From: Ceratodon purpureus
Lineage: Eukaryota; Streptophyta; Bryopsida; Pseudoditrichales; Ditrichaceae
DNA: 64,000 nucleotides
Direction of reading: 5' to 3'
Assembly: GCA_014871385.1 (NCBI GenBank)
Contig: CM026429.1
Span: 7,474,642-7,538,641 of the forward strand
Made by a program: the position numbers and the translations under genes. Shown here in pieces: positions 1 through 64,000 of the stretch; position 1 is the first letter of the stretch; each line of letters begins with the position of its first letter. The notes under the pieces were generated by a model. It saw only the letters and a program-made list of their open reading frames with translations, was not told where the DNA came from and made no database searches.

Positions 1-3000
1 AAACGTTTACCGGAAGTAACCGGTTTCATCCTATGTGAGCCGATCACCATTGCAATTCTGGTTATTTGTCGCCGCAGTCACCATGAATGCTTATGATGAT
101 CATGTGCTGGAAAGGAGAGTTATTATGCTCCGCCGTTCTGGGCAGAATGAATTGGTTTATGTTTCTTCTCATAGACTCGGCATGGCATGAATGATGCTTT
201 TGGGGATAAAATGGAGATGCCAGTACCTCAGGAAATTGAAATTGCAGAGAGGAAAAGAAGCGCGTACTTCGGTGATTGTATTGTGAGTTGGCTTCCTCGT
301 CTCAGAATGCAAGCCATCTCACAGTACCGCAGGGAGCTTGTACCATCTGTCAGTTTTACAAGTCTGCCATTGACTTGGTATGTACTTGCGCTGAAACCAT
401 CCCACAATTTGGTCGTTGATCAATTTCACATGCAGAAAGGATATGTTATTTAATCTTTCTGTATGCCTCGACAGATTATTCTGCGACAATGGACCAGCTT
501 GCTCGACAGATTATTCTGCGACAATGGACCAGCTTGCTCGACAAATTATTCCTCCGAAGTGGGTTTATGTGGTTCTCATGTCGGCACCTGGTTTTCTAAT
601 GTTTCCTTTCAGATGGATGTCCGGCAAGATGAGCAGTGGCTTCATGTCTATGAGATTAGTATTTTAATGAGCTCTTTAGAATGAGCATTTGTGATTTGAA
701 TTTGGATGATGAACCCTACTCCAGATAACCTTAAGTCGTTCGCAAGGATCAGGTGCACGTAAACTTCCGCTGGAGACAGATCTATCTAGACTTCAGCAAA
801 AAAGAATCTGAAGGCGAGGCTATTCACCCTTCGCGCCCTCATTACCGGTTCAACAGATTGCGATCGTCGGTGTCACAATCTGTCTCATATATGTTTGTTT
901 GTGTTTGTCATATCCGTCTCTTGAGGTTGGTTATCGATTGAAAACCAGACTGCTTGGAGCCAATCTGTGAGTGACACGTCGGCAAAACACAACATGAAAC
1001 CGGTTACGATTCTTTAGTCGTTCTGCTGGTATTCATCTTGGTGAAGTAGTTCCCAAGGTTGATCGGATGAGGAACAAAGGCGGGCGCTTTTAGGGTTGTT
1101 GCTATGTTCTGCTGTGGTTCTTTCTGTGTTGACATATGACATGGTCTTGCCTGATTTCCGTTAGCTAGAATATCTGTGGAAAGGAATTAAGGTGCAGTGC
1201 AATGTCTTTTGATATGACACTCTTGTTATATTCCCTTGCTACAATGATTACGTTTGTTCTTCATTGAATGTTAGTTGGACCTTTATCTCAAATCCTCAAC
1301 TTACCTCTCATGCAAATCGGGTAACAATTTTTCGTAATACAAGACCTGGAGAAAGATTCCTAGATCCTCTAACCAATTGCGTAGAGTCATATCGTCTACA
1401 ATCAAGGATTTGAAAAGAACTATATCAACTTGATACGCACATTGAAAACATAAACATCATAGTGAAGGACGTGGGATGAATGCATGCGGGCGTTTTAGAA
1501 GATCTTCATCAAGGCAACATAATTGCAATGAGTACTGGTTAATAGTATTGTTATTTCCAATTTGAGATCCACAAAACTGCACATGTCACTCTGCATAAAA
1601 GGTGGAACTTTAGTGATCGCTAATGGAAAAAAGACAAACAAAAATAAATTTTAATTTTTGATTAGGCATGGATGCCCTTTGGCTCTTTACATTTTATACC
1701 TTAATCTTTGATGAGTTTGGTTATATGTTGCAAATCCCTTGGATAGGAATAGGAGTTTTGAAGGTAACATCCTTATGTCGCAAAAGGTTTACGATCAAAG
1801 ATGATTGTTCGGTCATGACCCTAGTACTCGAGCCATAGAAGATGTTTATCTAACACCACATTTGCAGACTCTATTTCAAGAAAAATGGTGGTTGTAGTAT
1901 GATAAAAATTGGTTAATCTCCACTTCAAAGATCCGTCTAGATGGATCGCCACTTTGGAAAGCAATTTGGAACTCTTCGTCAAGTATTCAAAAGGGAATTA
2001 TGAAGGTACATACAACCTCCTTACATGAAAAGCTACGTCAACCTCTTTTTCTAATCAGCAAGATTCCAATTATGATAAGCGTTGAACATAAGTCTCTTCA
2101 TAGGAACTAATCAAAGAAGTGGCTCCAAGCTCTGAAAGACCTATGGCCACAGGAAGAAAGGAGGTTTCTTTTGGAACAAGAGATTAGACTCTAGTCTTGT
2201 TCATCAAAGTTACATATTCTCTATAGAGATATATTGGATGCAATTCCTTAGCCTGTGTATGACCAAAGCCACCAAGGAAAGGAGATTGGCACGTTAAAGA
2301 CCAACATCCAAACGTTCAACTTTCTATCAAAGTCTATCTTTGATACAACGTCGAGAGCACGATATGTTGAAATATATCTACCTATCGACAGATGATACAA
2401 AGAAATTATAGTTATTAGCGAAGGGACCATTTTCAATCCCTCACTAGTGACAACAAAGGCTACAATCTTCGTAAAGAATTGATATTGCCAAGTAGAACGT
2501 TTTGATCCGCTGGATCTTCCGTCTCTAAGATTCACAGCTGTGTGGATTTATTCCCATGGCAGGATTAAAGATCTATAATTTGATCGAAAAGAATGGGTAT
2601 AGCGGAAACAAAAAGTCTTAAAACATGAATAACTTTTCTGATACACATCAAAGACAGGCTATAGAAGTGTAATCCACGAGCAAACAATTTGGCACATATT
2701 TTCAAAGCATGGTCTTTCCAGATGCCCCATGGCCTTTCCAACATATGAGAAACTTCAACATATTTGAAATCTTACACGCCTTCTAGTAGGCCTTTCTTCC
2801 TTGGATGAAGTGCTGCTAGAGAGATGGAGACACCAAGATCACATAGCCTTTTAGACCTACATGTACAGTAGGCTGTTAGCAAGCTATATACCATCTTCAA
2901 ATGTACACCATCGGATATGATTAGGATGGTCGATTTGTGATTCATTTGGTTTGGCACTATTGCAAGTCTGGCAAATAATTCAAAAAATGCAATCTAATGG

Positions 3001-3707
3001 AGTTGGAAGCTTGGAAATAATCCAAAAAATGCAAGAAGAAAAAGAAGCCAAAAGGATTAGCTGCAATAGAATAGACATTCCTTACAATTTATGATATGAG
3101 AGGAATTTTCAGCTAAGCACTACGAGACCAAGTTGGAAATCCACCCTTTATAACGAATTCTTACCTAGAAAATTTGCCAACAAATTCTATTATACTAGAC
3201 TTTGTCATCGAGCTAGAGATTGTCCCCCCAACTTTAAGTGTCATTTTTCCAAACTTTTAGTGGAACGTAGTGATACATGCTCACTCCATTTCTTTGGCTT
3301 AGGCCCCCTTCCCACCAATAGATTGGGAGTAGTTACAATATCAGTTTATAGAGTGGTGTAGAAGAATAGATTCACACATGGGAAGGTTGATAAATCCCGA
3401 ACCTAGTTACCAGGTGAGTTGACAGGTGAGTTAACTACGGTTGCAGAACGGTGTTAGGACGTGGATATGGAAAGAGCATATTTTCCAAGTTTAGTAAAAA
3501 AATCCTTATTCACGCAGAGGTTTGGAGAGTGAAAGGAAGAGAGCAGTTAAGTTTCCACTCATGATGGTTAAAGTGGTGGCCCATGTCCACCTCAATGCGA
3601 ACACTCATCTCCCTGCCACCTTGTCACTTTACTTCTCTAATCTGAAATGTCTGGTTCGTTCAAATCAAAGTGTAAACACGAACTAGTTTTTTTGGTGTCC
3701 ATAGAGT
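1..3707. other. Gene-poor, decayed intergenic DNA
   Basis: No reading frame here looks like a conserved protein. The frames are short and on both strands, the longest being 95 codons on the minus strand near 2.2-2.5 kb. The sequence becomes AT-richer after about 1.2 kb, and the 1.3-3.3 kb stretch reads like an old, stop-riddled repeat. I could not find long terminal repeats, a primer-binding site or reverse-transcriptase motifs, so the repeat origin is only an inference. The one clear internal structure is the 35-bp tandem repeat at 467-555. Confidence 0.5.
467..555. repeat. 35-bp tandem repeat, about 2.5 copies
   Basis: A 35-bp unit beginning CTCGACAGATTATTCTGCGA starts at 467 and again at 502 with no differences. 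A partial third copy starts at 537 and diverges after about 10 bases. The two perfect copies suggest recent slippage or duplication. No function is visible. Confidence 0.9.
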
Positions 3708-4650
3708 CACTAGTAGGAATCCGGTGAATAATGACCGGAAATTCAGTCATTTGAGACCATTGGGAAAAATAATGACAGACAGGATCCTAGTCAATAAGGA
3801 CCCGTCTTTCCTTGTCCCGAGTCCTTTCAGACCATTTTCACCTTCTGGTTGCATGCGGGTAAATGCCGATGCCGGAGTTACTGGCCATTGTTGAATTCTT
3901 GTATGAAGAACATTTCTTCATATGTTTAACAAATAAGTTTCAGGGGAAAATTTAAAATTAAACTCGTATGATACTGTAAGGGTACCCTGTTGGTTTTGAT
4001 TAGTGTGACAATAACCTCAAACAATGAGTTAAGCATAAATTGCGATGGAGAGTTCTTGACTGAGTGCTGAAAACCAAAACTATGCACACATTATAATTCA
4101 TGCGATGATTGCGACGGATACAAATTTATACAAAGAAAAATAGATTAATAATCATTGGTTTAAAAGCAGATACTAGGAACAAGGGCGCAACCTCTGTTTA
4201 ATGAATATGCAGATTCATATTTCCGTGGATTATATACAACTTCACAGTATCCACCAAGGGATGAGATACAGGGCGGACCTGCCCGCTTGTTCGGGGAGTC
4301 GACAATGCAAGGATTTGGCGACATGTACCGTATGCAGTAATAAAAAATAATGAAGTGCCAGGAGTTCATTTCCAAGAACAGCCTCTTTGATTTAATCCAT
4401 AGATTCGATGTATCTGTGAACAAGATATACTAGGAATTTGCGATGCCGTAGATTCCATATGCGATTTGAGGGGAAAATAGTAACTCCTGAATCTGAATTT
4501 ATTCATTCGACGCTCACAGACCTCCACCAAACTGAAGCTGCAACCGTGAAATACTGTTCTGCGGTAGAGTCATTTCACAAGTCACATAATACACACATTG
4601 GACACTGCGTCATTCCGACTCCGCCCCATAAGACACAATTCCTACTAGTG
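3708..4650. mobile_element. Non-autonomous CACTA DNA transposon (943 bp)
   Basis: The segment starts with CACTAGTAGGAAT at 3708 and ends with the exact reverse complement of those 13 bases at 4638-4650. It is flanked by AGT at 3705-3707 and AGT at 4651-4653, the 3-bp target-site duplication typical of CACTA elements. It has no transposase-like frame. The left end holds several short subterminal motifs (ATGACC, GTCATT and TGAGACC types), as expected for TNPA-type binding sites. The ends share CACTAGTAG with the 20.3-kb element nearby but differ after base 9, so it belongs to a related family and is not a simple deletion derivative of that copy. Confidence 0.9.
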
Positions 4651-5495
4651 AGTTACATGGTTGCGGTATGGAGTTTACTGTCCATTGGTGTGAAGAGGGC
4701 ATTAGTACTTTTTGAAAGTGAGAGTATCTACAGTGACAAAGCAAAGGGGGTAGATTAGACCATTTGGGACCTCACCCCACCTTTCACAGGAGAAAATGAA
4801 CTGAAATCATGCCCCCTTCGCACCGGGAGGTTTGTAACTTTGGGAAGTGCACCTTAACACTATGTACTTGAGAAATATCTGTTTTTGTTCACATTGAAAA
4901 TTTCATGAACTAGTTATTTAGGACTGGACACTAACAAAGCAGCAAAGGTTTGGATGTGAACTTTCAGACCCACTTCGACATGAGCAACTTAACTGCAAAC
5001 TTAATAGCAATCTTCCTTGGCCTTTCCATACCACTGGATGAAACACCCCTTTTATACTATTTTCGGAGTTGTGCATTTGTTCCACAACAACTTCCCACCA
5101 CTGACTTCTCACCCCTCTTCAACCCTCAACAAGTTGTCCCAATTTCATTGCCACGTCGACTGCTGACTAGGTTCGGAAATTAACTGCCCTTCCTGGTGTG
5201 AATGCCGAAGTTCATACCACTGCGCTTCCTGCGAGGGTACCAACTTCGCACCTCCAGGTGCAAAGGGGGCCATCAAACAATTTGAGCAGCCCATATAATC
5301 AATTATATAACATTTTGAGTGAAAATTAATAATATGTTAGTTTAAATCACGAAGGGAATTGGTTTAGTGGTGATAGAGTATTGGAGGGACGATAGTGCAA
5401 CCAACACCTAAGGACCCTTAGAAACATCTGGTGCGCAGGTAGTGAGGTCCCGCAGTAAGGTCCCGCCGTGAAGCATGTCGCAGAGAGATGACCTT
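4651..5495. other. Spacer between the two CACTA elements
   Basis: This 845-bp stretch separates the small and large CACTA insertions. It contains no recognisable gene. Open frames of up to 110 codons occur on both strands but resemble nothing I know. The two elements have different termini and different target duplications (AGT and CTT), so they inserted independently into this DNA. Confidence 0.5.
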
Positions 5496-6645
5496 CACTA
5501 GTAGCGAACTTGACGTTTTTCATTTCGTAGTTTCCGGAGACTGACGCTTTCCACTGGAGAGCTGTGGAAAACCGTCCCCTCGCCTGTCTGTCCGCTGTTC
5601 CCGTTGTGAAAACTGCATTGACCAATGAGAGTGCTCTGCTTTTCCAAGGATCCGTGTGTTTCGAGGTCAGTGGGTCCATGGTTGAATTCAGTGTGCTTCG
5701 TAGGTGATAAGCACCACTTTAGTTTACCCATCCCGCTGTAATTTGTATGTTTACTGCGATGAAGGTGCCGCGGAGTTGAGCAACTGGGGTAAATTTGTAT
5801 AATTACTGCATCCGGCGAAGTGTAAATTGAGAAGGGTACCTCGAATTCCAAGCAGGCTTGGTAGAAACGTGCAAACAAAGGTCATCAATTCCTCATACCA
5901 CGAATTTCCATTCAGTTATAACGAATACTTCATTCAGCGTAGAACGGTGCAGACATGATAACCAGGTAATGACATCATTATAAAAGGGTTCAAATAGGGT
6001 TCAGACCCGTTTACATGGCAGAAATGCAACATTAGATGCCTAGGTTAGTTGGATGTTCCGCTGTAATCAGAAGCCTCGTAGTAAAGGGCTGGGAGGGATA
6101 CTCTTCCAGATTTCCAGCGTTCTCGTATCCATTGTTTGGCAAACCGATTCACTGCTAGTTAACTCCCAAGGCATTATATACTAGCATTATATACCTATGG
6201 GGTTGAGCACATCCGGCAGGCAGAAGTTAGTCTAAATCCCCCCTGAATATTGTATTACCTAACTCACTCGAAGTGTTACACTAACAACTGTATCTGTACA
6301 AAGCTTCTACTCTGAGGAGGGATTCTACTCAAGCTCTAGGAGCGAGACTCTTACGAAAACAAAAAGCAAAATTCAGAAACTCTTGTCATCTTCCTCTTCT
6401 CGGAATTCGTCTTCTTCATGCTTAGTTTCCACCTGAACTTCATTACACATCACAGGTTGCAGTAACCTGCTCATTCACTCTGAATCGCTTTACCGATCTC
6501 GAACAATGTCAAAGCAGTGACAAACACTGTCGTCGTCGCTAAGGACGATAATCTCCTTCTCAGCCACACCCCCGGCAGCCCCTTCTACGCTGTTTCCTGA
6601 CCCCATAGCTCCTGCGCATGGAATTGAATTCACAAACGAAGGAAG

Positions 6646-8365
6646 TCAGCCATCGTGTTTGCAGACATCGATAATGTTTCTCAAAGTAAGCTCCGAATGA
6701 GGTAAGTCGGAAGGAGGAGAAATGCAGTGTAGAGTGTAGATCTTGCCTAGTACAGACAGCGGAAGGTTGCGTTTACGGAGAGGGGTGAATTGCGGCGTCG
6801 CATTATCTCCAAGCTCCAAGACGTACATCCCCATAGCCGCCCCTTCTGTGTCCCTCTCAGCGGCGTCCCCCATAACGGATGCCATAAGGCGGTTGTCCAT
6901 TCGATAGACAGCATCCTCGCGGATGTGGTTGTCCACAACGCTCCCACCTGACCCTACCGTCCTCTGCAAACGCCATGGTCGGACGCTCCCACCCGTCCCT
7001 TCCTTCCCCTGCATACGCCATGGTCGGACGCCCTGCTCTGTACGCTTCTGCTTCCGGGCCGGTGTGATGTCGATGTAGCTGTGCTCCTCGCTTTGGCGCT
7101 TTCCAGAGACACTGGATGCCTGCCCCATAGTCGGGGATTTCGAGTGGTACTCGAAGAAGCAGGTGCTACCATGCCAGCGTTGCGTCAGGTTCCCGGGACG
7201 AACTCGTGAATATGGACCCGATCCCTGGGAGTCTCCCTGCAAGGTATGTGCAAGGTTGTCTTCGTGTCCCACGTCATGCGTCAAGTGCCCTGTTTATAAA
7301 TCAGAACGCCCGGTTAGATACGCAAGGTTACTCTCTGCCTACAACAACTTCCAGTCATACGATGTTCTCTCTACAATTTTTGGCCAAAAAACAAGTACAA
7401 AGCTGTAGAAACCATATCCCGGAGGTTTAGTCCTCTACCGATGGAGATGTTGGCGGCATGCGTGCGGGGGAAGACGTTGTCTCCGTCGGAGTCATTCGCG
7501 GCTGGGGTTTGTCTACGATCGTCGCCCTCAATCTCTTTTCCTGTGAACAACCAGAATGTGAGGCTCTTCAGCAAGAGTTCCTTGGAAATTGAAACTTAGA
7601 AGGAATGAGGTGATGCGGAAGGGATGGAGGATTGTTACCTCTGCTGCAGGCACCCTCGGTGATGACCACGTCGTGCTCTTTACCGCTATCGGAGCTTGCA
7701 GAGTCCGATGATGGCTCCTTCGATGCCTGCATTCTCTGTCCCCACAGCGGGCGCTCCACATCCGTGGAAGGAGTGGCCTGCAGCCAGCGTGCGAGGTTGA
7801 AGGTGCTTGCTGCGGTGAATTTCCGAGCATTCCTGTTGATCTCCCAGTCGTCGGGAGCGCCTTCTAAGTCCTCCTCATCTCCCGGGAACACCTCATTCTC
7901 GGGCCAGACGCCCTCTCCTCTGGCGCACTTGGCCTTAAGATCTTCAAACGACTCGAATGGGAGGCTCATCTTCTTTCCTCTCCGGCACTGCTTCATAGCA
8001 AATCCTGCCCAATCGACGGCATAGCCCATTTTCTCGGCTATCAACCCCCTTGCAAAAGCCAATCCGATGGCCTTTACTTTGCCAATGGGGCGCTGATGAG
8101 TCGCCTGGTATAGGAGTTCAATAGAACGTTGCATCTTCGGGCTTTCACATCTTCCGGGGCGGTCGTAGCGGAAACGTCCCCCTTCCATTGGTCCCCAGCG
8201 TTTGATGCAGTCGCCGACGGAGACAACGCCCGAGCCCATGTAGCCACGCTCACCACAACGGATGCCGGGGATGTACCCGACATCGTTCAGGCCCTGGTCC
8301 CTATGGAGCCAATCCTTGGTGCCTTTGACAGGCAGACGGTATGTTTCCTCGCGAAGGGAAGCCAT
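6646..8365 (-). CDS. Unrecognised accessory gene of the CACTA element (about 490 aa, 3 exons)
   Basis: I do not recognise this protein. Predicted exons on the minus strand are 8365-7639, 7540-7439 and 7289-6646. They join in frame through GT-AG introns (donors GTAACA and GTAGAG, acceptors TTCACAG and AAACAG). The product is about 490 aa. Residues 1-200 look globular and include a basic stretch (KQCRRGKK) followed by an acidic one (GDEEDLEG). The C-terminal third has a basic patch (PARKQKRT), a plausible nuclear signal, and a duplicated VRPWR(M/L)Q segment encoded by a roughly 54-bp DNA repeat. It lies wholly inside the transposon, on the transposase strand, about 4.3 kb beyond the transposase stop, with GC content like the other element genes. 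It may be an element accessory protein or a captured host gene. The last exon could contain a further intron that I missed. Confidence 0.55.
6950..7045 (-). repeat. Roughly 54-bp coding tandem duplication
   Basis: Two adjacent, slightly diverged copies encode the repeated GVRPWRMQ and SVRPWRLQ segments in the last exon of the accessory gene. The plus strand shows CGCCATGGTCGGACGC twice. The reading frame is preserved in both copies. Confidence 0.65.
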
Positions 8366-9837
8366 ATCTCTGCTCTGCGCGGTTTACGGTGAACTCATTA
8401 GATACATCTCAAAGGAAACAGCGGACTCGTTGATTAGCCATGGCGGGGAAAACAAGCACTCAATTTGGTACAGTTTAGGCTGCATGGCTAAAGAAAACGT
8501 GAATGACGAGGAAGAAATGGTGCACTTACCAGGTAGAAGCGGCGAACAAAAGGGTCGTGTCGAGTGGGATGAGTAACCTCTGCAACCTACTCCGGGTACA
8601 GATGCCGTTAACGATTACTCCCGTAGTACCCGTAATTCACCACACAAAGATCTGCAAGACATTGAAAGCGGTCCCAAAAGTTTAGGTCTAGGGTTCGGAC
8701 GATGTCACGTTTCTGGGTTCACCAATTCAAAAGTTTGCGGACGCGGCAGAAGCAGAACAACGGACAATGCGGAATTACATTACTTACATCAATGTGGGGG
8801 TCGACTGGGTGTGAAGCAGGGCGTACCTGTGCGGGAGCAGATCTTCTCCGGGCCTGCTACTGGGTCGGGCTTCTGTATCGCAAACCCTGGGAAACACTTG
8901 GTTCTCTGCGTCGCTCCTGTAACATACGCGGGTTGTGTTAGAAGAGTAGTGTCACAATGCTCCAAGGTTTCGATGGGGAACGCTGGTATAGGAGGGATTA
9001 CAAGAGGTCATTAGCGGCAAACATACGGGTCAACAATCTAATGGAGCATGGTAATTCAGCATGGTTTGTACAAACTCGAGTGCAGGAGGACTGAGAGCAT
9101 GGGGGTGCAGAAAGACGGAATTGATAAGCAACGACACCACGAGACACGGTACAGACGATGTAGGAAACGCGGATTCGGAACTACGCTAGAACGAAGCAAC
9201 TTAGAGGGGACGCGGTACAAGACGAGAGTACATTCGGAAATGCCATACCTGAGTTAGCACCGTGAAGAGGAGGTGGGGAGGCTTCGAACTGCTGCGGACT
9301 GAGGCCTTCCTACCAGCTGGAGATGGTGAAGACAGTGCGGGATTGTGGGGAAATGATGCGCTATTTATGAGCGCTGGAACGCGTCCACGGATTCAGCAAT
9401 CGGGCACCCAGCGAACTCCTGGGATTGGCAGCTGCATTGCCGGAATGGGGATGTTATTTGGCCCAAAGTAGGGATCACGGGAATGGGAGAGCGCGGTTTA
9501 GGGTTCAAGCTCCGTCGGACTTGACATCATCTAGAGTGGACAAGGTGGCTGTCTTCGCCCGTCTCACGATCGCTTTCGTGACCCCCGCGTCTCATCACCA
9601 TGTTCATTAGTGCCTGGGACTGCAGAACCTCCCATCGGTAGGATAACTGGATTGTCGGAACTCGTGTTACAACGTGGCTGACGTTGTATGAACGGTAAAG
9701 CATCGCATCAACGGGCTTAACCTGTCACTGGATTGAGGGGTAGAAAAAGGTATGGATTATGTCAGAAGTCAGTCCAATTGAGGGTGAATTCGACTATTCA
9801 TACTAATTGATAACAGATTTCACATGTTTACCTTAAT
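8366..9837. other. CACTA interior without a recognised gene
   Basis: About 1.5 kb between the accessory gene and the nested solo LTR. Short frames on the plus strand (up to about 100 codons) have no recognisable domain. GC content matches the rest of the element. It may contain the promoter of the minus-strand accessory gene. Confidence 0.4.
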
Positions 9838-10472
9838 GATAGTGTTAAAGGGATTTTCTGCCTTTTTACCTAGGAGCAGTTAACTAGGAGCAGGAACAGT
9901 AAACTGCTAGGAGCAGTAAAAGCAGTTAGGAGCAGTAAAACAGTTAGTTACTGCAGATTTCTTAGTTACTGCGTTTTGGATGAAGTTTTGACAGTCGGAT
10001 GAAAAATCGACTTGGATGAAAAACGGACTGATTGGAGGATGACGGCTAGGGTTTGGGGGGTAGTGAGGAGTGAGAGCATGGCGGCTCTCACTCTCTCTCT
10101 CAGCCTCTTGTGTTTTCAGAGGTATGGTTAGGAGTTAGGAGGGGTTAGGAGGTAGGAGAGGATAGGATACTGCTGTAGATCAGAGTTATGGACAGTACGG
10201 TTGTACTTGATGGAGAAGTAATGGAGAAAAGACACATGGAATTCACAGATCTGAGTTGAGTATTGAATATTAGGGTTAGGGAGCATTGAATGAAGAAGCT
10301 TTACATTGATGATCTGATAAGAGGGCAAGATCAGGATTCTGGTGTTAGTAGGATCAGGTCAGTAGTAGTAGAAGGGGAATGGTCAGTACTACATTTTTTT
10401 CAGATTCCATTTGACTTAGTAGAAGTAACCAAGCTTTATAAGGGTGAAGCTTAATCACCCTTTAACAGATAG
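9838..10472. mobile_element. Solo LTR (625 bp) nested in the CACTA element
   Basis: The LTR runs 9843-10467. It begins TGTTAAAGGG and ends CCCTTTAACA, a 10-bp perfect inverted terminal repeat in TG...CA form. It is flanked on both sides by the 5-bp target duplication GATAG (9838-9842 and 10468-10472). No second LTR or internal coding region is present, so this is a solo LTR left by recombination between the two LTRs of a full element. Copia or gypsy type cannot be told from the LTR alone. Confidence 0.92.
9871..9950. repeat. Short AGGAGCAG repeat cluster inside the solo LTR
   Basis: AGGAGCAG occurs four times within about 80 bp, interspersed with CAGTTA and CAGTAAA variants. It lies in the first 110 bp of the LTR, where enhancer or transcription-factor motifs usually sit. 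A regulatory role is inference only. Confidence 0.6.
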
Positions 10473-11890
10473 CCACACAAGGCTTCTGAACATAATCCTC
10501 TCGGATGTGACAAGACGGGAGGTCATGTCACAAGCCGTGGAAGACTTTGTGGGAGACAAGCAATACCCACACCACCAAATACCTGCAAAATAAATGTAGC
10601 AATTTATACTTGTCACACCTTCCATTAGGCCGATATATGCATAGATCGCAAATACTTTTGGAGTGAAGACCAGCAATTACAATGTGAAAGAGTGAGGCGG
10701 AGTACCGATTGGAAATCTGATCCCACGATGGTTAGAATCGCTATCACATACTCAGGAAATGTAGTGCGCATGGTACATGTGGTCGCTGACTCTGGGCTTG
10801 CCACTTCTGCAGAACACTGCTCAAAGTACAAGCATATTAATTATCAGCATATGTAGAGTCTACCCAGATACAGCTATTGTTCTAGACTACCAAATTCAGG
10901 AACCCGGCAATTTCAGGGGAAACATAAGTACCGAAACGCGAGTGGCAGTTCCATCGTGGTTGGTAGGCCGGCACGGATTCCTTGAAGTCACCAAATTAAG
11001 ATCTGCTGTGTACGGTTGAGCAGATGACTCCAACCTTTGCACGTCAGAATCCACCTTGCCAACCAGGGCTGGAAATACCCATCCATGCTTCAAAATAAAT
11101 ATTCCACAATGAAATTCAATCAGAACTCTTACAAGGTCTATGGGTTGCCCTACCGTTGTATGTCAAGCACTAGCATATGCTCACTCAAATATGTGAGTGT
11201 CCATGTTGGTATTTGAATTCTGTATTTCATGTTAGATCTTAGGCGGAAACGAAGATACAGAGTTATAGTTTGGATGTCAAAGTAAAGTGTAACATTGTGT
11301 ATTTTTTGGTAAAAACATCCAAAGATTTGATAACAATGTTTGTAGTTTTTTGTGCTCTGTGGAGTGTTTGTTTAAATGGTTTATTGATGTAGGTCAGTGT
11401 TAAGCTAAGTCTCTTCAATTTGGCTTCCTATGTTATCTTTTTACTGACTACTCCAAAGTTACCAAATGAAGCAAAGTAGTGAATATGGCGTACACTATTT
11501 GAAAGGACAGTCCCATCTACGTAGAGACAGCTTAGAAAATCACCTGTCCTTGCGTACAATTTCGAATGTCACATGATGTGAGGTGGGGCCATTCTGCAGG
11601 CTCTCCATACAGTTGGCAAGCACCATTGTCCCTGTCAAAAATAATCACGCATCATTAGTCAATGGCCGTCATCGTCTCATAATGGGTAAATATGTCAAAA
11701 TCACAAGGCCAGATGAAATTGAACATCATTTCGAATACGCACATTCGAGAGCAGATGAGACATTCGGTAACCTACTTAGTCTGTGACAGCTCATGTCCCT
11801 GTCCATTCCAAGATGGATGTAGATTGTACCTGTAATTCAGGGCACAATTATAAGACTATTCCTGAAGGCTTCAGAATGCACGAGGTATCC
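10473..11890. other. CACTA interior between the solo LTR and the MDR fragment
   Basis: No complete gene is visible. The minus strand near 10.47-10.59 kb follows an acceptor-like TTTTGCAG and could be a further decayed exon of the MDR oxidoreductase seen at 11.9-12.4 kb, interrupted by the solo LTR, but the match is weak. The rest holds only short frames. Confidence 0.35.
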
Positions 11891-11898
11891 GAAGTCGT

Positions 11899-12360
11899 TG
11901 GAGATAAACATACTTCTGGAATGACCCAGTGCCGGACTGGCTTCCTTCCGCTGTGAAAGGGATCACCCGCTGCCCTTTGTGGAGCTTCGTCACTCCCTCG
12001 CCAACCTGTCCAATTGCATCACCCCGAGTAGCTCAAAATCTGTCAATCGTTCTCGACAATCACGTTTCACATGGTTTAGGGAGTATTTTCCTAAGAGGGC
12101 AGAACAGTCTTGTATGAAGTTGACGGAAATTCGTGCTCACCTCGTAACCAATGCCATAACCCTCCAAGCCTGCGATTGCGCCATTCGCAATTGCGCAAGT
12201 GCGAAGTGTGATCAAATCCGTGGGGTTTGAGAAACTGCAGAATGATGTGCGCAACCATGTGCCCTGGTGCAGGTTTGGGGGTAGGTTTTGTCACTAATTC
12301 CAAAGTGCTCAAGGGATCCTTCGCGTTGTAGCGGTCTTGCACAATCGCAACATTCGCCAT
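11899..12360 (-). pseudogene. Captured, broken MDR-family oxidoreductase fragment (quinone/enoyl reductase type)
   Basis: On the minus strand an ATG at 12358-12360 opens a frame with the N-terminal pattern of medium-chain dehydrogenase/reductases: a short beta strand, then a PTPKPAPGHMVAH segment (the usual P-x-P-x-x-G-x-V-x-V). A 1-base slip near 12.23-12.25 kb shifts the frame. The next frame reads NPTDLITLRT and GLEGYGIGYE up to a GTGAGC donor. The next exon-like block (about 12.03-11.90 kb) reads GQVGEGVTKLHKGQRVIPF, the conserved G-x-G-x-x-V-x-x-(L/F)-x-x-G-Q-R-V region. Downstream cofactor-binding exons are not clear. The frameshift makes this a pseudogene, probably a host gene captured by the transposon. 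Confidence 0.6.
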
Positions 12361-12633
12361 GCCTCAATCTACTATTCTTCACGCTTCAATTCTGTTCCCT
12401 GCTAATATACAAATGACTCTGTACACAAGAGAGAATGCGTGAGGAGTGTTTTTTTATAACCTCAAGCAAAGAGAGAAAACATCATGAGCTACCCTCTTTG
12501 AATTATGGCGGGCTACCAACCGATTGTGGTCCCAAGGGAAACGTTTACCTCATCATATGGAACGGCATATGAAGTGGTAGGGCTCGAAACAAGATGAAGA
12601 AATTACTTACACACATGCTGTCGGTGCGTGTGA

Positions 12634-15600
12634 CTACATGTCGTCCATAACATCAGCGTGTTCATCCTCAACTTGGGTCTCATCTGCTTCGCCTCCCTCG
12701 TCTTCTGTCTCGTTATCATCTCGGTAGTCGTCCTCTTCGTAGGCCGCCTCCTCGTCCCGTTCCTCGTATGCCATGACCTGGTCTATGTCAACTTCGAGAA
12801 CGGGCATACCGGGAGGGAAGTCGTCCTCGACCACTGTATCGTCTGTCATCCTGGGATTTAGAACAACGTCTGGTCTACCTGGTGCTGAAAGTATTAGGTC
12901 GTCCCGCTCTGATGTGACTCTCCGAGCCCTGGGTTCTATGTGCCGAACCACTTTCCATTCAGGATCATTCGGGTCGTCAACAAAGTACACCTGAATGATC
13001 GTCATCCACACAGTCAGACGTGACAGAGGCGTGTTGTAATAGGGTCAGCCACATGGAGTCTTTCGGAAACCTCGCCACAGCCCTCAAATACGAGTTATGA
13101 ACAATCACCAGACGATCCTAGTAAATAAAGTCATAAAATCCTGGTAAACATCAGTACTAACACAGAACTCACCTGCTTGGCGTGGCTGGGTAGTATAAAC
13201 GGCTCGACGTTCAGAGGCATTCTCGCATTAAACTTAACTGACCAGAAGCCGTGAATGTTTTGCCGTATAGTCCGATGGCCCTCCAGATCTGGGCGAATCC
13301 AGGAGCACCTTAACACGTTGTACTTCCGGACGCCGTAGTCAACCTCCATGATGTCGGATATAATGCCTACGTACTGTAGCGCAGCTTCAACGGGGTGAAG
13401 ATCGGCCCTTGACGATCGGCACTCTTGGGTGATAATCGCGGCAACACCGGAGTCGTAACTTACGCTACTACGTCCTTGTTCGCTATCTGTGCGGAAATGG
13501 TAGCCATATGAGTACATGGAGTTATAGTGCTTGACCGTTGGGTACGGCAGTCTTGACATGGATCTCAAATCGTTGCTAACCTCTTCTCCTCCCCCCTCTC
13601 TCTCTCGCACTGTGTCTTCCAACCACGTGGTGAATGGGGTGAAACGGCGGCCGGGCCTGTTTTCGTGCTGTCTTCTTAAGGCATCGTACTCTCTGCTCAA
13701 AAATGGGTGCCCATTTAATTCAGAACGTCAGAATCTAGTTGCCGTAGACACGTAGTTACGGGTACATGTAAGGGACTGTAACTGATTGGCCATCAAATGG
13801 GAGGAAAGAAACCTGAACAAGATGTAAGGGACTGTAACTGATTGGCCATCAAATGGGAGGAAAGAAACCTGAACAAGATGTAAGGGACTGTAACTGATTG
13901 GCCATCAAATGGGAGGAAAGAAACCTGAACAAGGGTTCGGTGATGAGCGAGTGTCGGACAATGTGGTCGTGAACTGCAACCAAGTCTCTCTCCTCCCATA
14001 CGATCTCCCTTGGATTGCCCTCGAATACCTCACCGTTGTCCCTTTCGTCTTCCTCTAGGTCCCACAGAACTCGAGCAAGTCCTGGATACAACCGAAAGTG
14101 CTCCGTGACAAACCCAAGTGTCTCTTCGAACATGTAACCCTCCGCGATTGAGCCCTCTGGTTTCGCTTTATTTCTGACCATGCCCTTGAGGTGACCAAGG
14201 TACCTCTCGCCGCTGTACATCCATCGGGCATGTACAGGGCCGCACCAGTAGAGCTCCCTTGGCAGATGAAGCACGAGGTGACCCATGGAGTTCCAGAACG
14301 CAGGTGGAAAGTGAATCTCAAACAATGCCATTGTCTCCGCGACGTAGTCCATAAGTGGTATAAGCTCCGACCTCTTGATAATCTTGTCGCAGATAAGCTT
14401 GAATGAATGTCCGAGTCGAATCATTGCTACACAGGGCCCATTCGGAAGTAGTCCACGAATGGCTGCTGGTAAGATCTCCTGATTTAAGATATGCCAGTCG
14501 TGAGTTTTCAGGAACTGCAGACGCCCTTTCTCAAGATTGACCAGTTTCTCGAACTTTGCGCAGTGGTCCGTCGGAGTCTGCACCGAGCGTATGGTCCGCA
14601 ACAGTTTCTCTTTCTCATCCGGTCGTAGCACGTACGGGGCATGCGGCTTCAGGTAGTTTGATGTCGCCCCTTGACGTACAAGGTGCAACTCGGGCATGAC
14701 ACCAACTTCTTGCATATCCTTACGTACTGCTATGGTGTCACTCTCACCTAACACGAATCCCATGGCAGTCGCAATCACGTTCTTCTCAGTGTGCATCACG
14801 TCTATTGTATGTCGCACGGGCAATTCCTGCACATTTGCACATATTCATCAGTATATTGGGAAGGAGACAATCTGTATACGCAATTACTACAAGGACTGGT
14901 GCAGTTGCCTGACGTATGATCTCTTCGTCCCCAAGGTAACCCGACGCAGTGGTATGCGGTAAGCACCAACTGCTATCGCTCACGACCCACCATGACTGAA
15001 CTCACATGTCCAGAGCCTGAAGTCCAGATGCGGTCAAACGTGCTCGAACAGAGCACTCAAACCCGGGCCCAACACATCATGAGAAAGTGAAACATTCCCG
15101 AGCAGGTTCACTGGTTAATGAAGGTTTGGAAGTCAGCGTCCCGGCTGCGTCATCCACTCCACGAAATGGTCTTCTGAAATCCAGACTCCCCTACCGCAGG
15201 CACTCTATGCATTCGTCAACAAAATGATCATGTCGAGTAGCACTGACACTTAGAGATGTCACTTTCGAAGCTCATTATGTTAAAAGTACAAAGTTTTGCC
15301 TTGGCGCGTCTCACAGTACAATAGAGGGCTTCAGGTTCCCGAGAGCATCAAGTTGCACCGGCCATGACATATTGACACATCGACACCCAATTATGAACAC
15401 CTACAGTTACTGGCCGTGAACATAAACAACGTCATTCCGACCACATAGAGTAATGAAATGCACATGTATCGCGAAGGGGAAGTTCCATGCTAACCTGCCA
15501 GTACGGAAGCCTATATAGTCCGGTGACCCGTTTGATGCCGTGTCGGCGTACTGGATCATTCTGGCTCGGCCTTCCCTCTTCCTCAAGCCAACGTTCACGT

Positions 15601-17709
15601 TCACGCCCCCATTCCAAGACTTGGGCTCCGGTGGCTGGTTGTGGAGCCGTGTCCCTCTCCACTGTGCCGAAGTTATGCACGTCCGCGCGCATGGGGTGGT
15701 CCTCAGTCAGAAACTTACGTGCACAGTTATAGTAGATGTTTTTATGGAGGACTTTTGAGCGCCGTGACCGGTAACCACCTGCGCAGACCGGGCATCCTAT
15801 GAAGCCCTTTGTCGTGCGACCAGCCATTACCCCGTATGCCGGGAAGTCTCCGATGGTCCATATGACCATCGCCTTCAGCAGAAAGTGGGATGATTGTTTG
15901 TACGACGCCGCATCGAAGTAGTAAACACCGTACGTCCAAAGCTCAAGCAACTCGTCAACTAGAGGGCCAATGAACTCGTCGAAATGGTCCTGCGTCACCG
16001 ACTTCGGCCCTGGAATGAGAACTGCAAGCATAAGAAAGTGTTTCTTTGTGGACAACCAAGGGGCCAAATTATAGTTCATCATCATGACTGCCCAGATCGA
16101 GTATGTACTCCGCTTGTCTCCACTGGGGTTGAATCCATCTGCGATCATGGCCATTCGGATGCTTCTGTCCTCAGTACCGAACTCGGCTAAATACCGGGTA
16201 TTGATCCACTGCCACTGCGCTGAATCAGAGACGTGTTTCATCACTTCGTTGTCGTGCTGCTGAAGTGCATGCCATGTCAACGCGGCGGCCTGGATCGGAC
16301 TTCTATACATTCTCTTGAACCGTGGAGTCAGGGGGAACACCCGGTTGACCTTCTGGGGTACCATTGACTTCCCCACCCGTTTCTTCCGTGGAGCACGGCA
16401 TTTGGGGCAGACGGTGGCTCTCTTCAGATCACCTCGAAACAGGCGGCAACCATTCGCACACGCATCATAGCTCTTGTAGCTATGGCCTAATCTCTTCAAA
16501 TACTCAGCAGCCTCACGGTAACTTGTTGGCAGTGAGTTAGGTTGCGGAAATAATGTAGTACTGAGCAACCTGAATAGCTCGTCCATGTACATGTTCGTGC
16601 ATTTGTGTACCTTTCCGCCGTTGAGTAGCAAGTATGTTGTCGCCATACACGAATACAAGGATCCGGTAAATAAAGGAGTGAGAGCTGCCTCTTCTAACGC
16701 GGCGATGGATATGTCAGTCTCGTCATCTGATTCCCCCCACTCCATTTCGTCCTCGTCAGTACTCCCTTCGCTATCCGACTCATACATCTCTGGTGGAGCT
16801 GGCTGGTCATGTTCCGCATCGGAGGTTGGTGCAGGGAAGTCGCCGTGGTGTCCGTCTTCACCAACACCCCTGCGTCCTTGTTCACCGGTGTTGGTCGGCA
16901 GAGGCAACTCCGCTGACGCATCTGTCTCCGCAGCCACGTCGGGATGCTGCGCTGGAGAGAGAGGCCGTGCTTCGGCTTCGAGATGCTGTGCTTCGGCTTC
17001 TTCCCTAATTCGATCCCCTAAATCGAAGGTCTCCATTACAATCCTGTTCATGTCGACTCCCGGGTCCAACATCCCAGGCCGCAACTGACGCCTGCGTTCC
17101 AGTGCTTGGGCCCCATAATACCAAGATATGTGGTCATCCCACTCTGTATCAGAATCATCAGCATCGTGGCCCTGCGGGAAACAGAGAACCCCGAATTAAG
17201 CAGGTGCGAAGATCCCGAACACGAGCATGATAGGTACGAATTCATCCAACAATGTCTCTACAATTACCCTTACGCATGTCACGAATAAATAAAGGCAATG
17301 GACATTGTCTTGGGCATGGCGTCCCCTTCTGGAGCGGCCCCCGAACAGTGAAAGATTTCGCCTAATATGCAATATGCGCAACTACACCGCATAGAAGCGG
17401 AAAAGCCAAGGACCCCTCGCACCATGATTGAATTGAAGCGACAAAGACAGGGGTCATGAAGAGCGGCCGGCTGGAAAAGAAACTCACCTCCGTGCTGCCC
17501 ATGAAATAAGGATGCCTCCTGTTCTTTCTAATGCATGTTTGGTAATTGGTCAGCGACAGCTCCGTTTCACGCATGTGTAACCTGCAAGGGCAGGGCAGTC
17601 GCCTCCAGCGTCCTCGCTGCGCGATCTCAATCTCCCGATTAAGCAGCTTCGTCTCCCTGGCCTCAATTCTGCGCTCAGAAGGGCGCATGCTACGAATGCT
17701 TTCCGCCAT
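12634..17709 (-). CDS. CACTA transposase (TNP2/TNPD type), 5 exons, about 1,225 aa, intact
   Basis: Predicted exons are 17709-17488, 17171-15495, 14826-13925, 13692-13173 and 12990-12634. All joins keep frame and no stop interrupts the 1,226 codons. Exon 1 resembles the plant transposase-associated N-terminal domain (CPCRLHMRETELSLTN then a PYFMGSTE end). Exon 2 has an acidic linker, then the Tnp2/Transposase_21 catalytic region, including CPKCRAPR, the VYYFDAASYKQSSHFLLKAM block and GCPVCAGGY. Exon 3 is a DUF4218 domain (HTIDVMHTEKNV, then a WHILNQEILP segment). Exon 4 is DUF4216-like, continuing in exon 5 with VYFVDDPNDPEWKVV and a very acidic tail. This order (Transposase_21, DUF4218, DUF4216) is standard for plant CACTA transposases, which act in the nucleus on the CACTA ends. 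Exon 3 ends inside a 56-bp tandem repeat. The open frame suggests potential activity. Confidence 0.9.
13765..13932. repeat. Three 56-bp tandem repeats at a transposase exon/intron boundary
   Basis: Near-identical 56-bp units start at 13765, 13821 and 13877. The first differs at its opening base. On the minus strand each unit contains TTGTTCAGGTTTC. In the copy nearest exon 3 this sits at the predicted donor CAG|GTTTCT (exon end 13925). Each unit therefore carries a potential splice donor and also a plausible TTGTTCAG acceptor. Confidence 0.93.
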
Positions 17710-19533
17710 CTCGCAAACCAAATAGAGCGAAAGACGTCCCCACCACCTAGTAAATTGCTGCAGAACGCATTCCCATCCTGAAACACAAAGTGGGTCCACG
17801 AGGTTAGCATCCCGACACAGACGTCGCGAGAAGAGAGCGCAGTGCACTCCATAGAATTCAACAAACCGTCGGGAACCCTAGACTCCGGCGCCTCCTCTCA
17901 GCATTGTTGTGTATGCTATGTAAGAGCAATCCCACACGAGGGGTCCCAAAAAGTAAAACAGTTTCGCGCAACTAAGTCATCGCCATGGCTACAGCGATCG
18001 TTGCAATGTCGTAGAGACAGACATCGAAATGGACATGGCCAACTTCTGAAACCCTACAAACAGTATCACCTAAGTAAAGTACACTCTTCTCGTAGTTTCT
18101 CGAATACGGTATACGGTGGGTCGTTAAGGGGCAATAAACGGTATGATAAAGGCCACGAGTACGGTGTTGGTCTGGAACGGTACAACAATAAGGTCGGAGA
18201 GACCTGTCACGGCCATCAACGGAACAGTCCCCCTGGTACTCTTGAAATCTACCCAGATCATCTCCACTACACATAAAATAGGATCCCACGTTCTGCCCAA
18301 CAATCCCTTACTGTCCTGACGTCAGTGGATAGCATCGTAGTTTTCGAGGTCCACTACTGACTAACTTGCTCACGACCACTGACTATCCTGCTTTTGGACA
18401 CAAGGTTATGCTTTCTGTCAGAGAAACAAAGCTACATCGTGGACATGGCCTATGAGTGTCCACCATGGTTTCGGAGAAGAAGTAGAGGACAGGATTCGCG
18501 AAGTCGTCACTAGGGAAGGCAATGTACAACACATCTGCGGAAGTTCCAATTGTCCGGGCGATGTCGCAGGCACGGGAAACAACAACTAATAGAAGGGGCA
18601 GAGGAGGGCGGGGAAAGCATATTGAGGCAGGATGTCCAATGGGTAGACCCAGTTGCAGCTACCGTGAATTAGGGTTCCAGAAGCTTCACAGTGCACGACG
18701 GAATGCCTTACAGCACCGAATGCAAAGACGGACCTGGACAGTCGTTGGCGTGATTGAGTATCCCTCAGCCTCCGCAGAGTGAGAAATCACTCGGGTAATC
18801 CCCAGGCATAACATTGACGGTATGTCCTATACGCGCTCCTTGATAGGTGCCGACGATGTTTTCGATCCATAGAAAAGGACGAGTCAGAGATGGGTGTAGA
18901 GGCGGTTGAGGAACGCATAAGTAGACAGGAAGTGAAATGGCTATCCTCTATTGCAACTAACGTGAATTAGGGTTCCAAATGTTTCAGAAAGCAAGGAGGA
19001 GTGACTTACCGGACCGAGTGCGAAGGCAGAGCTGGACGGTCGTTGGAGTGATTGAGTATTCCAGGCTCGGGAGAGTGTGTAGTCACTCCGGTAATCGCAG
19101 GGAAAATATTCAAGGTATGGCCTATACACTCTCCTCTCCGTTGGGCCAAGGCTATTTTCGATTATAGGAAAGGTCCAATTTAATTTCCCCTATTGTCGCC
19201 ATGTCGGAGAAAACTCGGGAGCATGGTCGATGGACTCTACGGTAGTCCAACACATGTCGAAAAGAGACACTCTGATATACGAGGGCAGTCAGGCATGTTG
19301 TGGTAGGGTACGATGGCGTGATGGAGGTGAAGAGGCCGTGTGACTGGCCACTCCAGTAGTGGAGAAAGAGTAGCCGAATTTCTTGCGAAGGTGCGGCGCC
19401 CGTGACTTTACAAGTCCATTTTTGCTATGTACATCATAAATGTACTCTTGATAAAAACGCCTTTGGGATCGACACCTGAAGCAGTGGTTTGTCTCATGCT
19501 AAGTTCAGAATCCAGAGGTTGACTAGGGCGCAA
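17710..19533. promoter_or_regulatory. Long divergent intergenic region of the CACTA element with a 300-bp tandem duplication
   Basis: This interval lies between the transposase start (minus) and the first plus-strand frames, so it should hold both promoters. It contains two diverged direct copies of a roughly 230-bp block offset by 298 bp (18650-18880 and 18950-19175). GTGAATTAGGGTTCCA occurs at 18664 and 18962, and a matching TTTTCGAT...ATAG end closes both. No protein-like frame spans it. Promoter function is inferred from position. Confidence 0.5.
18650..19175. repeat. Diverged tandem duplication, about 300-bp period, in the transposon promoter region
   Basis: Copy A (18650-18880) and copy B (18950-19175) share runs such as GTGAATTAGGGTTCCA, CGTTGG(C/A)GTGATTGAGTAT and TTTTCGAT near the end. 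Small indels separate the copies. In En/Spm elements repeated subterminal motifs bind TNPA. These are internal but lie upstream of both main genes. Confidence 0.75.
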
Positions 19534-19671
19534 ATGGAGCACCGATTGGAACAACGGCGTCATCCACCACGGGAGCCCTGCGGCTGCAATGCGTACAAGG
19601 GAGATAGCGCACCAGATGCACCTCTGCCCATTCCCATTTTGGATACAGCGGGAGTGATCAACCCTTATCAG
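19534..19671 (+). CDS. Possible small upstream exon (weak)
   Basis: An ATG at 19534 starts 46 codons, rich in Arg and Pro then Ile and Pro, ending at a good donor (CCTTATCAG then GTATGTG). It could be a first exon of the F-box-like gene at 19959 or of another element transcript. I do not recognise the peptide, and no matching acceptor is decisive. Confidence 0.25.
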
Positions 19672-19958
19672 GTATGTGCACACATTCGTAACGGAGAGGT
19701 GATTGTTCTAAAGTGTGACATTGTGGAAGGGTTCTCTTAGTGTCGCGGTCAATTTCGAGAGTAGGCATCGTCATTTCCAGAGAGAGAGCGCGTCTGTATA
19801 TTGCGTCAGAGGGCCTTCTACGTTTCATGTTCCATTGCGAAGGCGCCCGAGCAGTCGAATTCGGTAATTGAAACGCTGTCTTCTCCTAGACCGTAGAGTG
19901 ACTTGTCCAGGAGTAGCCTTCGGTCGACATCTCTCATTTCCGCAAAGACGCCCTGGCT

Positions 19959-20513
19959 ATGGCCAACCACCGTGTGGAAGTACAGCAGACCCCGTCAGAG
20001 ATGACGCTCTCCTCCCCTCAAACGTTGTCTGAAGAACCTCAGCAGGCAGTGCAGAACCCGACTTCGTTGATACTTCAGCATGACCAAGGCCACACAGACC
20101 CTGACACTGGGGGTGCTTTGGAACTTCCGCCGCCCCCTCCGGGTTTCCTTGACGGCTTACCTCTTGACGTTGTACAAGATGTTATTTGGCCCATAATCAT
20201 GGACTCAGAAATTTACCTCGACAACTTTAGAGTTTGCTGGGAGCTGCGATGGGTCTGTCGCGGTTGGCGGAACTTTGTCGAGGTTCAACGGGAGTGGTTT
20301 CTCGGATGGCTTGCGTGGATAGCATTCCGAGACTCACAGCGAGATGACGTGCTCGACAGCTGGGACTTGGCACCGGACGCGGATGATGTCTATGTGCCAA
20401 ACCCCGCATACTGGGACTCGGAACCGGATGCAGATGACGTCTATGTGCCAAACCCCGAGGTCCTCCATGAGGGTGACGTGGAACCAGCAGCAGCGGCACC
20501 GCAAGGGGTTTAG
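19959..20513 (+). CDS. Small F-box-like protein encoded within the CACTA element (184 aa)
   Basis: A single uninterrupted frame starts at an ATG in good context (GCTATGGCC). After a Gln/Pro-rich N-terminus of about 65 residues comes LPLDVVQDVIWPII, then a helical Trp-rich stretch with WELRWVCRGWRNFV. This resembles an F-box: LP...V..I, then a conserved (V)C+.W pattern. F-box proteins join SCF ubiquitin ligases through Skp1. Here the motif is only suggestive and no substrate domain follows. The C-terminus carries a duplicated DADDVYVPNP segment, with 22 residues between copies, and an acidic/Ala tail. The gene lies between the divergent transposase and TNPA-like genes. It may be a captured host gene or an element-specific factor. 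Confidence 0.5.
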   Translation: MANHRVEVQQTPSEMTLSSPQTLSEEPQQAVQNPTSLILQHDQGHTDPDTGGALELPPPPPGFLDGLPLDVVQDVIWPIIMDSEIYLDNFRVCWELRWVCRGWRNFVEVQREWFLGWLAWIAFRDSQRDDVLDSWDLAPDADDVYVPNPAYWDSEPDADDVYVPNPEVLHEGDVEPAAAAPQGV

Positions 20514-20841
20514 AGTCCGTAGTTACTAAATAGCGTGCTTTGAAACTTGCTCATCCCACTACGTCTATGGCATTTGTACGAATTTGGAGTTGTGGTAATA
20601 GAGCGAACGTTCTCCTTGAACGCCATCGTTATTTCTTAAACCTTTGGCAGTCTATGTTGCCTGTCACGAGTAATTATGGTTTAACGCTTACACAGTTTGG
20701 GGTCGTGCATTTGCTTCGTGCAGCTTATGCCCGTATTACGGTCCAGACTGCTTTAACTTGTCTTTGTCTGTCCTCACGCAGGTCGCAGCACACTTCCTTG
20801 CTGGCGCCGTGGCTCTCTGCAATTCGAAGTTAGCTGAAGAC

Positions 20842-23800
20842 ATGTCTTCCAACAGCTACAGCTCGGTATGCCCTACCATGATCCCCCAAAGATGTCCCGC
20901 ACTTGTCCGATCATCCCTAACCCGCGTAGTTATCCATGGTCATTGCACTCTTATGTAATGAAGTCGTGAGCCAGCATTCGTGGTGTATTAGTCTTTCGGA
21001 TAGGTTTGTGAGAAGTCTGCAGTGAGTTTCCCCCACTGAAAGCGTGCATTTTTTTGCAGGGCGCTGTGAACAATGGCATACCGGCGATGTCGCAGTACCA
21101 GCAGAGGCCGATGTTTGTTTCACCGTGGGGAGGCACCATGATATTCCCGGGGGCTCCTACTACGTCCATCGGAGGAGGAAACCAAATGCAAATGTTGTTC
21201 CAAGGCTACCCTCCTCCATCAGTTCAATCCCAACCTGTTCCGGGGACGCATCAGCAAAATTCGGATAACGGCAGTCCTATGCCAGAAAACCGTGCCCAAC
21301 CGCAGGCCCTCCTGCAGTACAACCAAGCGCAAGCAAATATGCCAGGAAATAGTGTCCAACCGCAGGCCCTCATGCAGTACAACCCAGCGCAACCGAACAT
21401 GCTTGGCGGGAGCGGTAATGTCACCCCAAGCACTACGGTCAGCAATGGCGTATCCAGTGTGTTCTCTTTCGATAGTAGCAGTGGACAAACGAGGGGGTCC
21501 AGCTCAATGGCCGGGCCACAGTCCTCTCTGGCATGCGGTCCATCCTTTGATGCAAATGGCGTGCAGGTAGCCCTCAGCTCCCAATGTAATTATCCAGGAC
21601 AGATAGCGTGGACGCCGTGGGTAGATGGATGTCAAATCACGAGCATGAGCAGTGGTAATCAGCCAGTAGTAGGTCCCTTGGGCGGTCCATTGACACTGAC
21701 CGCGTCCCGACCCGAACCTCCAACAACCACCACTCAAGGTCCCTCGCAGGTTGCACCTACCATTTGGCAGGAGTCCAAAAAAACAGCCCAGCGCCGTGTA
21801 CAGCGACATGTGAAGAAGGTCTTCACCGAGAAGTCAAAGCAGTACCCAATGGACATCGCATGCACGGAGAAGGGGGACATTGATAAGAGCGTGCGAATTC
21901 ACGTACACAGGTACATAAGGGCAACTGCAAAACGCTTCTTGGATCTTTCGAAGATACACTTCAGAGACCACTCCAACGCCGAGCTGAAGGTTGTCGAGGA
22001 GGATGTCACTAGGCAGTACCACTTCACTCCATCCCTAAGACCTGGTTACATAACTTGGTACATAGAAGAGATACTCAGAACTTCACGGTACCAGTGGCGA
22101 AAGTATTGGGTTGCCACTGGGCGAGGACAAAAGCACAGACAATGTCCGGAGCGATTCTTCCCTTCGTTGGTGAAGTACTAAAACACTGCGGAGTCAGAGG
22201 AGGAGAGTCGGAGAATGAAGTTGGCACGAGCAGCAGCACGGAATGCAAAAGCGACAGCGCCGGAGGGATCCGACGTAGACTCTGTAGTCTCAAACGAGTC
22301 GTGGGACGTAAGCAATATCCACTCCAGATTGTCACTGCATCCATTTCTTACGTTTGACCAAGTATGCGTTAGACCTTACTGATAGCGTTGCTGTACCTCG
22401 CTAATATGCGTTTGTGTTGTTTTGACCACGATTCAGCCACTTCTGGACACGGAAGAGTCACCGGAGTACCTCCAATGGGATGATGATGAATTGGGCGACG
22501 ACACTGCGGAACTTGGAGCACCGGAGGACTCCTCGAATGACGTGCCACACACACAGGTGTGAAACAGTAATGGATAACGAACGTCACACCCATTTTGTAA
22601 TTCCCTTGTAAAGAATACACCGATCTCTCATATTCTACTGAGCCACAAGGTCCATTACAGTAGATATCATTGCGGTTTGTCGAGGCTCTGAACCGTAATT
22701 CCATTTCTGATGCTGAATTTGCCTGTGTGGACGCATTGGGAACAGATTGCAACATCTAAGACCCCCAACAGAGATGGTGATGTGGAAGTCGCAGGAGAGG
22801 TAAGCGCGCTCCATTCGTAGCTGTTGAACTAACCCGCACTCCGTGTGTCCCTCGGCATGCACTGTTAACCATATACCTGGTTCACTGTCATGGAATGGTT
22901 AAGAAGGTCGAGTCCTATTTTCACTAACAGAGAGAACTGCGCTGCAGAGAGACGAGACCTTTGCTACTGCGAGCCCTGCGTACGTCGAGAGATCGGTGGA
23001 TCACAGAGACACGGGCGGAGTGCCGAGAGAAGTCGCACGTGAACTCAACTCTCTGAAGTCGTCTATGTATAACATGTCAGTGTGGCGTGATGGCATGGAT
23101 AGGCAGATGGCGAGGAACTCCGAGCAGATGGCGAGGAACTCCGAGGATATGACTGACGTGAAGAAAAAACTTGACCTACTGCTGGAGCTACAATTGAATG
23201 GCCTCAGGAAGGGTTCGACAAGAGCGTCCACAGCGGAGGTTCTTGACAAGTCGGCAAATTCAAGAGGGAATTTCGAGCACACACCATCTCCGGCCACAAC
23301 CGACAACTCCAGAGAGCGCCCGCACATGCAGAAAACATTCTCTACATCCGGGGTATCCGACGATGGTCGGGACTCCGAATACGGTATCGTGAGAAGAGGT
23401 ATGGATCCCATCACAGCGACTCTTCTAAGAAACTGGCATTGTCCTACTCATTTGAGATCTCTGCCCCTCTACTTATAGTAGCTTCCCATTTTGACACCCA
23501 TCGCTGCGAATGAGATGTGCGACTGAGTCAGGGTTCCACTTACCTCGCAGATATGACTCCAGGAGGGGGTACAACCGTGAACCCAAGGTGCGACCCCGTA
23601 GAAGTCAATGGGAAGACGAACTCGCTCGAAGTAGGACAACACGTTCGTACGAACGAGCCATCAGACACGAACGATGACAACCCCTGTCTTGTAGTGAACT
23701 CGCCTATCCAAGCAGTGACGAGTACCAATGCGCCAACAGCGGCGCAGGCCGCCTTCGGAGCATACAACGACGATCTGTTCATGAAGACGACACCGAATCC

Positions 23801-24777
23801 CACGCCAACAGGTACAGACGTTGATCCCCTTCTTGGTTGACTAAACGTCTCGAATGAATCCGATTGTTATGAGAATCCCCCTTTGGCGTTCTTTGTCTCA
23901 ACTAATGCAATATTCCCAAATACTGTATGGTCCACAGGGAAGGAAACCGTGAAGCCCATTGCAGATAAAGGGAAGAAACGTGCCCTTGGATTAAAGAAAG
24001 CAGCACCTTCGGGCTGCGCCAATGGCACGATTGTGACCCTCCCTGAATCTTGCGGGAAAGATAGCACAGTTCCGCAGGAGAACAAAAAGCGACGCGTAAC
24101 GAAACGACCATCAAAGTATTTGGACAGTGTGCCCCCGAGCGACCTTAAGCCCCGATCAGACAAGGTGCTATACTACCCTAACCCTGACCCACTCTAGCTC
24201 TACCTCTTTTCAAGGACATTATGGCGTGTTTGATGATGTGGATAACTCTCAAGTACTAAAGAGTAATAACTGTTTTCCGCAGATTCCAATATCACCTCGA
24301 AGTGCGGTGTGGATCCTACACCCAGACCATCCAAATGAAGCGGTCGCCCTTGGACGCAGCGGTCCTCACTGGCGATCCCAGAAGAAGAAACTCATCCCCT
24401 CTGTACAAGGTATTCAGTGGGAGTTTGGGATGCAGCAAGTGACAGTTGAGCACGTCTACCCCCAACATGCATCAACGAAGGTCCTGTATCCCGAGCATCA
24501 GCGAGAGGGGATTGAGAAACTGTCTGATGCTATCAACGGGGCGTTCGCCGAAGATTCCACCATCGTTTGGAAAACCACCCACCTCCGTTACGTTGAAGTA
24601 AGTAAAGTCAAGTAGCCGATGTGTAATTTCCATATTCTGGTTTCGATGGGTGAATACTACGGTGCAATGCAGGAGCTACCCTGGCTTACGCGGAGAGAGA
24701 CGACGACAACAGCACTCCATGTGCCTAATGATACAAGCGGCACAAGGCCCCGGCACAGACGGCTGCAGCCACCTTGA
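20842..24777 (+). pseudogene. TNPA-like second gene of the CACTA element (9 exons, one in-frame stop)
   Basis: Predicted exons are 20842-20865, 21060-22307, 22437-22556, 22746-22799, 22948-23398, 23551-23811, 23938-24164, 24283-24597 and 24673-24777. Every junction is GT-AG and frame-consistent, giving 935 codons. The N-terminal 200 residues are Gln/Pro/Ser-rich, with a repeated N-x-x-QPQAL(L/M)QYN(Q/P)AQ motif. A basic domain follows (about residues 245-380; KKTAQRRVQRHVKK, then WRKYW). Later come acidic and coiled-coil segments (MARNSEQ/MARNSED duplicated near 23.1 kb), a Lys-rich stretch (NKKRRVTKRPSK), and a folded C-terminal block (SAVWILHPDHPNEAVALG). This matches the TNPA-type DNA-binding partner that CACTA elements encode beside the transposase. 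One TAA at 22179-22181 interrupts exon 2 in frame, right after FPSLVKY. The protein is either truncated there (about 381 aa, keeping the basic domain) or the copy is defective. Confidence 0.7.
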
Positions 24778-25811
24778 ACTTGCGAAGCTAGCGGAGTTGA
24801 TTGTAGAGGTCCTGTTTTCAACCCCAGGGAATGGTCACTGACCGTCTAACTCCATGTGCTGGCAGCCTGTGAATAAAGGTTTTTTTGCTTAACTCGAGCA
24901 AAGCCCGGTACATGTGTTATCGTTTTTTATATGTGAAATGTATTCAGGGTATTACCGTATGTATAATGAACAAAGCAGGCACAGGAATCCATCTATGGGA
25001 GAGGCACTCATGCGTAAGGAGGGTGAGGAGTTTTCCCAGATGAATTCGAATCGCTGACTGGGAAACAGGACTCAGATTTGTACATGATCTGGGTCTCACT
25101 TGAGACGATTTATAAATGAATTTTCTTCTGGTATAAGGCCATTCCTTTTGCTCGGGTCCATATTGGAGCGATTTCTGTGTCTTGCTATCCTATTGAAATA
25201 GCAATTGCAAAGCTTCACCCTAAACCAGTTCACTCAAATGCTTCGACTAATGGGTCTGTACATCATCATTGGATTATTCATCAAACACGACGAATATCAT
25301 CCAACCAGCAATGACACAACATTCATCAATTAGGACAGGTTTCATCGAAACCCTAAATCTGAAGAGGAATACCGAGCTTCCACCTGTCGCGTGGCTATAG
25401 GGTGTTGGCATGAGATGTCATCCCAAGATGACATCCTGAACGAGATGTTGGCACCTGAATGGCCAATACCCCGCAGCAAGGACGGGCCAATATCCCGGCG
25501 TACGCGGTTATCTGGCTCCTCGAATAAAGGGCTCCGATTGGCTGGATAAAAAATAAGAATTCATTTACCCTCGGTTTACCGGAGTTACGTTTTACGAAAA
25601 GTAACATTGTAACTGCGCGCAGTTAGTTCCAAGTTACCCACGGAGGGTGCGCTTCGACAGGGCCCACCCCGCGTCGTTTTGTGACGAAAACCACTCAGTA
25701 GAACTCGGAGGTCAGGTCCCCGCGTTTCTCCGCTGCCGAGTGGAAACCATGTCGCCATGAGAGCTTTTTGCCTATTTCAGGGAATGAAAAACGACCATTT
25801 CGCTACTAGTG
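24778..25811. other. Right subterminal region of the CACTA element
   Basis: About 1 kb from the TNPA-like stop to the right terminus, with no gene. The 3' transcript end probably lies near 24.88 kb, where AATAAAGG is followed by a T-rich run. It includes a palindromic GATGTCATC...GATGACATC at about 25.42 kb. The last 13 bases form the inverted terminus. Confidence 0.55.
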
Positions 25812-27057
25812 CTTGGTCTTCCCAAGAATTATACTGAGTTTCTCTTCGAGTTTTCGTTCCCTCAGTGTGCAGACTGATCCCTCCACGTAAGTCGGTTAGC
25901 TTTACCTGTAGAGCTGAGCCTTACTTTCCATTCCCTGGTCTGTCAGGGTTGCTTGCCTTCGGGCATGACCCCTGTCTTCGCCCCAATTTCGGACAAGAAC
26001 TTCATCGCATTTTTGGTTTGACAGGTGAATGTTATCTTGTCTTCAAAGGTGAAGGTTTTTCGCAGAAAATCTTGGACTTCGTGTGGTGGTGTCCTGCGAG
26101 AGTATATCAATGGCGGCTTCTCATCTTCCACCTTGATCTAATCTGAAGTTTTGGCCAATGGAAGACTGAAGCTTACGCTTGGACGTGTGCCAGGTATGGA
26201 ATAAGCTGACGTGGGAAAACACTTTCATGATACCATCCCATTACGATTTGAGTGAGGAGGTCATGATCAGTCTAATTTTACTTCCGTTATGAAGAATTGA
26301 GTGTGCGGAAAGCATGGCTCTTTTCACAGCATCCAGTCTGCCTTTCCGGTGGCCCTTTCGCCCATCTTCACTATCGATAGGTTCGAGGTCATCTGTTTTT
26401 TGAGATGATAAAATACAGAGTTAACGGACTGAATGGTTTGGGGATGATACAACTGATGAGACGATTTGGTTCTTTTTGCGTTGCACAAGGTCCAAGATGG
26501 TCGCCATGTGGACGGAATATAAGTGGTTCAAGACTGGCGAGGCTTTGGCCTTTCATGTAAGGAAGATCACGCCACAAGAAGCACTCATTGAGTATAATCC
26601 TTTGAATTTCGCAGAGATCCACGGCTCCAGTTTCGGAGCAACCACATCGGTGCAAAGTTAGTACAATTGTATTCATCGTGCTGAATTCAGGAATGGAGAT
26701 AAAAGAAGTGCCCATATATTATTCTGGTTTGCTTTCAACTCAGGTACAGATAATTCAGTTAACATAGTAACTGAAATTTGTAACAAACTTTGAAAGCTCA
26801 TTACCAGCTGGCTACGTCGTCCAGGAATTGAACCGATCATCTTTTTGTACAAATGGGATACCAATACGACTAGTAAGAATGTAATCCAGTGACTACAGCT
26901 AAATTCGTGAAGGCGATTGTACACTTTACACTTGCAACAGTTCTACCCTGGACATCCTCCGACGTTGTTTCTGGAATAAAATGGGCAAATCCATGGTAGC
27001 AAACAGGAGTGATCTGGTGTCGGGGAGGCTCTAATTCCTGTGTATCTGAGGAGGTTC
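25812..27057. other. Intergenic region between the CACTA element and AGT1
   Basis: No gene is recognised. On the minus strand a 62-codon frame (26131-25943) contains a well-composed peptide (VQDFLRKTFTFEDKITFT...) that might be an exon remnant of an unknown gene, but nothing confirms it. The AGT1 3' untranslated region should occupy the right end. Confidence 0.4.
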
Positions 27058-29327
27058 TCACATGCGAGACTTGATCAGTGGAGTCTGCTTTGCAAGATGA
27101 GCCTGAGCAGCAGCCACACCGCTTCCCAGCGTGACTGGGTACCCGACCTCCATCAAGGCCAGCTCCACTCCCGCCAAGGCACCAAGCAATTGCAACTGCA
27201 AGTTCAACATTCATGCTAATCAGAACTGCAACACAGCAAATGACAAGTCTCAGGAGGAAGCAAGATTCAATCTGTGGAGGCAGTGCAAGAGAAAAGAAAT
27301 CGGAGATACCTCGTTAACGTTCCCGAGGTGGCCAATTCGGAAGACCTTTCCTGCAATCTTGTTGAGACCAACTCCAAGGCTGAGATTGTACTTCTTGTAA
27401 GCAATCTTCACAATTTCGTTACTATCGATCCACGACGGCACCACTACTGCGGTCACAGTGTCACTCTTCCACTCGGGCTTCTTTGTACAAAGGGTAAGAC
27501 CCCACGCCCTAACAGCTTGCCTGCCAACAATTGCAATAGAAGCAAATGAGTATATCTGAGCACACATCCAGTCACTTTGAAACTCATAAGTCCATAGTCA
27601 CCAATTACCTACATCGAGGTTCCCAGAAGAGCATACCTGGTAGCTTCAGCGAGACGACAATGGCGGGCAATGACATTGTCGAGCCCTTCCTCATTGAGGA
27701 TCATGTCGAGAGACGCCCTCAGACCGTAGAGCATCTGGCTGGATGGGGTGTAAGGCCAGTAGGATCCTGCCTTATAGAACTTCAGGTAGTCGCCCCAGTC
27801 AAAGAATACACGCGTAGATTTGGAATGCTTGGCGGCTTCCAGTGCTTTCGGGCTTGCACACACAATTCCAAGCCCTGTGGGAAGTGACAGAGCCTTCTGG
27901 GAACCTGTAAGGGCGACGTCCACCTTCCAGTCGTCCATTCGGAAATCAATGGCGCCAATCGATGAAACACCGTCGACCAACAGCAATGCGGGGTGGTGTG
28001 CCGCATCTGTGAACATCGTTTACACAACAAAATCAATGATTGCGCTGGTAATCCTATTGCTCTTTGCGGAGAGTTAGAACTTAAGTCCAACCCTAAGTTC
28101 CAACTTGGTGAATTCACTGATTCCATAAGTTCATAAATGACATGAACTCGTGTCTACTTTGTTAGCTAATCTTGTTGAAGATAAGAGGGAAGATGGTGTG
28201 AGAAAATATTGTTTACCGAGAATGCGACGCACGGCACCGATGTCATTCGTAACTCCGGTAGATGTTTCATTGTGCACCACACAGACAGCCTTTACCGAAT
28301 GTGACCGATCCGCCTGCAGCTTCTGCTTCAAGAGCTCCAAATCAGCGCCCGCACCCCACTCACAATCAATTACATCAACGTCGAAGTTGAAACGCTGCAT
28401 CTGGTCAATCCAGAGAAGGCTGAATTGTCCGAGACGGAAGGAGATGATCTTGTCCCCTGGTGACAATGTGTTCGTCAAGGCACTCTCCCATGCTCCAGTA
28501 CCTAAAACACAAAACCCAAACGAGAAGTGTCAGTCTTGGTAAGCATTCAGCTGAATGCTTCGACTTTCTTTGTCTGCATGTACGCAGAATGGCGACCAGA
28601 TGTTCAGGCCGACACTCTGTAGTAACCAGCGAAATCAAGTTCAGCCTTCGTTTTAGCTAAGCAACGCTGCAATTTTCCATCTCCTGCAAATTACTGACCC
28701 AAAAGCTCCTTGCCACTATCCAATTTCAAAAGCACTACTCAAACAGAGCATCTAGGGATCACGCCGAGAAAGCCCATCTGGAGAAAGCAAAACAAAATAC
28801 CAACAAGAGTGGACAAAATTGAGCTACGCCTGAAGGAGACTAGACAACGATTCACCTAATTCACCATGTCCAGTCTGTCAAGCTTCGAAACAGAGCAGAA
28901 AGACAACAGACCAGTTTAAGTGCTCACAGTTCGCTCAAAATCAGGGATTGGAACCATCAGTAGGCCCTCTCAATACCAAAACCACTTGGCAACTAGCGCT
29001 TCTTCCAACTCTCTTGCACACTCGACTGACTCAGTAATCGTAAAGACAACTCAGTGAACACTCACCGATAGAGAGCTAACATATCCACATCTAGCTTCGC
29101 AGCAAACACTTAGGCAGCTAACCTGTAGTGGGGAAGATGAAGGAAGTGGCAGTGGTGGTGCGGAAGATCTGCTTGACGTCGTCGATGCATGATTTCGAGA
29201 GCTTGGGGAAAGCAGGGGAGCGGTGATCCTCGTTGCTGCGGTTCATGGCCCGCAGGATCGGCTCCGGGACATTGGTCGGGCCTGGGACGAAGAGATGGTT
29301 GCGCCCGGGCGCAGGGTAGTACTCCAT
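27058..29327 (-). CDS. AGT1: Peroxisomal serine:glyoxylate aminotransferase, 5 exons, 402 aa
   Basis: Exons 29327-29123, 28501-28217, 28006-27637, 27520-27310 and 27195-27058 join in frame to 402 aa, close to the roughly 401 aa plant enzyme. The enzyme is PLP-dependent and converts serine plus glyoxylate to hydroxypyruvate plus glycine in photorespiration, in leaf-type peroxisomes. The N-terminus has the family signature MEYYPAPGRNHLFVPGPTNV. The Schiff-base lysine is about Lys201 in GSQKALSLPTG, preceded by the cofactor Asp in LLLVDGVSSIG. Substrate-end motifs VTAVVVPSWID and KVFRIGHLGN are intact. The C-terminus is SRM, a plant PTS1 peroxisomal signal. All introns are GT-AG, the first about 620 bp. 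The start is the only ATG giving the conserved N-terminus. No defects are seen. Confidence 0.97.
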
Positions 29328-30606
29328 GGCTGCAGCGCTACTACTCCTGCAAACTAGCTAGAAACAGAACCACCACGTCGAAGCTAGCTCGACTTCGACT
29401 ACTAGCACTGCGGGTGGATGTGGTTGTTGGCAACTGCAGGTGGCCAAGCCACGGAGGGAGCGAGGTTGATATGAAGGTGCGGATGGAAATGTGGGGTGGC
29501 GGGGACTCCAGTCCTGGATTGTGGGATGGGGCGGGGGTGGTCTTTTGCGATGGAAATTCCACGGCAGCCCGCTCACTTTGCTACTGCAACATCTGAAAGT
29601 CCAGGATAAGGGGCCGCCATTAATTCAGTGTTTTTGGACCAGGAAAAAAAAATACCCTGTGTTGCCTCCGCCATGCACAGTCATTTTCAGAACCACTCTC
29701 GGAAGCTGTCTAGACTCGACAACGTAGCAGCATGACCACTGACTGTTGTCTGCGTTTGAGGATAACAATCTGGATTGGAGGATCAGAGTTTTTAGCGACG
29801 GGCGTTGGGACAGTGGAAGGTGGTGGTGACTGGTTCGTATCTGAAGATATTCTTTTTTTCGTTCTGAAATATTATGGAAATTGCCTCTGAAATCAATTAT
29901 GAGAGAGTAACCTGATGTTTAGAATTGAGTTACCGGAAATCATGTGTGGTTTAGGAAGTTAATCATGGTTGGTGAATTTTGTAGTGGTTGGTAGCCGAAC
30001 GCTGTTTCGTTTAGAGTCATTTCGAGCATTCTTTCGAAATATAGTGGAAGCCCTCTTAGTGATTTTGCTGCACAGACTTGTCAGTGAAATACACGCTCAC
30101 CCTGGTGATATGGTTTAGCAGCATCCTTCATTCAGAGATCGAATTAATCTGGATACAAAGGTTGATGGTTCCTGCTGATAACCTACATCCTGAGAGCCAA
30201 TCAACGCTCAGCTGCTGCAAGAGCTTCTCCTAAAACCAGCTACACAAATTGCTACCCACTCTGTTTAGTTTCTGATTGTAACTAATATTTCCCTGTACAC
30301 AAATATAGACAGAACCATTAACGTTGGCCCATTGTGATATACAAGAGAAGCTGAATTGCTGCCTCGGCGAGGTCCAAAACGGCGCTTGTATCATCACAAA
30401 CGTTTCAAGAGATAACACCACATGGCCTTTCTTGGCTGTTGCCTTGTGGATAAAGACTAGCAGTTCTCATCTTCCATATTTCTGAAAATGATCAAGTGAT
30501 TGACCTTATCAGGAAGACCTCGCATTCGCCCCACCTTGAATTGCGTAGTGAATATACCGGACTGGTCTAGGAGGTGTAATCTCACGTGTATCCAAGCCAC
30601 CATACA
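29328..30606. other. AGT1 promoter and UBR7 3' region
   Basis: About 1.3 kb with no coding signal. The part next to 29327 should carry the AGT1 promoter and 5' untranslated leader. No clear TATA box was identified. The far end holds the UBR7 3' untranslated region. Confidence 0.45.
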
Positions 30607-33437
30607 TCAATTGTGGCGTCGCTTTTTCTGATTCAGAGTCGCAAAGAAGTCGTGGATATCCGCACTGGTAACCGTTCTTCCACTTTCACCAAAAGGAGCC
30701 TGTTAAGCCATAAGCACAAGGGCTCTTCATGATCAGTCTACATGCATATAATCGGCTAAACCCATGAAGAGACTACTCAGAGCAGCTGTTAACTGGAAGG
30801 TCTTTGACCAGATGGTGAAAGGACGATGGAAAGTTAATAGGGAGAAATACCAGAAAGGTCTTCAATTGAGAAGTCATGTCGTTGAAACCATGCAGCAGCT
30901 CTATTTGTTGCACATGACCCAATCCCTTCATCAAATCTAATCCATCAACTTGCGCACGGGACTCTTCTCTTTTTCGTTTCGCTGAAGCTTCATACGACTG
31001 TAGAAACAGCAGGTGAAATTCATCGAGTTGAATTAGCAACACGAAACTAGGACACCATATTAAGCCACTCATATTACAGAGGCAGATCATTCAACAATAA
31101 CGATGGCAACTGATTAGCTCAGCAAAAATGCATGGAGGCTGAGATGACCATGCAGCAATAAAGAAGAAGTATAAGGTATTACCTGCAACGTATCATCTGA
31201 GTCCAGAAGGAAACCAAGCCGCTTTTCTTCGTACATCCTCAGGCAGTTAGGACAACGACAAAGTTGTCCCCGCCAGCTCTTGACCAGAAAGAGTGGCTGC
31301 TCCGGCTGTATAATTGCATTTGAACTCTCTTTCTTCAGCTCACAATGATACCCATTGGACGCGTCTCCACTCTCAACAACCTCAAGAGGAATATCCTCAT
31401 CAATTGGCAAATTCTCTTGCTTTACCACGCACTCCTCTTTAGTATCGTTTGAGTTTTCAGACACTGCAGGTCCTACTTGATTGACACTCGCAATCCCATT
31501 CTCATGAGCAACGTCTGCTTTTGTTTCAGAGATATGTTCCAAAGGGACAGGCTTTCCATTCTCCATACCTGCGAACAAGTACAGATAATAATGTGTTTAA
31601 GAGACCACTCTCATGATGTATCACAGATGCGTCGATTGAAGGATATTGCTACAATCTAGCAGAGCCTTGCGTTGTCTTGTGCACGTGGCAGCTACCCTAA
31701 AAAATACAAGAAATATATTACCTGCTCCATTTGCCTGTTCAACATCCACAGGATCAGTTGACACGTCCGGCACTACCGAGGGAGCAATCACAAAATCTGG
31801 GTACTTGGACAGAAATGAACATTTGGGCACACATGACTTGCATATGAGTTCATCAAAGATGGGCTCTCCTTCCTCGTCTCTTGGGAACTGCAACAAACAT
31901 GAAACTCAACTCAGAAAATTAACCAACAGCTGAATCGTCTTTCCCGTCAAAACACCTTCAAGAGAAAACGCTGGCAGAAAATGTCCGCACAAAAGAAAAC
32001 CACAGTCAATTAGCATTAGGCGGACCTGAAGAGTGGGCGGAAGTCCAAGATGTGCCTCATGAAACCAGTCCTCACAAATGCAACATTGCAGCATCTCGCC
32101 CAAAGCTTCCCCTTCAGGATCTGGATATACACGGTGACATGTACAGTACAAACCCTTATAATTCTGGTTGTATGTGTTATCTGGATTTTCAATCTCTTTG
32201 TCAGCCTGCAGCTTGCAAATGCCCTCTCCGAACTTAGAGTTTCCACAATCACACCGGAAATGCCTCCTGGTCCAGAGCTCCACTACCTGCGGAGAAACAC
32301 CATTTAAATAAAAGGTTAAATTGTCTCCGAAAATTCACCTAATTCCACTGAAAATTACATTAGTACTGCCATTCACAGTGCTATGTAGAAGCCCTACTTC
32401 CTGATGCACTACATAATAATAATGGGGCCTTCCGAAAGGGTTATGAAAGGAACGTACATCATGACCGTCATGGCAGGATAATGAGCACGCAGTGCAGAAA
32501 CCCGCATCGCCGCTCGGTGTACAGGTGAGGCAAGAAAACACAGCCTGGCGCTTCATGTAACCCTTCTTATAAGTGCACTCTTTTCCTTCATCTCCACCCA
32601 GAACCAGATCCGCTTCCTGCGAAGAATCCAACCTGATCATCAGAGTCCAACTTCTGCAACACCATGCTAACGGCTCTCCAGCATAACCCAGAATGAGCCT
32701 ACAAGCCTTCGATTATCTAATTTACGTCATAGAATGTGCACTGCCTCAAAGTCTGGATTAGCCCACAAGTCACAAACAACCAGGGGTTCTACTTTCTGCC
32801 AGATGAGTACTCTGTAAAACAGTTTCAAGCCCCAACTCCTCACTAATGTGACCCATCTATACTCTAGCTCTCTTCCCTCCACGCAAGAGCAACCCCTGCA
32901 AATATTGCAACCACCAATTGACTCCCATCCAAGACACAACCATGTGTCAAAAATAACCGAAGAAAAGAGAGGGAAAGAAAATCATCAACATCAATTGCAC
33001 CCGATGCACCCCAACTCAAGGCAAGTAACGGAGTCAAAATTCAAACACACACGAAGACAAACCACTACACATGCTACAATCCTCACACATTGTTCACAAA
33101 AAAAAAATCTGCGCGCCATGAGCCTGAAACCCTAGCAAGCCTCCCCTCCAACACCCTACCATGCAATCAAACCTCCTAACACATGTAGGAAGGGAGCTCT
33201 CAACCTGAAAGCTCTAACCTAACATCCCCACAAGCGCAGCACTCACAAACAAACCCCCGCTCACAAAAACACATCATCAAAAAAAGCAAAACAAAACACC
33301 GCTCAAAAACTTGAGAAACTCAGAAATGAGAGCAGAAAGAGAGAGAGGGGGCGCACCAGTTCCTCCTCCTCCACTCGCTCCATGTACTCAGCTAACGTGT
33401 GCTCCTCGGCATTCTCCTCGTCCATCATGTCCGCCAT
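30607..33437 (-). CDS. UBR7: UBR7-type E3 ubiquitin ligase, 7 exons, 430 aa
   Basis: Exons 33437-33357, 32616-32458, 32286-32026, 31887-31722, 31568-31183, 30997-30851 and 30699-30607 join in frame to 430 aa, the usual UBR7 size. An acidic N-terminus (MADMMDEENAEEHT) precedes a UBR-box zinc domain: ECTYKKGYMKRQAVFSCLTC, then the FCTACSLSCHDGHD and HFRCDCGNSKFG cysteines, about residues 37-100. A PHD-like finger follows (YCTCHRVYP to CCICEDWFHEAHLG, about residues 125-160). Then come a Ser/Glu-rich linker, a second Cys pair (LCRCPNCLRMYEEKRLGFLLD), and the conserved C-terminal helices (GHVQQIELLHGFNDM and DIHDFFA) ending in KKRRHN. Animal UBR7 acts as an E3 and has been linked to H2B ubiquitination. 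The plant substrate is not known from sequence. The first donor is GTGCGC, a weaker GT site. It is divergent from the OFD1-like gene. Confidence 0.95.
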
Positions 33438-34080
33438 CTTCACACCCCACCTTCTTCACCTGCAAATTCAACCCCACAAACAACACTCTACTCAAATGTG
33501 GAAACTCCTCCAGTTGGGTAGCGAGCGAGAGGAGATGGTTGTGCAGAGAACTGTGAGAAGAGTTGAGAAGAGAGCAAGAGCATCGTCCCCCTGCTTCTGA
33601 TTCCCGCCCAAATTGTTGTTCCCCCTTCCTGACCAGCCCACCGTATAACGGTATTCCTGCAAATACCAACGGGCACCTAAATATACTGGGCGATGTAGGC
33701 CCGGTTGCAACTTCATCGCCAGATGATCATCATGTTTGTGTCGTTGATCATGGTCCTGTTTTTGTGATTCTCTAGGGTGTGGGTCCCCTGTTTTCATCCC
33801 CATGTTATGTAACCACTGTTTTTCCTCATGTGGAAGTTTGCATGTTGAGGTTCATCGGAGTTGATAATTCTTAATCTGATGTTGATCAATCATATGCAGG
33901 TGATTAAATCATATGGAGGATCATATGGAGGGTTGATTGGATGAGTAAGGAGATCGACTGTGGTGCGGATTTGGGAGGTTGATTGCGTTTTTGAGGTTTG
34001 GAAGATGATCGTGATGTGGAGTTCATGCTGTGGGATTGATATGTGATTTTTGGGGGAGTGGGAAGGGTGGTTGTTTGGAG
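33438..34080. promoter_or_regulatory. Shared head-to-head promoter region of UBR7 and OFD1
   Basis: Only 643 bp separate the ATGs of the two divergent genes, so the interval must hold both leaders and promoters. It is GC-poor toward the OFD1 side. No TATA box is obvious, which is common for bidirectional promoters of constitutive genes. Confidence 0.6.
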
Positions 34081-37000
34081 ATGGAGGTGGAGAAGCCTGC
34101 GGAGGAGTTTTCAAAAGAGGAGCTGCGGAGGCAGCTTTACTCTTCTCTGCGATCGACTGGCGTTTTGGACTCCATGAAGGTATTCTGTTTCTTCGTTTTC
34201 CTGCTTGGATTTTGTTTCGGCCTGTTAGTTAAGGAGGGTAGCACCTAGTATGAAGCAGCAGTGTTCGTGATGGCGGTGCCCTAATGTAGACTCATTAGCA
34301 GAGAGATGATAGGTTTGGAAAGGTTGTAGACGGGAAGGAGTTTTTGTTTGATCGCCATGTGTTTAGTGAACTGCCATGATTATGTTTCTGCTTGAACCAG
34401 GTATTCTGTTGTAAGTGGGTTGTTGATTTAGTTTGTAAGAGAATTGGAGGCTTTGATGGAATGCAGAGCGGAGTCTGAGAAGGAAGTAGAGCATGAGCTG
34501 ACGAGTTTTTGACATGGTGTTGGAATTGGTTTTTGTTTTCAGAATGTTAAGGGATGTGGTTGTATGTGATTAGGGCCAGCTGAGAGCTCGACTGCTTGAG
34601 CATTTGCGGCAGCAAAATGGAGATGTAATGGAGCCCAACAAGAGGCAGGGGAAACCTTCTATGACAGAGAGGCTGCTGAGCAGCTTGTTTCTTGATTATT
34701 TGGAGTCAAACGGGTTCACCTTCACCATTTCAGTGTTTATGCCGGAAAGCCAAATGGCCTCATGGCCGCCGTTTTCTTATGAAGAGATGTTGGAGCTTTT
34801 GCATTTGGACCCTTCCTCCGACTTGCATATTCGTCTGAAGCTTGTAATGCATTTTCTTCCTTTCTATCCTCGACTCCCTCGTTATCATGCGTGGTTCCTG
34901 ATCTGAGGGCGTCGTTTTGGACTTCAGATGTATGATAAATTGTAACCGTGCAATAGCGGGGTTTACTTTTCTGGATTCATTTGAGATTTGAAGATGTGGA
35001 ATATCATCGGTCTCTTGACGGAATGGCTGATGTATGGGTCAGCAGGGAGGGGAGGGGAGAGAGTCCCTAGCCCACCAATTGGTGACGGTGTTGCAGCAGA
35101 TGGCTCATCGCAATTGCATCCAGGAGGTCGCAACGCAAACTTCGCCAGCCGAAGCTTGCAAGCAACAAGTTGCACGAACCTCCTGCTCGAGTCCTAAGGA
35201 ACTTGGTAATCTATCCAGTAGTGACTCTTGTTCTTGGCCATCGAAATAATTTCATCCTTCATGCATTGTTTAGGACTTACTCAGTGCTCATTGCTTACAG
35301 CTTCTCAGCTTTGAACTCACATTGATCCCTCAAGTCTGCAAATTATTTGTGAGAGTGATAGTAGTGGACTTATTATCAGGTGAAGAAAGATGGGAGTCAT
35401 AATGGTGTTGCACATAATGTGAGGCATTTCCAAGGAGCAATCAAGCTCTTTAGCTCTTTAGTGCTTCAGCTCTTCAGTTCTTTAGCATGATTGACAACAG
35501 AATGTGATGGCCTCACCCATTTCAATTCTCTCCATCGTCTGACACAGGGATGTCAATGAAGGGAATTGAAGATCCATACGTTAGAAAGAAAGACGCCCAC
35601 GAAACTCAGAGACTGTTACCGTATCGTTCTCTCGAGGACAAGATAACCATATTACATCAGGAGTTTGATGCCCGAGTGAACGCAGAGGTGGCATTGCAGG
35701 TTCGAGATCCTGTTGATTATGGTTATGGATTCTGGTCTTTATTTAGAACCATTTGTTTGCCGAATTCAACGCATAACCTTTATTCCTCTGCTTATCTGAT
35801 AGTACTTGGATGGTCCTTAGGTTAGTCGTTTACGAGAGTATGAGATAAATGCCGCCAGAATGGATGAAGCCGCACGTTATCGCAGGTATGTGCTTCAGCA
35901 ATCTTATTTAGTACATCACTAGTTTTATGTTGATGGCTTGAGAGAAATTTCCCATCTGAGCCTGTGAATCTTGGTAAAGTCCATAATAGATTAAAGCGGT
36001 GGAACCGTTGCTCCAGAGTTGTTTTCATTTTTTACTAACGTATATAATCTCCATCCAGTATGGGGCTATGTCTTTGAAGTAGAAGGTAATGTTTTGTGTT
36101 TAAACATGTTAGTACAGGCAGTTGGCTAGAGATCGAGAGGAGCTGGAAGATATTCATAAGGCTCGTATGGACCGCATCAAGACTCGCGAAGAATCTCTTT
36201 TGGAGCGCATGCTGTCCAAGGAAAAGGTTGTGCTTTCCAGTACATGCTAGGTCACGTGCAAGACCTCATCCTTGTTATGTGCCAGTATTTTTAGATGAAG
36301 GTCTGTGTTTACAAAAATTCTGACTGGGCCTAATAAAGTGTACAGGCAATTGAAGCATCAGCTTACGAGCAACGTCAAAAAATTCTAACCGAGATTACTG
36401 GCCTCCGGGAACGTGAGAATAATCTCCGGCAATTTAAGGAATCACAGGTTGGACCACATTGTGCAAGCGCTTGCTGATTTTTGTCATTTTCAACCTTGCA
36501 TGATTGTTTGGCGTTTTCAGTATGTGTAAATACTTCTTTTGTTTCGATTGCATGACATTTTAAGCAGGATCATCGAGAGGAGAAGTTGGACGAGAGGGAA
36601 CTGTCGCTAAGAGCGAAGGAAGAAGAGGTGGTGCGCGTGCGCAAAACTCTCTATGCCCAAGCTGATGATATCACAGTTTTGTGTGTTCCTTTCCCCCCTC
36701 CTCGGTGTTTATGACTTATCGATCTATTCTTATTGCTATGCGTTATGATGGAAACGGGAACCAAGTGAATTTCCTAGAAATTCGAGACCATAATCTTGTC
36801 GTCTAGATATTTAATTGAGACTGTATTTATTGAAGGTTGAGAAGCATGGAATGAATACTATCCTGATCATCTTGAATAGTACTTGTAATGTAGGAGGAGG
36901 AAAGAGCTAGAGGAGCAGTATAAGGAACTTTGTGATCGCCTCCATCATGATCGAACTCTTTTGGAAGGTATCTGACGTTATATCTTATAAAATCCTATGC

Positions 37001-40000
37001 TTATTACTATTTGAAGGTGGTGCCTTCCTGTTCCTTGGAACTATTGTTAATTATATTTGCGAAGTGATAAAAAAGGTCTACAATCTCAGCAGGCATCATG
37101 TTACACTGAAACAGATTGTTGTGGAACGTTGATCACGTAAATAATGTCTGACTCATGAACAGCTGAACGAGAGCAGATGAAAGAGGAGAAAGTAGCCATG
37201 GCTATCGAGCTTGCGGCATCGAGGAGTGACAAGGAGTTGATACAAGCGCTTCACCGTCGTCAGATTATGGAGGAAGAGCAGCGCTTGAACCATGTCAAGA
37301 CGATCAGAGAGGTTTCTCAACTGGCTATTTCGCTTGTTTGAACTTTGCAAAACAAATTGTTTGTAATAATTTTACAAAGACTTTTACACCTACAATTCGT
37401 AATCACGCCGCCTGCAGTTGGAGGAGAAATTGAAGCAACAAAGTTTACCAGCTCCTGCACCAGTTAATATTCTGGACCAACGGTTTGTATGTCCATTCCT
37501 TCCTTAATAACATGCATACTTCCATTGCGTACAACAGTAAATGGTATAAATTGACGACAACCGAGCAAGGTCGATGTGTTTGCTTGAACACATGTCATTA
37601 TTGGTTCTGACTTTGACGTTTGATGGGGAAGTTTCAGGTTGGAGGAGCGGTTGCTGGACTTGCGGGCTGAGCTTGAGCAAGAACGACTTCAACGACAAGC
37701 AAATGAGAAAGAAATTTCGATACTTCAACGTAAATTACAGCAGAAGGTCGAACTCACTTATTCATGTCATCTATCAAATGATTAGAAACATCACACGGCA
37801 CCGTTTAGTTCATTACATCTTTGATAGCTGTGTCGTTATTTTTTTGTTGACACGCATGCTTACAGGTATTTTCGACACTAATGACTAAAAGGACTTGATT
37901 ATATTTAGAGACTGTAGTTGATTTCTGTTTATCTAGATACTAACGTCATCACCATTTTCAATTCCGAAAGGTCATCCCTGCCGAACTCTATGTCAAAGTG
38001 CTGTACTCTACGAATGGCTCACAAACGGACTATGTCATTTTTTCGAACCGTTTAGAAATCCCCGTTTCCTGCGTTGGTAACTCATGCAGAAGGTGGAGCT
38101 GGCAGCAGCACGAAACCCGCGAGGAGAATGGATCGCAGAGCACAAGAACCTTATGGCTACCATTCACCAGCAAGAGGCAGAGCTTGATAGAAAGGTGACA
38201 ACTTCCTTTTGCTCTCCACGTTAATAGAAATTGAATGTAGACATTTTAGGCTCTTGCAACCGGATAGCCAGTATTGACTTGACTGATAAGCAGCCGTTGT
38301 TGATCTTGTCCAGCTTCCGTGTGGAAGAGCTTTCTGATAAGCGAAACAAATATTTGCTCGCTTGTGCTAATCAATTTTTTCGTGACTCTGTAATCTTAGA
38401 AGATTGTCACTTGTTTAAACTCCAGCGATAGATCATAATGCTTGTCTCAGTTGAAATTGAGCTGCTCCTTAAATCCTTTATTTTCTAATGAAACAAGTGT
38501 TGGGTTCAATTTCACTTGTACCAGGAAACGAAGCTACAATTCATGGAAACTGAAAGAGAAAGGTTCTCGACTAGGCAAAGGATGCTCCTTCTGAAGATTG
38601 ACCATTTTGATACACTCGTCAAGAAAGCTGTATTTTTCTACTTATGCTGACTTGCTTTTTGTAAATTCTTACATATCATATTGAACATTCGGGTTTGTTC
38701 TATGCAAAGTCTTATCAGGAGTTCAAGAGTGATTTTGATACACAATATGCATTCGGCTTCAGCTCGTATTGATGATGAATACAGCAAGAGGAGAAGGACC
38801 GCGCAATGTGTAATTTGGAGGTTCTCCAAGTTCAGCACACAAGTGACGAGAAAGAGCTTTTTGAAACAATCATGCTTTTAAGAAAGGCTCAACAAGGTAC
38901 GAGACATAGTAGCATGCTATTCTTTGCTCCTTTTAAAGTTAAAAAATTGACAATAAATGTTAGTGTATACAATGCAATCATTTCTTGTGTGGGTTTCTAG
39001 CTTATGAGGTGGGTTACTTCTAAATTTTACAGCTCTGGAGGCTGAGCGATTGGAAAATTGTGCACTGCGGTCCCACATGAACGCAGCAATTCCTACCATC
39101 AGGTATGTTCAATGTTTGCTTCTAGCAAATATCCTTCACCACAGACCCCGGCTTTTATCATGTTTATTCTCCTGGACGCCACACCAACCCTTATGAAGGG
39201 CATGCCTATTATAAGGGTTGGTGTGGCTAAGTCCTTTATTTGAGTCTTTTATCATTTTACAGCTGGTTTATCATCCAATACGTCCAGTTATGCTTAGATT
39301 TACTCTTGATACTCAGTTTTGTTGCCACTTGTTGATTTCGATTTTGAACAATATCGACCTTGGCAATATGGCTCCTCAAAGAGATCGTCTCTCTCAAGAT
39401 CAGCATGGACAGCACAGTAATTTGTTCGATCATAAATCAAGTGCCGAGGAGGACTTTAGAAAGAAGTGGGAATCCTTGCGAAAGGTGAGTCACACATTGG
39501 AGCTTCTTGGGTACATTTTCTGAATAGACATATATTTATCTACTGCCACTTAAATTTTTTATTTTTTTTCAGCCACTAATCATTTAAGCGCCAATCATTT
39601 GTTTGGAATTTCGATCGTTGATCATTCCAATTTTAACTTGGTTTCTATCTTCCATATTGTTCCTATATTCATATTCCTCTGTTTTACTTTAATGTTGTCG
39701 CAAACAGAAGCCGAAGCGAGAATCACATGACTTGTGGACCCAAATACTATCTGACAATGCATCACAAAGTGCATTTCTAGACCAGGACTATAAACGTAAC
39801 CAAGGCGATTATTTTTCGACTTCCACGATCTCAAAGCCCTTCTCTTCAGGTAATATTCCTTGGTTCTTGGAGAAATTAAGTGTACGTTTATTTGAACTGC
39901 ATTTACATAATTACATTGGAAATGTATTGACTCAAAACACACCCTTTGCTTGTGTATCGGTCTCTTGGTGGGCTGATATATACATATATTGAACACTCTG

Positions 40001-42823
40001 ACTGCCCAGCATTATTCATAAATCAAACTGACATTCCCAACATGCCAATATTTTCATCCAGACTTTGGTTACCAACTCTTGGAGTTGCGTGATGATGGTA
40101 TCAAGTCGGTCACCAAAACCGAATCGCTCATAGAAACCGTCGTTAATGGCTCCATTGAGGAATATTATACGGGCTCCTGGGATCAAGAAAAGTATTATGA
40201 GCATAGGTACGAGGATGCAATTCCTAGTTGGAGGAAGACATACCTCCCAGATGTTGCAAGACCTTCCAGCTGGAATAATGGCTACGAAGAGTCAGCGATC
40301 GACGTGCAGAGCGTGGTCACAAACCGTCAATGTGATTGGAGGAAGGTTGATATGGGTGTTGGCGGCTCAAGTAGAGATCCAGGAAGTGCGTGGAATCGAG
40401 GGCAGTATGGTGATCTTAGCCACACAGATCGAATGCAATGGGACATGGCATACTTCGAAGGGGAAGAGAAGATCGGAGTGAAGTTGGAAGAAGAGTCTTT
40501 AAATGGTTTCCGAGACTTTGAAACGACCACGCAAATTCGCAGTGCAGGTATCCTAGGAATTAATTGCCCAGCTGCTAGCATTCGGAATTTGAAAGATTCT
40601 GATACTTCTGTCGAACGAAAGGCATATTTGAGGTCAGAGGTTTCAGAAGAAAAGAAATCATTCGTAGATCGCTATACAGAGCCATCCAGCACCATGAAGG
40701 GCGCCAGAACTAGAAGGATACAAAGAGATACTCAAACAATGGAAACTAATTGTCAGGGAAGACTAGCGAATTCTTCTGATAATCATGAGCACGAGAACTT
40801 GGATCTAAATCGTGGGAAACCATTCTTAAAAGAGGTGAGCTCCGGTACAAGCAACGACGAGGGAGAGCAGTCATATACCAGTGCGTACAGATTTACCACG
40901 TCTACCAATGTTCAAACAAGCATGGACATAAGTTCAGTGGAAGATTACAATTCCAGGATAGATTCAAGAAACTCATGGGATTCAGAGAAGCACAAAACTG
41001 ATAATCAAATGAGTCTGGAACTGACGCAGGATATTGCGAGTGGAACCTTGTTGACCGTCCATGATATCCCAGATGTGAGGCACACAGAAAATAATAACCA
41101 TGTGGAAAAACAAGCAGGAAGTCCACAGAAAACATATTCGAGAGAACCAGAAGAAATCACAAGAGATAGTTCTGAAGCAGAGGAGAACTTGATCCAAGAT
41201 CCACCTTCGTCTAAATGTATATTGAGTTTGAAATACGACCTGGAGTCATCCGAAGAGTCTGCACAAAATAAACACGAAAGTGATTCACATTCTCAAGGTG
41301 ACCAACACGAAACTGCTGATTCCGCCACAGATGTCCCAAAAAATCCGACAATGATTCCTGAGATTGACAACAGGCAACCGCTGAACTCAGCACAAATTGT
41401 TGAAAGTAGAAGCTGTGAGTATATGAAATGCAAGGAAAGGATCAAGGACAACCAGAATTACAGCCAAAGTGAAACTGAAAGTGAGGAGGATAAGGTCAGG
41501 CATGCAATTCAAGGGGACGAAACAAGACATGGGGACACGACAGACGAAGCTCTCGAGTCCCTGAAGCTGACAAATAATGTTAACCAAGAAGCTTTGGACG
41601 TCACTTCCCTGGCTCCTAGCATGAAACAGAGTGAAGGAACGCCGTCGAAGTGTAGCCCAACAATTTCTATTAGTGACAGTGATACTGCTCAGGATCCTGA
41701 CAAAGACCTTAACCGCCTTATGAGAAGTCTGGGCCTTACAGTAGATACCAACGACGAAGAGAAGAAATGCTTGCACAAGAAGGACGAGGAGCTATCATCT
41801 GAGAAGGGCTTAAGTCCATCCCAACTGAATTCCCAAAAAGAAGAATCGAGAGAATTGGTGCATGAGAATTGTACTCCAGGAAAAGGAAACATGAGTGGCT
41901 TGCCAGAGATTGGTGGGATGCTGTTCAAAGGAGAGATGCACCAACAGGGAAAAGCCCAAAATAATCTACAAGTTGACTTGCTGCAAGGTTCCACTGAAGA
42001 GGCTCAAGTTCCACCTGAACGAGCAAATGTGGAAGGTAATGCGGACATCAATCTGAGCTCACAAGCCACAAGGCTACCCGCCCTTGAAACTTTACGAACG
42101 TCAATCGTTATCAGAAAACAAGAGATGATGATTGATAAGGAGATTGACAAGGAGACAGGCAAAGAAAGTCCTAGACTCATGGATTCGACAAGTAGCCACA
42201 AAAATCACCCGATTCTAGCGCTGGCCATTAGGAATAATCAATTAGTAAAACTTGAGACGCAAGATGAGCTTCCAAAAGAGGGAAAAACTACTTCATTTCT
42301 CAATGAAGCGCCTGTAGAAACAGTAACGAACAGCAAAGTACATAATGCGGAAACCAGTTTCAGCAAAGAAACGAGTCCTCGCTTGGTCGACGAAAGTTCG
42401 AACGTGCAGCATGCATCACAACCCATTCACACTCCAGCTTCGCAAGAAGAGACTCATTCAAGTAGTGAAGAATCGATTTACGGAGGTGACAGCTTTGAGG
42501 AAGAGGAGGAGGGCGACGTTGATCAGAAACGTACCTGCTCAGAAGAAAGCTGTATAAGTGAAGATATGAGGGTGTCGAGTGGACAAACTCAGGGTTCCCT
42601 TGGTATAGAAACAATTGAACAATCTTCTCCCAGTGGCAAAGCTAACGCGGAAGGCAGTCAATCCAGAAGCCCCAGAAGGCCGACTGAGAACTGGGAGGGC
42701 GAGTCAGAACAAGGCTCATACAGTCTAGACGAGGATGATACAGAAGCAGATTCAATTCATTCACTTGACACCTGCGGATCACAAGGAACAACAGATGCAG
42801 ACAGAGATCATAGCGTATCTTAG
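34081..42823 (+). CDS. OFD1: OFD1-like LisH/coiled-coil basal-body protein, 19 exons, about 1,649 aa
   Basis: Predicted exons are 34081-34179, 34574-34843, 35046-35205, 35548-35699, 35821-35885, 36118-36226, 36346-36447, 36568-36680, 36894-36967, 37163-37311, 37418-37482, 37638-37746, 38090-38194, 38525-38629, 38785-38896, 39033-39102, 39298-39484, 39708-39849 and 40062-42823. All phases match over 4,950 nt, although the start of exon 17 (39298) is the least certain. The N-terminus (KEELRRQLYSSLRSTGVLDS) and a LisH motif (LFLDYLESNGFTFTISVFMPES, about residues 73-94) follow the OFD1 layout. A long coiled coil follows (RLREYEINAARMDEAARYRR, LEERLLDLRAELEQERLQRQ). The last exon encodes about 919 residues of acidic, Ser/Glu-rich, low-complexity sequence. 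OFD1 works at centriole/basal-body distal ends and is needed for cilia, here presumably sperm flagella. Expression in antheridia is expected but not visible in sequence. Confidence 0.87.
39178..39227. repeat. Perfect 17-bp inverted repeat in an OFD1 intron
   Basis: GCCACACCAACCCTTAT at 39178-39194 is repeated as its exact reverse complement at 39211-39227 around a 16-base loop. The stem would be stable in DNA or RNA. It lies in the intron between the exons ending at 39102 and starting at 39298. Confidence 0.95.
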
Positions 42824-43339
42824 GTCATTAGCACAGTGGCCGCGTTCTAAGAACGTCCGTATTTTCTTAACCTCTACCAGAAATGAACTAGTCCTCATTC
42901 ATTCGTGGAGAGAACATACAAAAGTGTTTCATTTCCCAAATAAAAAGTTCTCCGAGTGGTACAAATCAAAATTAGATTAACAGGATTTTAGTTTTTTAGT
43001 CAAAAAAACTAAGCAGAATACACTGATGTGAAACAAGCCAGCATCACATCAATGATTCGAAATTAAAATTCGAGACTTAACAGTGAACTAAAATTTCGTA
43101 AAAAAGACGAGCAATAAATTAGATGCAAATAATCAGTTGAGATAGGTATTTCGTGTGAATGTGCAAACTCAAAAAAGACATGTGCATATACATGTGAAAT
43201 TATAAAAAAAGGGGGGGCAGAATTGCCAAACATGTTACAGAAATGTTGAGCATGGCTTATCATGCTTCACATTAACTCCGCCCATGAGAGTCAGTGCAGG
43301 CCATCACATAGCAGAGACAGACAACTATGTATTAGATGA
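42824..43339. other. Convergent 3' region between OFD1 and SYF2
   Basis: The two stop codons face each other across 516 bp. The AT-rich interval should hold both 3' untranslated regions and polyadenylation signals. An AATAAA lies at about 42.94 kb on the plus strand. No further gene is seen. Confidence 0.6.
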
Positions 43340-45221
43340 TCAATCAGGTAGAGCAGTTCCACGCTCCAAGTTGTTCTTAATCTCCACAGTGTATTTCCCA
43401 AATGCTCTTTCGATCTTGCGATTGAAGTGCTCATTCCGATCGTTGATGGAATCAATATCCCGTTCGTCGTGAAATTTGCGACGTCGACTGAACTCCTTCC
43501 GATTTTTCCCTCTATCTTCCAACTCTTTCACCATCCTCTCAATGTTCTCTTCTGGAATCGGAACTTGCTGCACAAAATCGGAAGCAGAAACCGACTGTAA
43601 GATTTACCTCTCCACAAATATCAGCATACAACTCACAATGACACTGCTGTCGAGAAGTATTCAAGAATGTAAAGAAACGGTAATACAAAAGCATGCGTTA
43701 GGCGTACTACTGTTTCATTCATGCAAAACGCTAACAGGTAATAGATCCACTTCACCAGGACATGGAAAATGTCCCAACCATACAATCAATACCATTAAAC
43801 CAAAACCAGACCGATCGTTCGGGTTGATATTCAATACCTTTCCATATTGAAGACTAGCCCCATCACGGTAGAAGTCAGGATCAGCTTCACGTGCCTTCGC
43901 GTACTCCTCAGGATTTACCTCGATGTTCTTAGTCCGTTTAATGTATCCATTATACAACGATTTTTGGTTGAACACTGTAGAAAACAAAACCAGAAAAGTC
44001 CAATGAATTCCGTTCACAATGAAGTATATGCTGTTCCACAAGCTAATACAAGGATTTGTTGTGAGAGACCTTCAATAAAACTATTGGCAATAAGACAAAA
44101 TTCCAAGAGACTTACCATCCCATCCAAACGGTGCAGGTTTCTTTTCCCACTTCTTGTACTTGTCCTCAGCATCCTCCTGAGTGTCCAGCATGTAAGCCTT
44201 GGACATATCAAGACCATTAGCCTCCAGCTGCTTTCCCACCTTCCTCTTCTTCTCTTCGAACCACTTCTGCTTAGATACGCCTCGAGGCTCCTCAGGAGCA
44301 TCCTCCCGCTTCTTCTCAGCTACTATAGCGAGCTGGTTAGCCTTTCGTGCCATATTCTGTGGAATAAAATCATCGTCAGCAACTTTCAAATCCAAAAAAT
44401 AAAATTGCGATAGTTATAAACACGACACAACATGAACATAGGATCTCACACTGACAGACCTTGGAATTTACGAATCCACGACTCTAAAATGAAACTGGAA
44501 CACACACGTAACGATTCATAAGACCAAATCCAACCTCAACTAGCTTAATCTAAATTCAAAAAATGAGATTCGCTCTGAATCCAAGAGTTGGGTACCCTAT
44601 ACTACACATGACCCAATGCAAAGCATCACTGAGTAATCAAGAGCATCCAGCTTACCAGCTTCAACCGCAAATCGAAGAGCCTCTTCTGAGTAGGAGTCAT
44701 AGCATCATAAGCCGCCGGGTCGATCCCCAAATCCTCCGGCTCTTTAACTACAGCAGGCGTATCCTCCTCCGCATCTTTAGTCTCGACACTCCCCGCATCC
44801 TTCGATGCATCTCTCCCTCTCAAAATTATTCTAGGCTCCGCTTCCTTCCCAAACGAAGTTGGCAATTCAGCATCCGGCTGCCTCACTGTAACCAAAACCC
44901 CAAAAAACCTTAACACCAAAACCACAAACCCTAAAACGGAAAAACACCACAACTTCTCACCTCCATATTTAATCATCAAAGCACGAACGGCAACATGAAC
45001 TTCAAAAAAATCTCCGTCCACTTAAGAAATCCACACCTAACTACAACAAAACCCAAACACGTAACCTCAAAACCCTAACATGAGCAAGAAACGATGAACC
45101 CACCTTCAGCACCACCACCACCAGCTGCAATGACGCGGAAGCAATACTCGCTGCACTCATGATACGGATTGGACGAGTTTCGGCAGGCCGCATGCGACTT
45201 AGGAGCCGCGGCAGTCGCCAT
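43340..45221 (-). CDS. SYF2: Pre-mRNA-splicing factor SYF2, 5 exons, 317 aa
   Basis: Exons 45221-45104, 44885-44656, 44356-44116, 43974-43838 and 43567-43340 join in frame to 317 aa, slightly longer than typical plant SYF2. SYF2 is a component of the NTC/Prp19-associated spliceosome in the nucleus. Family features visible here are DPAAYDAMTPTQKRLFDLRLK before the NMARKANQLAIVAEKKR helix, AEDKYKKWEKKPAPFGWD, VFNQKSLYNGYIKRTKNI, and the C-terminal FGKYTVEIKNNLERGTALPD signature. The N-terminal 40 residues include a Cys-containing CRNSSNPYHECSEYCF stretch and a Gly/Ala run. The middle is acidic and Lys-rich, as usual. Introns are GT-AG and short except the one after exon 4. No defects are seen. 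Confidence 0.96.
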
Positions 45222-47971
45222 GTCCACACGCACAACACCAATTCACTGCAAAAAACCTCCCTCCCTCAAATCTGAAGTAGAAATCGTCTAAAAATCGCCC
45301 TGTTCTTCTTCTTCTTCTTCCTCTTCCCCTGTTTCTATTCCTGTTCTTCAAAGTACAGGTCCCTGCGAATGTGGCGATGGCGACGAGGTCCTCCGAGGTG
45401 TGCCGAAACAGGGCGGAGGACAATCCCGGTCCGAGCAAAGAGACGCTCTGCAGAAGCAGATGCAGAGCAAGTTTGGCGAGAGCTTTGCTGCTTTCCCGTT
45501 AATACCTAGTTGATACTATGGTGATATTGTCGTAATACTGGTGTCATGTCATGGATGTACTTTGGTCTATAACTGGGGCATGCTATGAGCGATACCCGGG
45601 AGATACTTAGGAGCGGTCGTGAGGATGCCCGGACTCTGGAGTGATGTGTGAGTGACTGTGGATGAATGTGTGACGGGACGACATCAGAACTGACGGTTGT
45701 TTCAAAATCGTACGTCTATAGCAGGTTTTTGAACGAATATTTAATTTTTTTGGAGAAATAAAGTTTGTCTTCCAAAAGTCTAGTTTTTTGGTTTTTATTT
45801 TCAAAAATTTACTTTTAATAGAATCATAGGATTAAAAATAGCCAAATATCACATAAAATAATTTCTAATTTTTTTCATTTTTCAAATTTTCAATTTTTTT
45901 TTTGTTTTCTTTTTTAGGATTATTTATGTACAAAACTACTATTAATGTACAACAATGCAGGAATGAGTGCGAATTTATACTTGGGTCGGATTGAAGGCCG
46001 ACCTAAAATCTTCAAATGGAATTTTTGAATTTTTCAGAAGCCCAAAGACTTTATAGATTGGATAAGAACTTCAATTTATCATATCCCATATCCTAGATAG
46101 CATTGTTTTGGAAGCCAAAATGCTTTGGGACGGTTTGATACATTTGGGTCAAGGCTTTCCTTGATCCAAATTTTCAACTTGGCCTCGAACTCAGAATGAG
46201 GTTGGAGGCTCAAAAAATGTTCAAGTCAGCCTACCTTCCAACAACCCTACACTGTGTATAAACAATGCCTTGTAAAAATTAATAGATGCAATCTTGATCT
46301 TTATATCTCTTAGAGTGAAAAGTCTTACTCTGTTTATTTATCAAAGACTTGAAAGTCAAGTTTTTGTTCTTTGATTTTCAAAGTGTCCACATTGTGGTAG
46401 CATATGCAGGAATTAGTGATTTTGAGACTAAGTTGATGACTCACATTTCAGTCATATTGGAATCTGCGTGAAATTAAAGGATATGGAAAAGTCTTGTCCT
46501 TATGGACAAGTCTTTCTCTGTCCATTGTCATTTGGGACTTTTTTTAGCACAAAGTTAAATTTCTTTTCGGAAATTAATGGTTGTTCTTATTAGAGTGTCT
46601 CATGTACATCAAACAATCTTCGTATCTTGGACGCCCAACCTCGGGAATTGGATATCTAAACTAGGGCCGATCATATGCTGTCACGATTTATTTTGGAAAT
46701 CTACCAGTGATATTATCAGATCTATGGAAGTTAAAAAGTGGACTAGTTGTGAAACCTTTGAAATCTGTTTGCCGCGGATAATTGACTGCACATCTATTCA
46801 ACGTAATTTCCGGTAGTATTCCACTACCACTTGCACGAAATGTGGGCATATTGTTTTGCGCCACTTGTCAAGGTTGTAGACGTTGAATTTAAAAATTCAT
46901 TTAAAATTAAAAATACAATTCACACATTTAGAAATGAGGGTCGGTAAATGTGACACATGTAACTATACTACGATGACAAAATGTATGTTTGAATACTGCT
47001 TTGACCTCGGCCAATGGTCGTTTATTTGTCTCCAATAAACACTATACATGCTTTCACTCTGTAAATCCACTATGGACTATAGTGATACAATCAGTGAAGC
47101 AAATGTCTTAGGAAAAATCTACGGTATGCGTTATTGTCCGAAAATAGACTCTTATTCAAAGTTTAAGAGTATTCCCGTGATCTTAGGCTTATACAATTTA
47201 ATGGAGGACTTGTTAATTTACTTTCATGTGCACAAACTGAACTTTAAATTTTCATAAGCAATTTCACAAGTATACAATCACCATGACTTTATTCCTCATC
47301 ACATATCTATAAAACCAACCCCGAGTATGTCCTTAATTTTTTATTTGGAGAGGCTATGATGAGCTTTAAAAATATAATGTATAAAAAGTTTTAATGCTTT
47401 ACTATTTGATGTAATTTGTTATGTGAAGTGTTATATGGTAAACCATCCTATTTCCGACAGAGATATGAAACCAACAGTAGTTAATTTTCTATTATCGCAT
47501 GTGCATAAGCTGATTACCGGCATGTTGAGTGCATGATACAAATTTTAGACATGTACGCCGGAAATAAGAACAATAATGAACGATTTCTGAATCCTTTTAA
47601 TATATCTATAGATATCCATTTTGGCGCTCATTAATGGCTGCGTATCCAAAAATGGATTACTTTGGTACACATGGCAGATTAATAAATTACCATTACTGCG
47701 CCGGAAATGAACTTCATATCCAACGTACAACGATATAAGTAGTGGCAGTTATACCATGTTCCAAGAGCGGAAATGTGAAGGAACTCATAGCTTATGTGAC
47801 ATTTGGTGACAAAAAGATAACAACATTTAGAGAGAATAGGAGTATGATTAGTGAGAGTTGAAGTTAGAAGAATGTTTCATTATCGGTAGAAAAGGAAAAG
47901 AAATTGAATGGAGCGATGATAGCGATTGCAGTAGAGAAATGGAATCGCCTAGTGACTAGAGTGATTCAAAG
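45222..47971. other. AT-rich intergenic region upstream of SYF2
   Basis: The first 100-200 bp should carry the SYF2 promoter and leader, including a CTTCTTCTTCTTCTT microsatellite at about 45.31 kb. The rest (about 45.7-47.9 kb) is AT-rich with long T runs and no protein-like frame. The left end of the pogo-like transposon must lie in or near the right part, but no terminal inverted repeat was identified. Confidence 0.5.
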
Positions 47972-50970
47972 GTGCAGCTATGGCAACAACAACGATCCTA
48001 CAGTTTCAACGTAGATGCCGAATCAACTGACAGCGCAAACAAGGGGGGTGGAGATGAAGATGAAGACCAAGAGACTGGAGATGAAACTAACCATGAGGAG
48101 GCTGAAGATCAAGAAGAGAATCAATATTCGATGGATGAGGTAAGACTTCGTACTGGTGGATGCTATGTTACTTGTAGGGATTTGATAAATAGAATGGCTG
48201 AGTGGAATGTTGTTGGATTTGATGAATTAGGATTCACAAGCTGAAGATACCAAGTTTTCAAATTACGTCTTAGAGATGCGTGGCGTAAGGAAGCTTGGTT
48301 GTAGAAAACAACAGAATCTTCCCAAAAAGATAAAGATTGAGTCACAATGTGAAGACCTTGAAGGAAAGAGTATGAAACATCTTGACACAAGTAAGAGCAA
48401 TACATGTAAGGCACAACAATGCAAATCAAATGAGGACTTCAACAAAGATCTATCTAATGCAACATGCACTCAAGGTCAATACAGAAGGAATGTTGTGCAA
48501 GAGCAATGGGGGCCAAAGAATGTAGATGCAACTTTGCTACATCAACGTAAAAGCAGTAGGCTACCTGAAAGGTCTTACCTCCTACCATTACACAAAAGGT
48601 CCTTTCAAGGTGAAGGATCTAACTTGGGCAAAAAGAATTGTCAAGAGGGAAGAAGAGGTAAAGGTGAAGGTAGTAGATACCATACTGACACATATCAAGA
48701 ACGTGGCAACAATGAAAGCAACCAGTGGCAACATATAGAAGATTTACAAGCTCTAGAGTCACCTCATTGGGAACATGATAATGTTGAAGGCAGCAATAGC
48801 AGAATTTCCTCTCCACTACATCAACAAGAGGAAATAAATCCAAACCAACCTCTTCCCAACAACATTACTAAGCAGCAGTCACTTCAGAAAGGGCATACTA
48901 AGAAAGGAAAGAAAGTATGCAAGAATGGTAATTGGAGCATAGAGACAATGGAGCTAGCCTTTGAGAAATTAGATGAAGGCTACAAGATGACAGAGGTAAG
49001 TGCCTATTTCAAAATTCCAAGAAGTTCATTGAGGGACCACTATCTTGGCATCACAAGAAGCAGAAAGAGAGGACCTCAAGGTATTTTGTCAGCAAATGAA
49101 GAAAAGGCATTGATAAAGTACCTTTAAAAAATGATAGCATTAGAGCATCCTTTGAATCCCTCTCAACTTAAGTTGAAAATTGCAGAAATTACCCAAGAGA
49201 GGGTAACCCCATTCAAAAATGGAGTTTCTGGGGTGAGCTGGTTAAGGTGGTTTAGGAATAGACATCTACAGTTTACTGCAAGAGTTGCACAAGGATTAGA
49301 GATGGGCCGCGCCAAAGGATTATGCCCAACAAATGTGGCAACATTCTATTCCAACTTGGAAGAGGTGTACAAGAAACATGGCTACGCTCCTGATCACATC
49401 TGGAATGTAGATGAATCTGGAGCTCAATCTGGAAAAGAAGGAGGCAAGGTGTTAGCAAGGAGAGGCCAAAGACATGTGCAAACTATAATTCCAAACATTA
49501 CAAAATTTCTTACAGTTTTATCAGCTATCAATGCAGCAGGTGAAATCATCCCGAATTTCTACATTTTCAGGGGATGGCATAGACGCAGGGACTACATTGC
49601 ACTTTGCGAGCCACATGCCACAATGGCAATGCAAGAAAAAGGTTGGATGAACAGCTTTTTGTTTTCGCAATGGATAGCTCACTTTATTGAGGCAATGACA
49701 TCAAAAGGTGGGATTTCGACAACAAATCGCCACCTTACGATTCTAGATGGCCATAACAGCCATGTGACACTAGAAGTCATCATCCAAGCCAAAGAGGTAG
49801 GATTAGATTTGCTTACATTGCCAAGTCATACATCTCATGCAATGCACCCTCTGGATGTTGCTGTCTTCAAGCCATTCAAGACAGCATTTAGAGCCTATAG
49901 AGATATCTGGTCAATGAACCACAAAGGGATTGTTCCAAAAAAAGAGGATTTAGCTCAATGGGTATCATTAGCTCTTAAGAGGGCAACCACAGCACAAAAT
50001 ATCAAGGCAGGGTTTAGTGCAACAGGGATTTGGCCTTATAATCCAGAAAAGATGACATTGAAGATGCAACCAAGTGAAGGATTCAAGGAAAAAACTTACC
50101 AGGTTACAGTATCGGAAATTATGGATGAAGAACCTATTCTGCCATCACAAGGTGTAACTCATGACTTTGTGGACGTTGAAGGTGGCGCCCCTTTTGGAGA
50201 TCCTCCACAAAGCGAAGAACATGGATCAGCCAACAAGCCATCAAAGGAGACCAGTGAGTTACTGAAACTACCTATACATGTTGTGCGGCCTGCTAGAATA
50301 AGGTCAATCCTCTAGTAGATTATTCAATGTCACACATCTTGACTTCAGATCAATATTGTGAATCATGGAATTCATAGCAGCAAGAAGAGAAAATGCACAG
50401 GAAGAAGCCAAAAAGAAGAGAGAAGATGCAAAACTTACCAATGAGAAAAGAGTAATTGAGAAGGCTGAACTTGAAGTTGCTAAGAGAATTAGGGTTACCG
50501 AAAGAGAGGCAAAGAAAAGGTTTGACAAACAATGGAGCACATTAGCCATTAGAGAAGCTAGGGAGAAACTTCAAAGACTTATGAAGGCAGGTGGAGAGCC
50601 ATCACTGTTGGTACCATATTGTGGGTACCAACCTGCACAATGTAGGGCCAATCAAGCCATTGCAATCTCCCGATTGAAGGCAAAACGTGAGAGACAAAGA
50701 GCAAGAAAAGGGAACATACCACATTTTCCTCCCTTAATGGAAGTGCTTGGGACATTTGCATTTTGGTCATCACAAGTATCACCAGCATGGAGGCAAGTCA
50801 TGCAACATCGCTCAAGTCTGAATCAAGCCTCTCAACCGAGCCAATCTCAATTAAAACAAGCAAATCCAGCAATTGCCCTTCTTCATGGACATCCCAACCA
50901 AGCAACAACAAGCAAGGCACCTACACCTTCGAACAGGTCAACACAGGACAGAAACCAAGCTCCAAGCTAA
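47972..50970 (+). mobile_element. Pogo/Tigger-like transposase gene, disrupted
   Basis: The core is one frame from 48276 to 50315, broken by a single TAA at 49125-49127. Before the stop lies a helix-turn-helix segment (WSIETMELAFEKLDEGYKMT, then SAYFKIPRSSLRDHYLG), the psq/CENP-B-type DNA-binding region. After it come WLRWFRNRHLQF and a DDE_1 catalytic domain with candidate acidic residues in WNVDESG, ILDGHNSH and HPLDVAVFK. An upstream frame (47972-48244) ends near a donor (GATGAG then GTAAGA), and a Lys/Glu-rich coiled-coil frame (50365-50970) follows in another frame, so extra exons or a frameshift are likely. Similar genes also occur as domesticated proteins, but the stop argues for a dead transposon copy. 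Terminal repeats and the TA duplication were not found. Confidence 0.8.
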
Positions 50971-51023
50971 ATTGCAACTTAGAACAAAATCTTATTGGAG
51001 TATATATGTTTATTTTTCTTTAT

Positions 51024-51100
51024 CTCTTTAGAGGATCTTATCTTTACAATATGCTAGAGATGTTCTCTTTAGGGGATCTTATCTTTATCTACTAGAGATG
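51024..51100. repeat. About 41-bp direct tandem repeat, 2 copies, downstream of the pogo-like gene
   Basis: CTCTTTAGAGGATCTTATCT at 51024 recurs as CTCTTTAGGGGATCTTATCT at 51065, and both run to an (A/G)CTAGAGATG. A GATGTTCTCT/AGAGAACATC inverted pair (about 51059 and 51116) overlaps it. It lies between the transposase end and the truncated SPX-MFS remnant, so it may mark the transposon edge. Confidence 0.7.
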
Positions 51101-51234
51101 GGCATCCAATACTTAGAGAACATCTAAAAGTTAAGGGCCCAAAACTATCAAGACTTCCTCTAACATAACAAGAAAACATCCTATATGAAGTATTATATTT
51201 TCTACTGTGCTTGGAAAAGGATCTGTTTGTGTAC

Positions 51235-52996
51235 CAATCTTGGAAAATGTTGCAGGCATAGCTTCCAACGACATAATTGACAGGCAGCACAGTGAGTCCT
51301 AGAAGAGCCAAAAACAAAGCCACAGGATGAGTGCCCCAGATGAAATAGTACTGTGTGACCACACTGGACTTTGATAACATGATTTCCATCGCAAATTTCA
51401 ACATGAACTAAATATATAGCTGGACCAGCAACATACCCCCCAATAAAGATGAGGAAAAACCTACATGCAGAAAATTACGCATATGAAATATTTATGTTGA
51501 AAGATCATTGATGAGGCAACAGATGGATAGTTCTTCCTATCTCAGGAATTCGATTCACATATGATTTAATAAAATGTATGAGTAAGCCAATTACAAGTGT
51601 ATGTAACTTTAGCCAAAACTTCAAATTCAGACCTCATGCACACAACCAAAAGTAATGGCTGTTGAAGCTTACTGTTGACTCGACAAAAACTGATATTTGA
51701 TTTCTCTCATATCTGCTAAAGTACTACATGAATTTGACGAAGCAAGAACAAGACCAAGAATATTTACCTTTACAGGAGTTGTTAGTAGTTTGTATGCTTC
51801 CAAAAAGGAAGTTGCTGCCTTCTTAGAGTGCTTCTTAGAGTCACGGTCCGAGTTGCTAGCGTCTACAATAAGCAGCCAGGAAATAAAGGTTATAGAAAAC
51901 AAGAGTTATTTTTGGGTAAGAGCTGAAATTCGAGGGCATGTGGAATCATGGAAAATGAGATGGATTTTGTCACAAAAAGGTAACCTGCTTCTGCTTTTGC
52001 TTCATCAAGATCGGCATCGGAGAGCTTCAAAGAATCAACTGATAAAAAGGGTTCCAAGAGGCCATCCTCTCCTTCTCGACTTTCTCCCCTTTTCGCATGA
52101 TTATCTGCATTTTCAAGCAACAAGAATTAAAACTCTTCCATCCCACGAGATAGATAAGAGAAGCTGGAAAGTATTTATATCAACAGACAAAGTTTTAAAT
52201 AGATGTGATTTTCTCACCGGAAGCATACTTGCAGATGCTGACGGGCTGCCTTCATCCACTATCGGAGGTTTATGTGCAGGCTCCTTTAAGCCTAAGAGAA
52301 CCCATGTAAGGTAGAGAAACCAAGCAACGGCCATAATCCACCCAGGCAGAGTATTTGCAGTAAATGTGAGCCCCAATGCCGTGTACTTGAACTCCATCAA
52401 ACCTGCCAAAGCAGGACCAGAGGGCATTCCCAAGGCACTTGCACTCACAAATGCAGCCGACGCTTGCAGCCGAAATTTTGAAGGAACACAATCGTTGATG
52501 TACCGCCTGTTGACTGCTCTAGCGGAACCCAGACTGATCATGCACCATCCCACTCCATCAGTGACATAAGGAGGTTTCCACCACATTGAAACTTGAGAAG
52601 AATTTATTCTTTATTGACACAAGTGAAAAGAGGAACAAGAGACAAGTTAGATGTCCTTACTGAGCTAGCAAAAGAACCAACTACAATGAAATTTTCAAAT
52701 CTATAAAGAGAGCGTGTTGGATATGAGTGCTTACCCACAGAACAGGCGGCCGACGAGAAGCATGGTCACAGAATTGAAGTTGTAGGCAAGGGCATACATC
52801 AGGTTTCCAAAGCAAAGGATAAAACTACAGAAAACTAAGGGTCCATACTAGGACTTATTCGGCAAAGCACTCAAGTAAACAGATGAAACTAATTGGGCCA
52901 CATCCATGGAGCCAATAATCATTCCACAAAGTGTTGGTGTAGCCCCCAAGCTTGTAGCGTACTTATCAGAGGTTAGCGAATGATGAATGTATTCAC
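51235..52996 (-). pseudogene. Truncated SPX-MFS (PHT5/VPT-type) vacuolar phosphate transporter
   Basis: Exon-like blocks at 52996-52735, 52533-52218, about 52110-51988, 51862-51768 and about 51424-51235 encode part of the MFS half of a plant SPX-MFS protein, the tonoplast phosphate transporter family. Diagnostic stretches are [57 protein letters not shown] and a [13 protein letters not shown]...LGLTVLPVN block. The SPX domain and first membrane segments are missing upstream. The last quarter is missing downstream, ending in an intron next to the pogo-like insertion. There are stops at 52848-52850 and 51408-51410, a frame slip near 52.98 kb, and a phase mismatch before the third block. It cannot encode a transporter. 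Confidence 0.85.
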
Positions 52997-53552
52997 CTGA
53001 CAAGATATTGAATGAGCCAGATAATAAATCAGAAAATCAACGCGACTATACCACATTAGAAACACAAATTATAATTGAAGCTTTGTAATGTAAAAACCGT
53101 TATGGCTTAGGCTAAAACACTCACCATATAAAGGTATGTGTTCACAAGATTGAGCACAAGCGATATAAAATGGTGTTTCTCCAATTCAAGCTCTTCTCCT
53201 CTATTGGAACATCTCCTCTTCATTCACTTACTTGTCGTCAAAACCCCTGATCACTGTACGAAGTTTTGATCATGCCACTGTTATATTACCTTGCTTGCAG
53301 CAACTGGAGCACGCTTGGATTACGTCCGTGATCATTTCCATTAACTTGTATCTCTGGGGACTCTTTTGTACAACAACTGTTCATTTAAATAGAAAAAACG
53401 TCAATATGCAAGAAGCGGTCATAAATCCGATACAAGCGAAGTAGAAAATGAAGAGACTACCGAATTTGTGGAGTATCTGTTAAAAAATAGCTCAAACAAT
53501 TAAAAACTGTATCATACCTGTTTCGAAGAAATCGCTCCTTCATTCAAGGATT

Positions 53553-54299
53553 GAACTGGTCTCGCTTCTGCCATCGTTCGCGAAGCAGTGGAAAATATCG
53601 ATCAAGTTCAGGATCAAAATAGAAACATAGCAAATCTGCATGAAAACAGTCAAAAATGAGAAGTTAACAAAGAAGACCCTGAGCAAATACATCACTTTGC
53701 CTTTGCTAAGCAACAACACTTCTACATAACAAGTAGTAATTCATATACTGTTCATGTTGTGATCTACTCTTAGTATTATCGTATGGCTCAATCACAACAG
53801 AGTTTAAGAGTACTTACCTTCTTCACAGACGCCATCATGAGGAAGAGCACCGTGGACATGAATGTAGAACCGATCCTCGGTGTCGCCCACTTGTTCCAAA
53901 ACTTTAAGAATCAAATAGAGGTCGTCCACGGCTCCCTTGACAGTTGTCCCTGTCGAAACAACAGATTGATTTTCTTAGCTGCTCTAATAATTCAGAAAAA
54001 TTCTACCTATGAAAAGATGATCTCAAGAAGCTGTGAAAACGGATCTGAATTGATTGCATTCATGATCCACAAGCTACTTCTGAAAAATAGCTCCAAGAAC
54101 AACATTCGCAGGGCATTGCAACAGACCACAATTGGCTCATCTTATGTTTAAAATTGAGCGTCTCTGTTTATAATATCTACTTACTGAAAATGTCGTTCAA
54201 AATTGCAGGTCTGTCCTTTCCTTTGGTCAGCTTGCGCTCCAAGTCAGCGCAACCAATCTCGCCGGACAGGAGCGTATCTACATACACAGCCTCCATTCC
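53553..54299 (-). CDS. Unidentified 3' gene end, three in-frame exons (partial)
   Basis: I do not recognise this sequence. Three minus-strand blocks, 54299-54185, 53949-53818 and 53640-53553, join through good GT-AG sites (donors GTAAGT and GTAAGT, acceptors TTTTCAG, CGACAG and ATGCAG) with matching phases. They give about 111 codons and a TGA stop. The peptide is acidic and well composed, with [33 protein letters not shown] and [20 protein letters not shown]. Unlike its neighbours on both sides it carries no stop or frameshift. It sits between the broken PEPC 5' end and the SPX-MFS remnant, all on the same strand. It could be the end of an unknown gene whose 5' part is missing, or a chimera continuing from the PEPC exon, which ends in the same phase. 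Confidence 0.4.
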
Positions 54300-54683
54300 C
54301 TGAAAACCACACGATAATATCAACCATGCTCACAGACTTTCAAGAACCCCCACCTCCCGGGGAGCCTGGGTGACGTAACAACATTAAATAGCGAAAGCAC
54401 AGCAAATTCATGTAAAGCATTACCACAATAGAAAGAAAAGCCGCAATAGCACAGCACAGACCACAATAGCACGGCACATCCGTCGAGAAAAGTGACCAAG
54501 AAGCCTAGAAGACAGAGAAATGTAAATCTCTGGAGGCATACAACACTCCATCCAGAAGAACTTTTCTCCTGGAAATATCAAATATGACGAGGCTTGCACA
54601 AGTGAGTAATTAGGAATATTTGGCATGACCCATATTGAGAGACACCATAACTTCAAGCGAGTAGTTGTAGGCTATAGACAGAC

Positions 54684-55544
54684 CTGTCTTTGAAGAGCTT
54701 CATCTAGCTCGCGCTTCACCTCGGCCGTGATGTCCTTTTAGTACATCTGCGACAGACAATGACGAATCCGAGAGTGCTTCTGCAACAAAGATCGGCGAAT
54801 AGATTGGGTAGGATGCGCGGTCAGGACCAAATCCACGGTTTGGTTCTTAAGGGCCTCGAAAATCTCTTCCGTTGTATTCTTCAGCTGCTTCACCAGACGC
54901 TGGAAACTCTGCTCAAAATCTGATTCCGTGAGCGCACTGCTCTCATCACCGAGATCACCCCTCGTCTTGCGCGACTTCCGGTACGCAATCTGCACCTCCT
55001 CTGCCAAGTTCCCAAGGTTAAGCATGTGTGAGAAGGAACTCGCCACCACAATTGAATCACCTGCGTCTAGGTTGTTGAGCAAAGAGGATAGCTACTGGAG
55101 CTTCTCCACATCCTCGTCATCCGTCTCACAAAACGCTCTCGACAATTCTTAGCATTTCTGCACCTGAGGTGGAGAAAAAACAAGGCAAACACATTAGGTC
55201 AAGAAAAAGAGATACAGATCTCCACACAAACATCAACCTACCCACATCAAACTCCACACACCATCCAAAACTCCCAATCCCAAAAAATAAAACAACGCCT
55301 CTGCAAGCTCATCACGGAAATTATACCGTCTCTTTTAGCTCCTTGCCGTGCAGATCCTCCACAATGTCGAGGAATCGATCCAGCAAGAGCGCGTCGTACT
55401 CAATAAGCTTATCATCATCTGAGACTCGCTTTGGCACGAGCGACATACCAGAAAATCCTAAATCAATATCTAACACAGAATGATCAAACGCGACAGAACA
55501 CGGTTTTTCAGAGTAAATGAATACTAACCCGACGAGGACGCCAT
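54684..55544 (-). pseudogene. 5' part of a plant PEP carboxylase gene, with three stops
   Basis: Blocks 55544-55529 (MASSSG start), 55457-55327 and 55163-54684 read as the N-terminal quarter of plant-type phosphoenolpyruvate carboxylase, the cytosolic enzyme that fixes bicarbonate onto PEP. Recognisable segments are [40 protein letters not shown], and [20 protein letters not shown] with the conserved HPTQ. Splice sites are good and phases match. Three in-frame stops lie in the third block, at 55149-55151, 55092-55094 and 54738-54740, while the surrounding residues stay highly conserved. The catalytic three quarters (including the later active-site motifs) are absent. This is a recent, truncated pseudogene, not a functional gene. 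Confidence 0.88.
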
Positions 55545-57235
55545 GAAGATTACCTTCAGTGCTAGAGTTAGTGCCTAGTACTCGTCTCTCTCGAGCTCCC
55601 ACAACCTCGCTAACCAGTCCATCACACCAACCTCAAAATTGTCGAAGAGTGAAAGACGTAGTTGCTTTCGATTAAGGAATCGCCTAAGTTGTTGATGGAG
55701 AAATGCTGCAGACAACGTCTGGGAGGAGAGACCGCAGAGAGATCTCGGAAGAATGCAAGATGGCGCGCAGGGCGAAAGGCGGGATGGTGCCAAGCAAGGG
55801 TTTGGTAATAGTAACAACATGGAGCCGTTGCTGGCTCGGTCTTCTTTCAGCTGGCTTCTCAGGGCACATTATTAGGTTTGTTTGTTTTTTATTTTAATGC
55901 ACGGGATCTCGTGAGTCATGCATTGGTTATGGGCAGCAGTCTACGCCGGAATTAGATCGATGGGTGGTTGGCATTTTAAAACCAAACTATTTGTTTTTTA
56001 ATAAGGGAAGTGAAGGTGATATAGACATGATTTCTTCGCCACCGGTTCATGGAATGGCGGATATGGGCACTTTTGCAACCCCTTTTCAGATGAACAGGGA
56101 GTGGCCACCGCATGCCTTGCTTGACAGTTTAACCTTTTTCTAATTTTTCATTGTAGTATTTTTGTTAATTACAGACTAATTTGGAAAAATATTACGATAC
56201 TTGCAATGCATTCAGAATACTTTTTGACATCTTTGAGAAATCTTTTCCACCTCAAATTTTGTTACCAGCATACTTCAGTTACAAATCGTGTTGGAAATAG
56301 GATGGTTTACCATATACCAACTCAGAATTCAAACAACTGCTCAAGTTTAAATCATAGATACTTTCAAACTTATATAAAGATTTATGAAGAAAGTACAATC
56401 TCTAGGTTCATTTGTTTATTTGCACAGCATGACATCACCAACAAGTGGGATAGTAAATAATTTCATTCCTAGCAATTAAAACTTCACCTCGTTTCTATTC
56501 TGATCCTTAGACCCTGTAAACAAAAAACACAATCCATTTAATAAAAATAACAAATGCAAAAGTTAAAAGTCTATAGCAGATTCCATTTGCTAAAAAATAA
56601 AAAGCGAAGAATTACATACTTACCATCATGGCCAAACCAAATGAAAAAGCCATACGATACATGATCTGTATCAGTATGGATATTACAATGATAATTTCTG
56701 GTAGTACACATTGTTGTGAACATTGCATTACTTAGGCAGATATTATCATCAGCAGTGATGCCTTCTTCCTTTTATACATTCTCCAAATGTTCAAAAACAT
56801 TTTGAAATTGCATCTTCAAATTATTACAAAGCATACATGCTAACTGATCTGCACAATAGTAGCACCTTTGGACATTATGTCAAAACTTATAAAAATCACA
56901 CACAAACATTAGTTCAAATCATAAAAATTGTAATATTAAAGATATTCATGAAAAATACCATTTAAAAAAATGAATCGACATCTAAATCTCAAGGCTTTTA
57001 ATAATTACCTTCCAATCTCTCAATAAGCATAGCAATGTCTAAAAATAACAATTTTTGCATTATAATCCGCCCTCTTCATTTCACCATGTTTTGTTGAACA
57101 TCCTTGGCCTCCAAAAAAGTACTAAGCTTAGTCAAAGTTGTGAGGGCACTGGAAGTAAATCTACCATTCACAAGTAAGAAATCAAATCTTCATGCTCAAG
57201 TTTCAATGCAGAGGGTCGGAGCCGCAACCTTCTAG
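55545..57235. other. Intergenic, AT-rich, with probable transposase debris at the right end
   Basis: The first 300 bp upstream of the PEPC start codon may be its old promoter and leader. From about 56.9 kb the minus strand reads stop-broken protein-like segments (for example ALTTLTKLSTFLEAKDVQQN) contiguous with the repeat that follows, suggesting a dead transposase. No intact gene is present. Confidence 0.4.
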
Positions 57236-57239
57236 AAAT

Positions 57240-59700
57240 CTCCATGCTCCTCCTCCAAATCAAACTCTTTAGCCCAATACACCTTTGGCCTAACCTTCTG
57301 AATTATGGAAATAGTTACAAGGTTTTCCTCCCCAGAATACCATGCTCCTTAAGTTTTCAAAGTATCTATGCATTTCTTCTCTGAACTCACGAAATGCACA
57401 TTTAAAAAATGTTTATTTAATTTTTTTACAATCGTTGGAATACGGTTCTTTTACACTCATTGCATGTATATTTTATCTTACTAGGATCTGTGAAAAGATC
57501 ATGCTCTTTAAAAAAACGGAGTATAAAGATACAACTTTTCTAACCATACGTGAACTTTCCTTGTATGATGAACACCTATAGTGCTCTCAATATTAGGTAC
57601 CAAGCAATCACAAAAATGGCACTTGTGTTCCAAAGGGTTATCAATCCCTGAAAACTTCATTTGTTGGTCAGCTTGCTTTTTGGCCTTTGATCGATGCTTT
57701 TTGGCTCTCTTGTAGATAAGAAGTCAGGGATTAAATTTTCACATCACTTGTATATTTAAAAATAAACTATACAAAACTCTGTTTTGAATACTACCCAACA
57801 ATAAAGAAAGAGACACCTTAGAGCATCTTGTTGTACGGTGAGTAATGTCATAGAACAACCCAGCAAAAAGTAGACTCTTTTTAAATTGCCTAATCTCCAC
57901 GACCAAAGTTTAATCTAGGATATTAAAGCATCTTGTGACGATGTGAGTCTATGTCACAAAGCCACTCAATACTAATCCAAGAAAAGACTTTAGTTACGGA
58001 AGTCCTAAATACAAATTCTAAATACTAAAATCAGCGCAATATATCTCTCAAAGCTAAGAATTACAATAGTATACAAATATTTAATACTCAGCTCATACAA
58101 CTCAATCTGGTTAGGCAATTCAATGCATACATAAAATTGAACAAAGTCATGAATATCCAAGTTGAAAAAGCAGAAATCAAGAAAACAAAAAGGCACATAC
58201 TACTCTAAAAAACAATCATACCGCAAGCTTCCATGGTTAAGGTAGCTCCAGCAATTGTTGGCCGCGAAGCTCAGTATGATGCGGAGTTCTTCAGTGAGCA
58301 GGTTGGCAATCAATTTGTTTCATTCGCATAAGCTTGCTGTCCACTATGTTTCAGTTTAATTTTACTTCATTTGCTGAAGTTTGCAGTCCATTCTGTTTCT
58401 AGTCTCTTTCAGCTTGCTATATAAACTTGTTTCAATTTGAATTGTACCAACATTGAAAGTTGAAGCTTGTGGGACATTTTGTTTCAAGTCTCTTTCAGCT
58501 TGCTCTCCATTATGTTTGAATTTGATTTTACTTTTTTTGGATACAGCTTGCAGTTCATTTTGTTTCAAGTCTCTTTCACATGCAACATGGCATTCTTATG
58601 AACATCACTACATGGCTATACACCAACGGTAACTGTTAATAAAACCTCTGAAGTAAAGGAATATGATCTTTTAAACAATGTTACAAATACCCCTATAAAA
58701 TGCATTGTACTTGCAAAGGGCTCCTCCTCTAAATTAAACTTCCCTATCCAATACACCTTTGGCCTAACCCTATAAACTCTATAAATAATGACAAGCTCTT
58801 TCACATCAGAATACCATGTCCCTAAAAATTCAAAGTGTCAAAATATTTTTTCTCTGAACTCACAAAATGCACATTTAGTAAATGTGATTTTAATTTTTTT
58901 TACATAAGCTAGAATCTTTGTCTTCCCATATCCATTGCAAGTGTATTTTTTTCCTACTAGAATCTGGAAAAAGACCATGATCTATAAAGAACGGAGTATA
59001 CACATACAACATTTCTAACCGTAGGTGAGTTTTCTATATGTAATAAACTCTAAAATGTTCTCAGAATTAGATACAAAGCAATCACAAAAAAAACACTTCT
59101 CTTTCAAAGGATCTTCAATCCCTGAGAACTTTCTTCGGTGACCATCTCATTTTTTCTGATTTTGATCAGTGGATTTTTACTCTACTGTAAAAAAGAAGTC
59201 AGGGATTAGATTTTAACATTACTTGTAAATTTTAAAAAATAAACTACAACAAATTCTATTTTGAAAGTTACCCAACAGTAAAGAAAAACAATACTTTAGA
59301 GCATCTTGTTACACTATGTGTATTGTCCTAGTACAACTCAGCAAAAAGTATATTAAGGCATCTTGTGACAATATGAGAATAAGTCACACCGCCACTCAAC
59401 ATTAATCCCAGACATGTCTTTAGCTACAGAAGTCCTAAATATGATATGTGAAAATGCAAATGCTAAAATCAGCGCTATACAGCCCTCAAAGTCCAAAATT
59501 ACAACATTGTACAAGTATTGACGGCTTAGCCTATAGAACCCAATCCATTTGAGCAATTCAATACATAACATCAAACAAACCCACAGATATTCAATATGAA
59601 AGAACATAAAACAACAAAACAAAAGGAGATTTATTAATCTGCAACAACAATCCTCTCGCAAAACACCCTTATATAAACATCACCACATGGCTGTATACAA
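57240..59700. repeat. Two diverged direct copies of a roughly 1-kb repeat
   Basis: Copy A runs about 57240-58235 plus 58590-58630. Copy B runs about 58715-59700. They share long stretches, for example AATACACCTTTGGCCTAACC, GAAGTCAGGGATTA and TTAGAGCATCTTGTT, in the same order. Minus-strand translations give broken zinc-finger-like pieces (KCHFCDC) and RPKVYW(A/I) then (F)(D/N)LEEE in both copies, so the unit is probably part of a decayed DNA-transposon transposase duplicated in tandem. Copy A is split by a 350-bp insertion. Confidence 0.75.
58236..58589. repeat. Insertion in repeat copy A containing three roughly 80-bp degenerate repeats
   Basis: Relative to copy B this segment is extra. Its left part holds a 23-codon plus-strand frame (MVKVAPAIVGREAQYDAEFF) ending at a GAGCAG then GTTGGC donor-like site, which looks like a stray exon. 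From about 58330 to 58578 three units of about 80 bp follow, each ending in GTTTC(A/T)AGTCTCTTTCA, with CAGCTTGCT at the joins. The origin is unknown. Confidence 0.55.
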
Positions 59701-61430
59701 ACATAGTATTCTGCTTGCACCAATGGTGCCACGAGGTTGCCAAAAATAAATTCCATAAGTCCAGCCAATTGATGTCAGTTTTGGCGTGTACCAAAGCTGT
59801 CAGCGCAGCAAACAATGCCAGCAGTACTGACGATGCCAACACTGTGGCTGCTAACGTTGTTAGCGGGTATGACATCTACTAATAGCATTACATGGAAAAA
59901 GACACATGGGCAACACGTTCACCTACTTCGGGCTGTCTTACAAGGCCTTTTAGAGACCTCACATTTCTCCTAATGGGAGTTCCTCTTTGTCTCATTGACC
60001 ATCTGAAGGTTACACTTGATTTTTATAATGAGCCTAAATAATCTTGTTTTGATTGTCAAAAAACATAATTCTATTTAGACTTGATGTCTGACAATGCACA
60101 CAAGAGTAGAAGTGTAGAAGAGGAAATTAAATGGAGTTAGATATATTGCTACTTCATTTGTCCAATTGTTTGCATATAGACACACATCATCTAATTGTAC
60201 CTAGAAATATTGTTGCAACAGAACATCTGAACATGCAGGAACTTTTGTTCCATTTGTCATACTCTGTATTCTACCATTGGGCATTGGTATCGAAGAAAGG
60301 CATTTTCATCCATATCACCATTATTTTCGAATTCAACCAAATAACGATAAACCCAAATACACTGAACCTAGGCATATAAGAGCCCACTTTGTCTTTGTTT
60401 TAAGGTTTAAATAACATTAAAATTGTTCAAAACTGTTATGTAGTTTGTCATCAATCCTTCAGGAACTGTGCATCATGAATGAAGCTTCTTTTCGGGACCA
60501 GGAATCTTGAGACATTTTCATAGGCCCCTTGGCACCAAGAAATGCTATTCACACAAATCGTGGAAGGCTTGTCTTGGAAAACTACAGAAAAGCATCTGGG
60601 AAAAATAGATAAAAGCCCACTTGCCCGAGCAAAACAGAGTATGATCCTGACTTGCAATGTGCACAAAAAATACCTTGTCTTGTCTCAACCATGTAGCTCA
60701 AGACGATGAGGAATGAAACCAACACATAACCACTCTTCCACAGCATATGTGAAGTAAGCCTTAATTGTCCCACTATCAGCATGACGCAAGCATGAGAGTA
60801 GCAACGTGAGCATGACAGTAGCAACTCCATGAACCTGGTTGTACAAAACAACCCGTAGTTCAATCATGTGTACTGTCCTGTACTGAACATGTCAAGCAAG
60901 TCCAGACTCCAGCGACATGAAAAATGGCAGTGTAAGTGTACTAAGCCTGGTGCATGTGATTCTCTTCACAAGGCTTACTGATATCATCGTCCACAGCTCC
61001 CACTGGCTTGCATGATGGATTGACCACACTGGATAACCTGACAATTAGAACTACGCACGTTTTAATTCAGGTTGTTCGCAGCACTGCCGGACCAGTAATT
61101 TGAAGCACACTGACCAAATGCTGAAGCTTGCTGGCAATTTGAGATTATAGACATAATGAACGATGAGCGATCTGAACAGTAACTGTTCCAGTGAACAGGG
61201 CCTGATGATAATTACATATACATTATGACCAATATCTCTGTGTCTGGATTCAGAATGAACCTGGCCTAGATAACTAATATCTCAGTTTGCATTGCTTGAG
61301 CTTTTTGGTGTTCCGTTAGCTCCTTCATTTCGACGACAGAGGCTATCGAGAAGTAGACGATCGATCTGCGTGTGCAGGATAGAATTCCCATTCGTGGAGC
61401 TACTCGATTGAGCTAGAGCAGGAGGTGAGG
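59701..61430. other. Intergenic region upstream of the flavin monooxygenase
   Basis: A hydrophobic 68-codon minus-strand frame (59875-59669) and a 93-codon frame near 60.6-60.9 kb have no recognisable domain and are probably chance or decayed sequence. The last 200-300 bp before 61431 should hold the monooxygenase promoter and leader. No TATA box was assigned. Confidence 0.4.
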
Positions 61431-62786
61431 ATGAAGCGCGTTGCAATCATCGGGAGTGGGCCGTCTGGGCTGTCACAGATGAGGGCCTTCAGATCAGCAG
61501 AGGAGAAGGGGGCCCAGATTCCTGAGATTGTTTGTTTTGAGAAGCAGTCCGATTGGGGTGGGCTATGGAACTACAATTGGCGAACAGGGATGGACGCGCA
61601 TGGGGAGCCTGTTCATGCAGGCATGTACCGCAACTTGTGGTCGAATGGTCCCAAGGAGTGCCTGGAGCTCGCGGACTATCCCTTCGAGGAGCACTTTGGC
61701 AAGCCCATAGCCTCGTACCCAACTCGTCCCGTGCTCGCAGATTACATCAAGGGGCGTGCAGAGAAGTCGGGGATTCGCAAGTGGGTGCGGTTCAACACGC
61801 CAGTCCGCATGGTCACGTACTCAGAAGCGAGGAGCAAGTTTACTGTCATGGTCCATGATCGCATGAAGGATGTTGTTTACAGTGAAGAGTTCGACCATGT
61901 CGTCGTTGCAACCGGCCACTTCTCGATCCCGAATGTGCCCTTCTTTGAAGGTCTGGACACTTTCAGGGGGCGCTTGCTGCACTCTCACGACCTTCGGGAC
62001 GTCGTGGAGTTCATAGACCAGGATGTGCTGGTTGTGGGAAGGAGCTTCTCAGCCGAGGACGTAGCCTCACAATGTTATAAGTTTGGTGCGAAGTCCATCA
62101 CTATTAGCTACCGGAGCAATCCTGTTGGGTACAACTGGCCTGACAACATGACGGAAGTGCCGCTGCTGGAGCGTGTGGAGGCAAATGGTCGGACCTGCCG
62201 GTTCAAAGGAGGATTCACGAAGGATTTCGACGCCATCATCCTGTGCACGGGCTACTTGCACGACTTTCCCTTCATGGCCGAAGGGTTGCGTCTGAAGACT
62301 GAGAATCGATTTTGGCCGATGGGGTTGTACGAGGGCGTGGTTTGGGAATCCAATCCCAAGGTCTTCTATCTTGGCATGCAGGACCAATTCTACACCTTCT
62401 TCTTGTTTGATGCACAGGCGTGGTTCGTGAGGGATGTGATCATGGGGCGCGTGGTGTTGCCCTCGGGTGAGGAAATGGCGGCTCACAGCAGGAAGTGGAA
62501 AGTCGTAGAAGAAAAAACATATGCAACGCAGGACATCGTTCAGATGATCTGGTTCCAGGCTGATTACATCAAAGAGCTGGTGGCTCAAACAGACTACCCG
62601 TTGCGACCCGACGATGTGGAAAAGACGAAGCAACATGGGTTGGAGTGGAAGCTGAACAAGGATGAAAACATCATGGGCTTCCGCGACCAGGTTTTCCGCT
62701 CTGTCGTGACAGGCAATATGGGTCGCAAGTTAGACACGCCATGGCTCACGGCGTTTGACGACTCGGTTGAATCCTACGTGAAGTAA
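61431..62786 (+). CDS. Intronless flavin-containing monooxygenase resembling bacterial trimethylamine monooxygenase (451 aa)
   Basis: A single exon encodes 451 aa from the ATG in GTGAGGATGAAGCG. The GTG two codons upstream is unlikely to be used. The FAD-binding Rossmann motif GSGPSG is at residues 8-13. The segment CFEKQSDWGGLWNYNWRTG and the LWSNGPKE stretch with the conserved Asn (residue 72) match bacterial Tmm, which N-oxygenates trimethylamine with NADPH and O2. Length also fits (about 450-460). Other Tmm-like blocks are QCYKFGAKSITISYR, DAIILCTGY, YLGMQDQFY and DAQAW.VRDVIMGR. Two departures stand out. The second nucleotide-binding motif reads VGRSFSAED, with Arg where Tmm usually has Ser. 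The FMO motif FRGRLLHSHDL ends in Leu, not Tyr/Phe. No organelle signal is evident. The lack of introns among intron-rich neighbours and the bacterial-type sequence suggest horizontal acquisition. The substrate in the plant is unknown. Confidence 0.88.
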   Translation: MKRVAIIGSGPSGLSQMRAFRSAEEKGAQIPEIVCFEKQSDWGGLWNYNWRTGMDAHGEPVHAGMYRNLWSNGPKECLELADYPFEEHFGKPIASYPTRPVLADYIKGRAEKSGIRKWVRFNTPVRMVTYSEARSKFTVMVHDRMKDVVYSEEFDHVVVATGHFSIPNVPFFEGLDTFRGRLLHSHDLRDVVEFIDQDVLVVGRSFSAEDVASQCYKFGAKSITISYRSNPVGYNWPDNMTEVPLLERVEANGRTCRFKGGFTKDFDAIILCTGYLHDFPFMAEGLRLKTENRFWPMGLYEGVVWESNPKVFYLGMQDQFYTFFLFDAQAWFVRDVIMGRVVLPSGEEMAAHSRKWKVVEEKTYATQDIVQMIWFQADYIKELVAQTDYPLRPDDVEKTKQHGLEWKLNKDENIMGFRDQVFRSVVTGNMGRKLDTPWLTAFDDSVESYVK

Positions 62787-63261
62787 AGACTGGTATGTCG
62801 TTCTACTTTCAAGTGCTGCTACTGTTTGCTACAGATATCGTAACATGGTTTTTCCTTAGAACTATACACAATTCGTTAGGTCTATGCACTGCTTGTGACC
62901 AGTTTGTGAAATGTCCGCATTGTTTCATGTAACACAGTTAGAGCTCTTGTGTTCCCTGAGTCATCTAACGTATGCTCTTTATAATCTAGTGTTTGTTCTG
63001 AAATTTTCTGGTTAGGTTTATGGCTTGCGAGTCTTTTTCTCTGAGTCTTCGCTGGAGATCAATATGACATTCCTAGGGCAGCGGTTCTTCTTCATTGATG
63101 TGGGAGCTGATAAAATTACATTTCAAGTCTTTACCGTTGATGAATCTCAGTACTTGATGCTACATCTATTTTATTTTAGCAATTTAGCAGGTTTTAACGT
63201 CCAAAGTTGAACGTCAATTAGCGCTTCTATAGCATTGTGTAAAATTATGTAAATCGCTATT
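62787..63261. other. Convergent 3' region between the monooxygenase and the 4CL-like gene
   Basis: Both genes end here on opposite strands, 475 bp apart. The T-rich sequence should carry both 3' untranslated regions. No further gene is seen. A 61-codon plus-strand frame (63025-63210) has no recognisable domain. Confidence 0.5.
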
Positions 63262-63667
63262 CTACATTTTAGATTGAAGGCGTGAGAGCTCAACGAGTTT
63301 GCGTCGTTCCATCTTGCCTGCAGCTGACTTTGGAATGGCTTCAATGAAGGCCACCTTTCGAATTTTTTTGAATGGTGCTACCTGGCACACGCATTTCCAT
63401 TTTCATTATCAACTTCTGCTCTCGTCATCAACATCATCACAGAAATTAAATTGTTACTCATGTGTGAACGACCGTGCGAATCAAATGTTATGCTAAAACC
63501 TCTATCAACCTCAAGAAAGAAAACCTTCTGCTGGATGCAAGGCAGTTGAAGAGGTTACACTTACTTGCTCAGCAACAAATTTCATGGCCTCTTCAGCAGT
63601 TAGGGCGCTTTCTGGCTTTCTCACGATGTAAGCCATGGGAATTTCTCCTGCCTCTTCATCTGGGAAT
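63262..63667 (-). CDS. C-terminal exons of a 4CL-like acyl-activating enzyme (partial, runs off window)
   Basis: Two minus-strand exons, 63667-63565 and 63381-63262, join in frame. The first encodes [18 protein letters not shown], the second [20 protein letters not shown], then AGKMERRKL. These are the C-terminal signatures of 4-coumarate:CoA ligase-like adenylate-forming enzymes, which make acyl-AMP and then acyl-CoA. The Lys in AGKMERRKL is the position of the conserved adenylation lysine (usual P-K-(S/T)-x-x-G-K). The protein ends SKM, a plausible PTS1, so a peroxisomal 4CL-like (for example OPC/fatty-acyl type) is more likely than a cytosolic lignin-pathway 4CL. Splice sites are canonical. 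The N-terminal 80-85% lies beyond the right edge. Confidence 0.88.
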
Positions 63668-64000
63668 CTGTGCCGGGTTGAGCAACAAAATATTAATTAT
63701 AACGCTGCTACATTGAACTCGAACAAGTTTTATGAATTACATATGACTGCTCACTACCCAGCTGTTAGATTGCATTGTGTTTAACTTCGACACAGTTAGA
63801 GCTCTGAATTTGGCAGGGGGATGGTAGTAGACGCTAATTAACACAATTATCACGAGTGCGTGAATTGCACAATAGAGCTTCCTTCCAGAAAATTTGTTGG
63901 ACTCGACAGCTTGGAAATTCAAGTATTATTTGAACTAGGAAAAGTTATTGAACTACCTTCAAATCTGAATAGCCATGACAAGTTGTTAGCAAAAATCAAA

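Follow-up and report, generated by a model that had tools for sequence, protein, structure and literature searches.

The 64,000-nt stretch of Ceratodon purpureus DNA analysed here (the window) contains a 20,316-bp element (5496-25811) that raises the question of whether the genes it carries beside a transposase are cargo, as its preliminary description called them, or part of its own equipment. The answer that we consider probable is that the element belongs to an extensive clan of CACTA transposons sharing a single four-gene plan, and that this copy is structurally complete and probably non-autonomous. CACTA elements are cut at their CACTA ends by TNPD, and TNPA helps to recognise and pair those ends. 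The target is cut with a 3-bp stagger, and a duplication results on insertion. In the whole window, CACTAGTAGCGAA occurs exactly twice without mismatch, at 5496 (plus strand) and at 25799-25811 (minus strand). Paired matches with up to two mismatches are not rare alone (at least two in 23 of 100 shuffles), so the weight falls on the remaining evidence. The ends form inverted repeats of 29 nt that begin with CACTA and are 90% complementary (5' repeat, 5496-5524, plus strand; 3' repeat, 25783-25811, minus strand), and CTT lies immediately outside both of them as the target-site duplication (5493-5495 and 25812-25814).

Five near-full, colinear copies lie elsewhere in the same genome (on contigs C13, C8, and C5, and two on C6, here C6a and C6b), and all five start and end at the base homologous to that of the window copy, the 5' terminal base being identical in 5/5 and the C5 end having been assigned one base further out than first placed. 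They are flanked by CAT, CGT, TTG, ATG, and CAT, so that a perfect 3-bp duplication is found in 6/6 copies, with five distinct triplets. The preliminary description had delimited a single element by its paired ends and CTT and had proposed a check for further complete copies whose duplications differ; such copies exist, with the same terminal bases, and the delimitation holds. We thus confirm the window element as a CACTA (En/Spm) DNA transposon, and the case for ordinary CACTA transposition as its mechanism is strong. C6a and C6b share 99.6% identity and have different duplications (ATG and CAT), pointing indirectly to recent activity of the family. Short subterminal repeats bound by TNPA are common in CACTA elements and are not required. 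Counting exact 8-12-mers at the ends of four copies, a measure that degenerate repeats would escape, we found none occurring three times within 400 bp and one 8-mer occurring three times within 800 bp in the window copy, a few 8-9-mers occurring three to five times in C5 and C6a, and a clear array in C8.

All the listed genes are present (transposase, TNPA-like, F-box-like, the unknown protein, here U1, and a fragment resembling an alcohol dehydrogenase of the MDR type), and the element does carry more than the two classical genes, since four are conserved. U1 and the transposase gene (TNPD) lie on the minus strand, and the F-box-like and TNPA-like genes on the plus strand. The tnp2-type transposase is encoded by five exons, with edges set, as in the other genes, by conservation and splice consensus: exon 1 (17488-17709, start codon at 17709), exon 2 (15495-17171; PF02992 Transposase_21, 188 bits, cutoff 28.6), exon 3 (13925-14826; DUF4218, 100.5 bits, cutoff 27), exon 4 (13173-13692; DUF4216, 24.7 bits, below the cutoff of 30.6), and exon 5 with the stop codon (12634-12990). 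Together they amount to 1225 codons, in a frame that is open in the window copy. Comparison of the window copy with C6a, on which all dN/dS values given here are based, reveals that all four genes are under purifying selection, with a dN/dS of 0.16 for TNPD over 1221 codons (z 12.2). In the exons compared, lengths differ among the six copies by multiples of three, save for a 1-nt insertion in the C13 TNPA-like gene; the last TNPA-like exon of C6b differs by 3,660 nt owing to an insert, and all compared exons are open in the C8 and C5 copies.

The main exon of U1 (7571-8365, minus strand) starts with MASLREETYRLP, is open in 6/6 copies over the part 7640-8365, and has a dN/dS of 0.14 (z 5.2). 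A probable second exon, or C-terminal part, with boundaries that are not fixed (6649-7293, minus strand), is under weaker constraint (0.46 over the part 6700-7293). By eye, this second exon has an FSPLR-like motif in common with the diverged family on C2 described below. Searches of Pfam and PDB returned no convincing relative of U1; a ubiquitin-like match in PDB (best E 0.042) was gone with a profile built from 25 diverse sequences, which gave 0 hits. We scored 150 of 952 candidates for U1 in its own genome. Among viral contigs, 31 pattern matches yielded 0 confirmed cases, and we took an apparent relative from a bacterial contig, 33% identical over residues 74-124, to be a chance match, its frame reading, by eye, like a bacterial membrane protein.

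The TNPA-like gene (plus strand) comprises exon 1 (21087-22271), exon 2 with a putative coiled-coil stretch (22945-23386), a short basic exon containing KRPSKYLDSVPPS (24081-24161, approximate boundaries), and a C-terminal exon with the stop codon (24283-24615). Its dN/dS is 0.17 in exon 1 and 0.13 in the C-terminal exon; the short basic exon, at 0.30 (z 1.5), is not significant alone, and is 61.5% identical over 26 aa to its counterpart in the C2 family. No TNPA-type family of Pfam matches the protein, which is therefore named for its layout rather than for family membership, and a PDB search with the C-terminal profile matched no chain.

The F-box-like gene (19959-20513, plus strand) is a single exon encoding 184 aa, with a conserved domain at aa 59-125 where dN/dS is 0.16 (z 2.9) versus 0.92 in the N-terminal 58 aa. 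Among 16 sequences of the domain, PF00646 (F-box) is the family most often matched (6/16), followed by PF12937 (F-box-like, 3/16) and two further families (1 each), and the P, W, R, V, W, and W positions of the domain pattern are conserved in 22/22 aligned sequences. These observations speak against the protein being another helix-rich member of the transposition complex with an accidental likeness to an F-box, a reading that we regard as possible and on balance unlikely, and to which other results lend weight: only 1/16 sequences reaches the PF00646 cutoff (best 20.6 bits, curated cutoff 20.5), and the best PDB matches of the profile were argininosuccinate synthase (E 0.3, five close copies) and a CLOCK protein chain (E 2.1, 16 sequences). 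Because the window copy's own protein has no Pfam match, and no F-box protein came up when profiles were run against PDB, we take an F-box fold, as judged from sequence, to be plausible rather than proved.

The four-gene plan extends to a second, deeply diverged family, from which we retrieved one element on C2 (17.6 kb, ACA duplication) with the order and strands of U1, TNPD, the F-box-like gene, and the TNPA-like gene unchanged. Identity between the window and C2 elements is 45.8% in U1, 52-64% in the TNPD exons, 46% over 63 aa in the F-box domain, and, in the TNPA-like protein, 37% in exon 1 and 62% at the C-terminus. Across the genome we counted two of the partners, U1 and the F-box-like gene, around TNPD. 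Among the 131 TNPD matches listed, at least 88 have U1 on the predicted side and strand, at least 72 have the F-box-like gene, and at least 57 have both, versus 0, 0, and 2 (U1) and 1, 0, and 4 (F-box-like) in wrong-geometry controls on the same matches. At up to 74 of these 131 matches one partner or both are missing, and at up to 28 neither is listed; in three of these 28 that we inspected, U1 is clear at the first, a weak remnant at the second, and absent at the third.

Such an arrangement is hard to reconcile with a classical two-gene CACTA element (TNPD and TNPA) in which a host F-box gene and the U1 gene ride as chance passengers. CACTA elements do capture pieces of host genes, as PMC13317346 describes, and the window element holds such a passenger in its MDR-like fragment (11850-12504, minus strand). 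For U1 and the F-box-like gene we nevertheless consider this explanation very unlikely and strongly disfavoured, given the purifying selection on both, the order and strand kept between families only 46% identical in these proteins, and the fixed geometry at the TNPD matches listed. The word cargo, applied in the preliminary description to all the genes of the element, fits the MDR fragment: it lies in the variable slot that separates U1 from TNPD, its frames are broken, one piece matches PF08240 (ADH_N) at 18.8 bits (cutoff 23.5) and the other piece not at all, and it has no match in the five other copies, being private to the window copy (1/6). It is the only captured piece in the element. 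The TNPA-like gene, the F-box-like gene, and U1 are not cargo, as their purifying selection, their shared order and strands in the C2 family, and the positions of U1 and the F-box-like gene beside TNPD indicate.

That the window copy is autonomous and currently mobile is highly improbable, even with its ends and duplication intact and the U1, F-box-like, and 1225-codon TNPD frames open. Its TNPA-like frame ends early, at a premature stop at codon 365 of exon 1, and two transposase cysteines are replaced that both the C2 family and all five other copies retain, so that the copy looks defective; it is complete, as had been claimed, in structure and not in function. An assembly artefact, that is, a mis-joined element or a chance duplication, has next to no probability given six colinear copies at separate places with perfect and mostly different duplications (6/6), even if repeats do strain the assembly, small contigs carrying some of the loci at which the C2-type family has amplified.

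The F-box-like protein may bridge a host SKP1-cullin ubiquitin ligase and some host (or element) protein, the simplest target being one by which the element is silenced or held in check; we infer, in that case, an SCF adaptor directed against a host silencing factor. U1 would serve that element in an accessory role, perhaps at the level of DNA or chromatin. Extended to the whole clan, the proposal would be that each family's F-box-like protein directs a silencing or repair factor of the host to degradation, with U1 as a previously undescribed partner, and that this built-in kit aided spread to well over 100 places, a tentative idea that we hold to be rather doubtful. If the four-gene plan is indeed common to deeply diverged families, the F-box-like protein and a family without recognisable Pfam or PDB relatives would both count, as accessory functions, among the basic equipment of these elements, and if the F-box-like protein does recruit a host ubiquitin ligase, this would add a novel means by which DNA transposons influence their hosts.

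The usual description of a plant CACTA element gives it two genes. Like En/Spm of maize, Tam1, and CAC1, the window element has CACTA ends, a 3-bp duplication, a tnp2 transposase, and a second, TNPA-like gene; unlike them, it is about twice the size, carries two additional conserved genes (U1 and the F-box-like gene), has its TNPA-like gene on the strand opposite TNPD, and, in this copy, is without an exact-word array of subterminal repeats. Giant gene-loaded CACTA elements had been called little described in bryophytes; searches of the open-licence PMC literature gave nothing that contradicts this, and a Sphagnum genome paper (PMC9946827) names CACTA once. The four-gene plan with U1 and the F-box-like gene was not found in print in the same literature. 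Pack-CACTA gene capture (PMC13317346) resembles the MDR fragment, here sitting in a full-length gene-bearing element. VANDAL (MULE) elements, from a different superfamily, encode the anti-silencing protein VANC, which binds short DNA motifs (PMC5735166), and thus are also DNA transposons with a conserved non-transposase gene, a likeness of gene content and not of sequence. The polerovirus silencing suppressor P0 (PMC6593998) is a small protein with an F-box-like motif; it is viral, and both proteins are small and encoded by a genetic parasite, an analogy only. In size range and ORF number the window element resembles enlarged En/Spm families reported from a red alga, Chondrus crispus, which measure 16-20 kb and have 4-5 ORFs (Kojima et al. 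2013, cited in PMC6431247). Multi-ORF CACTA elements are thus already on record from a red alga.

The element at 5496-25811 of the window is a CACTA transposon of 20,316 bp, the size proposed in the preliminary description, which was also right in placing CACTAGTAGCGAA at both ends as an inverted repeat (29 nt, 90% complementary) between CTT duplications. A 505-bp probe of its 5' end gave 9 matches in the genome, at five other places, and the stretches fetched around these contain five near-full copies, named here by contig: C13 (19,349 bp, duplication CAT), C8 (20,077 bp, CGT), C5 (19,574 bp, TTG), C6a (19,157 bp, ATG), and C6b (22,816 bp, CAT). The suggested search for further full copies with different 3-bp duplications was therefore successful, with perfect duplications in 6/6 copies including the window's, and all near-full copies start and end at the homologous terminal base. 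Nucleotide identity is 93-95% among the window, C13, and C8 copies; in the group of C5, C6a, and C6b, C5 matches the C6 copies at 89%, and C6a matches C6b at 99.6%. Between these two groups it is 73-75%. A probe of the 3' end finds further ends, mostly more diverged (17 matches, 14 candidates). The two C6 copies (C6:562329 and C6:67052241; loci L018-L023) lie on one contig of 110.5 Mb, where their near identity and differing duplications point to recent transposition. Near its 3' end (locus L012) the C8 copy carries CGTAAAACGTAACT-like motifs in an array, the one clear end array among four copies counted and possibly an expansion of putative TNPA sites.

We located coding stretches by the periodicity of mismatches between copies and exon edges by conserved splice sites, one TNPA-like gene boundary and the U1 splice being approximate. 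As previously claimed, the element has more than two genes. On the minus strand are the tnp2-type transposase TNPD (five exons, 1225 codons; domain matches PF02992, DUF4218, and a weak DUF4216) and, beyond it, U1, a conserved protein of no recognized family; on the plus strand are a small F-box-like gene (184 aa) and the TNPA-like gene, which has four exons or more. In a simple Nei-Gojobori count between window and C6a, with approximate standard errors, dN/dS is 0.16 for TNPD, 0.14 for the U1 main exon and 0.46 for its second part, 0.40 for the F-box-like protein overall (domain 0.16, N-terminal 58 aa 0.92), and, in the TNPA-like gene, 0.17 for exon 1, 0.34 for exon 2, 0.30 (not significant) for the short basic exon, and 0.13 for the C-terminal exon. 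Silent divergence of the U1 main exon (7640-8365) is 0.17 between window and C8, above TNPD (0.08) and TNPA exon 1 (0.06), and 0.26 between window and C13; between groups, it is lower than that of TNPD for window and C6a (0.33 versus 0.43), with no lowering for C8 and C6a (0.44 versus 0.45). From these sequence comparisons, the exon may have been exchanged among elements. A 56-bp unit is repeated three times without mismatch at 13766-13933, mostly within the intron separating exons 3 and 4 of the transposase, and these units align to one single stretch in C13 and in C8.

The region between U1 and TNPD varies from copy to copy. In the window it includes 655 bp (11850-12504) with pieces of an alcohol-dehydrogenase-like (MDR) gene, and this stretch matches nothing in the five other copies; the corresponding 1003 bp of C13 and 1727 bp of C8 have no relation to it or to one another, and the 3.7 kb of C5 and 3.3 kb of C6a have about 1.4 kb in common at 82%, plus the edges. 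Since the contents differ among copies, we regard this region as a single variable slot, filled in the window copy by the MDR fragment. The earlier reading of the additional genes as cargo holds for this fragment and fails for the others, because the same four-gene order recurs in a second, deeply diverged family.

That family emerged from a U1 search of the genome (150 scored among 952 candidates). Besides the six copies, the listed matches include a set with 71-80% identity and many more distant ones, most of them at 44-54%, where dozens of entries tie in score at 48%. An element fetched from this equal-scoring group, C2, spans 17,616 bp with an ACA duplication, ends in CACTACTAGC (25/30 first bases match), and repeats the four genes of the window element without change of order or strand. 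Identity between C2 and window is 45.8% over 227 aa for U1; 57, 64, 52.5, and 54% for TNPD exons 2, 3, 4, and 5; 46% over 63 aa for the F-box domain; and 37% for TNPA exon 1, 38% over 53 aa for its coiled-coil part, 61.5% over 26 aa for its basic exon, and 62% over 108 aa for its C terminus. C2:10277636 and dozens of other places, several on small contigs, have identical U1 and transposase scores, which looks like a recent burst of an amplified C2-type family.

Genome-wide, 59 of the 150 listed F-box-like matches (scored among 478 candidates) have a divergent, opposite-strand U1 within 25 kb, compared with 4 on the same strand and 0 convergent. Within 20 kb of the 131 listed matches to TNPD exon 3 (among 2100 candidates), on the predicted side and strand, there is a U1 at 88, an F-box-like gene at 72, both at 57, and either at 103, against 0, 0, and 2 (U1) and 1, 0, and 4 (F-box) in wrong-geometry controls. 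The figures refer to genomic places and not to independent families, with 64/131 contributed by the amplified family; the first 67 listed TNPD matches, outside it, have U1 at 36, F-box at 21, both at 17, and neither at 27. Missing partners carry little weight, as geometry was counted among the matches listed: of 28 TNPD matches without either partner, three were fetched, and U1 is clear at the first (E 1e-55), a weak remnant at the second (E 1e-10), and absent from 7.3 kb at the third. The TNPA-like gene was compared in seven elements, the six copies plus C2, and it is for these that the full four-gene plan is shown.

Across 22 F-box-like sequences (window, C2, and 20 other places, some of them close relatives), the kept pattern is lP...v...iWp..m.......n...c...R.V...gW...v.....W (capitals 22/22, small letters at least 80%), and the protein has an acidic C-terminal tail. 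Pfam F-box families match some of 16 domain sequences (PF00646 6/16, one barely above cutoff; PF12937 3/16), and two unrelated families match 1/16 each; the window protein alone has no Pfam match, and profiles against the PDB found no F-box chain. The 25-sequence U1 alignment has 31 invariant columns, including C53, W57, G58, H90, C127, D172, D173, and W174. No Pfam family stood out for U1 (best E 0.13, in 2/25 members), its profile matched no PDB chain, and no relatives were confirmed in viral contigs; a single match in prokaryote genomes was set aside as apparent chance.

The U1 main exon is open in 6/6 copies, TNPD in 5/6 (one stop in C6b), the F-box-like frame in 5/6 (one stop in C6a), TNPA exon 1 in 3/6 (one stop each in window and C6a, a frameshift in C13), and the TNPA C-terminal exon in 5/6; every exon tabulated is open in C8 and C5. 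The exception for the C-terminal exon is C6b, where some 3.66 kb of inserted DNA (loci L021-L022) interrupts it and includes an unassigned open frame of 734 aa. Two cysteines that the five other copies and the C2 family all keep are replaced in the window transposase. Given these replacements and the stop in TNPA exon 1, the window copy, judged from its sequence, is structurally complete and probably not autonomous.

Outside the element, the window contains, to its right, an aminotransferase class-V piece (27615-28019, 47.5 bits) and then a PHD-finger piece (31912-32334) whose weak score of 18.4 bits lies below cutoff. Farther on are an open frame of 933 codons without Pfam match at E 0.1 (40022-42820), another DNA transposon with a DDE_1 endonuclease domain frame (49128-50309, 63.3 bits) adjoined by an open frame without Pfam match (48231-49121), and an FMO-like flavin monooxygenase frame (61383-62780, 130.8 bits).

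The family inserts with a 3-bp duplication, has copies at several degrees of divergence, and encodes a tnp2 transposase. In the CACTA superfamily, TNPD cleaves, and TNPA binds and pairs the ends. To these the F-box-like protein would add a link to a host ubiquitin ligase, with a proposed role as its adaptor, and U1, at a guess, an accessory acting on DNA or chromatin. In the open-licence PMC literature searched, we met no CACTA element described as having U1 or a conserved F-box-like gene. Enlarged CACTA families with multiple ORFs are described in a red alga (PMC6431247), and gene capture by CACTA elements is already known (PMC13317346). For the putative role of the F-box-like protein there are two parallels: VANC, an anti-silencing protein that is likewise encoded by a transposon (PMC5735166), and polerovirus P0, a silencing suppressor that carries an F-box-like motif (PMC6593998).
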